Both the position numbers and the translations under genes were made by a program. The notes under the pieces were generated by a model. It was not told the origin of the DNA. It saw only the letters and a program-made list of their open reading frames with translations, and searched no databases. This document shows positions 1-64,000 of a stretch of 64,000 nt of DNA, in pieces (the first letter of the stretch is position 1; every line of letters starts with the position of its first letter). Source of the DNA: Bacteroidia bacterium (GTDB lineage: Bacteria; Bacteroidota; Bacteroidia; Chitinophagales; JAUHXS01); assembly GCA_030426955.1 (NCBI GenBank), contig JAUHXS010000006.1, forward strand, positions 1-64,000, read 5' to 3'.

Positions 1-1
1 G

Positions 2-301
2 CAAATAAGAGTGGATAATGGTCCAGAGTTTATCTCTTCTACTTTTACTAACTGGTGTAATCATAGAAATATCGAAATCAAATATATACAACCTGGTAAA
101 CCTGTACAAAATGCTTTTATTGAAAGGGTTAACGGTTCTTTTAGGAGAGAAATATTGGATGCTTATATATTTTACTCTATAAAGCAGGTAAGAGAATTGT
201 CACAACAATGGATGGAGCATTATAATCATAAAAGACCTCATAATGGACTCAATAATCTTGCTCCTATTATTTATTTTGATAGATTGAAGAAAGTTGGGTA
301 A
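2..301 (+). CDS. IS3-family transposase (OrfB), C-terminal part
   Basis: This is the 3' end of a DDE transposase whose 5' part lies outside the window; the frame is open from base 2. The visible part is the end of an rve integrase core. It has the second catalytic Asp in VDNGPEF and the Glu in ERVNG, with 35 residues between them, which is the D,D(35)E spacing of IS3-family enzymes. The tail (QQWMEHYNHKRPHNGL) is the usual IS3 C-terminal signature. A right inverted repeat follows at once. The element abuts the defence cassette and may have moved or truncated the repeat just downstream. Completeness cannot be judged. Confidence 0.93.
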   Translation, partial: QIRVDNGPEFISSTFTNWCNHRNIEIKYIQPGKPVQNAFIERVNGSFRREILDAYIFYSIKQVRELSQQWMEHYNHKRPHNGLNNLAPIIYFDRLKKVG

Positions 302-303
302 AT

Positions 304-331
304 TGTGGTCCTAGTTTAGGGGAAGCTGACA
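304..331. repeat. Right terminal inverted repeat of the IS3-family element
   Basis: Read inward from base 331 on the minus strand, the sequence starts TGTCAGCTTCCCCTAAAC, a typical IS3-family end (TG...CA termini). It lies 2 bp after the transposase stop codon. The left end is outside the window, so neither the pairing nor the target duplication can be verified. Confidence 0.7.
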
Positions 332-411
332 CCATATTCACACGCTTTTGAAAACATATTTTTTTTGTATTTCTTAGGGCAAAGATAGGAATAAATTAAA
401 ACTTGGACAAT

Positions 412-655
412 TTTATCCGATGTTCTGGGCTGTCGCCGAACAAGATTTCTGAATTACAGATTGTCTTGTATTCGTTTACAGATTCTTTATTTTAAAAATT
501 AAAAATCGTGGTGAGGCATATGGGAGGGTTACCCGCGCCCCGTAACTGCGGCAAATCGCAACGGGAGAGCCGAAAATTCTTGCAAGAGCGTATGGAACAA
601 AGAAAAGATAGACGAAAAAATCAAATTAATCTTGGAGGCGATTGCCGCAGTTACG
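412..655. repeat. Truncated copy 1 of the 334-bp cassette repeat
   Basis: These 244 bases match the last 244 bases of the two full copies at 13297-13630 and 14807-15140, from TTTATCCGATG to GCAGTTACG. The first 90 bases of the full repeat, which carry a GC-rich attC-like foldback, are absent; an unrelated 80-bp stretch joins this copy to the IS3 end. The retained part contains the arm CGTAACTGCGGCAA and its exact complement at the right end. The three copies are in the same orientation, and copies 1 and 2 bracket the defence operon. No credible protein is encoded. Confidence 0.85.
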
Positions 656-1053
656 GCCAAGTATAAGAGCAGTAGCGGATTTCAAGGCGATCACCTTTCC
701 GCTACCACAAAAGTTTATTAAATGCACAGACCTTAATTTTACCACTTCACCCGCTATTGCTTTTATACATTGTTGTAAGCTGGCCTTCTTTCTTTTCAAG
801 TCGTGGTATGTCTCTTTTATATTGGTCAATTTACTTGTCTTATTTGCGTCTTTCTGGCTTGTGTGTCGGCTGTTTTAAAAATTTTAGAGGGAAGGGGTTT
901 TAAAAAATAATTTTCCTTCGGGTGGCAAAGGTGAAAGCTCTTTTGCAATTTTTGGTCTGAGCGTTGGCTTGTGCGAAACGTAAGTTCACGAACACCTTAA
1001 AAAATTAAATTGACCGTGAGTAATTGCAAATGTGCTTACACCTATGTGATGGC
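656..1053. other. Gene-free stretch between repeat copy 1 and the defence operon
   Basis: No convincing gene here. It contains a short foldback at 672-705 (GTAGCGGA with TCCGCTAC) and a 39-bp block at 937-975 that recurs upstream of the defence operon. A short minus-strand open frame (about 626-874) has a lysine-rich start but runs into the foldback and the repeat arm, so it is more likely a chance frame or gene remnant. Confidence 0.5.
937..975. repeat. Left copy of a 39-bp direct repeat flanking the defence operon
   Basis: The block GCTCTTTTGCAATTTTTGG and following bases matches 13069-13107 at about 31 of 39 positions in the same orientation. Both copies are followed within 35-50 bp by TTGCAAATGTGC. 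The pair brackets the six-gene operon. Function unknown; it may be a cassette boundary or a dispersed Bacteroidota repeat. Confidence 0.6.
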
Positions 1054-4017
1054 TTAGATATACTCTTCTATTGCTGATTTCCATACTATAAAACCTTTTT
1101 TGTTGTCTGAATAATCGTGTAAAATTCGAGTAAAGTTGTCTGGGCTGTTTTCTAAAAAAGCCTGTCTTCCTTTTTCTCTAATAATGCTTAGTTGGTTATC
1201 TATTTGTTTTACTTCTTCAATTAGTGATGCTTTGTTTTTTGAAGTATGCCAAATATAAGTTGCTTCTTCCGTGTCCAAAGTCTCCAATACAATGAAATAG
1301 TTATGCTCACCTGCAAGGAGAAAAACAAATGAAAAAGGACTCAACACAAAACGAATCTTCATTACCTGATTTTCGTGTTTGTCTGCTAAATATTGAATGT
1401 GTTTTGAATGTTTGTATTGCTTGTTTTTAAGAATTTCATTCAACAACTCTTCTGCATTTGAATAAATTTTTCCTTGCTCTAGTAATTCGTCAGATGTAAC
1501 AATATTTTGCTTTTTTGGAGTGAATTGCTTAAGCAACCCTTTATTTAAAAATTGAAATTTCACACCCTCAACTACTTCTTTGTTTATATGGTCAATGTCA
1601 GTTGATAGCGCTAATTGAGAAACCAATTTTCCGTTTTCAAACTCGGCAAATATTTCTACAGTAATATTCTTTGATTTTAATGTTTTGATGAAATAGGGTT
1701 TTAACACCTCAAATTCTGGTCTAATTTCAATGTTTTCAATCTGAAATTGAAGTTCGGTATTCATCTCAAAAATTGGATGTTTAAACGCTACACTTCCGTA
1801 ATGAAACTCCAATTCCTCAATTGAAACTTTGATTTTCTTTTCTATAGTTAAAATGTGATTTGAAGTTGTGATTTCGTCCTTTGGCTCATCAAATAAAGTT
1901 GCTTGTTTTTCAATTTTTCGATAATACGAATTGCGTTTTAGGAAAAGCTTATTGAGATAATCAATTTTATAGTCTCTGTAGTCGTAGATAGTAGGATTTA
2001 TTTCCGAGCGTTGCACTCTGCCAATATATTGGATTAGTTTGCCTTCAAAAGAAAATGGATAGACCAAAAACAAACAGTTAATATTTTGCAAGTCTGTTCC
2101 TTCTCCAAAATACTGTCCTGTGGTAATTAAAACCTGAAAATTACCTTCTTTTAATATTTTCCATTTGGCTTTTTTGGAAGTTTCTGAATCATCTCCACTT
2201 AGTGCAATTACTTCATACGATTGTTTTAGAAACAAATACAGTGTATCAATATGTTCTTTACGTTCGGTAATGATAACGGCTTTTTTTCCTTGATTCAATT
2301 CCGCTTTTACATCATCCAATATCGGTTTATTTCGGGCTGTATCGTGAACCAATATTTTTGATAAAGATTCAAAATTATCTGTTTTTGAGTTATAAGGAAC
2401 ATCTAATTCCGTTTTTCGGATGATGATTTTTGCCCGTTTGTAATTTTCAATTTCTGTGGTTTGAATATTGGCAATGATTTCTCCCAAATGGGTAAAAATC
2501 ATTCTTCCATCATTATACTTTCTGAAAGGTGTGGCAGTTAACCCATAAAGAAAATAGGTGTGTAATTTTTCAATCGTATTTCTGAAAGTTTCGGCAGGAA
2601 CGTGGTGGCATTCGTCCACAATAATGGTTCCGAATTGATTTTGTACAGATTCTATTTGTTTTGGTAAACTTTGAATAGTTGCCACAGTAATTTGCTCTCC
2701 GATTTTTAACTTTCCTTGTCCGATAACGCCAATATCTCTTTTTGGAATACCCAAAAACGCTTCAATCCGTTCTGTCCATTGCTCCAATAATTGTTTTCTA
2801 TGAACAATAATAAGTGCAGGTTGTCTTTTATCGGTAATTATTTTTAAGCCAATAACCGTTTTTCCTGAACCTGGTGGAGCTACAATTACTCCGTAATCCT
2901 TTTTGGAAGCTGCTTCTATTACTCCTAGCTGATGATTTCGTAAAGAAGCATTGAACACATAAGAAATTGATGGATTCAATTTTCTTGCATCAACAAACTC
3001 AAATTCGATTTGTGATTCTTTACAAAATCGCAAAAGCTTTCCGATAAAACCTCTTGGAATGAAAATCTCACTTTCGGTTTCCTCAACCAATTTAAAATAT
3101 CGGGCTGTTTCATAAGTATTTCTTCCTGATTTCTTTTTAATGAAAAACTCGGAATTGGCAAAATTCAATTCTTCTTTCAGGCAGTTGATAAGTGCAGGAG
3201 TCAAACCGCTTCTACTTATCCTGATATTATTATTTAAAGAAATATTCAGTTTGTCGTCTGTTGCTATCGGAGGGTTAAATTCTACTCCTGACTTTAATCC
3301 ATTATACAGTTCGTCTAAATGGTCTGTGGTAACTTTTTGAATGTTTTTAAGAAAGTTCCATTGGTCAGCGATAGGTACAAATGATTCTGGATTGACAAAA
3401 CAGCTATTTCCTTTTTCAAAAGTTGGTTTAAAAAGTGGTAAAGCAATCAAGTTTCCAAAGCCTTTTCCTGAAAGGAAATCCTGATTTGGAAACAGTCTGT
3501 CAAAACTTGAACTTTTGTCAAACATTGAAAATGCACCTGACTGTTCCAAAATTGAAATGAATATTTTTCGACTTCTTATAGCAGGATAGGGTTTATCAAA
3601 AAATATCCAAACGTGTCCACCGTTTCCCGAACGTGAACGCTCCAAATAGGCTGGAATTTCTTTTTCTTTACAAGCATTAAGAAAAGTAACGGCTTCACCT
3701 TTCCAATTGGCTTTATCAAAATCTGCTGCCAAAAACCAAGTGGTATTGTCTTGTAATAGGGGATAAATTCCAATATGGTGAAAACCGTCCAAATGCTTTT
3801 GGATTTGTTCATCAGTAATTTTCAGATAGGATTTCTCTGTAAAACTTTGAAATGAACCTCCATTCATTTTATGTGCCCGAAAACGATAAGGGTCATAAAA
3901 AACGGCTGGCATATAACCCGATTTGCCGCCTTTCTCCCAACGAACTGCAAACACATCTTCACGTCCTTTGAAGAGGGTTTGGAAGATATTAGCTATTTCA
4001 GGAGAAAACTCATTCAT
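1054..4017 (-). CDS. AEP primase-SF2 helicase fusion, TOTE-type conflict protein
   Basis: This 987-residue protein has two recognisable parts. The N-terminal 210 residues look like an archaeo-eukaryotic primase domain: DFD at 99-101, SGNGGHVW at 130-137, and SFDRLFPNQD (171-180) followed by GFGNLIALPL. These are hallmarks of the AEP domain described in TOTE-type conflict systems. A superfamily II helicase follows: Walker A APPGSGKT at 380-387, DECH at 468-471, TATPF at 494-498 and motif VI QYIGRVQR near 663-670. The last 300 residues match no nuclease that I recognise. It is the last gene of the operon, 15 bp after the UvrD-like gene. Nucleic-acid remodelling or primer synthesis in anti-phage defence is inferred. 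Confidence 0.85.
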   Translation of the reverse strand: MNEFSPEIANIFQTLFKGREDVFAVRWEKGGKSGYMPAVFYDPYRFRAHKMNGGSFQSFTEKSYLKITDEQIQKHLDGFHHIGIYPLLQDNTTWFLAADFDKANWKGEAVTFLNACKEKEIPAYLERSRSGNGGHVWIFFDKPYPAIRSRKIFISILEQSGAFSMFDKSSSFDRLFPNQDFLSGKGFGNLIALPLFKPTFEKGNSCFVNPESFVPIADQWNFLKNIQKVTTDHLDELYNGLKSGVEFNPPIATDDKLNISLNNNIRISRSGLTPALINCLKEELNFANSEFFIKKKSGRNTYETARYFKLVEETESEIFIPRGFIGKLLRFCKESQIEFEFVDARKLNPSISYVFNASLRNHQLGVIEAASKKDYGVIVAPPGSGKTVIGLKIITDKRQPALIIVHRKQLLEQWTERIEAFLGIPKRDIGVIGQGKLKIGEQITVATIQSLPKQIESVQNQFGTIIVDECHHVPAETFRNTIEKLHTYFLYGLTATPFRKYNDGRMIFTHLGEIIANIQTTEIENYKRAKIIIRKTELDVPYNSKTDNFESLSKILVHDTARNKPILDDVKAELNQGKKAVIITERKEHIDTLYLFLKQSYEVIALSGDDSETSKKAKWKILKEGNFQVLITTGQYFGEGTDLQNINCLFLVYPFSFEGKLIQYIGRVQRSEINPTIYDYRDYKIDYLNKLFLKRNSYYRKIEKQATLFDEPKDEITTSNHILTIEKKIKVSIEELEFHYGSVAFKHPIFEMNTELQFQIENIEIRPEFEVLKPYFIKTLKSKNITVEIFAEFENGKLVSQLALSTDIDHINKEVVEGVKFQFLNKGLLKQFTPKKQNIVTSDELLEQGKIYSNAEELLNEILKNKQYKHSKHIQYLADKHENQVMKIRFVLSPFSFVFLLAGEHNYFIVLETLDTEEATYIWHTSKNKASLIEEVKQIDNQLSIIREKGRQAFLENSPDNFTRILHDYSDNKKGFIVWKSAIEEYI

Positions 4018-4032
4018 AAAATCTCAAATACA

Positions 4033-5919
4033 TTACTCAGCTATAACCTTTACTTCATTTTCGGCAAACCAATTATAGTTAACTACATTACGTTTTAATT
4101 CATTCGGAAAATCTGAATAGCATACAATTGCTAAACTTTCCTTTGCTCGACTACAAGCGACATAAAATAACCTTGTAGTCTTATCTATTCCTGTTTCTTT
4201 ACCCTCTTCTATATTCTTTTTGTCGTTGGCAGATAATGGCTTTAATCCAAATATTTTATCATAGCTAAACATTCTACCTTTAGATTCTTCGTCATCTATA
4301 ACTACCATTACACGCTCAAATTCTAATCCTTTAACTCCTTGATGTGTGCCAAATTTTGATTTTTCATTGATGTACTCACTGTACTTAATAATTTCAGAGA
4401 AACTGGCTTTAATTGCTTCATCCCAAGCTAACAAAACTTCATCTTCTTCCATTGTTTCATCATCTTCAAAATTTTCGTCAGAATCAATACCTACCCTCTG
4501 AGATACTAATTTTAGTGTGGATGTAACTTTAAATAAATTAGTTTCTTGTATTTTTTTCAGAATCTCTACCAACGATGGATGATTATCTTCATTCCATAAG
4601 GATAGAAACGCATTAACTTTCTCATTTGCAGAGTGTAAAATATCTAATTTATTGTCTTCGTTCTGTAGTGCTTGCTTGTTAACTAAATGAGAATGTTGCT
4701 TAACAATATTAGCAATCTCGAATTTGTTACTTTTTAGATGAGCGTTATATAAAGGTAAAACGATTCTTGTAAATAAATTAATAGATGATGATGAACCATC
4801 CAGTAATCCAGTTTTAAGTTTATCAACTGCATAAAGCGGGTCAAAAAATGTAGAAAACCCCATTCTTCGTGCAGCCATATGATGCTCAAGAGTTAATGTC
4901 ATTACATCAGATAAATCACCAACCCATTTTTCATCAAAGGTATCTTCTTTCATTATCTGACGAATCTGTTCTTCCATTTCAAATTTATCTTGTGAGCGAG
5001 AAACGGCAAAAAATCTAACAATTCCCCCAGTATTTTCAAGACGTGGAAATTGTTCCTGACCGTCTATATCCTTTCTGATCTTGTTTATTAAATCAATTAT
5101 TCTTGATTTTGAACGGTGATTCATTTTTTTGGCTGGCTTGACCCAAGTATCAGGTAAACCCATTCCTAAGTTTTCTTTGCCATCTGCATAGATTCTTTGC
5201 ATTGTATCCCCAAACACACCCAAAGTGAACTTTCCATCATTATGGCTTTCAAGTTCAAAAAGAGCCTCTATCAACTCTTTTTTAGTGTCTTGACTTTCGT
5301 CAATAAGTATAATAGGGAATCTATTCATTAGAATTTGCTTGAACAAATCCTTTGATTTAATAAAATCAGCAGCAATTGAAATTACCTCGCTATGGTTCAG
5401 AGAATCTTTAGTAATATTATCTCCATTTGGGTTGTAGATAAATTTCTGAATCTGTTCAAGTCCTTGCAGTCTCTTTTTTTTGGACTCTATTTTTTGAGCT
5501 CTACTAATTGAAGTTTTGTTATTGAGGTCTCTACTTCTTGATTGCTGTTCTTCTAGCTCCGATATTTCAATATTCAAATTATGTTCTATCCAATCCTTTA
5601 TATCAGATGTGAAGTTTTTAATTAATTCCCAGCAAAAACTATGAATTGTACTGATGTTGAAAATTGAACTATATTCTAATCTATGAGAAATTTCATTAGC
5701 AGCTGCATTGGTATATGTAATTATGGCAACCCTTTTATTTCTTAACTTAAAAGCACTTCCAAAGTCCTTTTTGAATTTTTTCAAAACATTAACTAGTGTT
5801 CTGGTTTTCCCTGAACCCGCACCGGCAAAAAGAAAAAAACTTTTTGGGGAGGTTGGTTTGATGCTTTCAAAAATTAAATCATCAACAGGTTCGTCTATGT
5901 TATTAGAATAATTAGCCAT
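4033..5919 (-). CDS. UvrD/Rep-type SF1 helicase, GajB-like
   Basis: A 628-residue SF1A helicase. Walker A AGAGSGKT lies near residues 32-39, motif II DESQ at 207-210, the motif V region VKGLEFERV near 535, and motif VI FYVACSRAK near 585-593. Its start overlaps the end of the OLD-family gene by 8 bp, so the two are translationally coupled. An OLD nuclease next to a UvrD-like helicase is the Gabija (GajAB) arrangement, but this protein is longer than the roughly 500 residues of characterised GajB as I recall it. Extra sequence lies between motifs Ia and II, including a charged helical stretch around 115-155. The specific Gabija assignment is an inference. Confidence 0.87.
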   Translation of the reverse strand: MANYSNNIDEPVDDLIFESIKPTSPKSFFLFAGAGSGKTRTLVNVLKKFKKDFGSAFKLRNKRVAIITYTNAAANEISHRLEYSSIFNISTIHSFCWELIKNFTSDIKDWIEHNLNIEISELEEQQSRSRDLNNKTSISRAQKIESKKKRLQGLEQIQKFIYNPNGDNITKDSLNHSEVISIAADFIKSKDLFKQILMNRFPIILIDESQDTKKELIEALFELESHNDGKFTLGVFGDTMQRIYADGKENLGMGLPDTWVKPAKKMNHRSKSRIIDLINKIRKDIDGQEQFPRLENTGGIVRFFAVSRSQDKFEMEEQIRQIMKEDTFDEKWVGDLSDVMTLTLEHHMAARRMGFSTFFDPLYAVDKLKTGLLDGSSSSINLFTRIVLPLYNAHLKSNKFEIANIVKQHSHLVNKQALQNEDNKLDILHSANEKVNAFLSLWNEDNHPSLVEILKKIQETNLFKVTSTLKLVSQRVGIDSDENFEDDETMEEDEVLLAWDEAIKASFSEIIKYSEYINEKSKFGTHQGVKGLEFERVMVVIDDEESKGRMFSYDKIFGLKPLSANDKKNIEEGKETGIDKTTRLFYVACSRAKESLAIVCYSDFPNELKRNVVNYNWFAENEVKVIAE

Positions 5920-8077
5920 TGGTGTTAATAATTAATCCTTGTTTGCTGCCCTTTAATTGTTCTTCAATCCAGTCTAGACCTTCCTTAATGTAAGTTGGTG
6001 TTTTTATTTTTTTCGGATCTTCAAAATATAAAACATCTAAAGCAAATTCTGCTTTTTTAGCCTGTTTGTCATTGATGATAGTATATGCTTCTTTTGCTAA
6101 TTCTGCCAAATCAGCTTTTTTTGAAACTTCAACCATTTTTTTCAAAAGTCCAGTAGAATCAGCCAAAGTTTTAAAAATTTCCCTATTCTCAATAACCAAC
6201 GCATCTTCAAATGTGTAAGGATAAATTGCAGTTGTTCCACTGACACTTTCAATTTCTATAGCTTTTTGATATGCAACTCTAATTGGCAAATCTTTTTTTA
6301 CTTTATCATCAAAATTCAGATTTAATAATTCATCCAAGTGTTCGATTTTAGGATGCCAACTCTTTAATGTATCATTATTGGTTTTATAGGCTTTTTTTAA
6401 TTCTGGCTGACATTTCTTACCATTGTCATTTGGATTTATAGAATCAACGTCAGTAACCACCAAGCAAACCAATCCTAATGTTTCTATAAGAGGCCCCAAT
6501 CTGTGTGCGTGACTTCCTCCAATTTCTAATATTGTTACGAAGCAATTGTCTAATAAACAATTCTCATTCTTTATAAAATGTGGCAATAATATCCTTTCAG
6601 CAGATCCTTCAACTAGAATAACAGCATCTGCAAAAAATATGTCATTATGCGTTGTGTTCAAATATCGAATTACAAACTTTTCTGTTTCTTTCTCTTTTTC
6701 GCCAAAAACAGCTTTGAGACTAATAACTTCTGATGTAGGTAGAGCTAAAGTATTATTCCTTTTGAAATATCGTAAACTTTCAAATTTTTGGTGTGCAATG
6801 TAACTTGAATGCGTACTTATTACTAATTGAGTAGTAAAATCTTTTTTGTCTTTGAGGTTTTCGGAATATCGCAATACATCATAAGCTTTCTTTATAAAGA
6901 CTTGCTGAACTTGAGCGTGTAAATGCGCTTCTGGCTCTTCGATTAGAACTAAATGTAATGGCTCAATAATATCTTCTTCTGTTATACTATTTTTCCCAAC
7001 CTTCATCCATTCGTCTCTAAACCTTATTAATTCGAATATGATTGATATTAAGTTTTGATAACCTAACCCATTGTACTTTTCTGGTAGTGATAATTCTTTG
7101 TCAATTAAATACTTTACCGCAGAATCGTGTTGAAGACCATCAGAAGTTGAAACTTTGGTGGATAATTGAATTTGAGGGTTTCCAAATCCAGGATAATTCA
7201 ATCCTTCTAATTCTGAAAGAGAGGCTTTAAAACTTTCTTTTAGATTTTTATCAAAATCATCTTGAGCTTTATTGATTGACTCTAAAGCATCTATATCTTT
7301 TTCTGTTGGTTCTAATGTTGGATTAAGATGTTTATCATAATAAGTTCGTAATTGTGATGATAAATTTCTAGTACTGTTATTATCAGCTGTCTCTGAATTT
7401 GCATCACTAAATCCTCGTTGAGCATTAATAATATCAATTTTTATAAGACCCTTTAAAACATCTCCATCTACTGGAATATTGTTTTCCGCTAATTCTTGTT
7501 TTTCATTAGGCTTTTCTGGATCAAGCAGGTAGGTTCTTAATGTAAAATGAGTATTTAGTTTTTGTTCACAAAAATCCCAAAATGTTTTTGGCCAAAGTTT
7601 AAAATCTTTACCTTTCTCTTGTGATAGTTTATTTGACTTATTATAAAGAGTTATGAATTCTTGTATTAATTCATCAATATCTTTAGGCTCAAATCTTAAC
7701 CTGACACCTAATAATCCACCTTTCCATTCCAAGGTTGGTATTATATGACTTACATAATGAAGTTCCGAATTATCAACTTGAATCCACAAATCCAATACAG
7801 GTAAATATGGCTCTAACAGCTTTACGGATTTTTCTTCCTCTTTAAGTTCTGTAGCTTTAATCCAATTCTCTCCAATTTCATTTAGGTTTTTCCAATTAGA
7901 AAGGGTAAAATCTTGTGTTTTGAAACTCTTTGTTTTCAGAAATATCATTAAAGCATCCATAGCAGTCGTTTTTCCGCTATTATTTGCTCCTACAAAAATT
8001 GTTTCTTTTTCTGAAAAATCAATCTGACAAGAGTGAAGCTTTCTGAAATTTTGAATCTGAATGGATTTAATTCTCAT
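5912..8077 (-). CDS. OLD-family ATPase with TOPRIM nuclease domain, GajA-like
   Basis: A 721-residue overcoming-lysogenization-defect (OLD) family protein. The ABC-type ATPase half has Walker A GANNSGKT at 30-37, signature NGLGYQN at 336-342, Walker B IEEPEAHLH near 379-387 and STHSS at 421-425. The C-terminal TOPRIM half has the catalytic Glu in LVEGSAER (490) and DVD at 543-545. Together these indicate an ATP-gated DNA nuclease. It is coupled to the UvrD-like gene (8-bp overlap) and its start shares one base with the stop of the upstream methyltransferase. GajA of Gabija has this architecture but is shorter (about 580 residues), so this may be an expanded relative. Confidence 0.88.
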   Translation of the reverse strand: MRIKSIQIQNFRKLHSCQIDFSEKETIFVGANNSGKTTAMDALMIFLKTKSFKTQDFTLSNWKNLNEIGENWIKATELKEEEKSVKLLEPYLPVLDLWIQVDNSELHYVSHIIPTLEWKGGLLGVRLRFEPKDIDELIQEFITLYNKSNKLSQEKGKDFKLWPKTFWDFCEQKLNTHFTLRTYLLDPEKPNEKQELAENNIPVDGDVLKGLIKIDIINAQRGFSDANSETADNNSTRNLSSQLRTYYDKHLNPTLEPTEKDIDALESINKAQDDFDKNLKESFKASLSELEGLNYPGFGNPQIQLSTKVSTSDGLQHDSAVKYLIDKELSLPEKYNGLGYQNLISIIFELIRFRDEWMKVGKNSITEEDIIEPLHLVLIEEPEAHLHAQVQQVFIKKAYDVLRYSENLKDKKDFTTQLVISTHSSYIAHQKFESLRYFKRNNTLALPTSEVISLKAVFGEKEKETEKFVIRYLNTTHNDIFFADAVILVEGSAERILLPHFIKNENCLLDNCFVTILEIGGSHAHRLGPLIETLGLVCLVVTDVDSINPNDNGKKCQPELKKAYKTNNDTLKSWHPKIEHLDELLNLNFDDKVKKDLPIRVAYQKAIEIESVSGTTAIYPYTFEDALVIENREIFKTLADSTGLLKKMVEVSKKADLAELAKEAYTIINDKQAKKAEFALDVLYFEDPKKIKTPTYIKEGLDWIEEQLKGSKQGLIINTNG

Positions 8078-9684
8078 TATTTATTCCTATTTAATCTCCT
8101 TGCCGAAAGCTTTTTCCAAATGCTATCCGCAAGCTTTATTTCTTTATCTGTAAAGCCGTAACCATCTTTCAGAATTTGCTTGTTGGTGATTTTTAAAATT
8201 TCATCAATGCTTTTTTTCTCCCGCATCATTTTGTCAATGGTTGAAAGCAAATCAGCATTTTCGGTTTGATAGGGGAGCAGTATTTTTCCTGCTTCGCTTG
8301 GCATTAGTTCTAAAACACCACCGCCATAACTACGACCAACAATTTCAGAAAAAGCCAAAGACAATGAATTGTAAAAACTGGCTATGAATGCGTTTTTGTC
8401 CGTGTCTTTTTTCATAAATACACGGTGCATTGTGTCGGTTGTATATGCGTTTGCTTCATTCAGAATCAAACGAGGATAGAGGTTGTTTCTACGGATAAAA
8501 AAAGCATCAGAAAGTTTGATGGAAGGGATGACAAACCAATCATCACGAATGCCTGTTTTGTAGCCTTTGTTTACTCCCATTGATTCACCCAAACGAATGT
8601 ATGAGTTCGCTCCTTTGTGTCCGTTGATTTTCTCTTTGGCTGGAAATACCAATAAATGTGCTTTGGCTTTGGTTTGCCTGTTTAGTTTCCAATCCTTTTC
8701 CGTGAAAATTACGCTATTGACCTGAACACTTCTGCCAACCATTGGTTTAGCGTATTCTTTCAGGTCGTAAGCTTCTACAACTGGCAAAGGAACGGTGAAG
8801 TAATCATTTGCACCTGTGGTAATGCCTACTTCTACACTGGCATAATTACTAATTGTCGGAACTTTTCGTTTTTTGGCAATCTGTTCCAAAAAGTCAATTT
8901 CCTCCTGCTCTAAGAAGTAATAAGTCCATTTATTTGACTTAAAATCTATCTTTTTGGTTGGACTTTTTAGGATATTCACATCAAGCTTTTCAAGGTTTGA
9001 AGCATCTCTTAATTCAAGGTGTTCAATTAAATGCGAATCACTTCCGTTTTTTTCACAAAGCAACAAAACAACTTCTTGCTGTATGTCAGGGAAAACTAAC
9101 TTTTCAAAAGAAATGATATTGATTTTATTGTAGAAATGTGCCAAAAACTCACGGAGTTGTTGAGCGTAAGAAACCTGTAGTAATTCCGCAGGAATCACAA
9201 AACCAATCTTTCCTTTTTCTTTGAGCAACAAACTTGAACCAACTACAAAGGAAACCCAAGCATTTGTCAGTTTTGAATATTTTAGTTTAGCACGATTGAA
9301 AACTTTGATGGCTTCATTTTGCTGTTCTTCCTGAAAATATTGGTATCGAATGTAAGGCGGATTACCCACTACTAAATCAAATCTCTGTGTGGTTTCATTG
9401 CAATACAAATGAAAATCAGTATTGATTACATTCTTTTTGTTGAGTTTGATTTTGTCGGCTTTCTCTGCTTCCACATCATCAAATTCAATGGCTGTTACTG
9501 ATTTGAATTTATGGTTGTTTTCTTTCAATTGTTCGAGAAAAACACCATCACCACAACTTGGCTCTAAAATTTCATAATCAGAACTTCCATTGATGCCCCA
9601 TTTCAAAATAAATGCAGCAATTGGTTCAGGTGTGTAAAATCCACCTCTCAATTTCTCGGCTGTTGCGTTTTTAATTAGCTTCAT
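8077..9684 (-). CDS. Gamma-class N6-adenine DNA methyltransferase
   Basis: This 535-residue protein has motif X GGFYTPEPIA (14-23), the SAM-binding motif I LEPSCGDG (40-47) and catalytic NPPY at 108-111, in the X-I-IV order of gamma-class amino-methyltransferases. The C-terminal half starts with GITTGANDYF and resembles a TaqI/Eco57I-type target-recognition domain. The length is close to that of M.Eco57I, which accompanies the bifunctional R.Eco57I. It overlaps the type IIG gene by 14 bp. The likely role is protecting host DNA at the site cut by the neighbouring enzyme. Confidence 0.88.
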   Translation of the reverse strand: MKLIKNATAEKLRGGFYTPEPIAAFILKWGINGSSDYEILEPSCGDGVFLEQLKENNHKFKSVTAIEFDDVEAEKADKIKLNKKNVINTDFHLYCNETTQRFDLVVGNPPYIRYQYFQEEQQNEAIKVFNRAKLKYSKLTNAWVSFVVGSSLLLKEKGKIGFVIPAELLQVSYAQQLREFLAHFYNKINIISFEKLVFPDIQQEVVLLLCEKNGSDSHLIEHLELRDASNLEKLDVNILKSPTKKIDFKSNKWTYYFLEQEEIDFLEQIAKKRKVPTISNYASVEVGITTGANDYFTVPLPVVEAYDLKEYAKPMVGRSVQVNSVIFTEKDWKLNRQTKAKAHLLVFPAKEKINGHKGANSYIRLGESMGVNKGYKTGIRDDWFVIPSIKLSDAFFIRRNNLYPRLILNEANAYTTDTMHRVFMKKDTDKNAFIASFYNSLSLAFSEIVGRSYGGGVLELMPSEAGKILLPYQTENADLLSTIDKMMREKKSIDEILKITNKQILKDGYGFTDKEIKLADSIWKKLSARRLNRNK

Positions 9685-12658
9685 ACAACTCTTTGATTAA
9701 TGGGATTAATGAATCTTCACTACCTAAATCGTATAGTTTAGCTAATAGCTTTTCTAGGTTGGCTTTCTCTCTTACAAATTGTCCTTGCAGTGGAGTTAAA
9801 GCCCTTTTGTTTCCTGCGTTTGCATCTATTTGGTCATAAATGCTGATTAATTCTTTTTGAGTTTCTACGATTTTGTCGTGAATTGCTTTTTGTTTGGCAT
9901 CTGAAAAATCAATCTTTCTGATAGGTAGATTTTTCAAAACCTTAGTTCCTCTTGCTATGTATCCACCTCTGAAAACTTCGCCATATAATGCACTGAACCA
10001 CTCCAAATACTTAGAGTTGAGAATAGCTTGAATGTAGTAAATGGAATAATCGGAAGTTCTTGGAATTGCAACTACACAATAACCTGCGGTTCCACCTGAT
10101 GAAATCAAAGTTCCGTGAACATCAATTGCATATTTATCACCAACGGACAGAACACCAACAATAATTTTTGAAGGTAGACCGCAACTATCTAAACTTTGAT
10201 GTCTGCCGTATCTATGCCATTCATTTTTTGTTTTGGGCTCAGGTTTTATGTCTCGTTTCGGATTATTTAAAATGGCTTTATGCTTTTGCAAATAGTCATA
10301 AGCCAAAGGAAATTTCTTTTGAATTGTTGTTAGCGGAATTACATCTACACCTGTTTTGGTAGGTTCGTAAGGATAAATTACCCTTGCATTCGGTTTGAAT
10401 GTTCGGTAAGTGTATAAATTATCTTCGCCTGATGATGTTTGAAAGTAAGGTTTTGTTATTACCTTCTCAATCTTGTAATCAACTCCTTTTTTCGTGAAAT
10501 AGAAATGCTTCTTATCCTCTTTAGTTGGTGTAAAAATGTAAACATCATTTGCACTGGTCTGAATACCATTGAAAATATTGTCACTTCCAACCAAATCGTT
10601 AAGTTTTACACTTTGAGAAACGATTTTATTGTAAGTGTTAGTCAATTCAGGTGGTACTAAAACCCAAACTTCACTATCTAATTCATCTGTTTTCTTTGAG
10701 CCATATTTTGCGGCTTCAGGTTCTCTTACTTTCCAACTTTTAAGGCTTCTTACTTCCGCATATTGGAAAGTTTTTTGAGGCCTCTTATTCAGAATTAGCA
10801 AACAAGTGTAAGTGGTCTTATCTGCAAAAACCTGATTTGCACCAAATGAAACGATTGAATGCAGATATTCTTTTTCTGCGAATAATTCACGAAGTTTTTT
10901 ACCTGCTCCAACTTTTGTAAACTTACTCGGAACGATATAACCTAAAATTCCATCATCAGCCAATAAGTTGATTCCTTGTTCAAGAAAAAGGAAGTATTTG
11001 TCAAACTGCTTGTAGGCAGAATTGAAATTTGTTTTGTAAAGTGGTAATTCAAGTGGAGTTATATTTTTCATATCCTCCGACTTCATATAAGGCGGATTGC
11101 CTACAATGACATCAAAGCGAAGTTTTGAAAAATCAAACGGATTAATAATTACTTGGTCTTTTTTATTCGTTACTTGCTTCGGATTCAATAAACTGTTTCC
11201 AAAGAAAACATTTTGTGAAAGGTCGGGTAAAACAGGTTTTGTTTTGTTGGTTGAATTTACATCTTCACCTTCAAGCAATTTGAGAAGCAAACCAAATTTG
11301 GCCGCTTCAACTGCATTATAATCTTTATCAACTCCATAAATGCAATTCAATAAAAGTTGTCGCTTAATATCAAACGGCAGTTTGTAAGTATTGATATTGG
11401 TTTGAATGAGTTTTGACTTGTCTTTTTTCAGAGAGTAGTCAATCAGAATATCATTGAGCAACTGGAACAATTCCAATAAAAATGCACCTGAACCACACGA
11501 TATATCAGCGAATTTGAGCTTTAAAATTTCTTTATCCGTTTTTCCATCACATTTTTTCAAAACGGTATTTCTCAAAATATCGCTTATGATAAATGTTGGT
11601 GTGGTGATTATGTCACGGTCAACATTTTCAGGTTTTTTGACTAAAACAACAGCACCACTTTGAACTGTTAATTTTTCAGAAAGGAAGATTTCATAAATGC
11701 TTCCTAATACATCAGAAGAAAAAACGCTGAATGAATAAGGGCTTTCAGGGTAATACAACTGTTTGATAATAGTCCAAAATACCGAACTGATATTTTCTAC
11801 AATCTTGTCTTTTAGCAATTGGTCAAAAAGTCCTGAATTATAGCGTTTGTCCGCTTGCTCAAACTTTTTGATTAAGGAACTGAAATCATTTGTATTGGCA
11901 AATTTCAATAAGGTTTGGTAATCTTCTAAATTTCTGTCTTCACAAACACGAAGAAAAATAATTCTGTTGATGTAGCTTTGAACAATATCATTAAGTTGTT
12001 GCTCGTCAATTTTTGGGTCGTGTTTGTAGATTTCAGCACCAAGGACTTTTCTCCATTCGTTAATTTGGTTTAGAAATAAATTGTCAATCGAGTATTGATT
12101 GATTTTGCTTTCTATTTCTTTCCATTCCGTTTCAAATGCTCCTGAATACACGGATTCCTTTCCTATAAGCTGTTTGATTTCTTCAAACTTGCTTTCGTAT
12201 TCCGTGTAATGGTATTTTTTTACGAGTGCTTTTGTGTAGTTGTCATCTTTCTCAACTTTTACAGAAGTGTCGTAAATGATTAAATATTCAAAGTTTGAAA
12301 GAACAGAAATTTTCAACTTGGCAGTAAATCCATATCGTCTGACTTGTTTTGCAGTGTCGTTGTTTGACTCAATAGAAACACAAGGTTTTTTTGCTTCCAA
12401 AAAATATTTTCTTTCAGAAAAAAGTCGGAAAGTGTAATCAGGTTTTTTGGAATGTTCAGAAGCGTTTGCTTTCAATGCTTCTTCCAAAATTACTTCTCGT
12501 TCGTTGGTCGGTTTGCCTGCGTTGTTTTTAATGTCCCAACCAAGCAACTCGAAAAACGGGTCTAAGAAATCACTGCGAAGCAGTGTTTCATTATACTTGC
12601 TTGTCAGGTAATAATCCCTGTCGGCTGTATATTTTTCTATGAGTTGCTTTATTGTCAT
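9671..12658 (-). CDS. Type IIG restriction-modification enzyme (nuclease-methyltransferase fusion)
   Basis: At 995 residues this is the size of Eco57I-type bifunctional enzymes. The N-terminal nuclease shows the PD-(D/E)XK pattern as PDYTF (Asp74) and LEAKK (Glu88, Lys90). A helical linker follows to about residue 330. The gamma-class methyltransferase has TTPTFI (352-357), motif I DISCGSGAF (385-393) and NPPY (521-524). The C-terminal third resembles a TaqI-like specificity region, with YIARGTKVLKNLPIRKI near its end. All visible catalytic residues are present, so it should be active. Start: ATG overlapping the regulator stop by 4 bp. Recognition site unknown. Confidence 0.9.
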   Translation of the reverse strand: MTIKQLIEKYTADRDYYLTSKYNETLLRSDFLDPFFELLGWDIKNNAGKPTNEREVILEEALKANASEHSKKPDYTFRLFSERKYFLEAKKPCVSIESNNDTAKQVRRYGFTAKLKISVLSNFEYLIIYDTSVKVEKDDNYTKALVKKYHYTEYESKFEEIKQLIGKESVYSGAFETEWKEIESKINQYSIDNLFLNQINEWRKVLGAEIYKHDPKIDEQQLNDIVQSYINRIIFLRVCEDRNLEDYQTLLKFANTNDFSSLIKKFEQADKRYNSGLFDQLLKDKIVENISSVFWTIIKQLYYPESPYSFSVFSSDVLGSIYEIFLSEKLTVQSGAVVLVKKPENVDRDIITTPTFIISDILRNTVLKKCDGKTDKEILKLKFADISCGSGAFLLELFQLLNDILIDYSLKKDKSKLIQTNINTYKLPFDIKRQLLLNCIYGVDKDYNAVEAAKFGLLLKLLEGEDVNSTNKTKPVLPDLSQNVFFGNSLLNPKQVTNKKDQVIINPFDFSKLRFDVIVGNPPYMKSEDMKNITPLELPLYKTNFNSAYKQFDKYFLFLEQGINLLADDGILGYIVPSKFTKVGAGKKLRELFAEKEYLHSIVSFGANQVFADKTTYTCLLILNKRPQKTFQYAEVRSLKSWKVREPEAAKYGSKKTDELDSEVWVLVPPELTNTYNKIVSQSVKLNDLVGSDNIFNGIQTSANDVYIFTPTKEDKKHFYFTKKGVDYKIEKVITKPYFQTSSGEDNLYTYRTFKPNARVIYPYEPTKTGVDVIPLTTIQKKFPLAYDYLQKHKAILNNPKRDIKPEPKTKNEWHRYGRHQSLDSCGLPSKIIVGVLSVGDKYAIDVHGTLISSGGTAGYCVVAIPRTSDYSIYYIQAILNSKYLEWFSALYGEVFRGGYIARGTKVLKNLPIRKIDFSDAKQKAIHDKIVETQKELISIYDQIDANAGNKRALTPLQGQFVREKANLEKLLAKLYDLGSEDSLIPLIKELYEAN

Positions 12659-12981
12659 TTCCTCTTATTCGCTTTTAAATATTTTGCTCTTTCTTCTGCT
12701 ACTTTCAGTGCTTCTATTCCCAAATCTTCATCTTGAATTTCATATAAAATCTTGTCGCTTAGGAACGAAACCAAAAGTTCGTCTGCGTTGTAATCGTATA
12801 TGTCGGCAAGTTTTAGAACTACTTCTTTTGTGATTTTCCGCTCCCCACGTTCCATTTTGCTTAAAATCGCCACATCAATGTCTAGCAAAGCAGCAACTTT
12901 CCGCAATGGAAGTTCCTTTTCTTCTCTAATGTGCCTAAGCTTTTCGCCTATCGTTTCTGTTGACATAACTTCTATTGACAT
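12655..12981 (-). CDS. XRE-family HTH regulator, C-protein-like
   Basis: A 108-residue protein with a cro/cI-type helix-turn-helix in its first 75 residues (GEKLRHIREEKELPLRKVA, then ILSKMERGERKI). A charged tail of about 30 residues follows. It is the first gene of the defence operon and overlaps the type IIG gene by 4 bp. Small XRE proteins commonly time expression in restriction-modification systems. Two ATGs are possible: codon 1 at 12981, almost leaderless relative to the predicted promoter, and codon 6 at 12966, giving a leader of roughly 20 nt. A palindrome of TTGACA half-sites over the start region suggests autoregulation. Confidence 0.88.
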   Translation of the reverse strand: MSIEVMSTETIGEKLRHIREEKELPLRKVAALLDIDVAILSKMERGERKITKEVVLKLADIYDYNADELLVSFLSDKILYEIQDEDLGIEALKVAEERAKYLKANKRK

Positions 12982-12991
12982 AATGTGTCAA
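12959..12991. promoter_or_regulatory. Predicted operator of the XRE regulator
   Basis: TTGACATAATGTGTCAA (12975-12991) is a perfect 6-bp-arm palindrome with a 5-bp centre. A third half-site, TTGACATAA, starts 16 bp away at 12959. The palindrome overlaps both the -7 element and the first ATG of the XRE gene, so bound protein would block transcription or translation initiation. This resembles the C-box layout of controller proteins. Binding is inferred. Confidence 0.6.
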
Positions 12992-12996
12992 AAGTA
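12989..12996 (-). promoter_or_regulatory. -7 element of the defence-operon promoter
   Basis: On the minus strand this reads TACTTTTG, a perfect match to the Bacteroidota -7 consensus TAnnTTTG, 7 bp upstream of the first ATG. No TTG is seen at the usual -33 spacing. It overlaps the predicted operator. Confidence 0.6.
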
Positions 12997-13068
12997 GAAA
13001 AAGGTTTTTGATTTGTTGCCACTTATTTCAAATTATTTTCAACACTCTTGTCGAGCGTTGGGAAATTG

Positions 13069-13107
13069 GCTCTTTTGCAAAACTTGGGTTGAGTGTCGGC
13101 TTGTGTG
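13069..13107. repeat. Right copy of the 39-bp direct repeat, in a gene-free stretch
   Basis: This copy matches 937-975 at about 31 of 39 positions, same orientation. It lies in the 315-bp gene-free stretch 12982-13296 between the XRE gene and repeat copy 2. The rest of that stretch holds the promoter/operator and AT-rich sequence with no gene that I can support; a 68-codon plus-strand frame at 13162-13368 runs into the repeat and looks spurious. Confidence 0.55.
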
Positions 13108-13296
13108 GTTTTGCAAATGTGCCAATGTGCGGCTGGCTAAAATTATTTTTTAAAATGTGCGGTGGGAAAAATTTTTAAAACATTCGGGTCGGATTGTGTG
13201 TCGCCAAAGTCAGTCCGTGAGTTTTTGTCAAGATGTCAAAGAATGATTTACAGCAGTCAGTTTTTTAGTTGCACAGTCTTTCTTTTGGCTTGCTTA

Positions 13297-13630
13297 CAAC
13301 GGGGCGCGGGTAAAGCGCGTAGCGATTTGTCCGCGCACGTTGTTGGGGGGCAAGATAGTAAATATTGAGGATAAATCGATATGCGCTTTATCCGATGTTC
13401 TGGGCTGTCGCCGAACAAGATTTCTGAATTACAGATTGTCTTGTATTCGTTTACAGATTCTTTATTTTAAAAATTAAAAATCGTGGTGAGGCATATGGGA
13501 GGGTTACCCGCGCCCCGTAACTGCGGCAAATCGCAACGGGAGAGCCGAAAATTCTTGCAAGAGCGTATGGAACAAAGAAAAGATAGACGAAAAAATCAAA
13601 TTAATCTTGGAGGCGATTGCCGCAGTTACG
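13297..13630. repeat. Full copy 2 of the 334-bp cassette repeat
   Basis: Essentially identical to 14807-15140, and its last 244 bp match 412-655. Structure: arm A (AACGGGGCGCGGGTAA) at the left end pairs with TTACCCGCGCCCCGT at 13504-13518. The overlapping arm B (CGTAACTGCGGCAA, 13516-13529) pairs with TTGCCGCAGTTACG at the right end (13617-13630). The first 50 bases (13296-13345) also fold on themselves (ACAACG with CGTTGT, GCGCGG with CCGCGC) and end in CACGTTGTTG, which looks like an integron attC site. The GC-rich arms contrast with the AT-rich genome. Confidence 0.85.
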
Positions 13631-13635
13631 GTTTT

Positions 13636-13815
13636 GTGTATGGCTCGTTGCGTGCAAATTAGCGATTATTTTCGGTTGAGCCACAAGCCAGATTTTTAAA
13701 TTTTACTATTTATCTCTTTTATTGGAAATCGTTAAATTTAAAAATTTGGCGACTTTCCAAATATACCTTAACTTCGATTAAGCAACGGATTAGCAATGAG
13801 CTATACACGTTGTTG
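13636..13815. repeat. Large attC-like foldback
   Basis: GTGTATGGCTCGTTG (13636-13650) pairs with CAATGAGCTATACAC (13794-13808) apart from two G-U positions. Inside, CCAGATTTTTAAATTT (near 13690) pairs with AAATTTAAAAATTTGG (near 13735). The right end is CACGTTGTTG, the same ten bases that end the foldback within the 334-bp repeat. A long imperfect hairpin ending in a conserved GTTG core, placed between cassette genes, is what an integron-type recombination site would look like. No integrase is in the window. Confidence 0.6.
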
Positions 13816-14810
13816 CCACACGTTTTTTAATTCCAATATTTTATTTCTCTCGACTCAATGTAAATCGGTATGAACTTGTCCGAATTCGCAAAATGTTCTT
13901 TCATTGAAACAGTCCGTTTTATCCAATTCCCAAATTTGTCAAATTCGTAGTCATACTCTAATTCTCGATTTAATTCCGAGTTTTCATAGATTTTTACATT
14001 GATAGGATTAAATAGTTTGTCGTATTCGGTTATTCTGTCCAAGTGTTTATTTAAATCTGCCGAAACTGTGTATTCAGTTTGCTTTAAAATTCGATTGTCT
14101 TTCCATTCCGTTTTGGTCAAATATTCATTCCATTCTGTTCTGGTTGAACTTTCCACAAGGTTTCTATTATTATCGTATTTGTAATTAAACTCTTGATTTG
14201 GTTTTTTTTCGTCTCTCTCAAATTGAATTTCTGAAATTAGATTATCGTTTTCAAAATGATATTTGTGATTGATAGTAGTTGTATCGCCTTTTTCAATTGC
14301 AACTTGTTTTGTTACAAAATCCTTTTCGTCATAAAAAACCGTGATTTGCTGTTTTAAGCTGTCATTTATAATTAAAGTTCTTACGTTATTTTTGTTGACT
14401 GTGTCATTTTTTACAGTCATAATGTAATTCAATTCAGCTGGTTTGTTGATTGATATAGTTTTTATTAAAAAATTGTTGCTGTCAAATTCGTAAACATCTT
14501 TTTGAATTAGTTCTCCAAAATTGTCATAGCTTTCAATTTCTTTAATTTCTCCGAAATCGGTAAACTTTTGAGTGAAGTTTAAGATTGGCTTTTCAAATTT
14601 GTTTTCTCCTTGAGAATTGGCTTTTAGTTGTTTCAGTTCCTTTATTTTTCCATAAAGATTATTTGATTCCCAAGCGTTCTTAAATTCCGAGTAAGTCGGT
14701 TTTAGGTTTGTATTCAATTCTGTCTTTTCTTTGCAGTTTTGCAAAAAGAATGGCATTAAAATCAGAAGGTAAATTTTTCTCAATGTTTGTTTTTTCAAAT
14801 GTGTGGCAAC
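13812..14810. repeat. 10-bp inverted repeats bounding a one-gene cassette
   Basis: GTTGCCACAC at 13812-13821 and its exact complement GTGTGGCAAC at 14801-14810 enclose the lipoprotein gene. The coding sequence nearly fills the space: 5 bp from its stop to one repeat and 2 bp from its start to the other. No promoter fits inside, which is typical of an integron-style promoterless cassette. Confidence 0.7.
13827..14798 (-). CDS. Cassette-borne lipoprotein with YD-like repeats
   Basis: A 323-residue protein with a signal peptide and lipobox-like FFLQNC (Cys22), so probably lipid-anchored. Repeated YD-like segments follow (ESYDNFGELIQ, YEFDSNNFL, YKYDNNRNL, TEYDKLFNP, YEFDKFGNW), resembling degenerate YD/RHS-type beta repeats found in many uncharacterised Bacteroidota lipoproteins. 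The start is non-ATG: TTG at 14798, or TTG five codons on. Inverted repeats sit 2 bp from its start and 5 bp from its stop, so transcription must come from the adjacent 334-bp repeat or beyond. Function unknown; no enzymatic motif seen. Confidence 0.8.
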   Translation of the reverse strand: MKKQTLRKIYLLILMPFFLQNCKEKTELNTNLKPTYSEFKNAWESNNLYGKIKELKQLKANSQGENKFEKPILNFTQKFTDFGEIKEIESYDNFGELIQKDVYEFDSNNFLIKTISINKPAELNYIMTVKNDTVNKNNVRTLIINDSLKQQITVFYDEKDFVTKQVAIEKGDTTTINHKYHFENDNLISEIQFERDEKKPNQEFNYKYDNNRNLVESSTRTEWNEYLTKTEWKDNRILKQTEYTVSADLNKHLDRITEYDKLFNPINVKIYENSELNRELEYDYEFDKFGNWIKRTVSMKEHFANSDKFIPIYIESREIKYWN

Positions 14811-15140
14811 GGGGCGCGGGTAAAGCGCGTAGCGATTTGTCCGCGCACGTTGTTGGGGGGCAAGATAGTAAATATTGAGGATAAATCGATATGCGCTTTA
14901 TCCGATGTTCTGGGCTGTCGCCGAACAAGATTTCTGAATTACAGATTGTCTTGTATTCGTTTACAGATTCTTTATTTTAAAAATTAAAAATCGTGGTGAG
15001 GCATATGGGAGGGTTACCCGCGCCCCGTAACTGCGGCAAATCGCAACGGGAGAGCCGAAAATTCTTGCAAGAGCGTATGGAACAAAGAAAAGATAGACGA
15101 AAAAATCAAATTAATCTTGGAGGCGATTGCCGCAGTTACG
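14807..15140. repeat. Full copy 3 of the 334-bp cassette repeat
   Basis: The same 334-bp unit as 13297-13630, same orientation, from CAACGGGGCGCGGG to GCAGTTACG. It separates the lipoprotein cassette from the chromosomal aminotransferase operon and marks the right edge of the accessory region. A plus-strand frame beginning at 14993 is a property of the repeat, not evidence of a gene. The near-perfect identity of copies 2 and 3 implies recent duplication or continuing homogenisation. Confidence 0.87.
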
Positions 15141-15142
15141 TC

Positions 15143-15169
15143 CGAATAAAGCACATTGTGTTTTATTCG
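15143..15169. repeat. Hairpin at the edge of the cassette region; AT-rich gap beyond
   Basis: CGAATAAAGCACA pairs with TGTGTTTTATTCG with one G-T pair and almost no loop. It is followed by GTCGTTATTG, similar to the CGTTGTTG ends of the attC-like foldbacks, so it may be the last, degenerate site of the array. From 15170 to 15513 the sequence is AT-rich and I see no gene. Confidence 0.5.
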
Positions 15170-15513
15170 CCGTATGTCGTTATTGATTTAATTGTTTGTA
15201 ATTTAATATTTTATACTCAAATAATCGATCTAAAGGACTCTTTAATTTTGCAAGACGAATTTTTTAAAAAGGGCATATTTTGCTAAATATGGTCATTTGA
15301 TCTAGTTTTATTTGATTTAAATCAAGTTATTTTATGAAAATCTTTTCTTAATCTCAATTTTAATTTATTAAAATATTGATATTTAGTGCTATATCTAATT
15401 TTAAACTTTTATAACCGCTTGCAAACGGATAATCTTGTTAACCTGTAATTCCGTAAAAAAGAATAAGGCGTAATTCTTGTCATCATATCATATCTGTTTT
15501 CTCTACTTTTCTT

Positions 15514-15521
15514 TAGATTTG
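15514..15521 (+). promoter_or_regulatory. -7 promoter element of the aminotransferase operon
   Basis: TAGATTTG matches TAnnTTTG and lies 19 bp before the ATG. A short hairpin (GTTGT/ACAAC, 15521-15535) lies between it and the start codon. No clear -33 TTG at the normal spacing. Confidence 0.45.
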
Positions 15522-15540
15522 TTGTGCAATACAACTTACC

Positions 15541-16737
15541 ATGAGCAAACTATCCAATCGAGTAGAAAATCTAGCTGTTTCAAAAACTATAGAAATGGCA
15601 AAACTAAGCAGGGAGCTAAAAGAGCAAGGGCACGATGTCATTAGTCTAAGCCTAGGCGAGCCTGATTTTGATACGCCGCAACACGTCAAAGAAGCAGCCA
15701 AGCAAGCCATTGATGATAATTTCACTCATTATACGCCCGTTCCAGGCTTTTTAGATTTGAGAGAAGCTATTGTCCATAAGCTCAAAAGAGACAATCAGCT
15801 CACGTTCAACCCCAATCAAATAGTGGTATCTACGGGTGCTAAGCAGTCTCTGGCCAACCTGATGTTGAGCTTGCTAAACCCGGGAGATGAAGTTATCATT
15901 CCCGCGCCTTATTGGGTGAGCTACCCTGAAATGGTTGGTGTTGCAGAAGGTAAGCCCGTATTTATCGAGACGGATGTAGAGAATGATTTCAAAATCACAG
16001 CAAATCAACTAGACCAGGCGATTACGAGTAAAACAAAAATGTTGCTCTATTCCTCACCGTGCAATCCTACCGGATCTTTATACTCAAAGGAAGAGTTGCA
16101 AGCTTTGGCAAAAGTACTTGAAAAACATCCTGACATCATCATTGTTTCCGATGAGATTTACGAGCATATCAATTTTGTAGGCGAGCATGAAAGTATTGCT
16201 CAGTTTGACTTTTTGAAAGACCGTGTCGTTATAGTCAACGGACTTTCGAAAGGTTTTGCCATGACAGGTTGGAGGCTTGGCTACATTGCTGCACCGGAGT
16301 GGATTGCTAAAGCTTGCGATAAAATACAAGGGCAGTTTACTTCAGGAACATGTGCCATCACACAACGGGCAGCTATCAGCGCATTGTCAGATAACTTGGA
16401 ACCAACGCGTGAGATGAAAAAGGCATTTCAAAAGCGGAGAGATCTAATCGTCAGCTTGTTGCAGGAAGTGTCCGGTTTAAAGTTGAACAATCCGCAAGGC
16501 GCATTTTACGTTTTCCCAGATGTAAGCAGTTTCTTTGGTAAAACAGATGAGGCAGGCAATGAAATTAAAACTTCGGGAGATTTGTGCAACTATATCCTAA
16601 GAACACAATATGTCGCTTTAGTAACCGGAGAAGCATTTGGTAGTCCAAACTGTTTGAGAATATCGTATGCCACATCTGAAGACAACATCAAAGCAGCAGT
16701 CTCCAGAATTAAAACAGCCTTATCTGAGTTAAAATAA
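15541..16737 (+). CDS. Class I PLP aminotransferase, aspartate-aminotransferase-like
   Basis: At 398 residues this matches the bacterial subclass Ib aspartate aminotransferases, which move the amino group of aspartate to 2-oxoglutarate in the cytoplasm. Visible features: SLGEPDFDTP near 37-46, NPTG at 175-178, SDEIYE at 203-208, and the PLP lysine Lys237 in GLSKGFAMTGWR. A C-terminal LRISYA carries the substrate-carboxylate Arg. It begins a plus-strand run with the sugar kinase (2-bp gap), TrkH and carbonic anhydrase. Substrate preference cannot be read from sequence alone; prephenate or aromatic transamination is possible. Confidence 0.9.
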   Translation: MSKLSNRVENLAVSKTIEMAKLSRELKEQGHDVISLSLGEPDFDTPQHVKEAAKQAIDDNFTHYTPVPGFLDLREAIVHKLKRDNQLTFNPNQIVVSTGAKQSLANLMLSLLNPGDEVIIPAPYWVSYPEMVGVAEGKPVFIETDVENDFKITANQLDQAITSKTKMLLYSSPCNPTGSLYSKEELQALAKVLEKHPDIIIVSDEIYEHINFVGEHESIAQFDFLKDRVVIVNGLSKGFAMTGWRLGYIAAPEWIAKACDKIQGQFTSGTCAITQRAAISALSDNLEPTREMKKAFQKRRDLIVSLLQEVSGLKLNNPQGAFYVFPDVSSFFGKTDEAGNEIKTSGDLCNYILRTQYVALVTGEAFGSPNCLRISYATSEDNIKAAVSRIKTALSELK

Positions 16738-16739
16738 AA

Positions 16740-17726
16740 TTGGTGCAGAATATTAGCAATATTTTTAAAAGCATTGAGCAGCTTAAAGTCTTGGTTTTAG
16801 GGGATGTGATGCTGGATAAATATTTTGTTGGCAATGTCAATAGGATGTCGCCGGAAGCACCCGTTCCAGTCGTTGATATCGAAAGTATGGATACGCGCTT
16901 GGGAGGAGCCGCTAATGTTGTTTTAAATATTCAGGCTTTAAAAGCAACACCAATACTATGTGCTGTTATCGGCAATGATGCCAATGGCGATTTATTTGAA
17001 AAGCTCGCCCATCAGGAGAATATAGATGTTAAAGGACTTGTAAAAAGCAAAACCAGAAAGACAACAAGCAAAACCAGAGTGATCAGTGATGATAAGCAAA
17101 TGCTCCGTTATGATATTGAAGACAAGCATGATCTGGATGAGGAAGAAGAGCAAATGCTTTTGGATAAGGTAAAGGAGATTGTCAACAGTGAAAAGATAGA
17201 TGTTTTAATTTTTCAGGATTACAATAAAGGGGTATTGATAAACCGTATTATTAAAAACGTAGTTACACTAGCTCAAGAGAACAACATTCTTACCGTAGTA
17301 GATCCTAAGAAAGATAACTTTTGGTCTTATCAAGGAGTAGACTTGTTCAAACCCAATTTAAAAGAACTAAGCGAAGCGTTAAATCAAGCCGTAAACCCTA
17401 AAGATGTAAAGGCATTAGATCATGCTGAACAAGATCTTAGGTCTCGATTGAATAATAAAATCACATTTGTGACGCTTTCCGAAAATGGCGTTTATATCAA
17501 GGCGGAAGGGGAGGGGCGAAAATATGCAGCTTATCGAAGAGATATCAAAGATGTTTCTGGAGCAGGGGATACCGTTATCAGTATGGCTGCCTTAGTATTG
17601 GGAGTGACGAATGATGAAGAAACCATTGCTCGATTATCCAATTTAGCAGGTGGTTTGGTTTGTGAAAGTGTAGGAGTTGTACCTATTAATCTTGACCGAC
17701 TTATTGATGAAGCAAAATCTATTTGA
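16740..17726 (+). CDS. PfkB-family sugar kinase, RfaE1/HldA-like
   Basis: This 328-residue ribokinase-fold kinase resembles the D-glycero-beta-D-manno-heptose-7-phosphate kinase domain of RfaE/HldE. It has GDVMLDKYFVG at the N terminus, MSPEAPVPVV, LGGAANVVLN near 56, and the PfkB signature DVSGAGDT with the catalytic Asp near 275. The nucleotidyltransferase half is absent, so it is the stand-alone kinase form. The start is TTG at 16740 or GTG at 16743, 2 bp after the aminotransferase stop. It may supply ADP-heptose or a related nucleotide sugar for the envelope. Confidence 0.85.
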   Translation: MVQNISNIFKSIEQLKVLVLGDVMLDKYFVGNVNRMSPEAPVPVVDIESMDTRLGGAANVVLNIQALKATPILCAVIGNDANGDLFEKLAHQENIDVKGLVKSKTRKTTSKTRVISDDKQMLRYDIEDKHDLDEEEEQMLLDKVKEIVNSEKIDVLIFQDYNKGVLINRIIKNVVTLAQENNILTVVDPKKDNFWSYQGVDLFKPNLKELSEALNQAVNPKDVKALDHAEQDLRSRLNNKITFVTLSENGVYIKAEGEGRKYAAYRRDIKDVSGAGDTVISMAALVLGVTNDEETIARLSNLAGGLVCESVGVVPINLDRLIDEAKSI

Positions 17727-17730
17727 CTAG

Positions 17731-19512
17731 ATGGGGCGATTTAGAGAAACACTTAGGCATACTTCTTATGATTCCAAGGATAAGATTATTTGGCTACAGC
17801 GGATCATCGCACTTATTGCTTCCATTGTATCATTGATTGCTTTTGTTTTTTATTACGGCTTTAATCACTCTTTGGCCGAACAACAATTGTTAATCAAGGT
17901 AATAGAGGGTGCATTTATTGCTTTTGTTTTTCACTTTTTTATCAAGCTGGCTAATGCTGAATCAAAGCAAGAATTTATTAAGAAAAACCTCCTAGAGTTT
18001 TCAGTAACCTGTTTTTTGCTGATTGAGAAAATGTATCTCTTATTGACAGATGGACATATGTTGAAACTCATTTTTAATATGCTCGCTATCAAAAACTACC
18101 TTTCGATATACGTGATTTTATTACAAGGGTATGTTTTAATTCTAGCGTCTAAAATTTTGATCAGATGGAGTACACGGCTACTATTGATTAAGATTAGACC
18201 TATCATGATCTTGTTTTCTTTTTACTTAGTGTTGATTGCAGTAAGTTGTATGATATTGATGATGCCTGAAATGACCTCGATAAGAGGATCGATGAAATTT
18301 GAAGATGCGCTATTTACAGCAATTAGCATTATTAGTTTAACGGGGCTTAAAGTTGTTGATACTGCTAGTTATTTTTCTTACAGGGGACATATAGCTATCA
18401 TGGCATTAATTCAAATCTCAGGTATTGGAATGATAGTCATTGCCTCTTTTTTTGCTTCATTTTTAAAGACGAAGCAAGATGTTACGTCAAAAGCTGCTAT
18501 TCAAAATTTGATCTATGGCAATGAGTTGTTCGATGTTCGAAATCTCATCCGAAAAGTGTTGAGGTTTGTATTTTTATTTGAGTTATTAGGCGGTGTGATG
18601 ATTTATTTTGCCTGGCCTGAAGATTATTTTTTTAGAAATATGGAAGAGAAGATTTTCTATACAGTATTTCATTCTATTTCAGCGTTTTGTAATGCAGGTT
18701 TTTCTTTGTTTACCGATAGTTTGAGTGGAGGCCAATTAAATGCCATTTACTTTCTTCAAATAGCATTTATATTACTCGTTTTTTTTGGCGGTCTAGGTTT
18801 TCCAAGCATGAGCAATCTATTGTCTATTCATAAGGGGAAGTTGCGATTGAGTACTGCTAGTACTATTGTGCTGTCAGTTGCAATTGTTTTGTTGGGGACG
18901 ATTTCTATATATCTTTTAGAGTATAAGACTATGTTTAAAGATGAGCATGGGCTATCGGGTTTCATGATATCGCTTTTTCAAGTTGCCAATGCCCGAACCT
19001 CTGGATTTTATTCTACTGATATTGCTCAGTTTTCATCTCCATCGTTGATCATATTTGCTATGATCATGTTTGTTGGAGCATCTTCTGGATCTACAGGTGG
19101 TGGAATTAAGACGTCTACTTTGTTTGTCGTGCTAATTGCTACCTATGCTAATATTAGAGATCGAAAAAATACAGATTTTCGGAAGCAAAATATTTCTTCA
19201 GACCTTATTCAACGGGCATTTACCATTTTTATCTTCTCCGCAATTTTTATATTAATAGTAATAGTAGGCTTGACGATTACTGAGCCAGGTCATCCCATTA
19301 TGGTAATCACCATTGAGGCCATATCGGCTTTTAGTACAACGGGCTTCTCGATGGGATTGACAGAGTCACTTTCTGAGGCAGGCAGATATATTGTCATGGT
19401 AGCGATGTACTTGGGTAGGGTGGGGCCACTGACATTAGCCTTTGCGTTGAGTGCACCGATAAAGTCTGCTATAAAATACCAATACCCTAAGGCAAATATT
19501 ATGGTTGGATAA
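17731..19512 (+). CDS. TrkH-family potassium uptake protein
   Basis: This 593-residue integral membrane protein has about 12 hydrophobic segments. Selectivity-filter-like loops of the TrkH/KtrB fold are visible: SLTGLKV, SAFCNAGFSLF, ARTSGFYSTD and SAFSTTGFSMG. GSSGSTGGGIKTST is also typical of the family. The roughly 130-residue N-terminal extension with extra hydrophobic segments is common in Bacteroidota TrkH proteins. It begins 4 bp after the kinase stop. No TrkA/KtrA regulatory subunit is adjacent, so the partner must be encoded elsewhere. Confidence 0.92.
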   Translation: MGRFRETLRHTSYDSKDKIIWLQRIIALIASIVSLIAFVFYYGFNHSLAEQQLLIKVIEGAFIAFVFHFFIKLANAESKQEFIKKNLLEFSVTCFLLIEKMYLLLTDGHMLKLIFNMLAIKNYLSIYVILLQGYVLILASKILIRWSTRLLLIKIRPIMILFSFYLVLIAVSCMILMMPEMTSIRGSMKFEDALFTAISIISLTGLKVVDTASYFSYRGHIAIMALIQISGIGMIVIASFFASFLKTKQDVTSKAAIQNLIYGNELFDVRNLIRKVLRFVFLFELLGGVMIYFAWPEDYFFRNMEEKIFYTVFHSISAFCNAGFSLFTDSLSGGQLNAIYFLQIAFILLVFFGGLGFPSMSNLLSIHKGKLRLSTASTIVLSVAIVLLGTISIYLLEYKTMFKDEHGLSGFMISLFQVANARTSGFYSTDIAQFSSPSLIIFAMIMFVGASSGSTGGGIKTSTLFVVLIATYANIRDRKNTDFRKQNISSDLIQRAFTIFIFSAIFILIVIVGLTITEPGHPIMVITIEAISAFSTTGFSMGLTESLSEAGRYIVMVAMYLGRVGPLTLAFALSAPIKSAIKYQYPKANIMVG

Positions 19513-19557
19513 ATAAAATAACTTCTTAAATTTAAGTAATAAGAAATCAAAAAGCAT

Positions 19558-20145
19558 ATGTCAACAAAAAATGTATCAGCAGCAGAAGCATTAACAAAAT
19601 TAAAAGAAGGGAATAAAAGATTTGTTAGTGGAAACTTGGAACATCCTAATTTGGATATCCCTAGAAGGGAGTCACTTACAACTGGACAAGCACCTTATGC
19701 CATTGTTTTGAGTTGTGCTGATTCAAGAGTTGTGCCTGAATATATTTTTGATCAAGGACTTGGAGATATCTTTACCATATTAGTGGCAGGTAATGTAGCT
19801 TCTCAATCGGTTACAGCGAGTATTGAATACGCTGTAGCACATTTAGGAGTGCAGTTGGTCGTTGTCATGGGGCATGAATCATGTGGTGCAGTAGGAGCCG
19901 CTATTGCTGGAGGTGATAATGGACCGAGTTTGAATAACCTTGTGGGGCACATTGCTCCAGCAGTAAAGTTAGCAGCAGAGCAAGGTAAAATGGCTGTAAA
20001 TGATGTGGTGAAAGAAAATGCTAAGTTAGGTGTTAAAGAGCTTAGAGAGCGTTCTACTATTCTTACTAAAGCGGCTGATAATGGTGTTGAAATATTACCA
20101 GCATATTATGCTTTAGGTTCAGGAGAAGTTTCTTTTTTAGATTAG
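19558..20145 (+). CDS. Beta-class carbonic anhydrase
   Basis: A 195-residue cytoplasmic enzyme converting CO2 and water to bicarbonate. The zinc ligands are Cys53, His106 and Cys109, with the Asp55/Arg57 dyad in SCADSRV and the GHESCGAV motif. The length is normal for the family. It lies 45 bp after the TrkH gene and may share its transcript. Its stop overlaps the stop of the convergent cargo gene by 3 bp. Confidence 0.95.
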   Translation: MSTKNVSAAEALTKLKEGNKRFVSGNLEHPNLDIPRRESLTTGQAPYAIVLSCADSRVVPEYIFDQGLGDIFTILVAGNVASQSVTASIEYAVAHLGVQLVVVMGHESCGAVGAAIAGGDNGPSLNNLVGHIAPAVKLAAEQGKMAVNDVVKENAKLGVKELRERSTILTKAADNGVEILPAYYALGSGEVSFLD

Positions 20146-22511
20146 TCATGTATTAGTTGTACTGTTCCTTTTTGCATTATCAACTGATCTAAAAAATTAC
20201 TTAATTCTATTTGGTAGGTATATACTCCATCTGTTGCCAGTTCGTTGTTATATATCCCATCCCATTTTCTCTGAGTCGTATTTGTGGAGAAAACTAAAGT
20301 GCCAAACCTATCGAAAAGATTAAATTGAAATTTGTAATTGTTGCTTATTGTTAAGCTTAAATAGTCATTTTTGCCATCATTATTTGGGGAAAATGCATTA
20401 GGGATATAATAATATTGTGCGCAATCCTCTAGCACTATATCGATGCTATCTCGCACATAGCAATTGTTGTCATAAACTACGTCAACCGTATATCTGTTAC
20501 TACTATTTATGTTAATTGTTTGCCCTGTATCTCCAGAAGACCATTCATATTGATAAGTAGTATTATCAGGATCAGCTATGACAGAGATTGCGCCGTTATC
20601 ACAAACGGTATTGTTAAAAGATAGTGTTGGTGCTAGACTTTTTTCTGAAGTGATGGTGGTTGAGGCAAGATTATTAGGTAAGTAACATTCATGAAACTGG
20701 TTATTAGGAGCATTAAGTGGGTCTAAGCCGTCATCATTGCCAGAAACGGTAATTACCTGTCCATTTTTAGGTACTATTATATTAAAGGAGATGCAGGTAT
20801 TGGTTGCAATGGCAGAAGTTGTTACTTCTGAGGTAAGAATATTTTCTCCCGATAAATGAAGATTTTCATAAACAATGTAGGGCATATTCGCTGGAATGAT
20901 ACTATCTGGGCTAGTATTGCATAAGCTATATAAAATACTTACCGAATCGTTACAAAGGTCAATAATAGTATCTATTGTTGCCTCTACATCAATTTTGTCG
21001 TTTGGCCAACATGCTATTCCATTCCCATCATACAATGGCGATTGTACAAAAAAACCATTTAGTTGACTAGGTAATAATGGATCAGCATGGTTGGGCTGTG
21101 CGCAAGGAACGGATAAATCATCATTAATATGGGTATTGAAGTATACAAACTGATTTACCAGTTTCCTAGAGGCTGCCCAATAGTTTGGTGCTGCTCCCGT
21201 CCATGCTCTTAGTCCTTCATTACAACCACAAATAATATCTGCATGATTGTCTCCGTTGATATCAGCTACAATAGGGATGTCTTGTGCTGTTTGAGAATTA
21301 CAAGTATCCCTTGCCAATATCGCTCCTGTTCTAGCATCTACAATATCTAAAAACCCATCTCCCCCTCTATGGACAATTTCTGCGATGCCATCGCAGTTGA
21401 AATCAAACATAGTATAGGTTTCTGCACTAGAAGGCCCTGAATAATCGGATATTTCAGTGCTAGACCACTTTAATGTCATATTATGATCGATAACCATAAA
21501 TGAATCGTCTGAGCCTGTTATGCCAATTTCAGGTTGAGGGTCCTTATCAAAATTACCTACTAATGGCATTCCTCCATTTGTCATGGGCAGAGAGGCATAA
21601 AGGAAAGGGGGATCTAGCAAGTTCCCTGTTCTGGGATTGTAGACATATATGGCATCCCATGAATTGATAATAATGTCAAGTGCACCGTCGAGATCAAAAT
21701 CTGCAATAGCCATTTGCCCTTCATTCATAAAACTTGGTCCTTCACTTTCTAGCTGAACTCTTCCGCTTGAAATATCTACAGAGAAAATTCTTTTGCTATT
21801 AATCAGCTCTAGTCCTTCACAGTTTGAGCAAAAGTCATCAGGGAGGACGTCTGCTGCTATAACGCGTCCACTTGAGTTACTTCCTAAAGCAGTTGTGATT
21901 AATGAATCTGCAGCACATATTAAGTTGCCATTGGTAGCATCGTAAATTGTGGCATTCCCGAAAACCTCCGCTATGCCGTCAAAGTTAAAGTCAGCAATGC
22001 TTAAGAAAGTGGCTAGACCTGGGTTTGCAAATGCTATAGGCGATTGCCATTTAATGGTTCCGTCATCTTCAGAACATAGAATGTCTGGCCCTAAAGTATA
22101 AAAAAATTCTGCTTTGCCGTCTCCATCAACATCTGCAAACGCACCATGAGGTTGCATTTGCTCTAAATTGCCAGTGTGTCCATTGTATACCGCATTTTGT
22201 GATAATATTTCAACTGTATCATCGTTATCTATATCTCCAACATAAATTTTAGCGGTTCCAAACCCACCTGGTACGGTCCATAGACGATTGAGTTGAAATG
22301 TTTCACTACATCTGTTTATATTGTCTGACTCATTAATGGCTCCAATGTAGAAATTGGAGCACGATGTGTTATCATTTCTGCATTCTGGATCGTAGCAGTC
22401 TATTAAGCCATCTCCATCATCATCAATGCAATTGTCACACACTTCTTGCCCATAAACGAACTGGGTGGTCAGTAGTGTTATTGCAATTAGATATATGCTG
22501 TTATATCTCAT
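20142..22511 (-). CDS. FG-GAP/VCBS-repeat surface protein with CHU_C (T9SS type B) domain
   Basis: The secreted protein starts at MRYNSIYLIAITLLTTQF, which gives a clean signal peptide; upstream codons to 22571 would spoil it. After the signal, DDDGDGLIDCYDPEC is a calcium-binding-like loop. FG-GAP/VCBS-type repeats follow (VGDIDNDDTVEI, FADVDGDGKAEF, IADFNFDGIAEV, IADFDLDGALDI, FDFNCDGIAEIV), expected to form a beta propeller. The C terminus (YIPNAFSPNNDGKNDYL to the end) is the gliding-motility-associated CHU_C domain, a cargo signal of type IX secretion. It sits 13 bp behind a type A cargo gene. Confidence 0.87.
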   Translation of the reverse strand: MRYNSIYLIAITLLTTQFVYGQEVCDNCIDDDGDGLIDCYDPECRNDNTSCSNFYIGAINESDNINRCSETFQLNRLWTVPGGFGTAKIYVGDIDNDDTVEILSQNAVYNGHTGNLEQMQPHGAFADVDGDGKAEFFYTLGPDILCSEDDGTIKWQSPIAFANPGLATFLSIADFNFDGIAEVFGNATIYDATNGNLICAADSLITTALGSNSSGRVIAADVLPDDFCSNCEGLELINSKRIFSVDISSGRVQLESEGPSFMNEGQMAIADFDLDGALDIIINSWDAIYVYNPRTGNLLDPPFLYASLPMTNGGMPLVGNFDKDPQPEIGITGSDDSFMVIDHNMTLKWSSTEISDYSGPSSAETYTMFDFNCDGIAEIVHRGGDGFLDIVDARTGAILARDTCNSQTAQDIPIVADINGDNHADIICGCNEGLRAWTGAAPNYWAASRKLVNQFVYFNTHINDDLSVPCAQPNHADPLLPSQLNGFFVQSPLYDGNGIACWPNDKIDVEATIDTIIDLCNDSVSILYSLCNTSPDSIIPANMPYIVYENLHLSGENILTSEVTTSAIATNTCISFNIIVPKNGQVITVSGNDDGLDPLNAPNNQFHECYLPNNLASTTITSEKSLAPTLSFNNTVCDNGAISVIADPDNTTYQYEWSSGDTGQTININSSNRYTVDVVYDNNCYVRDSIDIVLEDCAQYYYIPNAFSPNNDGKNDYLSLTISNNYKFQFNLFDRFGTLVFSTNTTQRKWDGIYNNELATDGVYTYQIELSNFLDQLIMQKGTVQLIHD

Positions 22512-22524
22512 GGAACGTGACCTA

Positions 22525-23388
22525 TTAGTATATAGATATTTTACTCTTAATAGGCTTGCTGAGTGTATCACTGCTTATGCTGATAATGTAAACGCCTCTA
22601 GCAAGTGTTGCTGTTGATATTTGTTGTTTTGTTGCAGATGGATGAAGGAGTAAATGCCTTTCAGTTTGTCCAGCTAGATTGTATACTCTTAGATCATATA
22701 TTTTATTATCAAGTAGTTTTGTGATGATGATTGATTGTCTTTCTGCGTTGTAGCTTGTAGTAATGGAATTGTTGGCCGATTTGCTGATTACGCTAGTAGG
22801 GTCGCCGCTATCACTAGTGTCTTCACAGGATTTAGTGTAAATTTCTATAGTATCATTTTGCTGGCATTGATCGACATCGCCAGTATAGGTAGTAACAACA
22901 AACATTGTATTTTGGCTAATGCAGGCTTCAACACTTTCAGAAGTATCATTGTTAAGAGCTGAAGAGGGTGTCCATGAGTAGGAATTGCCACCACTAGGTG
23001 CCGTGAGTGTTAAGCAAGAGTCTTGACATACCGTATCTGTTGAGCTTGTTAAGTTGCCAAATGGAGGAATTATGAGTGTGAATGTTCTAGAGTCAGAAAT
23101 GGGTTGAGGCTCTCCAGCTGCTTCGTCTTCCATGATGTCTAGTGATAAGACACTTGTTGTTGTTGTTGGGCAAAAGGTAATCGTTGGGCTTTCGTTTAGG
23201 TCGACTTGCAGTTCGCCGTTGAAGTTCCAAGCATAGTTATATGTGGATGCTGGATATGCTGTGGAAATATCAATTGTATAGCATTCCCCAGGGCAATAGG
23301 TTGTGTCGGGGCCAATATCTACTGTTTCTGCTAAGCAGGTAGTGGTTGCTAGAAATATGATCATGTAGGTATATATAGTTGCTTTCAT
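22525..23388 (-). CDS. Secreted protein with T9SS type A sorting domain
   Basis: A 287-residue protein with a signal peptide (IIFLATTTCLA), two PKD/Ig-like segments (GPDTTYCPGECYTI; DTVCQDSCLTLTAPSGG), and a C-terminal beta domain of the Por_Secre_tail type (YNLAGQTERHLLLHP to ARGVYIIS). It should cross the outer membrane through the type IX system and be processed at the cell surface. It is transcribed just ahead of the FG-GAP/CHU_C protein, so the two probably work together. The ligand is unknown. Confidence 0.8.
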   Translation of the reverse strand: MKATIYTYMIIFLATTTCLAETVDIGPDTTYCPGECYTIDISTAYPASTYNYAWNFNGELQVDLNESPTITFCPTTTTSVLSLDIMEDEAAGEPQPISDSRTFTLIIPPFGNLTSSTDTVCQDSCLTLTAPSGGNSYSWTPSSALNNDTSESVEACISQNTMFVVTTYTGDVDQCQQNDTIEIYTKSCEDTSDSGDPTSVISKSANNSITTSYNAERQSIIITKLLDNKIYDLRVYNLAGQTERHLLLHPSATKQQISTATLARGVYIISISSDTLSKPIKSKISIY

Positions 23389-23527
23389 TTTTGGTTTTTT
23401 AGTATTAACTAGAAATATAATATAGAGGATATTTGTGAGTAATCAAGTATAAAATAAATTTAAAATGTAATATTGTTTTAGTATTATTATTTTATTGATA
23501 TTGAAAATCAATTTTTTAGTGAACTAT

Positions 23528-24130
23528 TTATTGTATTTTGTTTTTCATTTCTCTGTAGTAATATTCATCTGCTAACTGTAACATATCAATATCGCCTTTA
23601 GAGTCGCCGTATGCATATATATATTCATAAGTACTTAAATCAAACTCTTTCGTTATTCTCCTTGCTTTCTCTTTGCCATAGCAATTAAGTCCATCTAGTT
23701 GACCTGTTAGTATCCCTTGCTTTACTTTCAGCTTAGTAGCTATTAGAGTTAGATTATTTTCGGCGCACCAAGGTTTTAGAATGTATTCAAAATTAGCAGT
23801 AACAACAACAACTTTGTGCCCATTTTTTTTATGCCAATTGATTCGGTTTATCATCTTATGGCGTATTATGTTTTTGAGTATTTTGTTAGTAAATAGCTCT
23901 GCAGTTTCTTCAAATTTGGTAATAGGAAAATTCTTGAAAAAAGAGTTGAATACCAATTGTTTTGTAGTAGTATTTGAAACTATTCCGATTTTATATAATA
24001 TTAATATTGGAGAGAGAAGTAGCATTTTAATAGCAAATACAAAATTGCCTCGGGCAAACTTTAAAAAAGCAATAAAACTATCGTTTTTGCTTATTGTTCC
24101 ATCAAAGTCAAATAAGGCTAGTTTTTGCAT
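23528..24130 (-). CDS. HAD-IB phosphatase, possible polyprenyl-phosphoribose phosphatase
   Basis: A roughly 200-residue HAD-superfamily hydrolase: nucleophile motif ALFDFDGTIS, motif II VVVVTAN, and GDSKGDIDML with the metal-binding Asp pair. I place the start at the ATG at 24130, which puts DFDGT near the N terminus and leaves 5 bp after the upstream gene; the frame extends to 24157. In the UbiA/GT-C operon the natural guess is a phosphatase removing the 5-phosphate from a polyprenyl-phosphoryl-phosphoribose. This is inference from context. Confidence 0.8.
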   Translation of the reverse strand: MQKLALFDFDGTISKNDSFIAFLKFARGNFVFAIKMLLLSPILILYKIGIVSNTTTKQLVFNSFFKNFPITKFEETAELFTNKILKNIIRHKMINRINWHKKNGHKVVVVTANFEYILKPWCAENNLTLIATKLKVKQGILTGQLDGLNCYGKEKARRITKEFDLSTYEYIYAYGDSKGDIDMLQLADEYYYREMKNKIQ

Positions 24131-24135
24131 GATGG

Positions 24136-25602
24136 CTACTTGTCGATATAAATCCAATCATATATTGGTTTGCCCTTGATTAGGTCTTGTTTGCTTAAAA
24201 GTGTATGGTCAATACTATCAATAGTCGATTGGTGCACCATTATCTTTTTTGCGCCCCCTTCTTTATTGTAAAATATTACTGGACTAGATCCTGCTCCGAC
24301 CCCTTCGTAGTGTAGTGTTCTTTCTCCAAAGATATCAGGTTCTGGATTGTAAAAAGAAGGATAATTGGACAATATCCATTTTGGGAAAGATTTATGCTCT
24401 AAATACTTTATTGGAACTGCATAAAAACCCTCATGCACAGATATATTAATGACCTGCAAGAGTGTTGCCATTATTATTAAAAGAACATTCTTTTTATAGT
24501 CCATATTGATGACAACAAAAACAACAATCAACATTGACATCCAAACAGCATATCTATTGATAACGGCTTGCCCATGGTTCCAGTTGGACATGGTCATGCT
24601 AAGCATATTCATGCCTAATAAAACGACTATGATGGTTATGTCATACTTTAGGTTTTTGAAGTCTATCAGTTTTACTATAGCTAGTACAATGAAAATCGGT
24701 AAGAAAGGTAGTATGCCTACTATTACTCCTTGGTTTAAGTCAAAATAAAAACTAAATAATCGATTTAAATTAAGGAAACTGGGATCTAGAAAACCAGCTG
24801 AAACAATGAGATTAGGTTGTCCAAAATTAATGAAGTAGAATAGGGGCGGCAGTAACGCGCAGCATGAACATAAAAAGATTGTGAATATATTTCTCAGATT
24901 AAGACCTTTTACTTTTAGTGTATCAATTGAAACAAAAGCAGCTAGCAAAATAAGGGGTGGGGTGTGCATACTGGCTAATGCTGCTAAAAATATAGACCAG
25001 TAATACCTTTTCTCATAATACAGAATGAATGAGAAATAAGTTAGTGTTGCTATCATGAAGTCTGGATGTGGCCACTTTAGATAAAATATAGCTGGGGAAA
25101 AGATGTACAATACTCCCAGTAAAATATTTGTTTGAATATCAAAATGTTTGTTTTTGTATAAATATAATAACCCCAGAAATGCGATTATTGCATTGGTGAT
25201 TCCAAATAATAGTGCGTGCTTTATTCCAAGCATTGCAACTAATGCTTTGCTTGGTAAGTTGAGGAGTGAATAAAACCAAAAGTGATAACTGTACTTATTA
25301 CCTTTTAGGTCTGTGTAATAGCCTGCATAACTACTCATATGTTGTTGGTTCTCTAGAAATGAGCTTTTCATATGTGCAATCCACTCTGTATAATGTCCAG
25401 GATGATTTTTCTCAAACGATTCTAAATCACAGAGCCTTGCTTCAGGGGAGAAATGATTGTAAAAAGATTCTACCATTAAGCCATATTCAAATCCGTCTCC
25501 AGACCATCCCGTTCTCCACTCTAGTAAAGAAACGATGAGCATAGCTAGTGAGCAGATGAGAAATATAATGTTCCTTGCTAGATGTAGCGTTTTTTTAGAC
25601 AA
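24136..25602 (-). CDS. GT-C-like multi-pass membrane glycosyltransferase
   Basis: A 488-residue polytopic membrane protein with roughly 10-12 hydrophobic helices. After the first helix an acidic loop (GWSGDGFEYG) resembles the catalytic loop of GT-C glycosyltransferases, which use polyprenyl-phosphate sugars. The C-terminal 80 residues are more polar. No named family fits with certainty. It starts 2 bp after the methyltransferase stop, inside the UbiA operon, which supports use of a lipid-linked sugar made by its neighbours. Confidence 0.65.
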   Translation of the reverse strand: MSKKTLHLARNIIFLICSLAMLIVSLLEWRTGWSGDGFEYGLMVESFYNHFSPEARLCDLESFEKNHPGHYTEWIAHMKSSFLENQQHMSSYAGYYTDLKGNKYSYHFWFYSLLNLPSKALVAMLGIKHALLFGITNAIIAFLGLLYLYKNKHFDIQTNILLGVLYIFSPAIFYLKWPHPDFMIATLTYFSFILYYEKRYYWSIFLAALASMHTPPLILLAAFVSIDTLKVKGLNLRNIFTIFLCSCCALLPPLFYFINFGQPNLIVSAGFLDPSFLNLNRLFSFYFDLNQGVIVGILPFLPIFIVLAIVKLIDFKNLKYDITIIVVLLGMNMLSMTMSNWNHGQAVINRYAVWMSMLIVVFVVINMDYKKNVLLIIMATLLQVINISVHEGFYAVPIKYLEHKSFPKWILSNYPSFYNPEPDIFGERTLHYEGVGAGSSPVIFYNKEGGAKKIMVHQSTIDSIDHTLLSKQDLIKGKPIYDWIYIDK

Positions 25603-25604
25603 TA

Positions 25605-26249
25605 CTATCTCTTTTTTGCAATGATTGTAAAATGTGGATACCAGAAAAGTTGTTCCTTTTTTACATACTCTATGTCAAAGCCAATTGTTTTTAAGGTTTC
25701 TCTTGCATTTGCAAATGTCATTTCACTTCCAATTTCTTTTGAGATTACAAGATCGTGTAGCTTGTTGAATATAACGAAAGGACTAGAGGCATCAATATCT
25801 TTTAATACAAGCTTAGAGCCAGGTTTCATTTTTTTGTGTAGGCTCTTTAAAAAGTCATTTTGGCTATTTTGGGCGATATGGTGTATTACGTCTATTAAAA
25901 ATATAATATCTGATTGTGAGACCTCATCAGGAATATCATATCCATTGTACACATTAAATTTGGTGGGAATCTTGCCTTTAAGCAGTGAGCTAGCTTGTTT
26001 AGTTAGTTCCTGAGTAACTTCAATACCTTCAATGGAAGACGCGCCAGTATATTCAGCTACTAATAAACTAAACTGCCCCCCGCCACAACCTATGTCAAAT
26101 ACTTTATCCCCCTCTTCAATATGTTCTAGTAGGTTCCCCAATGGGCAAATTAACGGTCGATAAATTGATTTCAGCTTTGCTAATAAAGGTAAATCAGGGC
26201 TTGTTGCTTGCTTTAGCGTGTGTACTAAGTCTTTGTTCGATCTAGGCAT
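25605..26249 (-). CDS. Class I SAM-dependent methyltransferase
   Basis: A protein of about 214 residues with SAM-binding motif I VFDIGCGGGQFSLL and a post-I acidic residue in IEGIEV, so a Rossmann-fold methyltransferase. I chose the ATG at 26249 (MPRSNKD), which overlaps the UbiA gene by 8 bp; the frame reaches 26273. The substrate is unknown. Its place between the prenyltransferase and the GT-C gene suggests modification of the same lipid-linked sugar or glycan. Confidence 0.82.
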   Translation of the reverse strand: MPRSNKDLVHTLKQATSPDLPLLAKLKSIYRPLICPLGNLLEHIEEGDKVFDIGCGGGQFSLLVAEYTGASSIEGIEVTQELTKQASSLLKGKIPTKFNVYNGYDIPDEVSQSDIIFLIDVIHHIAQNSQNDFLKSLHKKMKPGSKLVLKDIDASSPFVIFNKLHDLVISKEIGSEMTFANARETLKTIGFDIEYVKKEQLFWYPHFTIIAKKR

Positions 26250-27105
26250 AATTGCAAAATAAGAATGTACCAATCCATGCCAAAATACTCAGCTGAATAA
26301 AGCGGTCTTTTAATACAATTTTTGTTGGAGAACCGCTGGACTCAAACACAAAAATTATCTGTAAATACCTCAAGATACCTATAACTACAAAAAAAGATGA
26401 TAGGTATATGTAAGAGCCATTAAATCGTGTGATGATTTCTTGAGAGGTCACGTAGATAAAGTAGCTAGCTAGTAATACTCCCACCATTACTAGGATTGAG
26501 TTGTCAATAAACTTGAGATTGTATCCATCAATAGATCTTTTCATCTTATTTTCTTCTGAATAAATTAAGAGGTCATCTCTGCGCTTTCCTAAGGCAAGAA
26601 AAATAGCTAGCAGAAAAGTCATGATGAGCAACCAACTACTAACTTTTATTTGAGATAAAATTCCGCCTGATAAAACTCTTATTACAAATCCCAATGCTAT
26701 ACATACAATATCGATGATTGCGATGTGCTTTAGTTTATAAGTGTATAGTATGTTTATAATGAGATACCCAAGTAATAATAAAGCGTATTGGTGATTTGTC
26801 AATAAAGAGATTGAGAAGCCCAATATTACAAGCCCTGCCATATAAATGCGAGCGGTATTGGTTTTGATAGAGCCATTAGCTATAGGCCTATTCTTTTTTA
26901 CGGGATGCTTTTGATCAAAAGGTTTGTCATTTATATCGTTCATTATATAGATGGCACTAGCTACAAATGAAAAACTTATAAAGCCTAATAAGGTGGAGGT
27001 GAGTTTATTGAGATTGAATAGTTCTCCAGAGAAAAAAATTGGTGTGAAAATGAATAAATTTTTAACCCAATGATTTACCCTAAGTAAATGAAAGTATTTG
27101 TGCAT
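26242..27105 (-). CDS. UbiA-family polyprenyl-phosphate phosphoribosyltransferase-like protein
   Basis: A 287-residue integral membrane protein of the UbiA fold with about eight helices. The first Asp-rich motif is NDINDKPFDQKHP followed by KNRPIANGSI. This pattern resembles decaprenyl-phosphate phosphoribosyltransferase (DPPR synthase, Rv3806c-like) more than ubiquinone prenyltransferases. That enzyme transfers phosphoribose from PRPP to a polyprenyl phosphate at the inner membrane. It leads a four-gene operon with a methyltransferase, a GT-C-like protein and a HAD phosphatase. The precise acceptor is inferred. Confidence 0.78.
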   Translation of the reverse strand: MHKYFHLLRVNHWVKNLFIFTPIFFSGELFNLNKLTSTLLGFISFSFVASAIYIMNDINDKPFDQKHPVKKNRPIANGSIKTNTARIYMAGLVILGFSISLLTNHQYALLLLGYLIINILYTYKLKHIAIIDIVCIALGFVIRVLSGGILSQIKVSSWLLIMTFLLAIFLALGKRRDDLLIYSEENKMKRSIDGYNLKFIDNSILVMVGVLLASYFIYVTSQEIITRFNGSYIYLSSFFVVIGILRYLQIIFVFESSGSPTKIVLKDRFIQLSILAWIGTFLFCNYA

Positions 27106-27116
27106 TTGTATAAATT

Positions 27117-27153
27117 AAAAAAGCTTAATAGTAAGCGACTATTAAGCTTTTTT
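27117..27153. terminator. Terminator hairpin between lipoprotein and UbiA genes
   Basis: AAAAAAGCTTAATAGT (27117-27132) and its perfect complement (27138-27153) form a 16-bp stem with a 5-base loop, giving a U tract on either strand. It lies just after the lipoprotein stop in the direction of transcription and should end that transcript. Confidence 0.85.
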
Positions 27154-27176
27154 CTCTATTGTATAAATGGTTTATT

Positions 27177-28016
27177 TTATTTCACCATTTCACTTCTGAT
27201 CTCATTAACACTTTTTGAAATCTCATTTACCTGAGCTCTACTTATATTGCTTGGACCTGATACCTTTTTGTACGTTACCGTATCAAGTGCAGCAATTGAG
27301 CCATATAAGGAGCCAAATCCCTCTTTGTCTTTATAATCTTCTAATAAACTAGCAAGGTTGCTCACAGATAATTTTTGGCTACCAACTCTTTCATAGATTG
27401 ATTTATTCTCTGCACTTTTATTAGCGTTACCCAATACCTGAGTTGAAATATACATACCTTCAATCCAGCCACCTGCTAAAACTAATGCCGCTGTGCTTGC
27501 TCTATCATTCGTTCTTAAAAACTTATCGGCATTGCTGTATGCAACATCAATAAGTGTAGTTAATGTATCTTTATTGCCAAGATTATCTTGAAAGGCTTTA
27601 ATCATTTCTTGATTAAATGCTCCAGCGATTCCTAAGCTCTCTGCCAATTTTGTTGCTGAACTCAAATAACTTGTAGCATCTTGAGTTTGATCGTAAACAG
27701 CTGCGTAGCTTAAATCGGCGATAAAAATACCAAGGTTTACTGCTTTCTTGTAATTCGTAGAATAACTTCCAGCTTTACTTGAAGAATTTAAAAGGGTTTT
27801 GTTATAAGCAGCACCTGAAGTGGCTATATCTCTCGCTACTTCAACGGGTGTAGGTATATCGTACATTACCAAATCCAACTTTACGTCAGTTTCGGCACTA
27901 ATTTCATCTTCAATTTTCTCATAAGTAGCTACCTCATCGTCTCCACCGCCACCGCAGCTAGATAGAATGAATGCTGCTGATAAAGACCATGCAAATAATC
28001 CGAGTTTATTAATCAT
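27177..28016 (-). CDS. Helical lipoprotein of unknown function
   Basis: A 279-residue protein with a signal peptide and lipobox ILSSC (Cys21) followed by GGGGDDE, so predicted to be lipidated and possibly moved to the outer membrane. The rest looks alpha-helical, with no catalytic motif that I recognise. Many Ser, Ala and Lys residues suggest a soluble periplasmic or surface domain. It is monocistronic: promoter at 28054-28061 and a strong terminator 24 bp past its stop. Confidence 0.8.
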   Translation of the reverse strand: MINKLGLFAWSLSAAFILSSCGGGGDDEVATYEKIEDEISAETDVKLDLVMYDIPTPVEVARDIATSGAAYNKTLLNSSSKAGSYSTNYKKAVNLGIFIADLSYAAVYDQTQDATSYLSSATKLAESLGIAGAFNQEMIKAFQDNLGNKDTLTTLIDVAYSNADKFLRTNDRASTAALVLAGGWIEGMYISTQVLGNANKSAENKSIYERVGSQKLSVSNLASLLEDYKDKEGFGSLYGSIAALDTVTYKKVSGPSNISRAQVNEISKSVNEIRSEMVK

Positions 28017-28053
28017 TGTAGTTTTTTTTGCTAAAAAATGTTATTCAGTTGTG

Positions 28054-28061
28054 CAAATATA
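28054..28061 (-). promoter_or_regulatory. -7 element of the helical lipoprotein gene
   Basis: Minus-strand TATATTTG is a perfect TAnnTTTG match 37 bp before the start codon of the lipoprotein gene. No -33 TTG at ideal spacing was seen. Confidence 0.5.
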
Positions 28062-28158
28062 AAATCTAATTGTAAAAATTCCATTTTAATTCATACTAAT
28101 TTTTGAATCAGATAGTAAGTTTAACATTGATTTAAAATTAATTAAGCAAAATATACCT

Positions 28159-28166
28159 TACTTTTG
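28159..28166 (+). promoter_or_regulatory. -7 element of the corA gene
   Basis: TACTTTTG is a perfect TAnnTTTG match 19 bp before the TTG start of corA. The nearest upstream TTG is too far away to be a standard -33 element. Confidence 0.5.
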
Positions 28167-28185
28167 TTAAGTAAAGATTTCTATT

Positions 28186-29127
28186 TTGATTACGTATTAC
28201 AAATCAGAAAACGATAGATTAGTTAAAATTGACGAGCTTGAAAAGGGTTGTTGGATCAATATTTCTCCTCCTTTTAACCATGAAAATATTCAAGCCCTTG
28301 CAGAACGAACTGATATACCATATGATTATTTTACTGACTCAATAGATATTGATGAAAGGTCTCGATATGAACAAGAGGATGGAGTTAAGCTTATTGTCAT
28401 TAAGACTCCAGTTTTAAATAATAAAGAGGGTAGGGATCAAATACCATACTTAACTGTTCCTATTGGGATTATCACAACAAAAGATGTATTTGTTACCATT
28501 AGCTATTATAAAAATCCCGTACTAAAGCATTTTCTAAAAAATAACATCAAGGAGTTTGATGTGTCTGATAAAAATCGATTTATCCTTAAGATTTTTGATA
28601 AAAATGTATACTTCTTTCTTAATCATCTGAAAGAGATTAATAACAAACAAACCGCTTATGAAAAAGAATTGTACAATTCTATGAGAAATCAAGAGTTGAA
28701 TGGTTTGATGAACTTTGAAAAGAGTTTGGTCTACTTTGTTACCTCACTTAGGTCAAATGAACTAATGATGGTAAAGATGCGACGAACTAAGTTTTTGGAT
28801 CTTACCGAAGAGCAGGATGACTTGTTTGAGGATATTATAGTAGATACAAGTCAGGCACTTGAAATGGCCAATATCTATACTAAGTTTGCGGCCAATACGA
28901 TGGAAGCCTTCGCCTCTATTATCTCAAATAACTTGAATCAGGTAATGAAAAGATTGACATCGGTTACTATTGTTTTAATGGTGCCGACCTTAATTGCCAG
29001 CTTTTATGGGATGAATGTCGATTTGCCTTTTCAGGATAATAGTCATGCCTTTTTACTCATGTTATTAGTTTCGGCAGTCATGGCATTTGGACTGTCTTGG
29101 TTTTTCATGAAGAAGCGATGGTTCTAA
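28186..29127 (+). CDS. corA: CorA-family magnesium/divalent metal transporter
   Basis: A 313-residue protein with a long cytoplasmic alpha/beta domain and two C-terminal transmembrane helices. The first helix ends in the signature GMN (FYGMNVDLPF), the selectivity loop of the CorA pentamer. The basic C terminus (MKKRWF) is typical. The start is TTG at 28186; no ATG is available before conserved sequence. The AI-2E-type permease gene begins 31 bp downstream and may be co-transcribed. Confidence 0.93.
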   Translation: MITYYKSENDRLVKIDELEKGCWINISPPFNHENIQALAERTDIPYDYFTDSIDIDERSRYEQEDGVKLIVIKTPVLNNKEGRDQIPYLTVPIGIITTKDVFVTISYYKNPVLKHFLKNNIKEFDVSDKNRFILKIFDKNVYFFLNHLKEINNKQTAYEKELYNSMRNQELNGLMNFEKSLVYFVTSLRSNELMMVKMRRTKFLDLTEEQDDLFEDIIVDTSQALEMANIYTKFAANTMEAFASIISNNLNQVMKRLTSVTIVLMVPTLIASFYGMNVDLPFQDNSHAFLLMLLVSAVMAFGLSWFFMKKRWF

Positions 29128-29158
29128 TACCTTATAATTAATCTATTATTTAATAAAC

Positions 29159-30223
29159 TTGAGAAGCACGGCATATTTTTCAATCATTGTTGTATTTGTT
29201 GCTTCAATTTTAATTTTAGGCAAAACCTTAATTATACCTTTTGTATTTGCCTTATTACTTTGGTTTATTGTTCGAGAAGTTAGAATTCTTTTAGATGAAG
29301 TAAATGTGATTAGGAAATTCTTGCCAGCGTGGATAAAAATATTCATTGCATCGGTGCTTATATTTTCCCTTTTGGGAATTGCATTAACGCTCGTCATCTC
29401 AAGCATTGAGAGTTTAATAAAACTATACCCTAGCTATAAGTCTAATCTTAGTAAGCTGAACTTAGATGAGTTCATCGCAAGTATAGAAACAACTCTTAAT
29501 ATAGATATAAAAGAAACTTTAATAACCTATTCTGAAGGTTTAAATTTTGGTAGCCTTTTTACGACAATATTCAATTCACTCACAGATGTTTTAAGCAATG
29601 CTTTTATGGTTGTATTATATACGCTATTTATATTTCTTGAGGAAGCATTTTTTGAGCAGAAAATAAAAATGATATTTTCTAAGCAAGATCAGTATGCCAA
29701 GGTCGTTTCAATATTAGATAGGGTAGAGACTTCGATTGCAAAGTATTTAGGATTGAAAACAGCGATCAGTTTGATGACTGGATGTTTGAGTTATATTATC
29801 TTATTATTTGTAGGGATAGATGCCCCTATATTTTGGGCATCCCTAATCTTTATTTTGAATTTCATACCGACTATCGGATCATTAATTGCGACACTCTTTC
29901 CTGCTGCCTTTTGTTTATTGCAATTTGGTGAATTTCAGCATGCTGTAATAGTGCTTGTTCTAGTAGGGGCGGTACAAGTGATTGTCGGCAACATTATAGA
30001 GCCAAAGCTAATGGGTAATTCAATGAATGTTAGCTCATTGGTTGCTATTATTTCGTTAACCGTATGGGGTGCTATTTGGGGAATAATAGGCATGGTTCTT
30101 AGTGTGCCTATTACCGTCATCATGATTATAATGATGTCTCAATTTTCGTCAACGCGCCCAATAGCTATTATGTTATCTGAAAAGGGGACAATAGATCAGG
30201 ATGGTTTTGATCGTAATAGTTAA
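29159..30223 (+). CDS. AI-2E-family (UPF0118) membrane transporter
   Basis: A 354-residue multi-pass protein with the layout of the AI-2E transporter/PerM family: paired N-terminal hydrophobic segments, a central soluble stretch (about 100-160), and C-terminal helices with the conserved FIPTIGSLIATLFPA and VGNIIEPKLMG regions. Substrates of this family vary (autoinducer-2 or sodium/proton antiport in different members), so none is assigned. Start is TTG at 29159. Confidence 0.87.
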   Translation: MRSTAYFSIIVVFVASILILGKTLIIPFVFALLLWFIVREVRILLDEVNVIRKFLPAWIKIFIASVLIFSLLGIALTLVISSIESLIKLYPSYKSNLSKLNLDEFIASIETTLNIDIKETLITYSEGLNFGSLFTTIFNSLTDVLSNAFMVVLYTLFIFLEEAFFEQKIKMIFSKQDQYAKVVSILDRVETSIAKYLGLKTAISLMTGCLSYIILLFVGIDAPIFWASLIFILNFIPTIGSLIATLFPAAFCLLQFGEFQHAVIVLVLVGAVQVIVGNIIEPKLMGNSMNVSSLVAIISLTVWGAIWGIIGMVLSVPITVIMIIMMSQFSSTRPIAIMLSEKGTIDQDGFDRNS

Positions 30224-30229
30224 GCTAGC

Positions 30230-30718
30230 CTATCCTTCTTTTTGAAATTCTTTAAGCGTTTTGCTTTTGTAGTGATCTTCGGCGTAAAATTTTAATATCT
30301 GCATCATACCTGCTGGCTGTTTATATCCAGGGTGAGGGTGTGCTGTCTTGTTTGTTTCGTCTATTACTACAATTGTTGGATAGCCCATCTTGCCATATAG
30401 GAGATTTAAAGCTAGTTCATTCGCTTTGTACTCTTGTTTATAGACAAACTGCTTGTCCTTTACTCTAAACGTATCTCTTGATTCTGCATTTAACTTTACT
30501 GCATAAAAATTGTCATTCATATACTTTGCAACATTGGGATCCTGAAAAGTAGACTTGTCCATTTTCTTACACCATCCACACCAGTTGGTATAAACATCTA
30601 CAAAAATCTTCTTAGGAGCTTTTTGTTGCATTGTAAGTGCTTCCTCAAAAGATACCCAGTTGATTTGAGCACTTAGATTAAAAGTAAATGGTATAAAAAA
30701 TGCGAGTAATAACTTCAT
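30230..30718 (-). CDS. Secreted thioredoxin-like protein, CGWC motif (copy 2)
   Basis: A 162-residue protein with a short signal peptide and a thioredoxin fold. The redox motif is CGWC in YTNWCGWCKKMDKSTF, and the cis-Pro region is YPTIVVID. It probably acts in the periplasm as a thiol oxidoreductase. It is the second of two tandem paralogues, which share WCGWCKKMDKSTF and YAVKLNAE, and lies 18 bp after the first. Its stop is 7 bp from the convergent transporter stop. Confidence 0.85.
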   Translation of the reverse strand: MKLLLAFFIPFTFNLSAQINWVSFEEALTMQQKAPKKIFVDVYTNWCGWCKKMDKSTFQDPNVAKYMNDNFYAVKLNAESRDTFRVKDKQFVYKQEYKANELALNLLYGKMGYPTIVVIDETNKTAHPHPGYKQPAGMMQILKFYAEDHYKSKTLKEFQKEG

Positions 30719-30736
30719 AATATTACTTCCTAATTC

Positions 30737-31264
30737 CTATTGCGCCTTATACTGTTTTTCATAATCTTGCCAAGAAGTACTTTTGTAGCTATTATCACCA
30801 AAGTAATGCAGAATAGGGGCTAGCTGATCAGGGGTTAGATAACTAGATATCGAAGTTAATACGTTTAAATCTCCATCCAAGAAGGCAATGGTAGGAAATC
30901 CACTTAAGTTGCCGCCAGTTACCTTATATGCTACCTGATGATTACGTGCCGTCTTGGTCAGCTTTTCTCCTTTAAACATAATTTCCTCGCTTGTTTCAGC
31001 ATTGAGCTTTACAGCGTAATATTCTTTATTGATATATTCTATAATCTTAGGGTTGCCGAAAGTAGACTTATCCATTTTTTTACACCATCCACACCAATGT
31101 GTGTATAGGTCAATAATGATTTTTTTACTTGGATCTTTTTTTGCAGCTTCTTGGGCTTCTTCAATAGTCATCCATTTGATTTTTGGTGCTGGTTGTTCAT
31201 CCAGTTTAAACCCTGATAGAATAGGGAGCATTGCAATTGAAAATGATATGATGAGTAAACGCAT
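30737..31264 (-). CDS. Secreted thioredoxin-like protein, CGWC motif (copy 1)
   Basis: A protein of about 175 residues. I use the ATG at 31264, which begins a clean signal peptide (MRLLIISFSIAMLPILSGF); upstream codons to 31348 would bury it. Thioredoxin fold with CGWC in YTHWCGWCKKMDKSTF and the cis-Pro loop GFPTIAFLD. It is the first gene of a tandem pair, probably from local duplication. The family resembles DUF255/thioredoxin_7 proteins. Confidence 0.85.
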   Translation of the reverse strand: MRLLIISFSIAMLPILSGFKLDEQPAPKIKWMTIEEAQEAAKKDPSKKIIIDLYTHWCGWCKKMDKSTFGNPKIIEYINKEYYAVKLNAETSEEIMFKGEKLTKTARNHQVAYKVTGGNLSGFPTIAFLDGDLNVLTSISSYLTPDQLAPILHYFGDNSYKSTSWQDYEKQYKAQ

Positions 31265-31312
31265 AATAATATTTTTATATTTCAACGGATATCGTGCAAA
31301 AACCGTTCCAAT

Positions 31313-31344
31313 TTGAGTTAATGTATTAAAGTTTAGTAAATTTA
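31313..31344 (+). promoter_or_regulatory. Possible -33/-7 promoter of ubiX
   Basis: TTG at 31313-31315 is followed after 21 bp by TAAATTTA at 31337-31344, one base from TAnnTTTG and 16 bp before the ATG. The spacing fits Bacteroidota sigma-A promoters. Confidence 0.4.
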
Positions 31345-31360
31345 ACAAATAATCTACTAG

Positions 31361-31927
31361 ATGGAGAAGAAAAGGAAAGTTGTTGTAGGTATTACTGGAG
31401 CGAGCGGAGCAATCTATGCAAAAGTGCTATTGGAACAATTGAAAAGCATTGATAGCCACATAGATGAGGTAGGATTGGTCATGTCTGAAAATGCGAAGAC
31501 TGTATGGGAGTTGGAACTGGGAGGAAAGCATTATGAGCAATATGGGTTTCGTATTTACGATAAAAGTGACTTTATGGCACCTTTTGCTTCAGGGTCTGCT
31601 AAATATGATACCATGATTGTTTGTCCTTGCTCAATGGGAACAATGTCCAGAATAGCAAACGGTGTGTCTAATGATTTGATCACAAGAGCTGCTGATGTGG
31701 TCTTGAAGGAACGAAGAAAGCTGATTTTAGTATTAAGAGATACGCCTTATAACCTCATTCATATAAATAATATGAAAATCATTACGGAGGCAGGTGGAAT
31801 CCTTTGTCCTGCATCTCCTTCTTTTTATAGCAAACCTCAATCATTTGAGGATTTGGCAAAAACTATCACTTCTAGAGTGATTGACCTTGCTGAATTGGAT
31901 TTGGATAGCTTTCGGTGGGGAAGTTAA
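31361..31927 (+). CDS. ubiX: UbiX-type flavin prenyltransferase
   Basis: At 188 residues this is the usual length of UbiX/Pad1, which attaches a dimethylallyl group to FMN to make the prenylated flavin cofactor of UbiD decarboxylases. Visible: the FMN-binding GITGASGAIYAKVLLE at the N terminus, CPCSMGTMSRIANG, and the C-terminal LVLRDTPYNLIHINNM region. No ubiD is in the window. In menaquinone-using Bacteroidota it probably serves a UbiD-like step elsewhere. Confidence 0.92.
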   Translation: MEKKRKVVVGITGASGAIYAKVLLEQLKSIDSHIDEVGLVMSENAKTVWELELGGKHYEQYGFRIYDKSDFMAPFASGSAKYDTMIVCPCSMGTMSRIANGVSNDLITRAADVVLKERRKLILVLRDTPYNLIHINNMKIITEAGGILCPASPSFYSKPQSFEDLAKTITSRVIDLAELDLDSFRWGS

Positions 31928-32130
31928 TATTATACATTGCATGAGCTTGTCTAAAGTTAAAAAATTTTAAAACCTTATAAGACTAGAATCAAAACTTTGC
32001 AAAGACGACAAGTATTTCAGAAGGTTTTTGCTCTTCAACTTTAAACAGCTTCTATTTAACCTTATTTCATCGTACTTGGATTGACGCCTAATTGTAGTTT
32101 TGTGTCAGTGCTCTCATTTTTTTATTAAAA

Positions 32131-32344
32131 TAACGTTAGTTCGGTTTAAGCATTTTCTCAAAGTATTGAATATTAAATAAATGCGTCATTCCAGAATTTT
32201 TATTTTTAAATTATCTCCTAAAAAATAAAAATATCTGGAATCTCAATACCCTTTATATATTAGATGCCAGAAAAATAAGTCATTTTTTAAGTTATGACTT
32301 ATTTTTCTGGCATGACGTGCACTTCTTAAGTCGAACTCACGTTA
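32131..32344. mobile_element. MITE-like element with nested palindromes
   Basis: This fills most of the 569-bp gene-free stretch 31928-32496. The outer ends TAACGTTAGTTCGGTTTAAG (32131-32150) and CTTAAGTCGAACTCACGTTA (32325-32344) are inverted repeats matching at 17 of 20 positions. Inside are a near-perfect hairpin at 32188-32242 (ATTCCAGA...TCTGGAAT) and a perfect 20-bp-stem hairpin at 32264-32313. No ORF is present. Terminal inverted repeats, small size and no coding capacity suggest a MITE, but the target duplication and other copies are not established. The flanks (31928-32130, 32345-32496) hold nothing recognisable. Confidence 0.5.
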
Positions 32345-32496
32345 AAATAGAAATCATACATTGTTATTAATCAGCTGTTTATTTAGAGTTTGGCTCTCCT
32401 TGAAATATTAATATAGAATATCTTTGACTTTTCATGATGATATAAGCTGATTAAATTGACTTACTTGAATGATACAATATATATCTGAGTAAACTG

Positions 32497-33942
32497 ATGA
32501 AAATATTTTGCTGCGTCGTTTTTTGTGTGTTATATGTATTAAGTGCTGAGGGGCAAAACTTGGTTCCTAATAGTTCAGGAGAGTGCCATACAACTTGTCC
32601 GGGAAATACGGCTTATGCTCCTTACGGGATGCAAGGGATAAAGTACTGGAATAATCCAACTACTGGAAATCCAGATGTATATGATACTTGTTGCTCTGTT
32701 CCGAGAGAAGTGCCGAATAATTTAATGGGCTATCAGTATCCAAAAACCGGAAATGCTTATATGGGTTTTTCATTATTTTACGCATCATATGAATATAGAG
32801 AATATTTGCAGGTTAAGTTATTACAGCCTTTGATTGCGAATGAATGTTATCAAGTAAAGTTTTATCTAAATCTAGCAAACAAGAGAAGTCTTTATTCTAT
32901 TGGTAAAGCGGGAGCATATTTATCTGCTGTTCCAATCAATCAAGCGATTACAACTTCTCTAGCCGTAACGCCACAAGTTGTCTCATCAGGAGTTCAATTA
33001 AATGATACTTTAAATTGGATGTTAGTTGAAGGAAGTTTTACAGCAAGTGGGGGAGAGGAGTATCTAATCATTGGAGCATTTGGGGATGACGTTTCGCTAG
33101 ATACTGCTTCTTTTGATCCTTCCTCCAGCTATGGTAGTTATTATTATATCGACGATATCTGCTTGTCAGCCTGTGGCAGCTCTTGCAGAGCGGGTGTTGA
33201 TCAAGACACTTTTAATATTTGTCGTGATGAATCTATTACCTTGAGTTTAGATGGAGAATATGTCTTTTTTGATAGTATGGGTAATAATATTAGTGAACTT
33301 AGTTATCAAGTAAATAATGATACCCTGATTACTGTGATGATAAATGATACTATGAGTTGTTTAACATATTCTGATAGTGTGTGGATAATGTTGGATACTA
33401 ACAAAACTTCTAAGACAAACGAAATGGAGGTTTGTGAAAATGTTTCTACTCAGTTAACTTCAGTCAGAACAGCACATCAATATCAATGGAATCCAAATTT
33501 GCACCTGAGTTGCAATGATTGCCCAGAGCCTTATTTTGACGGAGATTCAAGTGCGGATTACCATGTAGAAGTAACCGATACAATAACAAATTGTATTTAT
33601 AATGATTCGTTCTTTGTAGAAGTTATGTCTTGCGATTTTGACTATCAAGTATTTATACCAAATGCCTTTTCTCCAGATGATGACGGCGTAAATGATAAAC
33701 TAAAAGTCGTAACAATAGGGCTAGCTGATGATTGGAAAATTATGATCTATGGAAGGTACGGGAAAAAGATTTTTGAGGGAAAATCTTGGGATGGAACTTA
33801 TAATGGTCAGGATGTTTTAGGAACTGTTGTCTTGTATTTTGAAGGGAATACTAGTAGTAGATATAATCAGCTAGGAGAGACTAGTTTAGAGGGGGATATA
33901 ATATCATTACAAATGGTAGAAAACGTTTCTATTCTTCGCTAA
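32497..33942 (+). CDS. Secreted protein with CHU_C (T9SS type B) domain
   Basis: A 481-residue protein with a signal peptide (CVVFCVLYVLSAEGQ). A roughly 200-residue Cys-containing N-terminal domain (NLVPNSSGECHTTCPG...YYYIDDICL) looks like the carbohydrate-binding-like domain often found in such proteins. A PKD-like linker follows (CENVSTQLTSVRTAHQYQWNP). The C-terminal CHU_C domain begins FIPNAFSPDDDGVNDKL. Predicted to be exported by the type IX system. Its last 14 bp overlap the convergent cupin gene. Confidence 0.85.
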   Translation: MKIFCCVVFCVLYVLSAEGQNLVPNSSGECHTTCPGNTAYAPYGMQGIKYWNNPTTGNPDVYDTCCSVPREVPNNLMGYQYPKTGNAYMGFSLFYASYEYREYLQVKLLQPLIANECYQVKFYLNLANKRSLYSIGKAGAYLSAVPINQAITTSLAVTPQVVSSGVQLNDTLNWMLVEGSFTASGGEEYLIIGAFGDDVSLDTASFDPSSSYGSYYYIDDICLSACGSSCRAGVDQDTFNICRDESITLSLDGEYVFFDSMGNNISELSYQVNNDTLITVMINDTMSCLTYSDSVWIMLDTNKTSKTNEMEVCENVSTQLTSVRTAHQYQWNPNLHLSCNDCPEPYFDGDSSADYHVEVTDTITNCIYNDSFFVEVMSCDFDYQVFIPNAFSPDDDGVNDKLKVVTIGLADDWKIMIYGRYGKKIFEGKSWDGTYNGQDVLGTVVLYFEGNTSSRYNQLGETSLEGDIISLQMVENVSILR

Positions 33943-34846
33943 TCTCGATCCGATCGTCCGTTAATCTATTTTTTTCGATTGTGTTTTGAAAATCATAAGC
34001 AACAGTGCTAATATTTTCTTTCATCTCATTTAGTGATGCAATAAAGTGATCGATTATTTCTGTTAAAGACTGGTCTGAAAAGCTTTCTTCTTGGTTAATG
34101 AAATTATCTTGATTTCTGATACTATCTGTAAGCTGAAAGTCTTTCTCATATTGACTATTAATCCATCTGATAAAATCTAATTTTTGAGTATGCCGTATTC
34201 CGAAAGATAAATGCAAACTGTTTTTTTTATCCGTATAAGCATGATGGAGTATACCTTTGGGTAAATATAAAATGTCACCATTTTTTAAGGAATAAGTTTT
34301 TCCAGTTCCAGGAGTAGGGTTTTGAGAACTGTTAGTAAAGTCAAATACTTCAAATTCTTTTTCACCGTGTATTTGCATGACAAATATGTCATGCGGATCA
34401 AAATGAATGTCAAATCCCTTAACTGTCGGCTGAGAGTAATATAGATTGACTTGTACCGTCTCTTTTAAATCTTGGGATAGCTGTTTTTTGAATGATAAAA
34501 TACGTTCTCCTAGCCTTTCTACATTATTGATGATTATCGTAGCTCCATTTTCAATATATCGATTGACCTTCTTCGCAGACAACTGTTTAAAAGTACCTCT
34601 GTTGGAGCCTGCAATTTCTTCCGTGATTTGACTTTCTGGTATTACATTGCCATTGTGTATGAGCTTAAAAGCAGGAAATTGAAGGTTTTTATATTGAAGA
34701 TTAAGTGATTTTTGAAAATCTTCAATGGTGAAGATTTTGCTGGATCTTTTGGGTTCCCCTGGAATATGCAATACCTTTTTATTCCAATATTCGTTGAAGA
34801 ATGATTCAATAGAGTTGTCGCCTAGAATAGATTGTAAAGACATCAC
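33929..34846 (-). CDS. Cupin/JmjC-type Fe(II)/2-oxoglutarate oxygenase
   Basis: A 305-residue protein of the Cupin_4 (RoxA/NO66/Mina53-like) family. The metal-binding HxD is in DIHFDPHDIF, and the distal His in LPKGILHHAY; IFVMQIHGEKEFEVF lies between. Family members hydroxylate ribosomal proteins (RoxA acts on L16), so a ribosome-modifying role is plausible but unproven. It starts at the last base of the carboxylase gene and is probably co-transcribed with it; a second Met one codon later is an alternative start. Confidence 0.82.
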   Translation of the reverse strand: MMSLQSILGDNSIESFFNEYWNKKVLHIPGEPKRSSKIFTIEDFQKSLNLQYKNLQFPAFKLIHNGNVIPESQITEEIAGSNRGTFKQLSAKKVNRYIENGATIIINNVERLGERILSFKKQLSQDLKETVQVNLYYSQPTVKGFDIHFDPHDIFVMQIHGEKEFEVFDFTNSSQNPTPGTGKTYSLKNGDILYLPKGILHHAYTDKKNSLHLSFGIRHTQKLDFIRWINSQYEKDFQLTDSIRNQDNFINQEESFSDQSLTEIIDHFIASLNEMKENISTVAYDFQNTIEKNRLTDDRIEISEE

Positions 34847-36492
34847 TAGGTTTGAATGACACCGACGTTAAAAGGTTGAGTGATTGGTTGGTGATCAGCT
34901 GCTTCAATACCCATTGAGATCCAATCCCTGGTGTCTTTAGGGTCAATGATTGCATCTACCCAAAGTCTGGCAGCAGCATATTTAGCATTGGTTTGCTCAT
35001 CATATTTTGCTGTGATCTTTTCCAGGATATCTTGTTGCTTTTTATCATCTACTTCTTCTCCTTTTCCTTTCATTGAAGCGACTTGAATTTGCATCAGTGT
35101 CTTAGCAGCTTGTGCGCCACCCATTACAGCAACTTTTGCATTAGGCCACGCTACAATAAGCCTTGGGTCATATGCTTTTCCGCACATAGCATAATTTCCT
35201 GCCCCATACGAGTTGCCAATGATAATGGTTATTTTCGGAACAACTGAATTAGAAACAGCGTTTACTAGTTTTGCTCCATCTTTAATGATTCCTCCATGTT
35301 CTGATTTGGAACCGACCATGAAACCAGTAACATCTTGAAGGAAAACTAAAGGAATTTTTTTCTGGTTACAATTCATGATGAAACGTGCAGCTTTGTCTGC
35401 AGAATCGGAGTAGATAACCCCTCCAAATTGCATTTCTCCTTTTTTATTTTTTACAATTTCTCTTTGGTTGGCAACAATACCGACTGCCCATCCATCAATG
35501 CGGGCATAACCGCAAACAATCGTTTTGCCAAAGGTTGGCTTGTATTCTTCAAATTCAGAGTCATCAACCAATCGCTCTATGATTTCATGAACATCGTAAG
35601 GCTTGGCGTTGTTGATTGGAATGTAACTGTATATTTCTTTTGCATCTTTTTTAGGAGTGGAAGGTTTTCTTCTGTTAAACCCTGCCTTTTCGTAATCTCC
35701 AATCTTGTCAAATATCTTTTTAATCTTGTCTAAGCAAGATTTGTCATCTGGCATTTTATAGTCAGTAACACCTGAAATCTCACAATGTGTGGTTGCACCG
35801 CCCAATGTTTCGTTATCTATGTCTTCGCCAATAGCAGCTTTTACTAGATAAGACCCTGCCAAGAAAACTGATCCCGTTTTATCTACAATGAGCGCTTCAT
35901 CGGACATGATAGGTAAGTAAGCTCCACCTGCAACGCAACTTCCCATGATGGCAGCAATTTGAGTGATGCCTCTAGAGGACATGATAGCATTGTTTCTGAA
36001 GATTCTTCCAAAATGCTCTTTGTCGGGAAATATTTCATCTTGCATTGGCAAATAAACCCCAGCACTATCTACCAAGTATATTATAGGTAGGTTATTTTCC
36101 ATGGAAATTTCCTGTGCTCTGAGATTCTTCTTGCCAGTAATTGGGAACCATGCACCGGCTTTTACTGTCGCATCGTTTGCCACAATGATGCATTGTTTGC
36201 CTGATACATATCCAATCACTATTACTACACCACCTGCTGGACATCCGCCGTGCTCTTTATACATGCCGTATCCTACAAATGCACCTATTTCAATAATTTC
36301 CGAGCCTTTGTCAACCAAGTAGTTGATACGCTCTCTTGCCGTCATTTTCCCTTTGCTGTGGTGCTTTTCAATGCGTTTCTCGCCACCACCTAACTTAATT
36401 TGCTCTAGTAGTTTGTTCAGATCTGAGATCATTAACTTAATATGATCCTCATTTTTATTACCTTCTAACTGCTGTGACGATACTTTTCCCAT
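34846..36492 (-). CDS. Acyl-CoA carboxylase beta (carboxyltransferase) subunit, MccB-like
   Basis: A 548-residue carboxyltransferase. It has the N- and C-terminal crotonase-fold halves: KMTARERINYLVD, VDSAGVYLPMQDEIFPDKEHFG, GSCVAGGAYLP, then QDVTGFMVG and IIGNSYGAGNYAMCGKAY. These segments most resemble the methylcrotonyl-CoA carboxylase beta subunit of leucine breakdown, though other acyl-CoA substrates are possible. The biotin-carrying alpha subunit is not nearby and must be elsewhere. It heads a transcript with the cupin oxygenase. Confidence 0.9.
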   Translation of the reverse strand: MGKVSSQQLEGNKNEDHIKLMISDLNKLLEQIKLGGGEKRIEKHHSKGKMTARERINYLVDKGSEIIEIGAFVGYGMYKEHGGCPAGGVVIVIGYVSGKQCIIVANDATVKAGAWFPITGKKNLRAQEISMENNLPIIYLVDSAGVYLPMQDEIFPDKEHFGRIFRNNAIMSSRGITQIAAIMGSCVAGGAYLPIMSDEALIVDKTGSVFLAGSYLVKAAIGEDIDNETLGGATTHCEISGVTDYKMPDDKSCLDKIKKIFDKIGDYEKAGFNRRKPSTPKKDAKEIYSYIPINNAKPYDVHEIIERLVDDSEFEEYKPTFGKTIVCGYARIDGWAVGIVANQREIVKNKKGEMQFGGVIYSDSADKAARFIMNCNQKKIPLVFLQDVTGFMVGSKSEHGGIIKDGAKLVNAVSNSVVPKITIIIGNSYGAGNYAMCGKAYDPRLIVAWPNAKVAVMGGAQAAKTLMQIQVASMKGKGEEVDDKKQQDILEKITAKYDEQTNAKYAAARLWVDAIIDPKDTRDWISMGIEAADHQPITQPFNVGVIQT

Positions 36493-36620
36493 TTTATACT
36501 AAGTTTATGCTAAAATAAGATAATTCTTGTTCAGTTTAACCGTGATTATGCAATAGAAATCAAAAATGATATACTTCTATTGCATTAACACGAGTTAACC
36601 CCGATATAGAAATTCATTGT

Positions 36621-36693
36621 CCCGATTTCCATCGGGATGGTTGAAGTTCTTAATCGCTATACATTAGAAAAATATTTATTTTTCTAATGTATA
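36621..36693. repeat. Two palindromes in the divergent intergenic region
   Basis: CCCGATTTCCATCGGG (36621-36636) is a perfect 6-bp stem with a 4-base loop. TATACATTAGAAAAAT (36658-36673) has its perfect complement at 36678-36693, a 16-bp stem. They lie between the divergent carboxylase (start 36492) and DUF481-like (start 36764) genes, so they do not follow a gene end. They may be a MITE-like insertion or transcriptional insulator. Confidence 0.5.
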
Positions 36694-36763
36694 GATCGGG
36701 TTTATAGTTTGGAATCTAGAGTTAAAATTTTAATGTAGACATTCATACCTCTATCTTTACAAT

Positions 36764-37513
36764 GTGAAATATCTTTTTGTACTCAGTGTCTTTTTTTATG
36801 TGGGTAGCTTATCTGCTCAAATTGTCAATATTGAGAATAAAAGAATTGATCAAAGTGACAATGGGTTTTCAGGTACTGTTGATTTTAGTTTGAATTTTAC
36901 GCGAGCAGAGGAAGATATTTTCCAAATTGGAACGAACGCACAATTGCAGTATAAATATTTAAAAAGTAAGTTTCTATTGCTTAGTGACTTGGATTTTGTG
37001 AGTGTTTCAAAAACTAATTTATTGAATAACGGATTTCAGCATTTTCGATATAATTATAACTTTAAGGATAAGCCTTTAATATGGGAAGCTTTCTCTCAAG
37101 TTCAATACAATCAAATTCAAAAAATAGGATTGAGGGCATTAAATGGAATTGGGCCTCGCTTTAAGCTATTGCATCATGATTCTGCTAAGCTTGCTTTAGG
37201 CATATTATATATGTATGAATATGAATCATTGGTAAATCCTAAGGTAATTAACAGGGATCACCGATTGAGTAACTACTTTTCGATATACTGGAAACTGAAT
37301 AAAAATGTAAGCTTTAGCCATGTGATTTACTACCAGCCATTAATTCAATCATTCGATGACTTTAGGGTTTCTAGCGAAAGCCAGCTTTCTTTTAATATTA
37401 ATAAATACCTTAAGTTTAGGACACGTTTTAGCTATTCGTATGATTCTAATCCTCCGCCATCGGTGCAGCGCGTATTTTTTACATTTGAAAATGCACTTGG
37501 AGTTGTTTTTTGA
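36764..37513 (+). CDS. DUF481-type outer-membrane beta-barrel protein
   Basis: A 249-residue protein with a signal peptide (YLFVLSVFFYVGSLSAQ) and alternating beta strands ending in an aromatic C-terminal strand (RVFFTFENALGVVF), as in outer-membrane barrels. The layout resembles DUF481 proteins (the YdiY-like salt-induced outer-membrane protein family). The start is GTG at 36764. No function can be given. It lies just upstream of the SRP RNA gene. Confidence 0.72.
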   Translation: MKYLFVLSVFFYVGSLSAQIVNIENKRIDQSDNGFSGTVDFSLNFTRAEEDIFQIGTNAQLQYKYLKSKFLLLSDLDFVSVSKTNLLNNGFQHFRYNYNFKDKPLIWEAFSQVQYNQIQKIGLRALNGIGPRFKLLHHDSAKLALGILYMYEYESLVNPKVINRDHRLSNYFSIYWKLNKNVSFSHVIYYQPLIQSFDDFRVSSESQLSFNINKYLKFRTRFSYSYDSNPPPSVQRVFFTFENALGVVF

Positions 37514-37566
37514 GGAAAGGTTGCATGATTGTTAAGCAGAGATTTTTTTAAGAGTAAAATAGTCTG

Positions 37567-37574
37567 TATTTTCG
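37567..37574 (+). promoter_or_regulatory. -7 element of the SRP RNA gene
   Basis: TATTTTCG, one base from TAnnTTTG, ends 5 bp before the predicted first base of the SRP RNA, the expected distance to a transcription start. Confidence 0.5.
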
Positions 37575-37578
37575 CATC

Positions 37579-37673
37579 GGCAAGTCTCATACGACCAGCT
37601 CCTGTTGAACTCCCCCAGGATCGGAAGGTAGCAAGGGTAGGCGGTTGTAGCGGTGCGATATGAGTAACTTGCC
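37579..37673 (+). ncRNA. ffs: Bacterial small SRP RNA (4.5S-type)
   Basis: A roughly 95-nt hairpin RNA. The outer arms GGCAAG (37579) and CTTGCC (37668-37673) pair. The conserved domain IV is present: CCCAGGATCGGAAGGTAGCAAGG has the GGAA tetraloop and the asymmetric AGCA bulge that bind Ffh. With Ffh it makes the particle that targets nascent membrane proteins. The length matches the short bacterial form. Confidence 0.95.
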
Positions 37674-37726
37674 ATTTTTGTTTGATATGTCTTTTCCTTT
37701 TATTAATAGTATTTAGAGTAAGGTCT

Positions 37727-38485
37727 TTATTTTTTCCAGTTTTGAAGTCTATCTAAGTACAAATAGCTTTCTACAAATTTTCTATGATTAAGATCAGTCA
37801 TTTTCTCTAGCAAGTTTAATGCAGAGATATAGCTAGCCAAGTTTCCATTTGAGGAGCTGAACTTTCCGTCCTCGACAAAAGTTACCAAACTGTCATTTTG
37901 CACTTTTAGGTTTGGATAATCTTGCTGTAATTGTTTGCCTCCACCAATCCATGTGACAATTTTATATCCATCAGCAATTCCAGACTTTCCAATTAGTTGT
38001 GCTCCCGCACAATTACTTACAGTGTATTCTGTTTCTTTATTCTTTTCCTTTATAAACTCAATAGTCTTTTTGTTGTTGATTTGGGCTTGCATATCATAGG
38101 CACTTGGAACAAACAAAGCTTTTAGCTTAGGACAATTTTCAAAAGTATAATCTGGAACAATTTTAATACCTTCCTCCGTAATGATTGGACTATTCGTCTC
38201 AGAAATTATTATTACATTAAAAAGTTGTTGCCCATTTTTTGTCGATTTTGAAAAAACGTCAGATGTTGCTACTACCTCGCTTTGCAAAACGCCATTATAA
38301 GTCAAAAGTCCAATTGTTGGCAAATCTTTTTTAAATGGTTTGGCGTATGAAAGTAACGTATCTGTTGCTGCTTTAGCTTGGGCTAAATCCTTGCTTTCTT
38401 CGTGGGTTTTTGATTTGTTCGCGTTACAACTGATAAGAATCATTGTAGCGAAAGTGATTATTGTTATAATTTTATCTTTTTGCAT
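37727..38485 (-). CDS. DJ-1/PfpI-like domain lipoprotein
   Basis: A 252-residue protein that begins with a signal peptide and lipobox (MILISC), so a lipid-anchored periplasmic protein is predicted. The remainder has a class I glutamine-amidotransferase/DJ-1-like pattern: IGLLTYNGV near the start, a central LFVPSAYDM, and a nucleophile-elbow Cys in VSNCAGAQLIG. DJ-1/PfpI proteins are usually cytoplasmic chaperones, proteases or glyoxalases; an exported lipoprotein form is less common. No His partner is obvious, so activity is uncertain. Confidence 0.75.
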   Translation of the reverse strand: MQKDKIITIITFATMILISCNANKSKTHEESKDLAQAKAATDTLLSYAKPFKKDLPTIGLLTYNGVLQSEVVATSDVFSKSTKNGQQLFNVIIISETNSPIITEEGIKIVPDYTFENCPKLKALFVPSAYDMQAQINNKKTIEFIKEKNKETEYTVSNCAGAQLIGKSGIADGYKIVTWIGGGKQLQQDYPNLKVQNDSLVTFVEDGKFSSSNGNLASYISALNLLEKMTDLNHRKFVESYLYLDRLQNWKK

Positions 38486-38546
38486 AATGCTTCAACTTAT
38501 AGACTATGTGAACCTAGTGATATGTAAAATGTAATAGTACCCTAGG

Positions 38547-39317
38547 TTAAGCTGACTTGATGAACTCCAATCTTGCCACATCCTTATTGGAATGAATGAG
38601 TTTGTCAAAAACTCCAGTTATAGGTAGAGTTAATGTTTGTAGAATTTCTGAAGCTTTATTTAATGCCTCTCCTTCTTTTCGGTGCTTTGGATTTAATCCT
38701 TTACGAATGGCACCACTAACATAATAGCTAGTTCTTATATTAATGAATTTAGTGGATTTTAACTTATAGCCATTATCTTGCATGATCGTATCATAATAGT
38801 CAACAGGTCTACCTAAGCATAGATCATCTCCCTTTATCGAGTTTTCTATTTTCTCGAAAAGTAAAACACTATTTCTTGAGACTCTTGCTATTTCTTTCAT
38901 GAGATTTTTAAGCATAGTTTCGTCTGTATTATGCTGAAGAACAGTTGCTGTAAAAACAATGTCAAATTCATCATTTTTGAAAGGCAACTCTGTCCCATTA
39001 ATTTTTTGAACAGCTATGTCATTGGGGATTTTATTTTTCGCAAGTTTTACCATTTGATCAGATATATCAACTCCTACAAGCAGTTTAGGTTTGTGTTTAA
39101 AAACCTCGATTAGGTTTCCACCCGGTCCATGTCCAATTTCTAATACTTTTTTGTCTCTAAAATCAACTTCATTTAAAAGTTTGAGAAACTCTCTTCTTTT
39201 GTAACGATAGTAAGGCTCATCATCACCAGCAATTATATTTTTACCGTTTTCTCTTTCTTCGATTCGTTGACCAACTCCAGACCAGTACTTTTCTGGATGA
39301 TATGTTTCTTTACTCAT
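38547..39317 (-). CDS. SAM-dependent methyltransferase
   Basis: A 256-residue protein with a Methyltransf_11-like core. SAM motif I is VLEIGHGPGGNLIEV, the acidic post-I residue is in LLVGVDIS, and motif IV is FDIVFTATVLQHN. It lies 21 bp after prfA, in the direction of transcription. A translation-factor link is tempting, but it does not resemble PrmC: the release-factor methylase motif NPPY is absent. Substrate unknown. Confidence 0.85.
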   Translation of the reverse strand: MSKETYHPEKYWSGVGQRIEERENGKNIIAGDDEPYYRYKRREFLKLLNEVDFRDKKVLEIGHGPGGNLIEVFKHKPKLLVGVDISDQMVKLAKNKIPNDIAVQKINGTELPFKNDEFDIVFTATVLQHNTDETMLKNLMKEIARVSRNSVLLFEKIENSIKGDDLCLGRPVDYYDTIMQDNGYKLKSTKFINIRTSYYVSGAIRKGLNPKHRKEGEALNKASEILQTLTLPITGVFDKLIHSNKDVARLEFIKSA

Positions 39318-39338
39318 AGTTACCTATTTAGATGGATG

Positions 39339-40418
39339 CTAAAGTACCCCGCCTTCTCCCTCTTTGAGCTTTTCCGCATTTTCGGCGACCTTCAGCGGTT
39401 CGATTACTTCATTGAGGTTTCCACTGATGACATCGTTTAAGTTATATAAGGTGAGATTGATACGGTGGTCGGTCACACGTCCTTGAGGGAAATTGTAGGT
39501 TCTGATCTTTGCTGATCGGTCACCAGTAGAAACCATAGTTTTTCTTTGTTGAGCGATCTCCGCCATATGGGCCTGGAGTTTTTGTTCATATATCCTAGTT
39601 CTCAACACTTTCATTGCCTGTTCATAGTTTTTGATCTGAGAGCGCCCATCCTGACATTCTACTACAATGCCTGTTGGAATGTGCGTCAATCGTACGGCAG
39701 ATTCTGTTTTGTTCACGTGCTGTCCACCTGCTCCGGAAGATCGGAAGGTGTCTTTTCTTATATCTTTCTCATTTAAGTCAACATCAACGTCTTCTGCTTC
39801 TGGTAAGATAGCCACCGATGCGGCTGAAGTATGCACTCTGCCTTGCGTTTCCGTTTGTGGGACACGTTGTACACGATGCACACCCGATTCGTATTTCAAA
39901 GTACCATACACATCATCTCCCTCTACACTGGCAACAATCTCTTTGAATCCTCCTGCAGTACCAGGATTGGAGTTCATGACTTCAAATTTCCATCCTTGGT
40001 TTTCGATGTATTTGCTATACATTCGATAGAGATCACCTGCAAAAATGCTAGCCTCATCACCACCTGTTCCTGCGCGTATCTCGATGATGACGTTCTTCTC
40101 GTCATCAGGATCTTTGGGTATGAGCAGTTGCTTGATTTTTTCTTCTAGTTCTTCTTTTTTAGGCTTTAGCTCATCCAATTCGGCTTTAGCCATTTCTTTA
40201 AAGTCAGGATCTGATTCTTCCTTAACGATTTGTTCATTGTTGTCAATATTGCTCAGCACATCTTTGTATTCATCATATGCTTTGACAATAGGCGCTAAGT
40301 CTTTATATTCCTTGCTGATTTTTTTATACTGGCTCATATCAGATACCACTTCTGGGTCTGATAGCCTACTTTCTAGGTCTTCCCTTCGCTCTTTTATAGC
40401 TTGTAATTTATCTAGCAC
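39339..40418 (-). CDS. prfA: Peptide chain release factor 1
   Basis: A 359-residue class I release factor that reads UAA and UAG on the ribosome and triggers peptidyl-tRNA hydrolysis. The catalytic GGQ is at 231-233 ([12 protein letters not shown]). The stop-codon-reading PxT motif is PQT at 187-189, which marks RF1 rather than RF2 (SPF). Full length. Its start overlaps the preceding hypothetical gene by 11 bp, in an lpxH-hypothetical-prfA-methyltransferase operon. Confidence 0.97.
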
Positions 40419-41217
40419 TATAATCGTCTTTTAAAGGATACAAATCTAATCCTTTTTCTCTTAAAATGTAGAGCATTCCTTTTTCTACTCTTACTTGAAT
40501 GGGCTTATGAGTTAATGGTATGTCAATCCTTTTTTTGTCAAATGTTTTGAGGTGGTGACTAAAAATAGACCCTGAACTGTCAATATAAATTAGTTGGTCA
40601 TTGGCCACTTGAAAGTTCTTGAGTCCCGAAATTGGAATCTTCTTTTTGTAAGATCCAAAAACATCAAAGACAAATATACCCAAATTAGGATCGTTGAGAT
40701 AAACCCATTTGTTTCTCTCCAGCATAAAAGTAGCTTGTAAGTCAGGATTAATAACGGCACTTAGGTTATTGCTAGTCAGCAATGTTTCTAGTTGATCATC
40801 TACCTTGATGATTTTAAACGCCAGTTCGTCATAAAGCCAGATATTATTGTCAAAAGAAAGGCCAATAGCACCAGTTCTAATGATGTCCTTTTCAGGTAGA
40901 AAATAAAGTCCAGTTTCTGATAAAGTGTTATCTAGTGTGATGACGGTATTAAACTCTTTGAAGAAAATCAGCAATTTTAGCGGATTATTAGCATCGATAT
41001 AGTCAATATTGCCGTATTTTTTGATACTAAATTGGTAGAGTAGAGTGCCATTTTTATCGTATTTGTTAATGGCATTTTTTCTGATAACGGTGTAAATATT
41101 GCCGAGTTTGTCTGTCGTGAAGAAGCTGCAATCTAATGGAATAGACTTCAATGGTTCTGTCGAAAAAACAGCACTAACGTAGATAATGAAACAAGTGATT
41201 AGAAAGCTATGCATCAA
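40408..41217 (-). CDS. Secreted hypothetical protein, possible beta propeller
   Basis: A 269-residue protein with an N-terminal hydrophobic signal ([18 protein letters not shown]). Repeated short beta motifs follow ([53 protein letters not shown]), suggesting a propeller-like fold. It overlaps lpxH by 11 bp and prfA by 11 bp, so it is firmly part of that operon. Similar small secreted proteins are common in Bacteroidota, but I cannot name a function. Confidence 0.75.
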
Positions 41218-41965
41218 AAGGTTTTAGTTGTAAATTATTTCCGTCAAAAACAGCATAGTTGCACTGTGAAAACCATTCTCCTAGATTGATGTATTTGCTA
41301 TTTTCATTTAAATCATGTTGAATCGGCAAATGACGGTGACCAAAAATAAAGTAGTCAAAATGCTTCTTTTGTAAAATTTCTTTACAATATTGAATCAACC
41401 ATTCCTTGTCTTCTCCAAGAAATTTTTCTTGTTCTTTACCTTGTAAAAGTCTGTTTTCTTTAGACCAATAGTTAGCCATTCTATAACCAAGGTCAGGATG
41501 CAATTGTCTGAACAGCCACTGGCAAACTTTATTAGTAAATATCTTCTTCAAAGCTTTATACCCTTTGTCACCCGGACCGAGTCCATCTCCATGTCCGATG
41601 TAAAACCTTTTACCATTAATCGTGTATTTAATTGGTTGATGATGAACTGGAATGCCTAGCTCTCTTGTGAAATAGTCTTTCATCCAAAGGTCGTGGTTGC
41701 CAGTAAAGACTTGAATACCGACACCCGAATCTTTGATCTCTGCTAATTTTCCTAAAAACCTAACATGACCTTTGGGTACAACGTGTTTGTATTCAAACCA
41801 AAAGTCAAACAGATCCCCAACCAGAAATATTTTTTGCGCATCTTTTTGAATGGACGTAAGCCATTGTATGATTTTAAGTTCTCGTGCTTTGCTTTCTTCT
41901 TCACTGGGGGCGCCTAGATGAAAGTCTGATGCGAAATAAACCTTTTTTCCTTCTTGTAATTGCAT
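41207..41965 (-). CDS. lpxH: UDP-2,3-diacylglucosamine diphosphatase (lipid A biosynthesis)
   Basis: A 252-residue calcineurin-like metallophosphoesterase with all expected motifs: SDFH (13-16), GDLFDFW (50-56), GNHD (89-92), GHGDG (124-128) and GHRH (209-212). LpxH hydrolyses UDP-2,3-diacylglucosamine to lipid X at the inner membrane, the fourth step of lipid A synthesis. FDFWFEY and the length fit LpxH rather than generic phosphoesterases. First gene of its operon. Confidence 0.93.
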   Translation of the reverse strand: MQLQEGKKVYFASDFHLGAPSEEESKARELKIIQWLTSIQKDAQKIFLVGDLFDFWFEYKHVVPKGHVRFLGKLAEIKDSGVGIQVFTGNHDLWMKDYFTRELGIPVHHQPIKYTINGKRFYIGHGDGLGPGDKGYKALKKIFTNKVCQWLFRQLHPDLGYRMANYWSKENRLLQGKEQEKFLGEDKEWLIQYCKEILQKKHFDYFIFGHRHLPIQHDLNENSKYINLGEWFSQCNYAVFDGNNLQLKPFDA

Positions 41966-42162
41966 TAGGTATATAACGAGAAATGTGCGATAAAAATATA
42001 ATCTTTTTAAATACTATTTTAACTTGAGCCTGCAAAATAGTGAATAGGCATTGATGATGATACTATTTCTATTGAATTTTAGCGGTTTTACTTTATCTGT
42101 TTGGTTATTTGCAATCGTAACTAAAAGTTGTATTTTTACTGTCCAAATAAAGGACGATATCA

Positions 42163-43146
42163 ATGAGAACAATACTATATAGAGAAGCATTAAATGAGGC
42201 GATGAGTGAGGAAATGAGAAGAGATGAAAAAGTTTTCCTATTAGGAGAAGAGGTGGCTGAGTATAACGGAGCTTACAAAGTAAGTAAAGGTATGCTGGAT
42301 GAGTTTGGTGCTGATCGTGTAATTGATACACCTATTGCGGAGCTTGGGTTTGCAGGTATTGCTACTGGTGCAGCAATGAACGGATTGAGACCAATTGTGG
42401 AGTTCATGACCTTTAATTTTGCTGTATTGGCTCTAGATCAAATTGTCAATAATGCGGCTAAGATGTTGAATATGTCAGGTGGACAATTTAATATTCCAAT
42501 TGTTTTTAGAGGTGCTTCAGGTTCGGCAGGTCAGTTAGCTGCTACACACTCGCAAACTTTTGAGAGTTGGTACGCCAATGTTCCAGGGCTGAAAGTAATT
42601 TCCCCATCTAATCCTTATGATGCCAAAGGGCTTTTGAAATCAGCCATTAGAGATAACGATCCGGTAATATTTATGGAATCTGAGTTGATGTATGGTGATT
42701 CTGGAGAAGTACCTGAGGAGGAGTATTTAATTCCAATTGGCAAGGCAGATGTGAAACGTGAAGGAACAGATATTACATTGGTATCTTACAATAAGATGAT
42801 GAAAGTAGCATTAGGTGCAGCAGAGGAGTTAGAAAAAGAGGGGATTAGTGCAGAGGTAATTGACTTGAGAACAATTCGTCCCTTAGATAAAGAAACGATT
42901 ATTGAGTCTGTTAAAAAGACCAATAGATTAGTTGTTATTGATGAATCTTGGCCATATGGTTCAATATCCTCAGAAGTAGCATATGTCATTCAAAAAGATG
43001 CATTTGACTATTTAGATGCACCTGTAAGAAGAGTCAATGGAGCAGATGCTAATATGAGTTACGCACCAACTTTGGTAGATGCTTACTTGCCAAATCCAGA
43101 GAAAGTAGTTAAGGTCGTAAAAGACGTAATGTACGTCGAAGCTTAG
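42163..43146 (+). CDS. pdhB: Pyruvate dehydrogenase E1 component, beta subunit
   Basis: At 327 residues this is the standard length of the transketolase-type beta subunit of the alpha2beta2 E1. It has EALNEAMSEEMRRDEKVFLLGEEV (the Glu contacting thiamine diphosphate), TPIAELGFAGIATGAA, SAGQLAATHSQ and a C-terminal domain with LRTIRPLDKETI. It works with PdhA to decarboxylate pyruvate and acetylate the E2 lipoyl group. The alpha subunit is not adjacent. A branched-chain 2-oxoacid E1 beta is the main alternative, but the sequence reads as PdhB. Confidence 0.9.
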   Translation: MRTILYREALNEAMSEEMRRDEKVFLLGEEVAEYNGAYKVSKGMLDEFGADRVIDTPIAELGFAGIATGAAMNGLRPIVEFMTFNFAVLALDQIVNNAAKMLNMSGGQFNIPIVFRGASGSAGQLAATHSQTFESWYANVPGLKVISPSNPYDAKGLLKSAIRDNDPVIFMESELMYGDSGEVPEEEYLIPIGKADVKREGTDITLVSYNKMMKVALGAAEELEKEGISAEVIDLRTIRPLDKETIIESVKKTNRLVVIDESWPYGSISSEVAYVIQKDAFDYLDAPVRRVNGADANMSYAPTLVDAYLPNPEKVVKVVKDVMYVEA

Positions 43147-43154
43147 TTTGCTCT

Positions 43155-43901
43155 TTAGAAATATTGCCTGATTTTAGACAGCGGCTTTAAAATCAATGTG
43201 TACCATTTAGGAGTTAATTCGTTTTTTGACCAAGCTTTTCTGTCTTCCTTATTAGCACGAACCCTGTTTTTGAAAGAAGCATTACTAGTCCCGCCAATCC
43301 TCATTTTTACTAAAACTTCTGGTAGGTAAGTGATGGAAACTTTATGTTTATGAATGAATCTTAGCATTAATTCATAATCTGAGGCAGATTGAAGCGATAA
43401 ATCAAATTTGCCATGTTGCTCATAAACTGATTTCTTAACAAAAAAAGCAGGGTGAGGAGGCATCCATCCTTTTAGAAATAAACCTGGCTTATATTCTCCT
43501 GAAATCCACTTTCGAATGATCTTATTGGTATCAACCTGATCCACATACCATAGGTCTCCATAAAGTGCATCAACACCTTTAGATGTCATTTGATCAACTA
43601 CTTTTGAGATCACGTGATTGTTGATGTAAAAATCATCTGAGTTGAGAATGGCAATTATTTCACCAGATGCGAGATCAATGCCTTTGTTAAGCGCATCGTA
43701 CATGCCATTATCCAACTCTGATTTGAAAACGGCAATTTGCTCCTTGTACTTTTCGATAATAGATATCGTATTATCTTTTGACTGACCATCAAGGATGATA
43801 TACTCAATGTTTTTATAATCCTGATTGATTACGGACTTAATAGTGTCTTCAATGGTAATAGCACTATTATAGCAAACCGTTATAATAGAAACTTTTGTCA
43901 A
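43155..43901 (-). CDS. GT2-family glycosyltransferase
   Basis: A 248-residue GT-A-fold transferase. The N terminus VSIITVCYNSA and ILDGQSKDNT bind the nucleotide sugar. The DXD-like SDDFY is in ILNSDDFYIN, and a WMPPHPAFFVKK acceptor loop is typical of the WcaA-like group. Last gene of the minus-strand polysaccharide cluster; it overlaps the acetyltransferase gene by 4 bp. The sugar is unknown. Confidence 0.88.
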   Translation of the reverse strand: MTKVSIITVCYNSAITIEDTIKSVINQDYKNIEYIILDGQSKDNTISIIEKYKEQIAVFKSELDNGMYDALNKGIDLASGEIIAILNSDDFYINNHVISKVVDQMTSKGVDALYGDLWYVDQVDTNKIIRKWISGEYKPGLFLKGWMPPHPAFFVKKSVYEQHGKFDLSLQSASDYELMLRFIHKHKVSITYLPEVLVKMRIGGTSNASFKNRVRANKEDRKAWSKNELTPKWYTLILKPLSKIRQYF

Positions 43902-44452
43902 AAGATTTGTCTTTCTTTTATCTTCGTAGCAGGAGAACCCGAATAAATGTTGTAACTATCCAAATCTCTTGTTGCAACACTATTGACCGTTAATACAGCG
44001 TGCTCATGACAAGTAACTCCAGGGCAAACAACTGCTTTTGCTCCAATCCAAACACCGTTTTCAAGTTTAATAGGCTTTGTGATTAAATCAAAAGTGATTT
44101 TCTTAAAATCATGGTTTCCTGTCAAAAGCATTGCCCCTTGAGATAGGCATACATTGCTTCCAATTTCAACTTTTACAAGATTGTCAATCCAAACTTTTTC
44201 CCCAATCCAGGAGGTATCTCCGATTTCTAAAAGCCAAGGATACTTAATGTTTACAGAGGGTTTTATAACAACACCTTTGCCCACTTTTGCTCCAAATAAC
44301 TTTAACAAAAAAACTTTTAATCCAGAAAAAGGATTTATCGGGTTGATAAAGAAAACAACATTGGTAAAATACCAGAATAAACGTTTAATGCCACTAGCCT
44401 TTGGCGAGTACCAGCTATTATCGTATTTAGATAAATCGGTTTGATTAGGCAT
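43898..44452 (-). CDS. WcaF-like hexapeptide-repeat acetyltransferase
   Basis: A 184-residue left-handed beta-helix acetyltransferase. The hexapeptide pattern is clear in KVGKGVVIKPSVNIKYPW, IGEKVWIDNLVKVEIGSN, and GVWIGAKAVVCPGVTCHEH. TGNHDFKK and the C-terminal SPATKIKER match the WcaF/colanic-acid acetyltransferase group. It likely O-acetylates a sugar of the surface glycan, using acetyl-CoA. It overlaps both neighbours (8 and 4 bp). Confidence 0.88.
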   Translation of the reverse strand: MPNQTDLSKYDNSWYSPKASGIKRLFWYFTNVVFFINPINPFSGLKVFLLKLFGAKVGKGVVIKPSVNIKYPWLLEIGDTSWIGEKVWIDNLVKVEIGSNVCLSQGAMLLTGNHDFKKITFDLITKPIKLENGVWIGAKAVVCPGVTCHEHAVLTVNSVATRDLDSYNIYSGSPATKIKERQIF

Positions 44453-45605
44453 TGAAAAATAAGTCTTTGTTTCTCGATATTACTTCTGCGTCTAAAATAA
44501 TGCTTTTTGCAAAATTATGAGCTGATGTTGACCAAAGGTTGTAGGTCTCTTGATCTTGATAGGCTGCTTCATGGATTGCCGCTAAAAATTTTTCTTTGTT
44601 TTTTAGGTCAATATCCCAGCCAGCTTTTTTTGCTTCTAATTGCTTCCAAGGGGTTTGATCACTAATGATTACTGGAATTCCTAAAGACATGCTTTCTATA
44701 ATAGAGTGTCCAAAGTTTTCATTTAAGGTTGGCATAAACATAAAGTGATATTGTGGGATAAGTGTACCAACCTTATCATACTCAATAGTACCATGGTATT
44801 TGATAGTTGTATTGATATGTCGTTTATTGATCTCCTTTATGATGTTTTGGCATTCTTGCCAATAAGTTTGGTCGTCAACCTGTCCCCACAGGTCAAAGTT
44901 TATTTTAATGTCTGGTGGTGTATCTTGAAGGCATTGAAGTGCAAAGGTCAGATTCTTTACTTTTGATATTCTTGCCAAATAGAATAAGTCTACTGTGCCT
45001 ACTTTTTTCTCCTTCTTTGATAAAAAATTTACTACTAATTTTTTAGGTAAGTTGGGGACAACTTTGACTTTTGAAGCATTAGCAATGTTGTTTTTTATAT
45101 CAACGGCCTCTGTTTCATTTGTTGCTTGCCATATGACATCCTTAAATAGATTGATGCTTTTTGCGATGTTTAAGAATAGCCTTTTTTTCAATGGCTTGAT
45201 TGAAAGTGAACTCTTTCCGAGCATTCCTCTTGGGGCAAGGATGATTTTTTTATTTTTTTGTGATCGTAATAGCCATAAAGGTATAATCGTAAAGTAAAAG
45301 GAGAACAAACTGTTTAGGTAGACTATATCGAAGGGGGTTGTTTTAAGTAGTGTTTTTATAGTTTGATGATTTATATTTTCTTTCGATAGGTAATAACATT
45401 GAGTATTATCATATTCAATCCATTGGTTAGAGGTAATTCCTTCATAAGGTGTTGCTTCCATTAGGTCTGTATTAGTAGTTAATACTTTGAAGTCTACTTC
45501 ATTTCCTAAATTATCTATGAGGTTTTTACAAGAGCGTATAGGGCCCCCTGCTTTATATCCTGGGGCATACCAATCTGTCAATACGAGCACAGTTGGTTTA
45601 TTCAT
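44445..45605 (-). CDS. GT4-family glycosyltransferase
   Basis: A 386-residue GT-B-fold transferase. The N-terminal acceptor domain has TDWYAPGYKAGGPIRS. The C-terminal nucleotide-sugar domain has FMPTLNENFGHSIIESMSLGIPVI, whose Glu residues fit the E-x7-E motif. The family makes retaining glycosidic bonds on the cytoplasmic face of the inner membrane. It overlaps asnB by 8 bp. Confidence 0.9.
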   Translation of the reverse strand: MNKPTVLVLTDWYAPGYKAGGPIRSCKNLIDNLGNEVDFKVLTTNTDLMEATPYEGITSNQWIEYDNTQCYYLSKENINHQTIKTLLKTTPFDIVYLNSLFSFYFTIIPLWLLRSQKNKKIILAPRGMLGKSSLSIKPLKKRLFLNIAKSINLFKDVIWQATNETEAVDIKNNIANASKVKVVPNLPKKLVVNFLSKKEKKVGTVDLFYLARISKVKNLTFALQCLQDTPPDIKINFDLWGQVDDQTYWQECQNIIKEINKRHINTTIKYHGTIEYDKVGTLIPQYHFMFMPTLNENFGHSIIESMSLGIPVIISDQTPWKQLEAKKAGWDIDLKNKEKFLAAIHEAAYQDQETYNLWSTSAHNFAKSIILDAEVISRNKDLFFNA

Positions 45606-47457
45606 CTATATTATTCTGTTTTAGCCAATTTTCAAGTACTATGAGAAGCCATATTCTTGACCAGTCGTATTCATTTTGAGAGCTCAAAAAGCTACTCCAA
45701 TATTGTTTGATCTCATCAGCATTGGCAAATGATCGATCGCAAAGGCTGTTGATGTTTGATGCTGCAAAGCTGTTTAGCTCATTTTTTAACCAATGCTTCC
45801 AAGGAAATACGAAACCCATTTTGGGACGGTTGATGATGTCATTCGGAATTAGATTTCCAACGGCGTCGGTTAAAAGCCTTTTGGGACTGTGAGGTATCTT
45901 ATGCTTATCTGGTAAGGATAAAACGTACTGTACTAATTCATGATCTAAGAAAGGTACTCTTACCTCTAAAGTATGTGCCATGCTCATTTGATCTGCATCA
46001 CGTAGCAAAACGTGTTGCATGTATGTTGATATTTCGGCTATAGAAACTTCGCTTAAAACAGCGTTTGATCCTAAGTTATTGTTATTGCTTTTATATTCTG
46101 CTTTTTCCAGATTAAATAGTTCGTTGAGAGCAGCATCTGACAAAACTTCTCTAAATACACTTTGAGTATTAGTTGGAGAAAGTGTTTCCAAGTTTAGTAT
46201 TTGTCTGATTTTATATGCTTTCGTGCTGTCTCCTCGTAGCAAGGTGTTAGCCAGACTCTTTCTAACAGTGGAAGGGAGCTTCCAAAATGCCTTGTATTTT
46301 TGAAAGAAGAGTGCTTTTTTGAACACATCATATCCTGCAAAAATCTCGTCTCCACCCAGACCAGATAAGGCTACTTTAATGTTTTGTTCTGCTACTACTT
46401 TTGATATGGTATAAGTATTAATCCCATCACCACTAGGGTGATCCATTGCCTGTAAAGCATTAGGTAAGTCATCTAGGAAGGTAGTGGGTCTTAATCTGAT
46501 TTCGTTATGATCGGTCTTGAATTGATTGGCAATTTTTTGAGCATACTTAGCTTCGCTATATTCAGACTCATCAAAGGTTACAGAGAAAGTTTGCACTGGT
46601 TTTTCGGAGAGCTTTGACATTAAGCCGACGATAATGCTAGAATCTATTCCTCCAGATAAAAAAGATGCAACGGGAACATCGCTCACCAGTCGCCTTGAGA
46701 TAGCGTTTGTTAAAAGTGTATTGACTTCATTGCATACCTGCTTATAAGACTGGTTGTAAGAATTGATTATGTTAGGTGTATATTCATGAAGTTTCCAAAA
46801 TGGTTTTGAGGAAATTTCGTCCTTACCGATTTCTAAATAATGACCTGACTCCAGTAAAAAGATATCTTTAATAATGGTTTGAGGTGCATAAACAGTTTGG
46901 TACTTAAAGTATTCATGTAAAACTGCCTTGTTCAGTTTACGAGGAATAATATCGCTACTCAGCAAAGATCTAACTTCGGAGGCAAATAAGAAACTTTCAT
47001 CGTTTTTATAATAATAAACGGGTTTTATTCCTAATCTATCTCTTGCTACAAACAACTTTTGTTCAATATTATCCCAAATGGCAAACGCAAACATGCCATT
47101 GAGTTTTTGAAGCATTTCCTTGCCCCAAACAATATAAGCGGCTAGAACCACCTCTGTATCCGATTTGGTTTTAAAAGAATATTGGTTCTTTAATTCTTCT
47201 TTGAGCGTCTTATAATTGTAGATTTCACCATTATAGGTAAGCACATAGCGTTTGTCTTTTGAAATAAATGGTTGTTTGCCATTATTGGATAAATCAATAA
47301 TAGAGAGTCTTGTGTGACCGAGACTGATTTTGTTGCTAGAATAAACTTCTTGACAGTCTTTTCCTCTATGACTTAGCGTGGAAACTATTTTGGTGACAAT
47401 GGCTTTGCCATCATTACTATCCGTGTTATAATTTAAATATCCAGCAATACCACACAT
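45598..47457 (-). CDS. asnB: Asparagine synthase (glutamine-hydrolysing)
   Basis: A 619-residue AsnB. The N-terminal Ntn glutaminase has catalytic Cys2 (MCGIAGYLN) and RGKD, RLSIIDLS, YNGEIYN. The C-terminal ATP-pyrophosphatase has SFLSGGIDSSIIVGL. Members encoded in polysaccharide clusters often amidate sugar acids rather than aspartate, which the surrounding glycosyltransferases suggest here. The gene starts 1 bp after the next glycosyltransferase. Confidence 0.93.
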   Translation of the reverse strand: MCGIAGYLNYNTDSNDGKAIVTKIVSTLSHRGKDCQEVYSSNKISLGHTRLSIIDLSNNGKQPFISKDKRYVLTYNGEIYNYKTLKEELKNQYSFKTKSDTEVVLAAYIVWGKEMLQKLNGMFAFAIWDNIEQKLFVARDRLGIKPVYYYKNDESFLFASEVRSLLSSDIIPRKLNKAVLHEYFKYQTVYAPQTIIKDIFLLESGHYLEIGKDEISSKPFWKLHEYTPNIINSYNQSYKQVCNEVNTLLTNAISRRLVSDVPVASFLSGGIDSSIIVGLMSKLSEKPVQTFSVTFDESEYSEAKYAQKIANQFKTDHNEIRLRPTTFLDDLPNALQAMDHPSGDGINTYTISKVVAEQNIKVALSGLGGDEIFAGYDVFKKALFFQKYKAFWKLPSTVRKSLANTLLRGDSTKAYKIRQILNLETLSPTNTQSVFREVLSDAALNELFNLEKAEYKSNNNNLGSNAVLSEVSIAEISTYMQHVLLRDADQMSMAHTLEVRVPFLDHELVQYVLSLPDKHKIPHSPKRLLTDAVGNLIPNDIINRPKMGFVFPWKHWLKNELNSFAASNINSLCDRSFANADEIKQYWSSFLSSQNEYDWSRIWLLIVLENWLKQNNIDE

Positions 47458-47458
47458 C

Positions 47459-48523
47459 TTAGTTTGAGGAATTTAAGGTGGATAAAATAGTTTCACTCCA
47501 AACTTGAGGTGTGTGTTGCATACCTATTTGATGACTTGCCTTACTCACTCTTACATATCCTTCTTGGTTAAGAGACATCATCTTTTTCAAGCTTTCTTCT
47601 AAGCTTTTAATATTGTTAGTCTTGAATGAATATCCATTTTCACCATCTTTTAAAAACCGACTAGCTGCTCCAACGGCATTGCTGCATATTATGGGAAATC
47701 CTGCTGTAGCATACTCTTGAACCACAACACCCCAAGGTTCAAATTGACTTGGGAGAACAAAAATACTGGTGTTTTCAATATAATGAGCCATATCTTTCGG
47801 TTGAACAAATCCAAAGTGTTTTATCCCTTCCGATTCTATTGGTTCAATGTCTCCTTTTCCAAGACACCACAGTTCCCAATCTTCTCCTAATGTCTTTTTT
47901 GCATTTGCAAATGCTTTCCACAACAACTTAATTCCTTTTGCTTCAATATAACGCCCTACATATAATATTCGTTTTGGAAATGCTTTGTGCTTTTTTTCAA
48001 AAGTCTTGTGATAGTATTGATTGAACTTTTCTGTGTCAGCACAATAAAAACCTAGAAGAATTTTTTCTTTTGAGAACCCTAGCTTTACAGCATATTCAAG
48101 TTGAGGTTTGCCAGGAACCCACGAATGGGTAAAGCTTTTCAATTTTGTTAGTTTGCCTAGCTTTGACGCCAGCTTTTGCTTGATTGAACCATTCCAATGG
48201 TTATCCATGGAAAGAACCTTTGGAATGCTTTTCTTGCAAGTGTTAACCAATTTTATGTAGTCCCTGTCAATCCAGCCAGAGCAAATAATGATGTCAGGAT
48301 CTATTTCTTTTGTAACTAAACTTTGTAAGTCTGCAAAGTGAAGGTTGTTCTTTTCAAATGTTGTTATTGTATCAGGAAAATTGAATTTAAAAGGAGCTTC
48401 TTTATTAATAGGCCAATGAACAATAAATACTTCAGCTTTTTTTGACAGCTCTTTCACGCAGGCTATAAAGTACTCAGCTAATTCAGTGTAAAGAAATAAT
48501 ATTTTAGGCTTCCTTCTTAGCAT
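47459..48523 (-). CDS. GT4-family glycosyltransferase
   Basis: A 354-residue GT-B enzyme. The N terminus (KILFLYTELAEYFIACVKELSKK) and C-terminal PSQFEPWGVVVQEYATAGFPII (E-x7-E type) identify it as GT4, with RILYVGRYIEAKGIKLL at the start of the donor domain. It overlaps the O-antigen-ligase-like gene by 20 bp. Substrates unknown. Confidence 0.88.
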   Translation of the reverse strand: MLRRKPKILFLYTELAEYFIACVKELSKKAEVFIVHWPINKEAPFKFNFPDTITTFEKNNLHFADLQSLVTKEIDPDIIICSGWIDRDYIKLVNTCKKSIPKVLSMDNHWNGSIKQKLASKLGKLTKLKSFTHSWVPGKPQLEYAVKLGFSKEKILLGFYCADTEKFNQYYHKTFEKKHKAFPKRILYVGRYIEAKGIKLLWKAFANAKKTLGEDWELWCLGKGDIEPIESEGIKHFGFVQPKDMAHYIENTSIFVLPSQFEPWGVVVQEYATAGFPIICSNAVGAASRFLKDGENGYSFKTNNIKSLEESLKKMMSLNQEGYVRVSKASHQIGMQHTPQVWSETILSTLNSSN

Positions 48524-49793
48524 GTATTTGTGGCGAGGTTAATAAAGTCAAAATTATCAAAAGTTGAATAGTAAATGGATTTAATGATGCCGTGAGCCAC
48601 GATTCAATGTTTATAGAAAACATTACGGCAAACATTATAGCAATTGACAAATTAGAGTTTTTCGACCCTCTGTAAAATGATAAGAAAAAGCCCCCTAAGT
48701 ATGTAATTAGCCCAATCAATCCAGTATCTAGCCAAAAAGTTAGATATGAATTGTGCGCATTTCCTTGGTGTCCCAAAATACTTAATGCGGAATAATTTCT
48801 TTTAAATAATAACTCTGTATATGAAATACCTTTTCCTAAAAAAAAGTTTTCTTGAATGTTTTCCCATGCAAAGTTCCATGCAATTATTCTTCCAGAGCCA
48901 TCCTCTAGTGTATCAAGTCTAAAATATTCTTCTAAGCCTAATGTCATGATTATATTGGGGATATTTAAGTTGATATATTCATAGCTTATTGATATTAGTA
49001 TAAATACAATAATTACAAGAATAATAGATTTGTTATACAGATATTTAATAATAAAGAAAAGGAATACGGCAACTAATGCCCCTCTTGATCCACAAAGAAG
49101 CATCGAAGTGATAATGATGGTATAAGTAATGGTTTTTTCCTGCTTTGTAAATATATCTGGAAGGAGGCTATTTATAAGGTATGTGGTTAGGAAGAATAAA
49201 AGGGTGAAAATGCCTAATCCATTTGGATTTCCTAAAACTCCTGAAAATCTTCCTTCTAGCGTTACTAGTTCAGGAGTGATATATTTTAATAATATTCCGA
49301 GAGCTAATAATAGTGTTCCAAAAAATATCCAACCTCTTAGTGCATGTACCTCCTCATGTTTGAGCATTAATAGGAAGAAGTTGGGAACAATAAAGTAAAC
49401 GAGCAAATAGGACAATGTTTTCTGAGATGAGGTTATTATAGTGTCGCTGAACAATAAACATATGATGGCAACTACAAAAAATGGAATGAAATTTTTATAT
49501 AACTGATTAAGCGGATAAAAACGTTGTGTTCTTAAAATTGCAAATACACCAAGTAGTACTACAAAAACATACTTTGTTTGGACAGCAAACAATAGGCTGT
49601 AATTTCTGCTGTCTGATAAGATTAGAATAAAAAAGAATCCTAAAAATAAATCTGTGAATCTTTCTTTTTGGATTAGAAGATATGCTGTTGCAGGTATGAA
49701 AGCATATGCTATTGGGCCACCATAAATTCCTACAACTAACCACACGACTAAAAGTCCTAAAAACTGTAAGCTGTCTTTTATGAAAGTGATCAA
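48504..49793 (-). CDS. O-antigen ligase/polymerase-like membrane protein
   Basis: A 429-residue protein with about 11 hydrophobic helices and a periplasmic loop carrying GHQGNAHNSYLTFWLDTGLIG. HNSYL is the hallmark of the O-antigen ligase (Wzy_C/WaaL-like) family. It either polymerises glycan repeat units or ligates them to lipid A or a carrier. Sequence alone does not separate Wzy from WaaL. First gene of the minus-strand polysaccharide cluster. Confidence 0.85.
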   Translation of the reverse strand: MITFIKDSLQFLGLLVVWLVVGIYGGPIAYAFIPATAYLLIQKERFTDLFLGFFFILILSDSRNYSLLFAVQTKYVFVVLLGVFAILRTQRFYPLNQLYKNFIPFFVVAIICLLFSDTIITSSQKTLSYLLVYFIVPNFFLLMLKHEEVHALRGWIFFGTLLLALGILLKYITPELVTLEGRFSGVLGNPNGLGIFTLLFFLTTYLINSLLPDIFTKQEKTITYTIIITSMLLCGSRGALVAVFLFFIIKYLYNKSIILVIIVFILISISYEYINLNIPNIIMTLGLEEYFRLDTLEDGSGRIIAWNFAWENIQENFFLGKGISYTELLFKRNYSALSILGHQGNAHNSYLTFWLDTGLIGLITYLGGFFLSFYRGSKNSNLSIAIMFAVMFSINIESWLTASLNPFTIQLLIILTLLTSPQIHAKKEA

Positions 49794-49864
49794 TGAATAA
49801 AGTATCTATTATGACTTTTGTAAAGATAAAGCCAAATAGAGGATAATCCTAGTTGATCAACCAC

Positions 49865-51127
49865 CTAATATGTGTTTTCTAATAATGAATGGTTAAAAAC
49901 TTCTAAAGCTCCTTTTTGACTACCCCTTGACTGAATCTCAATGCCATTCCATTTGTTCTCGCAATCATTGTATATTCTGCATCCATTCAAAATTAATTTA
50001 CCGTTAGGTTTAATGACAATCGTGCCGTCTTTAGGCATTGAGATAGAGCACTGTATTTCTAAGCTGGCATTATCTTCTATATATATATCACCATGTATGT
50101 ATTTGTGTGATTGCCACACAATAGAATCCTTAATGCTTACATTGAGCGTTTCATTTTTCTTGCACCAAGCCTTAACCAACAAGTCAGCAGTTTTACTATT
50201 TTGTCTGTGAAAACCATAGTGAATTTTGCCGATTTGGCATGGTGAATAGGCACATTGACAATTGTTGTAATCCATGACATTGTTGGATATTGGGGCTTTG
50301 CATTTGCCATTTGGAGTGACTTCCCAACAGTTTGGATTGGGAGGAGTGTCTTCGCAATCACCACCTGAACGCCAAGTATGACCGAGTCCAAGGCTATGCC
50401 CAGCTTCATGATTCAGCAGTCGGGCGATTTGCCAGCCCCCACCAGTATGTTCATCTCCATCTTCATTTTCTTCTTTAAAAGATTGATATGCTCCAGCTAG
50501 CTTTATAAAATATGGCGCACCGATTCCGTCTTTGGAAGCCTTGTAGGTTTGAGAAAGAATGCTATCAGGTGGGTGTTCAAGCATGAAAATATTTATTTTA
50601 GAGCCTTTTTCTCTTCCATACTTTTCAAACTGCCTTTTGGAAAATTGATTTGAGTTATCTTTTTTGTTATAAGTAAAAAGGCTATCATCTGTATGAAAAT
50701 AGATGCCAATATCATTGCTGGCTTCTGTCGATCCACATAAATCATATCGTATTCTTGTAGGCAAAACAGGTGTAGTGTTGTCTGCAGGAAGATTCATCTT
50801 TTGGTTATGTGCTAAATATTCATTTGCAACACTAATCATGGATATAGCGTACTGAGTACCTTCATCTTTTGTGAATTTATCTCCTTCCGAAGGCTGAATG
50901 AAATGCACATTTACTCTTATCCATTTAACAGGAAGGCTATTAAGGTAATTAGTATCTGGTTGATAGTTATTTGCTTGATCGCAAATAGAATTTTTATACG
51001 ATTGATGTGATAATATTTTAGCTTCTGAAGCGTTGCTTATATTAGTTACAATCTGTTTTTTTATAGAAGGAGAGCATCTGAAAAGAGTGAGTGATAATAT
51101 GAAAAGATAAGCAGCATTGTGATTCAT
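49865..51127 (-). CDS. Metzincin (M43-like) zinc-protease lipoprotein, possibly truncated
   Basis: I place the start at the ATG at 51127, giving a signal peptide and lipobox-like SLTLFRC; the frame extends to 51268 but would overlap the divergent gene. The zinc site is HEAGHSLGLGH (HExxHxxGxxH) with a Met-turn in NNVMDY, and CxxC-rich loops as in pappalysin-type M43 peptidases. The end (VIKPNGKLILNGCRIYND to HSLLENTY) looks like the start of a beta-helix cut short, so the C terminus is probably lost or frameshifted. Substrate unknown. Confidence 0.8.
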   Translation of the reverse strand: MNHNAAYLFILSLTLFRCSPSIKKQIVTNISNASEAKILSHQSYKNSICDQANNYQPDTNYLNSLPVKWIRVNVHFIQPSEGDKFTKDEGTQYAISMISVANEYLAHNQKMNLPADNTTPVLPTRIRYDLCGSTEASNDIGIYFHTDDSLFTYNKKDNSNQFSKRQFEKYGREKGSKINIFMLEHPPDSILSQTYKASKDGIGAPYFIKLAGAYQSFKEENEDGDEHTGGGWQIARLLNHEAGHSLGLGHTWRSGGDCEDTPPNPNCWEVTPNGKCKAPISNNVMDYNNCQCAYSPCQIGKIHYGFHRQNSKTADLLVKAWCKKNETLNVSIKDSIVWQSHKYIHGDIYIEDNASLEIQCSISMPKDGTIVIKPNGKLILNGCRIYNDCENKWNGIEIQSRGSQKGALEVFNHSLLENTY

Positions 51128-51159
51128 CTTTTTTAAATTTACAAAATAAAAAATTTGAA

Positions 51160-51687
51160 ATGATCCGTAGTATCCTTTTTTGTATTCTTTCTTTGACCTT
51201 ATTTGCCTGTAGTTCCCCCAGGGAAAGGGCAATAACCGAAATTGAGAGAGTAAAAGCCGAAATGGCAAATGATTCTGTTGCCATTCCAGATCAAGAACTT
51301 CTTAAGGAAGGAATTACTGCTTATGCTAATTTTTATAAGCAATTCCCTGATGATTCTTTAACACCATTTTATAAATTTCAGGCAGCCAGCTTATATCGTG
51401 CCAAGAGAGATTTCAATACTGCGATTTCTCTTTGGGATGATATCACTATTAATCATCCCAGTTCAAAACAAGCACCTCAGAGCTTATTTCTAAAGGCCTT
51501 TATCTTTGAAAATGACATCCGTCATCTTAAGCATGCTGAACAGTTTTATGTTGAATTTTTGAATAAATATCCGAGTCATGAGTTAGCAAGTAGTGCAGAG
51601 TTTTCACTTAAATATTTAGGCAAACCTGCTGAAGAAATCCTAAAGGATTTTGAAAGTAAGCAGGATACGTCAACTTTGGAATCCTAA
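51160..51687 (+). CDS. TPR-type lipoprotein, BamD-like
   Basis: A 175-residue lipoprotein: signal peptide with lipobox LTLFAC (Cys17), then TPR-like helices in which YKFQAASLYRAKRDFNTAIS and HLKHAEQFYVEFLNKYPSHE fit the pattern. It resembles BamD/YbgF-type tetratricopeptide proteins but is short. Only 32 bp separate its start from the divergent protease start. Outer-membrane or periplasmic assembly is a guess from fold. Confidence 0.78.
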   Translation: MIRSILFCILSLTLFACSSPRERAITEIERVKAEMANDSVAIPDQELLKEGITAYANFYKQFPDDSLTPFYKFQAASLYRAKRDFNTAISLWDDITINHPSSKQAPQSLFLKAFIFENDIRHLKHAEQFYVEFLNKYPSHELASSAEFSLKYLGKPAEEILKDFESKQDTSTLES

Positions 51688-51700
51688 AACCTAGTATAGT

Positions 51701-53017
51701 TTGTCACAATCAATATTGGTCATTGGGGCGGGAAAATCTTCTAGCTCACTTATAAGTTACCTGCTAGGATTTTGTGAGACCAATAGCTACAAGCTTATCG
51801 TTGGGGATTTGTCAGAAGAGCTGGCAAAGAGTAGAGTGAAAGATAGCAACATAGCTGAGGCTATTCGCTTTGATATTAATGATTCCGAAGTTAGATCTCA
51901 TTATATTCAGCAATCAACTGTTGTTATCTCAATGTTACCTGCTTTTATGCATCCTATTGTTGCCAAAGATTGTTTGAAGTATAAAAAACACCTAGTCACG
52001 GCGTCATATATTTCTGAAGAGATACAACAAATGCATGAAGATGCTATAAAAAAAGGTATCCTCATAATGGGAGAAATGGGACTAGATCCCGGTATCGATC
52101 ATATGAGTGCCATGAAAATTATTGATGATATAAAGAAAAAGGGTGGTCAAATAAAATCGTTTAAGTCTTTTACAGGTGGACTTATTGCTCCTGAATCAGA
52201 TAATAACCCCTGGCATTACAAATTTTCTTGGAATCCTAGGAATGTCGTTCTAGCGGGTCAAGGAACAGCATCTTATTTGCTAAACGGTAAAAAAAGATAC
52301 ATCCCTTACCAAAGGCTATTTAGCGAATTGGAGAGTGTTGGTCTAAATGAGGTAGGTGAGTTTGATGGATATGCCAATAGAGATTCGCTTCATTATATTG
52401 AGAAGTATAACCTTGAAGGTATTGATACAATATTAAGAGGCACGTTAAGGTACGGAGGATATTGTCAAGCTTGGAATATTTTTGTTCAATTGGGTTTGAC
52501 GGATGACTCCTTTGTGATTGATGATGCCGATAGATTAACGTATTTAGAATTTATAAAGTCATTTCTTCCTTCGGGAGTTAGTGATATTGTAGGCTACCTG
52601 ATAAACAACTTTGGTGCAACCAAAGAGATTATCAATAAAATAGAATGGTTAGAAATTTTAAGTGATAGAAGAATAAAACTTGAAAGGGGAACCCCAGCTC
52701 AAATATTACAGCACCTTTTAGAGGAAAAATGGAAACTAGAGCAGTATGATAAGGATATGATTGTAATGCAACATCAGTTCGAATATGATATAGAAGGGCA
52801 GAGGAAAAGCCATATATCTAATCTAGTTGTAAAAGGAGAGAATCAAGTTGACACTGCAATGGCAAAAACAGTCGGATTGCCTATGGGTATATTGGCAAAA
52901 CTTATTTTGAAGCGAAAAACAAACCTAAGAGGAGTGCAAATTCCAGTAATGTCAGAAGTTTATGAACCTGTACTTTCTGAATTAGATGGCTTAGGTGTAA
53001 AGTTTTTTAGTTCATAA
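51701..53017 (+). CDS. Saccharopine-dehydrogenase-like reductase (LYS9 family)
   Basis: A 438-residue NAD(P)-dependent enzyme. The Rossmann motif is VIGAGKSSSSLISYLL; the conserved MGEMGLDPGIDHMSAMKII identifies the saccharopine dehydrogenase (L-glutamate-forming) family. Such enzymes interconvert saccharopine with 2-aminoadipate semialdehyde and glutamate, in lysine breakdown or synthesis. No partner lysine-ketoglutarate reductase is adjacent. The start is TTG at 51701, 13 bp after the TPR lipoprotein. Its end overlaps the convergent gene by 11 bp. Confidence 0.88.
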   Translation: MSQSILVIGAGKSSSSLISYLLGFCETNSYKLIVGDLSEELAKSRVKDSNIAEAIRFDINDSEVRSHYIQQSTVVISMLPAFMHPIVAKDCLKYKKHLVTASYISEEIQQMHEDAIKKGILIMGEMGLDPGIDHMSAMKIIDDIKKKGGQIKSFKSFTGGLIAPESDNNPWHYKFSWNPRNVVLAGQGTASYLLNGKKRYIPYQRLFSELESVGLNEVGEFDGYANRDSLHYIEKYNLEGIDTILRGTLRYGGYCQAWNIFVQLGLTDDSFVIDDADRLTYLEFIKSFLPSGVSDIVGYLINNFGATKEIINKIEWLEILSDRRIKLERGTPAQILQHLLEEKWKLEQYDKDMIVMQHQFEYDIEGQRKSHISNLVVKGENQVDTAMAKTVGLPMGILAKLILKRKTNLRGVQIPVMSEVYEPVLSELDGLGVKFFSS

Positions 53018-54923
53018 GCAAAACCTGGCCTACTTGCGAAACTTCTTGATTAGTAATTAGGTTTTTAACTAGAAAGTGGTAGACATAGCTGCCCTGTGGT
53101 AAGACCTGCCCATTTCCATCTAGACCGTCCCAGTATTCAGCTTCTGAATAAGATAAAAACCTTCTGTTGCCATACCGATCAAAAATTTCCAAAGTATAGT
53201 CTTCAAATAAGCCATCAACTTTTATAGAAAAATTGTCATTAAACCCATCTTGATCGGGAGTGAAAGCATTTGGTATGAAGTATTGGAAATAGCAAGAATC
53301 CTTTATTACAGTGATGCTATCGTATTTTTTGAAACATGATATACTATCAATGATTTCTAGGTTAAGAAAACTGCTTTCGTAGACAGTGTGGCTAAGCTGT
53401 GTATCAATATTATTCCATATCGCAAATGATTGACTATCGAGATTTGGCGTTAGCGTATAAGGTACGTCATAGTGACAAAATCTGTATAGTGAACTTGTAT
53501 CTGATATTTCAAAGTCATTTATTTTAATGGTTAGCAGGGTGCTATCTGATAGGCAATACTGATTGTTGTATGCCTTTAGCCTAACTGTATATGCTGCTGC
53601 TGAATCTGGATATCTAAATGACGGAGAAAAAATATTACTGTGTGATCCCTCTCCAAATTCCCAGTAAGTGCTATCTGCCTGTCCTTTAAGAAAGGACGAG
53701 AAAAACTGAAAGCTATCATTTAAGCAAATTGTTTTGACAGAATCTTCAACTGATATATCCACTTCTAGTGATAAAGTAGTATCAAATGCATTACTGTTGT
53801 CAAAATAACTTTCAATAAATGTTGGAACTGGTTTAGCCCAAGTTGTGGATCCTGAGTCAACATTAAAGCCATTAAAATCAATGTCACAGGCAGCACCTTG
53901 TAAGTCTGGGTTATTTATTATTGTTAGTTTGTTATTACCAGTTGTAATATAGATCTTTCCGTCAGGCGCATTTTGAAAAACACCAGAGCTAAATATTCCG
54001 CTTGCTATTGTATCTGCAGAAGCAAAGATTGAGTCTGGATGGTCATTTGATAGATCATATTGCACAATATGGCCATTGTATTGCTTGGTATAAAATAATT
54101 TGCTATTAGGAGAAAAACTTCCACTACTCTGGTTGCTTGGTAAAATAGCGTGTGTAGTAGCAATACCAGTGGTGTTATCGAATTTGCATAGTGGTCGATA
54201 TACGCCAAAAGGCGTCGTTGTTCTGACAGTTCCTGTAGTAACCCACTTGCCGTCAGGAGAAAATTTTAAATATAATTCTGCTGTAGCAGTCATTGTGGAA
54301 TCTTTGAGCAACTCTGAAATTACTGGTCCTTCAATAGTATCACTTTTAACTAAATATGCATATAGTTCGCCCGTAAAATGATTAACAGCAGCAACCCAAA
54401 CATCTATTCCGTTAGCGTGATGCACAGCAGCAATACTTTCATAAACGCCATTGAAAAGCCTATTGTTTTTGCTAATAACGCGACCTAAGCCATTGTTTTC
54501 GTTCATGTCTACAATAGAGTACCACAAAGATGTATCAATTGGTGCAACTATAGGAGTGATTCCACCATTCATGTGAAAAATATAGTATAAGTCGCTTTTA
54601 CATGGATTAGGAATAATTACACTATTTTGTCTTCCAGATACGTTGGCATTGAGGTTGTTCCCATTAAGCATAATATTATGACTTGTGTCCCAAACTGTCC
54701 TTCCGTTTGTATAAAATAATAAATTGCCATTCTCATCTGATATTGAAGCGCATCCTTCATAAGCATTCATCGCTCCCCCGTTTATTGCAACTGCTCCTCC
54801 ACTGTTAAAATCTAAACCAGCATGACCTGCAAAGATCCAAACATTTGCTCTTTTTGTATTTTGAGCACATAGTGTTGCAATAGTCAAGTTAATTATCAGT
54901 ATCGAAATAATATATTGTTTCAT
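53007..54923 (-). CDS. CHU_C (T9SS type B) secreted propeller protein, paralogue A
   Basis: Start at the ATG 54923, opening a signal peptide (IISILIINLTIATLCAQ). The 400-residue N-terminal part (VWIFAGHAGLDFNSGGAV, ASISDENGNLLFYTNG, VWVAAVNHFTGELYAYL, LKFSPDGKWV) has the spacing of a seven-bladed propeller. A PKD-like stretch follows, with CHU_C at the end (YFIPNAFTPDQDGFNDNF). Close in layout to the genes at 60737 and 63040, with the same N-terminal GLDFN and GNLLFYTNG motifs. Predicted T9SS cargo; ligand unknown. Confidence 0.85.
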   Translation of the reverse strand: MKQYIISILIINLTIATLCAQNTKRANVWIFAGHAGLDFNSGGAVAINGGAMNAYEGCASISDENGNLLFYTNGRTVWDTSHNIMLNGNNLNANVSGRQNSVIIPNPCKSDLYYIFHMNGGITPIVAPIDTSLWYSIVDMNENNGLGRVISKNNRLFNGVYESIAAVHHANGIDVWVAAVNHFTGELYAYLVKSDTIEGPVISELLKDSTMTATAELYLKFSPDGKWVTTGTVRTTTPFGVYRPLCKFDNTTGIATTHAILPSNQSSGSFSPNSKLFYTKQYNGHIVQYDLSNDHPDSIFASADTIASGIFSSGVFQNAPDGKIYITTGNNKLTIINNPDLQGAACDIDFNGFNVDSGSTTWAKPVPTFIESYFDNSNAFDTTLSLEVDISVEDSVKTICLNDSFQFFSSFLKGQADSTYWEFGEGSHSNIFSPSFRYPDSAAAYTVRLKAYNNQYCLSDSTLLTIKINDFEISDTSSLYRFCHYDVPYTLTPNLDSQSFAIWNNIDTQLSHTVYESSFLNLEIIDSISCFKKYDSITVIKDSCYFQYFIPNAFTPDQDGFNDNFSIKVDGLFEDYTLEIFDRYGNRRFLSYSEAEYWDGLDGNGQVLPQGSYVYHFLVKNLITNQEVSQVGQVLLMN

Positions 54924-55079
54924 TGTAAAGTATCTATCAATTAAGTTCTTGCTCAAGCTAATGCCATTTAATATGAAATCCTATATAATAAAAACAAATA
55001 ATTATACTTCAGATCAAATAAATAATGATTATTTTTATTTGATTATCAATTATATATTTATTTTTTTTATTTTTTTCCA

Positions 55080-56555
55080 ATGAAACAAATTAGCGATCAT
55101 CTTTACTTATTAATTAAATCAATGACCTCTCAAGAAAAGCGTTACTTCAAACTATTTGCTTCTGCCTTTGTAAAAGATACCAAATATGTACAACTTTTTG
55201 ATATGCTTAACAAGCTTAAAGAATATGATGTAAAAAAGATAAAAAGCAATATTGGAAGCAAGGAATCTGCTAAAAAAATGAATGCATATAAATTTTTTCT
55301 TGAGCGACTGATCGTTAGGAGTTTAAGATTGTATCATGAGGAGACAAATATTGAATTTGTAGTATATAATGGATTGCAGGAAATTGAAGTATTACTTCAC
55401 AAAGGTTTTTTGGAAAAATGCTTAAAACAAATCAAGAAGTATAGAGAAGTTTGTAAAAAAGGGGAGCTTTTCCCTTTGGAGTTAAGGCTAATAGCCAAAC
55501 AGCGTGATGTTTTATCCTTGATGGAGTCTGTTGATGGCTTTGAAGAACTTGATACCTGTGAAAAGGATTTAAGAGAGAAAAACGAAGAATTTTACGAATA
55601 TAAAGCGATCATAAGAGGACTTAATAGCCTTACCAGATTGAGAAACTTCAAAAGGAACAAAGACTTACATGAGCAACTGGATAGGTTTGTTAATGTAGAA
55701 GTTAGTCAGCAAAAGCCAAAGAGTATATCTGCTGAAATAATTTTGCTCTCCGCATGGTGTTTATTCTATTTCGTAAAAACGGAATACAAAAAGTTAGAGA
55801 AAGTGCTTTTAGATATTATCGAACTTTATGAAAGCCACCCATCTATTAGAAATCATGATTATAGGGGATATTTAGCGGTTTTGAATAATTTATCCATGGC
55901 ATATGGCTTGTTAAAAGAAAATAATAAAGTATTTCAAACACTAGAAAAACTTCGAAATACTTCAACAAAGCTGACCAACAGCTCTAGCTTTTTTAGCGAA
56001 AAAGAAGATGTTTATGCTACTATACAAGAGCTCACACTTTATGTTAAAATTAGGGACTTTAGTCGCCTAGACAAAGAACGAATAGAAAAAGCTTTAAGGT
56101 CCATAGGTGCTAATAAATTACTTAAAGCGACGTCAATCGCTAAGGCTTACTATGCAATTTGTCTTATATATATGAAGCAATTTGATAATGCACAGCAATA
56201 TATATTAGAATGCCTCAATGTACCTAAAGGGAAAGTAGGTAAGGAGTTGTATTCTGTTTTTAGAACGTTGGATATTATTGTGAATTTCGAATTGAATAAT
56301 GACATTTTGCTCCCTAATGTGATTTTATCTGCTAAACGATATCTGAAAAATAATCATAATAAGTTTCTTTTAGAACAAACGCTTTTAAGTCACTTAGAGA
56401 GAATTACTATAAGCAAGTCAGATAAAAAAAGATCAATTTTATATGATAACCTAATTTCGGAATTGCAAAAACTCAAAAATGACCCTGTCGAAAAAGCTGG
56501 TTTTGAATATTTTGACTTTTTAGAATGGGCAGAGCAAAAGAAGTCTAGACTATAA
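55080..56555 (+). CDS. Alpha-helical protein of unknown function
   Basis: A 491-residue cytoplasmic protein with no signal peptide, almost entirely helical and rich in Lys, Glu and Leu. Segments such as AYYAICLIYMKQFDNAQQYILECL are TPR-like. The N terminus (LYLLIKSMTSQEKRYFKLFAS) looks like a conserved helix. I do not recognise the family. Its upstream region is extremely AT-rich. Its position just before the DegT aminotransferase does not fix a role. Confidence 0.65.
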   Translation: MKQISDHLYLLIKSMTSQEKRYFKLFASAFVKDTKYVQLFDMLNKLKEYDVKKIKSNIGSKESAKKMNAYKFFLERLIVRSLRLYHEETNIEFVVYNGLQEIEVLLHKGFLEKCLKQIKKYREVCKKGELFPLELRLIAKQRDVLSLMESVDGFEELDTCEKDLREKNEEFYEYKAIIRGLNSLTRLRNFKRNKDLHEQLDRFVNVEVSQQKPKSISAEIILLSAWCLFYFVKTEYKKLEKVLLDIIELYESHPSIRNHDYRGYLAVLNNLSMAYGLLKENNKVFQTLEKLRNTSTKLTNSSSFFSEKEDVYATIQELTLYVKIRDFSRLDKERIEKALRSIGANKLLKATSIAKAYYAICLIYMKQFDNAQQYILECLNVPKGKVGKELYSVFRTLDIIVNFELNNDILLPNVILSAKRYLKNNHNKFLLEQTLLSHLERITISKSDKKRSILYDNLISELQKLKNDPVEKAGFEYFDFLEWAEQKKSRL

Positions 56556-56618
56556 ACTTGAGTTCTCATATTTACTTAAAATGGTGTAATTTAGTGTTCT
56601 CATTACGAAGAGTATAAA

Positions 56619-57827
56619 ATGATTCCATTTTCCCCGCCACATATTGATCAGAAAATTATAGATGAAGTCACCGCTTCGCTGAAATCGGGTTGGATTACAA
56701 CGGGGCCTCGAGTGAAAAAACTTGAGGAGTTGTTGAGTGAATACGTCGGTGTTGAGCGAGTATTAACAGTTAATGCCGCAACTAACGGACTAGAGTTGAT
56801 TCTACGATGGTTTGGAGTGGGGGAAGGAGATGAAGTAATCGTTCCAGCTTACACTTATTGTGCTACCGCAAATGTCGTATTACATTGTGGAGCAAAGCCT
56901 GTTATGGTAGATGTTGGAGATGATTTGAATATTGACGTTCAAAAGATCAGAGCTGCCATCACTGAAAAAACGAAAGCTATTATTCCAGTGGATGTTGCGG
57001 GGTTGCCTTGTGATTATGATGCCATAAAAGATATAGTGAATGACCCTCAAATAAGAAGCCGTTTTAGTCCGTCCACGGATGTGCAAAAGCAGTTCAGTAG
57101 AATAATCATATTGTCTGATGCTGCCCACTCAATTGGAGCTGGCTATAAGGGTAAAAAGTCTGGATCTCTCGCTGACGTTAGTGTGTTTTCTTTTCATGCG
57201 GTCAAAAACTTAAGCACAGCAGAAGGTGGCGCTATTTGCTTTAACCTACCTAAGCCTTTTGATAATCAAAAGGTGTATGATGAATTAAGGGTACTGACAT
57301 TGCATGGTCAGTCAAAAGATGCTATGGCAAAGTTTAATAATATTGGACAATGGGAATATGATGTCATTGCGCCAGGCTATAAAATGAATATGCCGGATGT
57401 ACTAGCTGCTATCGGATTAATTGAACTGCAACGGTATGATGAAATCTTAAACAAGAGAAAACATATTTTTAAACTCTATAATGAAGCTTTTCTACAATAT
57501 GACTGGACGCAGATACCAATTTCTAAAAATGAGGATGGTGAATCCTCTTATCATGTATATCCTTTACGAATTTTAGGAATAGATGAAGAAACACGAAATA
57601 AAGTCATCGATAAAATATTTGCAGAAGGCGTGTCTGTCAATGTTCACTTTAAGCCTTTGCCTATGTTGACAGCTTACAAAAACCTTGGATATAGGATAGA
57701 TGATTACCCCAATGCCTATAATCATTATTCTCGGGAAATATCATTACCTGTTTACTACGATTTGAGTGACTTGCAGGTTAATCAAGTAGTAGATGCAGTT
57801 GTGAAAGCAGTCAGTAATTCTATTTAA
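56619..57827 (+). CDS. DegT/DnrJ/EryC1/StrS-family PLP aminotransferase
   Basis: A 402-residue sugar aminotransferase. It starts IPFSPPHIDQKIIDEV and has GEGDEVIVPAYTYCATANVV, with the PLP lysine in FSFHAVKNLSTAEGGA. Family members transfer an amino group to a keto-sugar nucleotide during surface-glycan synthesis. It precedes a phosphoglycosyl transferase and a CapD-like dehydratase, whose 4-keto sugar product would be a suitable substrate. Confidence 0.92.
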   Translation: MIPFSPPHIDQKIIDEVTASLKSGWITTGPRVKKLEELLSEYVGVERVLTVNAATNGLELILRWFGVGEGDEVIVPAYTYCATANVVLHCGAKPVMVDVGDDLNIDVQKIRAAITEKTKAIIPVDVAGLPCDYDAIKDIVNDPQIRSRFSPSTDVQKQFSRIIILSDAAHSIGAGYKGKKSGSLADVSVFSFHAVKNLSTAEGGAICFNLPKPFDNQKVYDELRVLTLHGQSKDAMAKFNNIGQWEYDVIAPGYKMNMPDVLAAIGLIELQRYDEILNKRKHIFKLYNEAFLQYDWTQIPISKNEDGESSYHVYPLRILGIDEETRNKVIDKIFAEGVSVNVHFKPLPMLTAYKNLGYRIDDYPNAYNHYSREISLPVYYDLSDLQVNQVVDAVVKAVSNSI

Positions 57828-57840
57828 TAAAGTCAAATTT

Positions 57841-58431
57841 TTGAAACGAGTAATAGATTTAATTGCCTCTCTGTTTGTATTAATTATTTTATTGCCTTTT
57901 TTAATTGTGCTGGGTTTGCTTATCAAAATAACTTCAAAGGGTAATGTGTTTTATGCTCAGGAGAGGATAGGACTACATTTTAAGCCTTTTAAGTTATTTA
58001 AGTTTAGGACAATGTATATTGATGCCGACAAAAAAGGACTATTAACAGTAGGTGATAAAGACAGCAGAATCACCTCAATAGGGTATTTTTTGAGAAAGTA
58101 TAAATTGGATGAATTACCACAATTGATAAATATTTTAAAAGGGGACATGAGTATTGTAGGACCAAGACCGGAAGTTAAAAAATATGTTGACTTGTATGAT
58201 GATGAACAAAAAAAGGTGTTAGCTGTTAAACCCGGTTTAACAGACTATGCTTCAATTGACTTTATTAATGAAAACGAAATCTTGGCAAAAAGAGACGATC
58301 CAGAGAAAGCATATATTGAGGAAATTATGCCTCAAAAGCTCATGCTTAATAGGAAGTATATTGACCAACAAAGTATTTTGACAGATTTTAAGATAATCGG
58401 GTTAACAATTTTAGGTATCTTCAAAAAGTGA
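57841..58431 (+). CDS. Phosphoglycosyl transferase, initiating glycan assembly
   Basis: A 196-residue monotopic bacterial sugar transferase with one N-terminal hydrophobic segment. It has the family signatures FKLFKFRTMYIDAD, DSRITSIGYFLRKYKLDELPQ and MSIVGPRPEV. The short length matches PglC-type enzymes rather than the 450-residue WbaP/WcaJ type. It moves a sugar phosphate onto undecaprenyl phosphate. Start is TTG at 57841; it overlaps the dehydratase gene by 4 bp. Confidence 0.92.
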   Translation: MKRVIDLIASLFVLIILLPFLIVLGLLIKITSKGNVFYAQERIGLHFKPFKLFKFRTMYIDADKKGLLTVGDKDSRITSIGYFLRKYKLDELPQLINILKGDMSIVGPRPEVKKYVDLYDDEQKKVLAVKPGLTDYASIDFINENEILAKRDDPEKAYIEEIMPQKLMLNRKYIDQQSILTDFKIIGLTILGIFKK

Positions 58432-60302
58432 TCAACCTAGGCACACGAAATATACCCAGATGGGGCATCTTTGCAATTGATCTTGTCATTGCCATATTTT
58501 CCATCTTTATGGCTTATCAATTGAGATTTAACTTTGACATCCCTCAAAGTCACTTAGATAGAATGTTAATATCTATTCCATTGGTCTTTGTGGTAAGGGT
58601 GGTGAGTTTTTTTCTGCTTAAAACATATGCCGGTATTATTTATCACACCAGTGTAGAAGATGCAAAAAAAATATTTATAGCCATTACTTTAGGCTCATTG
58701 GTTTTTATAGGCTCTAATTTTATTTCTTATCCCATTAGTGGGAAGTATATCTTTTCTCGATCGGTCATTATAATAGATTATGTTTTGGCCATTTTTTTAA
58801 TGACTGCTTTTAGAGTATTTGTGAAAACATTGTATCTCACTGTAAAAGATTCTACTCGAGAAAGGCAAAATGTTTTGATCTATGGAATAGGAGAGTCAGC
58901 TATCGCTACCAAAAGATCACTAAATAGAGATAATCAATTCAATAATAAAGTGGTTGCATTTATAGAAAGTGAAAAAAAGCTTGTCAATAAGCAAATAGAA
59001 GGTGTGCCGATTATTCATGAAGGGCAATTGAGCCGTTTCCTTACAGAGCATAAAGTTGATAAGCTGATCTTTACCAAAGAGATACTTCCGCATCAAAGGA
59101 AAAGAATATCAGATATCTGCCTAAAGTATAAGATTGAGTTGCTTAGAACTCCTCCTATGGATCAATGGATTGGTAGTGAGTTGAGCTTTAAGCAAATCAA
59201 AAAAGTCAAAATAGAGGACTTGCTGCAACGAGACCCAATTGATTTAGATAAGGCAAATATTAGCAAACAAGTTGAAAACAAGGTTATTCTAATTACCGGT
59301 GCTGCGGGTTCCATTGGTTCTGAGATTACCAGGCAATTAATCAATTTTAAGCCACAAAAATTAATTCTTTTAGATCAGGCTGAAACACCGCTTTACGAGT
59401 TGGAACAGGAGTTAAAAGGAAAGCTCAAGTACGAAGCATTTGAAATTGTAGTTGCAGATGTACGCAATCGGGAGAGAATGCGGAATGTATTCAATGCTTT
59501 TAGACCTGAATATGTTTATCATGCCGCAGCATATAAGCACGTGCCAATGATGGAGGAGAACCCATCTGAAGCAATCTTAACCAACGTTTTAGGAACCAAA
59601 GTAGTTGCAGAACTATCTTCTGAGTTTACTGTAGCTAAAATGGTTTATGTGTCAACAGATAAGGCTGTTAATCCAACTAATATCATGGGTGCCTCTAAAC
59701 GAATTGGGGAAATATTTGTGCAGTCGTTGAATTCTGAAGGCGAGCGGAACACAAAATATATTACAACACGCTTTGGAAATGTACTAGGCTCAAATGGCTC
59801 TGTAATACCGCTTTTTCGAAAACAAATAGAAGAGGGTGGTCCAATTACGGTTACGCACAAAGACGTAAAAAGATATTTTATGACTATTCCTGAAGCTTGT
59901 CAGTTGGTATTGGAAGCTGCTGCGATGGGAGAAGGAGGCGAAATATTCATGTTTGACATGGGAGAACAAATCAAAATAGCTGACTTAGCACAAAAAATGA
60001 TAGAGCTTTCAGGATTAGAGCCGAGTAAAGATATTGAAATCGAGTATACTGGTTTGAGAGCAGGAGAGAAGCTAGAGGAAGAACTGTTGAATGACCAAGA
60101 GAATAACCTGCCTACCCATCATGCAAAAATTTTAATTGCCAAGGTCAGGGAGTATAATTTTGCAGAGATTGATAAAGTTGTGAATGAACTCATAGCGTTA
60201 TTTGGGAAGCAGGATAATGATGTAATTGTTAAGTTGATGAAAGAAATTGTACCCGAGTTTAAAAGTCAAAATTCCCGATACCAAGCATTAGATAAGGTTT
60301 AA
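58428..60302 (+). CDS. CapD/WbpM-like UDP-sugar 4,6-dehydratase
   Basis: A 624-residue inner-membrane protein. About four N-terminal helices precede a CoA-binding-like segment and a C-terminal short-chain dehydrogenase domain. NAD binding is in ILITGAAGSIGSEITRQL. The active-site region STDKAVNPTNIMGASKR has Met where typical SDRs have Tyr, as in WbpM. YKHVPMMEENP is conserved. It likely makes a 4-keto-6-deoxy UDP-sugar for the aminotransferase two genes upstream. Start is GTG at 58428. Confidence 0.9.
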   Translation: MINLGTRNIPRWGIFAIDLVIAIFSIFMAYQLRFNFDIPQSHLDRMLISIPLVFVVRVVSFFLLKTYAGIIYHTSVEDAKKIFIAITLGSLVFIGSNFISYPISGKYIFSRSVIIIDYVLAIFLMTAFRVFVKTLYLTVKDSTRERQNVLIYGIGESAIATKRSLNRDNQFNNKVVAFIESEKKLVNKQIEGVPIIHEGQLSRFLTEHKVDKLIFTKEILPHQRKRISDICLKYKIELLRTPPMDQWIGSELSFKQIKKVKIEDLLQRDPIDLDKANISKQVENKVILITGAAGSIGSEITRQLINFKPQKLILLDQAETPLYELEQELKGKLKYEAFEIVVADVRNRERMRNVFNAFRPEYVYHAAAYKHVPMMEENPSEAILTNVLGTKVVAELSSEFTVAKMVYVSTDKAVNPTNIMGASKRIGEIFVQSLNSEGERNTKYITTRFGNVLGSNGSVIPLFRKQIEEGGPITVTHKDVKRYFMTIPEACQLVLEAAAMGEGGEIFMFDMGEQIKIADLAQKMIELSGLEPSKDIEIEYTGLRAGEKLEEELLNDQENNLPTHHAKILIAKVREYNFAEIDKVVNELIALFGKQDNDVIVKLMKEIVPEFKSQNSRYQALDKV

Positions 60303-60335
60303 TTTTTATATATTTAATTAAATAAATTTTAGTAT

Positions 60336-60365
60336 TTGAAGTAAAAAGATTTTAAAATATTAGTG
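60336..60365 (+). promoter_or_regulatory. Possible promoter of the structured RNA unit
   Basis: TTG at 60336-60338 is followed after 19 bp by TATTAGTG (60358-60365), two bases from TAnnTTTG. This spacing fits Bacteroidota promoters and would start transcription near 60371, just ahead of the stem arm at 60379. Confidence 0.4.
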
Positions 60366-60370
60366 CGTTT

Positions 60371-60528
60371 GCTGTCCTAGTTAGAGAAAGCTGGTAACTT
60401 ATTTAATACTACAAGGGCGGTCGTTCGTGTTTTCGGCAATGCGTGAACACTTCGGCGTCTGTAGTATGGGTGTACCAGCACCTCTCTAACTGGCACGAAG
60501 TTCCTTCACGCATTTTAATTTATAACCT
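60371..60528 (+). ncRNA. Structured leader RNA with possible pseudoknot
   Basis: In the 434-bp gap after the dehydratase gene. AGTTAGAG (60379) pairs with CTCTAACT (60484-60491); GCTGGTA (60390) pairs with TACCAGC (60473-60479); ATACTACA (60406) pairs with TGTAGTAT (60460-60467); an inner GTGTT/AACAC hairpin lies at 60427-60450. AATGCGTGAA in that hairpin (60438-60447) is also exactly complementary to TTCACGCATT (60505-60514), 14 nt before the ATG of the small ORF. GC-rich compared with its surroundings. I cannot match it to a known RNA family. Confidence 0.55.
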
Positions 60529-60681
60529 ATGTCGAAAACAATTCATCAAATAAGGGCCATGATAGAGCTTGTCAACACCATTAAGCAACAGGCCGACGAT
60601 AATCCTCAAATGACAGAAAAAATATTAGGTAAGGCGGTAGTGGAAGAGGCGAAAAAGATATATAACCAGTTGAATAAGTAA
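60529..60681 (+). CDS. Small 50-residue helical protein
   Basis: ATG at 60529 opens a 50-codon frame, too short for most gene finders. The product begins MSKTIHQIRAMIELVN, ends EEAKKIYNQLNK, and is predicted to be helical and amphipathic. It directly follows the structured RNA and ends inside a hairpin at 60673-60700, so RNA, ORF and hairpin look like one transcription unit. Function unknown; coding status rests on composition and context. Confidence 0.5.
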   Translation: MSKTIHQIRAMIELVNTIKQQADDNPQMTEKILGKAVVEEAKKIYNQLNK

Positions 60682-60700
60682 GAAAGAATACTTACTTATT
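60673..60700 (+). terminator. Hairpin at the end of the small ORF
   Basis: AATAAGTAAG (60673-60682) and CTTACTTATT (60691-60700) form a perfect 10-bp stem with an 8-base loop, covering the small ORF's stop codon. The following U tract is weak, so termination is plausible but not certain. Confidence 0.5.
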
Positions 60701-60736
60701 GTGTTGTTATACTAATTATAATATATTAGGTTCTCA

Positions 60737-62932
60737 CTATTTTGCAAGAAATATATTTCCAGTGAAGAATTCTATTTTACTGCTTAAGTCTTTTGTCTTG
60801 ATGTGATATAAGTATATACCATTATTAGCTAGTTCTCCATTAAAAGTTCCGTCCCAACCTTCATTATTCTCTGAAAAGTATATAACATTTCCATATCGGT
60901 CATAAATAGTTATTGTGAAATCTGCTCCGCTTACTTTGGGTTGAAATATGTCGTTTTGTGAGTCTCCATTAGGGCTGAATGTATTAGGAATATAAGTTCC
61001 GCAACTTCCTACCAATACGGTTAAGGAGGTTGAGTCAACTTGGCATTGGTTTTGTGTAAAAAGCTTATACGTAGTCGTCGTCTCGGGAGATAAGTATGTG
61101 TATGGCGATAGGTTGTTGCTAACTTTAGAATCAGGTGTCCAAAGATAACTGAAGTGGGTTGGAGCATTTAACCAGCCATGTTCGACGGAGTCGCCTAAAC
61201 AAATAGAAGCATCTCCAATATTGTGAAGCTCATCAGTTGTATATAGCGGAATTGTGTAAATGGTCATGGTATCTTGCCACACTTGGCATTGGTCATCAAT
61301 GGTTATAAAGTAAGTTGTTGTATCAGTTAAGTAGGTAGTAGGTGTTGGGGAAGATGGGCTGTTTAGAGTAGATCCAGATGACCAAGAGAAAGTATAGTTG
61401 CTTGGGGCATTTTGCAAACCAATTATTGTAGAGTCATTTTGACATATTAATGTATCCTTAAAAAGGTCTATTGGATGACTATCATTCACTTCAACTGTTA
61501 TGGAATCGTACCAAGTTGTACACAGATATTGTATTTCTGCTATATAAGTAGTTGTTGAAGCAGGAGATGCTTTGGGATTGTTTGAATTTGGATCATTGAG
61601 TCCGCTTGTCGGTGTCCAAGACACCGTAACTAAGCAACCTACGTCGTTGCCTAATGAGGCGGAGTCTCCGGGGCAGATAATAGTATCACTTTTTGCAAAT
61701 TTCTGACTTTCTGGAATAGCAATTGGTTGATATACAAACCTGTTGTTTAGCTCATAGGTGCCTTTTACTCGGTTTAGGTTTATCGTATGAGCCACAAATC
61801 CAGGATTCCCATAATTATTAGGATCTGTTAAAGTAGATAGAAAAGAGTCCGTGTTGGCTATGTATACTTTGCCATCTGGTCCAAGTCTTGTAGCTTTTGA
61901 GCTAAGGAAGTCTGGGTACTGTCCCCAAGTACCCAAGTTAAGAGTTAGTTGTGTGCTAGATGGATTGGGGACAAATCTTTTGTATTGATACAAGGTAGAT
62001 GTGAATGGAGCACTAAATCCTGTTCTTCGGAAAGCATATATCAATGAATCATTTGGTGAAAATGCGATGCCAGAATAGTACGAAGTCGTTGAATTGAATG
62101 TGGTAATAGTTTTAGCATTACTTACAATTCCACATGATCTGTCAAAGTCATAAAGTTGAACACGACCCACATAGCCAGGAGGAGAAGTTGACGCTGATTC
62201 TCCCGATATAAGTGCGTTTCCATCATACGATGGAACAAGAAGTCTACCGCCAGATCCATAAAAACCGGCACTACTAATTACAGGAGTTGGACATACCCCG
62301 TTTTCTGTAACTAAAAATGCATAGAAGTTATTGCTATTATGTTTTCTGGTAATAATCCAATAATCAATGTTATTCGCGTGCATAATAGCGGTTAGTTTTT
62401 CGGCCGTTGAATCCACAAGGTTAACGTTTTTATTTAATGGTTCGATGTCTCCTAGTGGTGAACCAATAGACCCATTGCCAGGAAGTGTCATGTCGACAAT
62501 AGAATAGCTCAAGCCGTCAAACTCATCTTTAGGACCTATATTATCTGACGAACAAGAACGACCGTCAATAGTAAATATGTAGTGTTTATTAGGGTTACCT
62601 ATAACGGGAGTAATTATGGCGCTCATTGCGCTGTGCCATCCGCCATAGAGTGTATCTCCTAAAGGCATCAAGCTATGTGTGCTGTCCCATACATTGACAC
62701 CGTTTGTATAAAAAAGTAAATTACCGTTTTCATCACAGATGGCAGATGCTCCTTCAATAATAAAAGTATTGTCAAAGTTTCCGTTAGTTAAAACTTCTAA
62801 TGTAGTATCCGTATCTAAATTGAAATCTAAGCCCAGACCACGTCCAAAATACCAGATGTTGTGTTCAAACTGGGCATTGCTTTTTAGAAGGAAAATTATC
62901 AGAAATGATACAGATAATATGTGCTTTAACAT
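60737..62932 (-). CDS. CHU_C (T9SS type B) secreted propeller protein, paralogue B
   Basis: A 731-residue protein with a signal peptide (ILSVSFLIIFLLKSNAQ). The N-terminal propeller-like region includes IWYFGRGLGLDFN, GNLLFYTNGVNVWDS and AIMHANNIDYWIITRKH. Three PKD-like repeats follow, each with a Cys and a WTP/WSS motif (GCLVTVSWTPTSGL, YTFSWSSGSTLN, FSYLWTPDSKVS). The C-terminal CHU_C domain starts YIPNTFSPNGDSQNDIF. It is the tandem neighbour and clear paralogue of the last gene in the window, and related to the gene at 53007. Predicted to be on the cell surface. Confidence 0.87.
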   Translation of the reverse strand: MLKHILSVSFLIIFLLKSNAQFEHNIWYFGRGLGLDFNLDTDTTLEVLTNGNFDNTFIIEGASAICDENGNLLFYTNGVNVWDSTHSLMPLGDTLYGGWHSAMSAIITPVIGNPNKHYIFTIDGRSCSSDNIGPKDEFDGLSYSIVDMTLPGNGSIGSPLGDIEPLNKNVNLVDSTAEKLTAIMHANNIDYWIITRKHNSNNFYAFLVTENGVCPTPVISSAGFYGSGGRLLVPSYDGNALISGESASTSPPGYVGRVQLYDFDRSCGIVSNAKTITTFNSTTSYYSGIAFSPNDSLIYAFRRTGFSAPFTSTLYQYKRFVPNPSSTQLTLNLGTWGQYPDFLSSKATRLGPDGKVYIANTDSFLSTLTDPNNYGNPGFVAHTINLNRVKGTYELNNRFVYQPIAIPESQKFAKSDTIICPGDSASLGNDVGCLVTVSWTPTSGLNDPNSNNPKASPASTTTYIAEIQYLCTTWYDSITVEVNDSHPIDLFKDTLICQNDSTIIGLQNAPSNYTFSWSSGSTLNSPSSPTPTTYLTDTTTYFITIDDQCQVWQDTMTIYTIPLYTTDELHNIGDASICLGDSVEHGWLNAPTHFSYLWTPDSKVSNNLSPYTYLSPETTTTYKLFTQNQCQVDSTSLTVLVGSCGTYIPNTFSPNGDSQNDIFQPKVSGADFTITIYDRYGNVIYFSENNEGWDGTFNGELANNGIYLYHIKTKDLSSKIEFFTGNIFLAK

Positions 62933-63039
62933 CTTAGATAATATTTGGTATCATTAAAATAACATAAATATCAATACAATTCAATACATAGAATTTTTAT
63001 TTTACTAAGTTCAGTGTACTACTTTGCAATGTAAACCGA

Positions 63040-63999
63040 TTACCTTATGGCGGTGATGTTGCCTATGTATGAATGCTTGTTATTACTGTAATCAGAATAT
63101 TTGAGATTGTAGGTGTAGGTACCAGGCCGTACGAGTTTATTATTGCAATATCCGTCCCATTTTATATCAGTAGAAGATTGGTACAATAGCACACCTCTTT
63201 CGTCATATATAGCTAGATGTGCTTCTTTTCCATTAATGATAGGTTTAAATATGTCATTTTCATTATCATTATTCGGGCTAAACGCATTTGGGACGTAGAT
63301 GCCACAATTTTCAACCGAAATTGTGAACTTAGTCGAGTCCAACTGGCATTGATTCTGTGCAAATAAGCCAAAACTATGTGTTTGGGGTGGAGATAAAGTG
63401 GCGTGAGGCATATTTGAGTTTGATATATATTCTTCGCTTTTCCATGAGTACTCAAAGTGTGGAGGAGCATCTTGCCATCCATACTCTAAAGAATCTCCCT
63501 CGCACAAGGTCGTATTCTTAATAGCATGAAGTTCATCTGTAGAATATTCAGGAATAACGTTAACCATTATAGTGTCTTTCCACGATACACATTGGTCATC
63601 TATATCTATAATGTAAGTTGCAGACGTATTTAAGAACGCAGTTGGTGCAGAAAGATTGTTATTATTAAGACCAGTAGTAGGACTCCAGGAGAAAGAGTAA
63701 TGTGAGCTTGCATTACTCCATCCAATTATAGTGGAATCCTTATGACATATAGTAGTATCATTAAAAAGGTCGGGGTGCCCATCCTGAATATAAACTGTAA
63801 TAGTATCATACCATGTAGAACAAAGGTAGGATACCTCTAAAATATAAGTAGTTGTTTGTTGTGGGGTAGCAGTTGGATTGGATATGTCCGTGCTATCTAA
63901 TCCAATAGAAGGAGTCCAGTTAAAGGTCATATTGCAAGTATTGTGTTGATAGCCTATGATGGTAGAGCTGCCATCACATATGGTAGTATCAGATTTTGC
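63040..63999 (-). CDS. CHU_C secreted protein, paralogue C (5' end outside window)
   Basis: Only the C-terminal 319 residues are in the window; the frame is open to base 63999, so the Met at 63930 is internal. PKD-like repeats (CNMTFNWTPSIGLD, YSFSWSPTTGLNN, FEYSWKSEEYIS) and a CHU_C domain (YVPNAFSPNNDNENDIF) line up with those of the gene at 60737, including shared phrases such as DTTICHKDSTIIG and TTTYILEVSYLC. A tandem duplication followed by divergence is the simplest explanation. 107 bp separate the two genes. Confidence 0.85.
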   Translation of the reverse strand, partial: AKSDTTICDGSSTIIGYQHNTCNMTFNWTPSIGLDSTDISNPTATPQQTTTYILEVSYLCSTWYDTITVYIQDGHPDLFNDTTICHKDSTIIGWSNASSHYSFSWSPTTGLNNNNLSAPTAFLNTSATYIIDIDDQCVSWKDTIMVNVIPEYSTDELHAIKNTTLCEGDSLEYGWQDAPPHFEYSWKSEEYISNSNMPHATLSPPQTHSFGLFAQNQCQLDSTKFTISVENCGIYVPNAFSPNNDNENDIFKPIINGKEAHLAIYDERGVLLYQSSTDIKWDGYCNNKLVRPGTYTYNLKYSDYSNNKHSYIGNITAIR

Positions 64000-64000
64000 A

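Follow-up and report, generated by a model that had tools for sequence, protein, structure and literature searches.

The window, by which we mean the whole 64,000-nucleotide stretch analysed, contains six consecutive minus-strand genes that combine a type IIG restriction-modification (R-M) enzyme, a Gabija-like OLD/UvrD pair and an AEP primase-helicase. The first-pass annotation described them as a composite defence operon under one promoter, in which the methylases could mark self DNA for all of the effectors. This raises the question of whether the six genes are one integrated system, or whether an R-M operon carries the others as separable cargo.

Genes of the operon and their regulation

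The six open reading frames and their domain assignments were borne out by the ORF list and by Pfam, PADLOC and PDB comparisons; the family names from PADLOC are annotations from sequence. We refer to the first three genes as the chassis, to the position following the methyltransferase (M) as the slot and to the AEP gene as the tail.

12975-12996, minus strand: putative promoter -7 motif TACTTTTG (12989-12996) overlapped by an operator-like palindrome TTTGACACATTATGTCAA (12975-12992), kept in most chassis loci
12655-12981, minus strand: XRE/C-protein-like regulator, 108 aa (chassis); HTH_3 in Pfam, weak PADLOC Control_protein match
9671-12658, minus strand: type IIG R-M enzyme, Eco57I family, 995 aa (chassis); Pfam and PADLOC
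8077-9684, minus strand: separate N6-adenine methyltransferase M, M.Eco57I-like, 535 aa (chassis); M_Eco57I_C 126 bits, MTase_II 688 bits
5912-8077, minus strand: GajA (OLD ATPase-TOPRIM nuclease), slot gene 1; PADLOC PDLC00093, 939 bits, with PDB matches to GajA and OLD
4033-5919, minus strand: GajB (UvrD-like helicase), slot gene 2; PADLOC PDLC00111, 816 bits
1054-4017, minus strand: AEP-TOTE primase fused to an XPB/RadD-like SF2 helicase, optional tail gene; PF22548 287 bits, with PDB matches to CRISPR-associated prim-pol entries and XPB/RadD

From XRE to GajB the genes overlap by 4, 14, 1 and 8 bp, and a 15-bp gap precedes AEP. The PADLOC model REase_MTase_IIG (PDLC03604, 1194 bits) covers residues 2-992 of the IIG protein, in which Pfam finds an HSDR_N-like N-terminus with PD...EAK, an Eco57I domain and a weak TaqI_C; nuclease, N6 methyltransferase and specificity regions are combined in one chain with M encoded separately, as in Eco57I-like type IIG systems. 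By inspection of the translations, the motifs are intact in the IIG protein (PD...EAK and NPPY), M (NPPY), GajA (GxxxxGKT, VEGxxE and DxD), GajB (GxGSGKT and DESQD) and the AEP protein (ADFD, SGNGGH, GSGKT and DECHH). GajA, with its OLD ATPase and TOPRIM domains, adjoins the UvrD helicase GajB as in Gabija, and Pfam places an AEP-TOTE domain together with an SF2 helicase as in TOTE conflict systems. No Rfam family matched positions 1-16000 of the window.

The proposal of a single promoter is indirectly supported by the motifs where XRE begins, TACTTTTG and TTTGACACATTATGTCAA: most chassis loci have at this position a palindrome TTGACA-N5-TGTCAA that overlaps the Bacteroidetes -7 motif TAnnTTTG. 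A sigma-70 promoter scan was uninformative (45 sites found, 50 expected). The regulator has an HTH_3 domain and a palindrome kept at its gene start, and the PADLOC Control_protein models match it weakly (23 bits). We infer that XRE would, as C proteins do, bind the palindrome and repress the transcript of the whole operon. Such autorepression would time expression, so that a new host would be methylated before restriction and the slot effectors are fully expressed.

Chassis and slot in related loci

Scanning 84,980 species genomes with the IIG protein yielded 57 loci, mostly in Bacteroidota. The order and spacing of XRE (present in most), IIG and M are kept wherever the contigs are long enough, and chassis proteins are 90-97% identical between loci with unrelated slots. 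Alkalitalea, Lunatimonas and Aequorivita, which belong to different bacterial orders, give DNA matches of 91-93% over about 5 kb. A plasmid search by DNA gave no match, and viral contigs gave one distant Gabija (49%). Gammaproteobacterial plasmid homologues of the IIG enzyme (about 50-53% identity) were set aside: they lie in convergent pairs and have no slot after M.

The gene following M differs between loci and usually starts 0-27 bp past the M stop. Gabija genes of at least three model families by PADLOC and Pfam occupy the slot (the window and L022; L003; L015, L020, L032, L051, L033 and L050). Other loci hold SIR2-HerA (L002, L009, L045, L027), pAgo-SIR2 (L008, L031), a pAgo-associated REase (L010), Kiwa (L025), Qat (L028), Lamassu (L056), the PrrC-like AAA/ATPase PDC-S06 (L014, L016), PDC-S46 (L023) or a GmrSD_N and RelA/SpoT pair (L005, L007, L024, L040, L043); the slot of L011 is empty. 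Loci without their own PADLOC/Pfam scan were assigned by cluster. A well matched known system is present in about 22 of the 41 loci with enough sequence, window included, or in 27 if the GmrSD/RelA pair is also counted. The first-pass annotation would have been undermined if OLD/UvrD and R-M genes almost never occurred together; some Gabija is found in nine of the about 41 chassis loci with enough downstream sequence.

Both edges of the slot are sharp. Where M is complete, DNA similarity to the window breaks off at 8064-8094 in nearly all loci, the M stop being at 8077; the exception is L022, where it runs on through Gabija. Homology restarts after the stop codon of the last slot gene, in a constant block:

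772-1053, minus strand: constant 3' block with a terminator-like hairpin (915-931) and an R''-like end GCTTACAAC (772-780); shared by 14 elements, behind the last slot gene

In these 14 elements, window included, the block (CACAGGTGTAAGCACATTTGCAATT...) begins within about 30 bp of the last slot gene, often directly after its stop. The aligned DNA thus shows both edges of the slot to lie at stop codons. On the chassis tree the slot requires 23 changes for 18 states, compared with 24.4±1.0 in shuffles (minimum 21), and chassis that are 96-97% identical in protein hold GabijaA, GmrSD/RelA, SIR2-HerA or Lamassu; judged on this tree, slot content is shown to be nearly unlinked from the chassis phylogeny.

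The AEP gene follows different slots in seven chassis loci (L003, L013, L020, L024, L027, L049 and the window), and its distribution takes six changes on the chassis tree. Among homologues in eight further Bacteroidota genomes, where the neighbours were judged by reading ORFs, seven are solitary and the remaining one (L143) lies behind another R-M-like operon. On this sequence comparison AEP is an optional tail gene. R-M, Gabija and AEP occur together in three elements (the window, L003 and L020), each with another Gabija family.

The composite operon of the first-pass annotation therefore stands as a description of R-M, Gabija and AEP genes behind one regulator gene, and falls as one integrated six-gene system: close GajA/GajB relatives follow M only in L022 among the 57 loci (88-89%). 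In close chassis relatives the slot contains another system or is empty. The DNA breakpoints at the M stop and the turnover of the slot on the chassis tree led us to reject a fixed six-gene machine. The best reading is that the R-M chassis would serve as a regulated carrier for interchangeable second-line defences.

Cassette ends, attC-like sites and the recombinase

The sequence on either side of the operon suggests how such a carrier could move. Neither the cassette ends, nor the repeats flanking them, nor the variability of the slot figured in the first-pass annotation. The flanking features, from the start of the array, are as follows.

15140-15262, minus strand: remnant of a recombinase 3' end and attI-like junction, array start; by eye near-identical to the intact recombinase 3' end and junction on contig C20
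14811-15139, minus strand: first copy of R, a 329-bp repeat that forms a spacer cassette without an ORF; it matches 13301-13629 and the C20 copies at 100% identity
13827-14798, minus strand: neighbouring cassette 1, a 323-aa lipoprotein-like ORF; complementary ends GTTGCCACAC/GTGTGGCAAC, weak UPF0257 match
13628-13814, minus strand: attC-like site of cassette 1; covariance model R1, 31.3 bits, E 2e-4
13301-13629, minus strand: 329-bp repeat R, copy 2, identical to copy 1
13292-13300, minus strand: 5' end of the R-M cassette, GTTGTAAGC; DNA homology starts here in about ten loci, after differing attC-like sequences
653-774, minus strand: attC-like site of the R-M cassette; model R1 103 bits (site in the training set), paired stem arms
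412-654, minus strand: partial third copy of repeat R past the cassette; 100% identity over 243 bp

The right end GCTTACAAC is the exact complement of the left end GTTGTAAGC (9 bp), and a palindrome of about 121-125 nt comes next; in most loci with this left end, a different attC-like palindrome precedes it. The element is thus organized like an integron cassette, with a 3' attC-like imperfect palindrome whose R'' is complementary to the cassette's own 5' end. It departs from the usual cassette, which is small and mostly has one ORF: it comprises six genes over 12.6 kb with its own predicted promoter. In the window its right junction is G/TAAC rather than G/TT. The exact sequence GTTGTAAGCAAGCC has a single occurrence in the genome. 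From left end to right attC the elements measure 9.9 kb in L002, 7.6 kb in L005 and L007, 9.8 kb in L013, 10.5 kb in L016, 9.6 kb in L022, 9.9 kb in L045 and 12.6 kb in the window. No left end of a cassette is seen in many chassis loci (e.g. L015, L020, L032, L051), so the chassis can also occur outside a cassette.

A scan demanding GTT missed most attC-like sites. With this criterion relaxed, a stem scan counted 84 of them across 510 kb, where dinucleotide shuffles gave 7.5; the counts take in palindromes on both strands. Covariance model R1, built from 26 sites drawn from these same loci, gave 66 matches in 44 sources and none within the R-M element. Apart from one reverse-strand palindrome match (E 0.05) and sources stored reversed, the matches share one orientation relative to the chassis. 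Further R1 sites lie on contigs C19, C20, C22 and C11 of the window's genome. An element with complementary 9-bp ends and an attC-like palindrome, without an internal attC and placed within arrays, is thus shown by the alignments and stem models. Chassis, slot, optional tail, constant block and attC-like site probably make up a single integron-like cassette of 12.6 kb, reaching from 13300 to about 653.

Contig C20 carries, in order, ssb, a tyrosine recombinase, repeat R, a lipoprotein-like cassette, R, a TIR-effector cassette and R; the window holds a remnant of this recombinase end with copies of R. Repeat R is also where contigs C6, C20 and C22 break off. The best PDB match of the recombinase is VchIntIA (E 3e-43), with VchIntIA residues 188-244, the I2 region, left unmatched. 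The GLR-HxxRH segment is short (99-106 aa) in nine members of the clade. A modest AlphaFold model of the L005 recombinase, built from three sequences, has a mean pLDDT of 67, with most of the catalytic part at 70-92. It shows no helix at 273-289, and its best structural matches are XerA and VchIntIA. No protein in the window's genome exceeded the TIGR02249 cut-off for a canonical IntI. The recombinase beside the arrays is therefore IntI-like without the I2 insert that marks a canonical integron. With a threshold of E<=1e-50, 21 of 30 host genomes contain a member of its clade, compared with 42 of 117 other Bacteroidota (p 0.0009, uncorrected for kinship or sampling). I2 and single-strand recombination have been described as exclusive to integron integrases (PMC7790495), so that the recombinase here would either use a different route or be an exception.

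Probable mechanism, alternative explanations and known systems

A bolder and tentative reading, to which we assign a probability of about 0.45, goes beyond this cassette: Bacteroidota may possess a widespread integron-like system in which an I2-less IntI/Xer-like recombinase moves whole multi-gene defence operons, among them an R-M chassis whose site-exact slot makes it a combinatorial platform, with the second layer swapped as a unit. For the cassette itself, and apart from that broader reading, the mechanism we find most likely is that the IIG enzyme and M would restrict unmethylated incoming DNA and protect the host, and the slot system would act independently as a second layer by its own mechanism, in the window as a nucleotide- and DNA-end-sensing nuclease-helicase. 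Cassette recombination would carry the unit between arrays, and homologous recombination in the conserved flanks might exchange the slot. That IIG cuts might feed DNA ends to Gabija is speculation.

The slot could instead be a functional partner: the R-M complex would keep its effector inactive until a phage blocked restriction, the relation described for EcoprrI and PrrC (PMC12707154). PrrC-like AAA proteins do occupy the slot of L014 and L016, backup effectors, OLD-TOPRIM among them, occur in BREX loci (PMC12839542), and the slot is tightly coupled to M in most loci (gaps of 0-27 bp). The slot effectors are, however, very different (SIR2-HerA, pAgo, Kiwa, Qat, Gabija) and many are known as autonomous, and no sign of chassis-slot co-evolution was seen when it was looked for on the chassis tree; we consider this account unlikely. 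That six dedicated components form one system, with methylation as the joint self mark for IIG, Gabija and primase-helicase, is scarcely credible. Such a system would suit the tight overlaps and single promoter-like region of the window and the three elements that combine R-M, Gabija and AEP, but the Gabija families differ among these three, the nearest chassis relatives hold other defences and AEP is mostly solitary elsewhere. SIR2, pAgo, Kiwa and PrrC-like slot effectors are not known to read methylation. The suggestion that the methylases mark self for all effectors found no support: Gabija self/non-self discrimination is linked to RecBCD and DNA ends (PMC12407980), so methylation marking is not needed.

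An ordinary defence island, with independent genes neighbours by chance on one strand, would fit the common clustering of defence genes and the many slot systems that occur alone elsewhere. It sits badly with constant flanks sharp to the nucleotide, slot edges exactly at stop codons, the 0-27 bp spacing, the operator-like palindrome kept across loci and the defined ends of the element, and is very unlikely. The ends could also belong to another mobile unit, such as a passive transposon with short inverted ends, the palindromes then not being recombination sites. The missing I2 insert speaks for this, terminal inverted repeats alone would suit a transposon, and attC-like matches also occur in a genome (G047) without the recombinase at E<=1e-50. 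Against it, different neighbouring cassettes have at their 3' ends, in one orientation, palindromes that measure about 121-125 nt and keep two mismatches, and the ends match within each cassette. What lies to the left of the element is the attC-like site belonging to its neighbour, not a target duplication; such a unit appears distinctly improbable.

Every part of the cassette is known on its own. The Gabija genes are full length, adjacent and intact in their motifs, with best PADLOC models of 939 and 816 bits, but here they are slot cargo behind an R-M chassis with AEP after them, and GajA is larger (721 aa). The 995-aa R-M fusion and the 535-aa M with its M.Eco57I C-terminal domain resemble Eco57I-type systems, but here the two genes are in tandem and come with an XRE regulator and a slot. 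EcoprrI-PrrC and the BREX backup effectors likewise place accessory effectors within a DNA-modification defence locus (PMC12707154, PMC12839542), whereas in the present loci a single exact position takes whole multi-gene systems of many unrelated kinds. TOTE conflict systems are matched in the primase-helicase part (AEP domain, 287 bits, and SF2 helicase), which here is the optional last gene of an R-M cassette and is mostly solitary in the sampled Bacteroidota.

Defence cassettes in integrons are already known (PMC12444791, PMC13064858); work cited in PMC12444791 places anti-phage cassettes in chromosomal and mobile integrons of Vibrio and Xanthomonas. Those integrons share with the present loci attC-like arrays beside a tyrosine recombinase and defence cargo. 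Integron cassettes usually hold one ORF (PMC8618304) and complete integrons have very rarely been reported in Bacteroidota (PMC9024848), whereas these Bacteroidota cassettes are 7.6-12.6 kb long, contain as many as six genes with their own predicted promoter and lie beside a recombinase without I2. A search of mainly open-access literature turned up neither an R-M chassis that takes whole defence systems in a site-exact slot nor an I2-less cassette system of this kind in Bacteroidota. If an I2-less recombinase does move these cassettes, the integron concept would reach a phylum in which integrons were thought rare, and the view of I2 as required for attC recombination would become testable. 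The loci offer a concrete picture of how layered immunity could be assembled, with a regulated R-M carrier providing a standard socket for second-line systems and the unit apparently moved as a single cassette between bacterial orders. Slot genes without characterization become ranked defence candidates, namely the GmrSD-N/RelA pair, c7, KTSC-c8 and an 895-aa protein.

Slot genes downstream of the methyltransferase

The commonest non-Gabija content of the slot, the exchangeable stretch 3' of the methyltransferase, is a gene pair, GmrSD_N with a RelA/SpoT-domain partner, found at five of the related loci (L005 and four others). The RelA/SpoT partner had no match in PADLOC, and the pair therefore appears to be a candidate for a new two-gene system. 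Two uncharacterised protein families recur late in the slot, with partners that vary by locus; the gene for the second is preceded by a small KTSC-like gene in L002, L016 and L045.

Slot genes in related loci
L005:14592-16606, GmrSD_N and RelA/SpoT-domain pair
L004:7950-8978, L039:7094-8122, L056:16013-17050, family 1 (342-345 aa)
L002:9603-10649, L016:17653-18684, L045:17888-18913, L023:8259-9290, family 2 (341-348 aa)

Repeats flanking the operon and separating cassettes

In L005, L016, L022, L045 and the window, a direct repeat of 37-54 bp (74-81% identity) occurs once in the R-M cassette's leader and again in its constant 3' block; the whole operon lies between the two copies. A second element, repeat R (329 bp), has no ORF, contains palindromes of its own and separates the cassettes of this genome's array; its copies, also found on contigs C20 and C22, are 100% identical, and the assembly breaks at it. 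Repeat R may be a spacer cassette.

Repeat copies in the window
937-973, direct repeat, constant 3' block
13069-13105, direct repeat, leader
412-654, 13301-13629, 14811-15139, repeat R

Defence cargo in other arrays of the genome

On C20, the second cassette adjoining the IntI-like recombinase holds the gene for a TIR protein of the CAP12/Pycsar type. Further R-M operons lie in other arrays of this genome; the operon on C22 adjoins repeat R.

Cargo outside the window
C20 (L089:254-1101), CAP12/Pycsar-type TIR protein
C19:112748-115453 (L151), BanI-type R-M operon (XRE, RE_BanI, C5 methylase)
C22:5193-13153 (L152), AbiE and type I R-M operon
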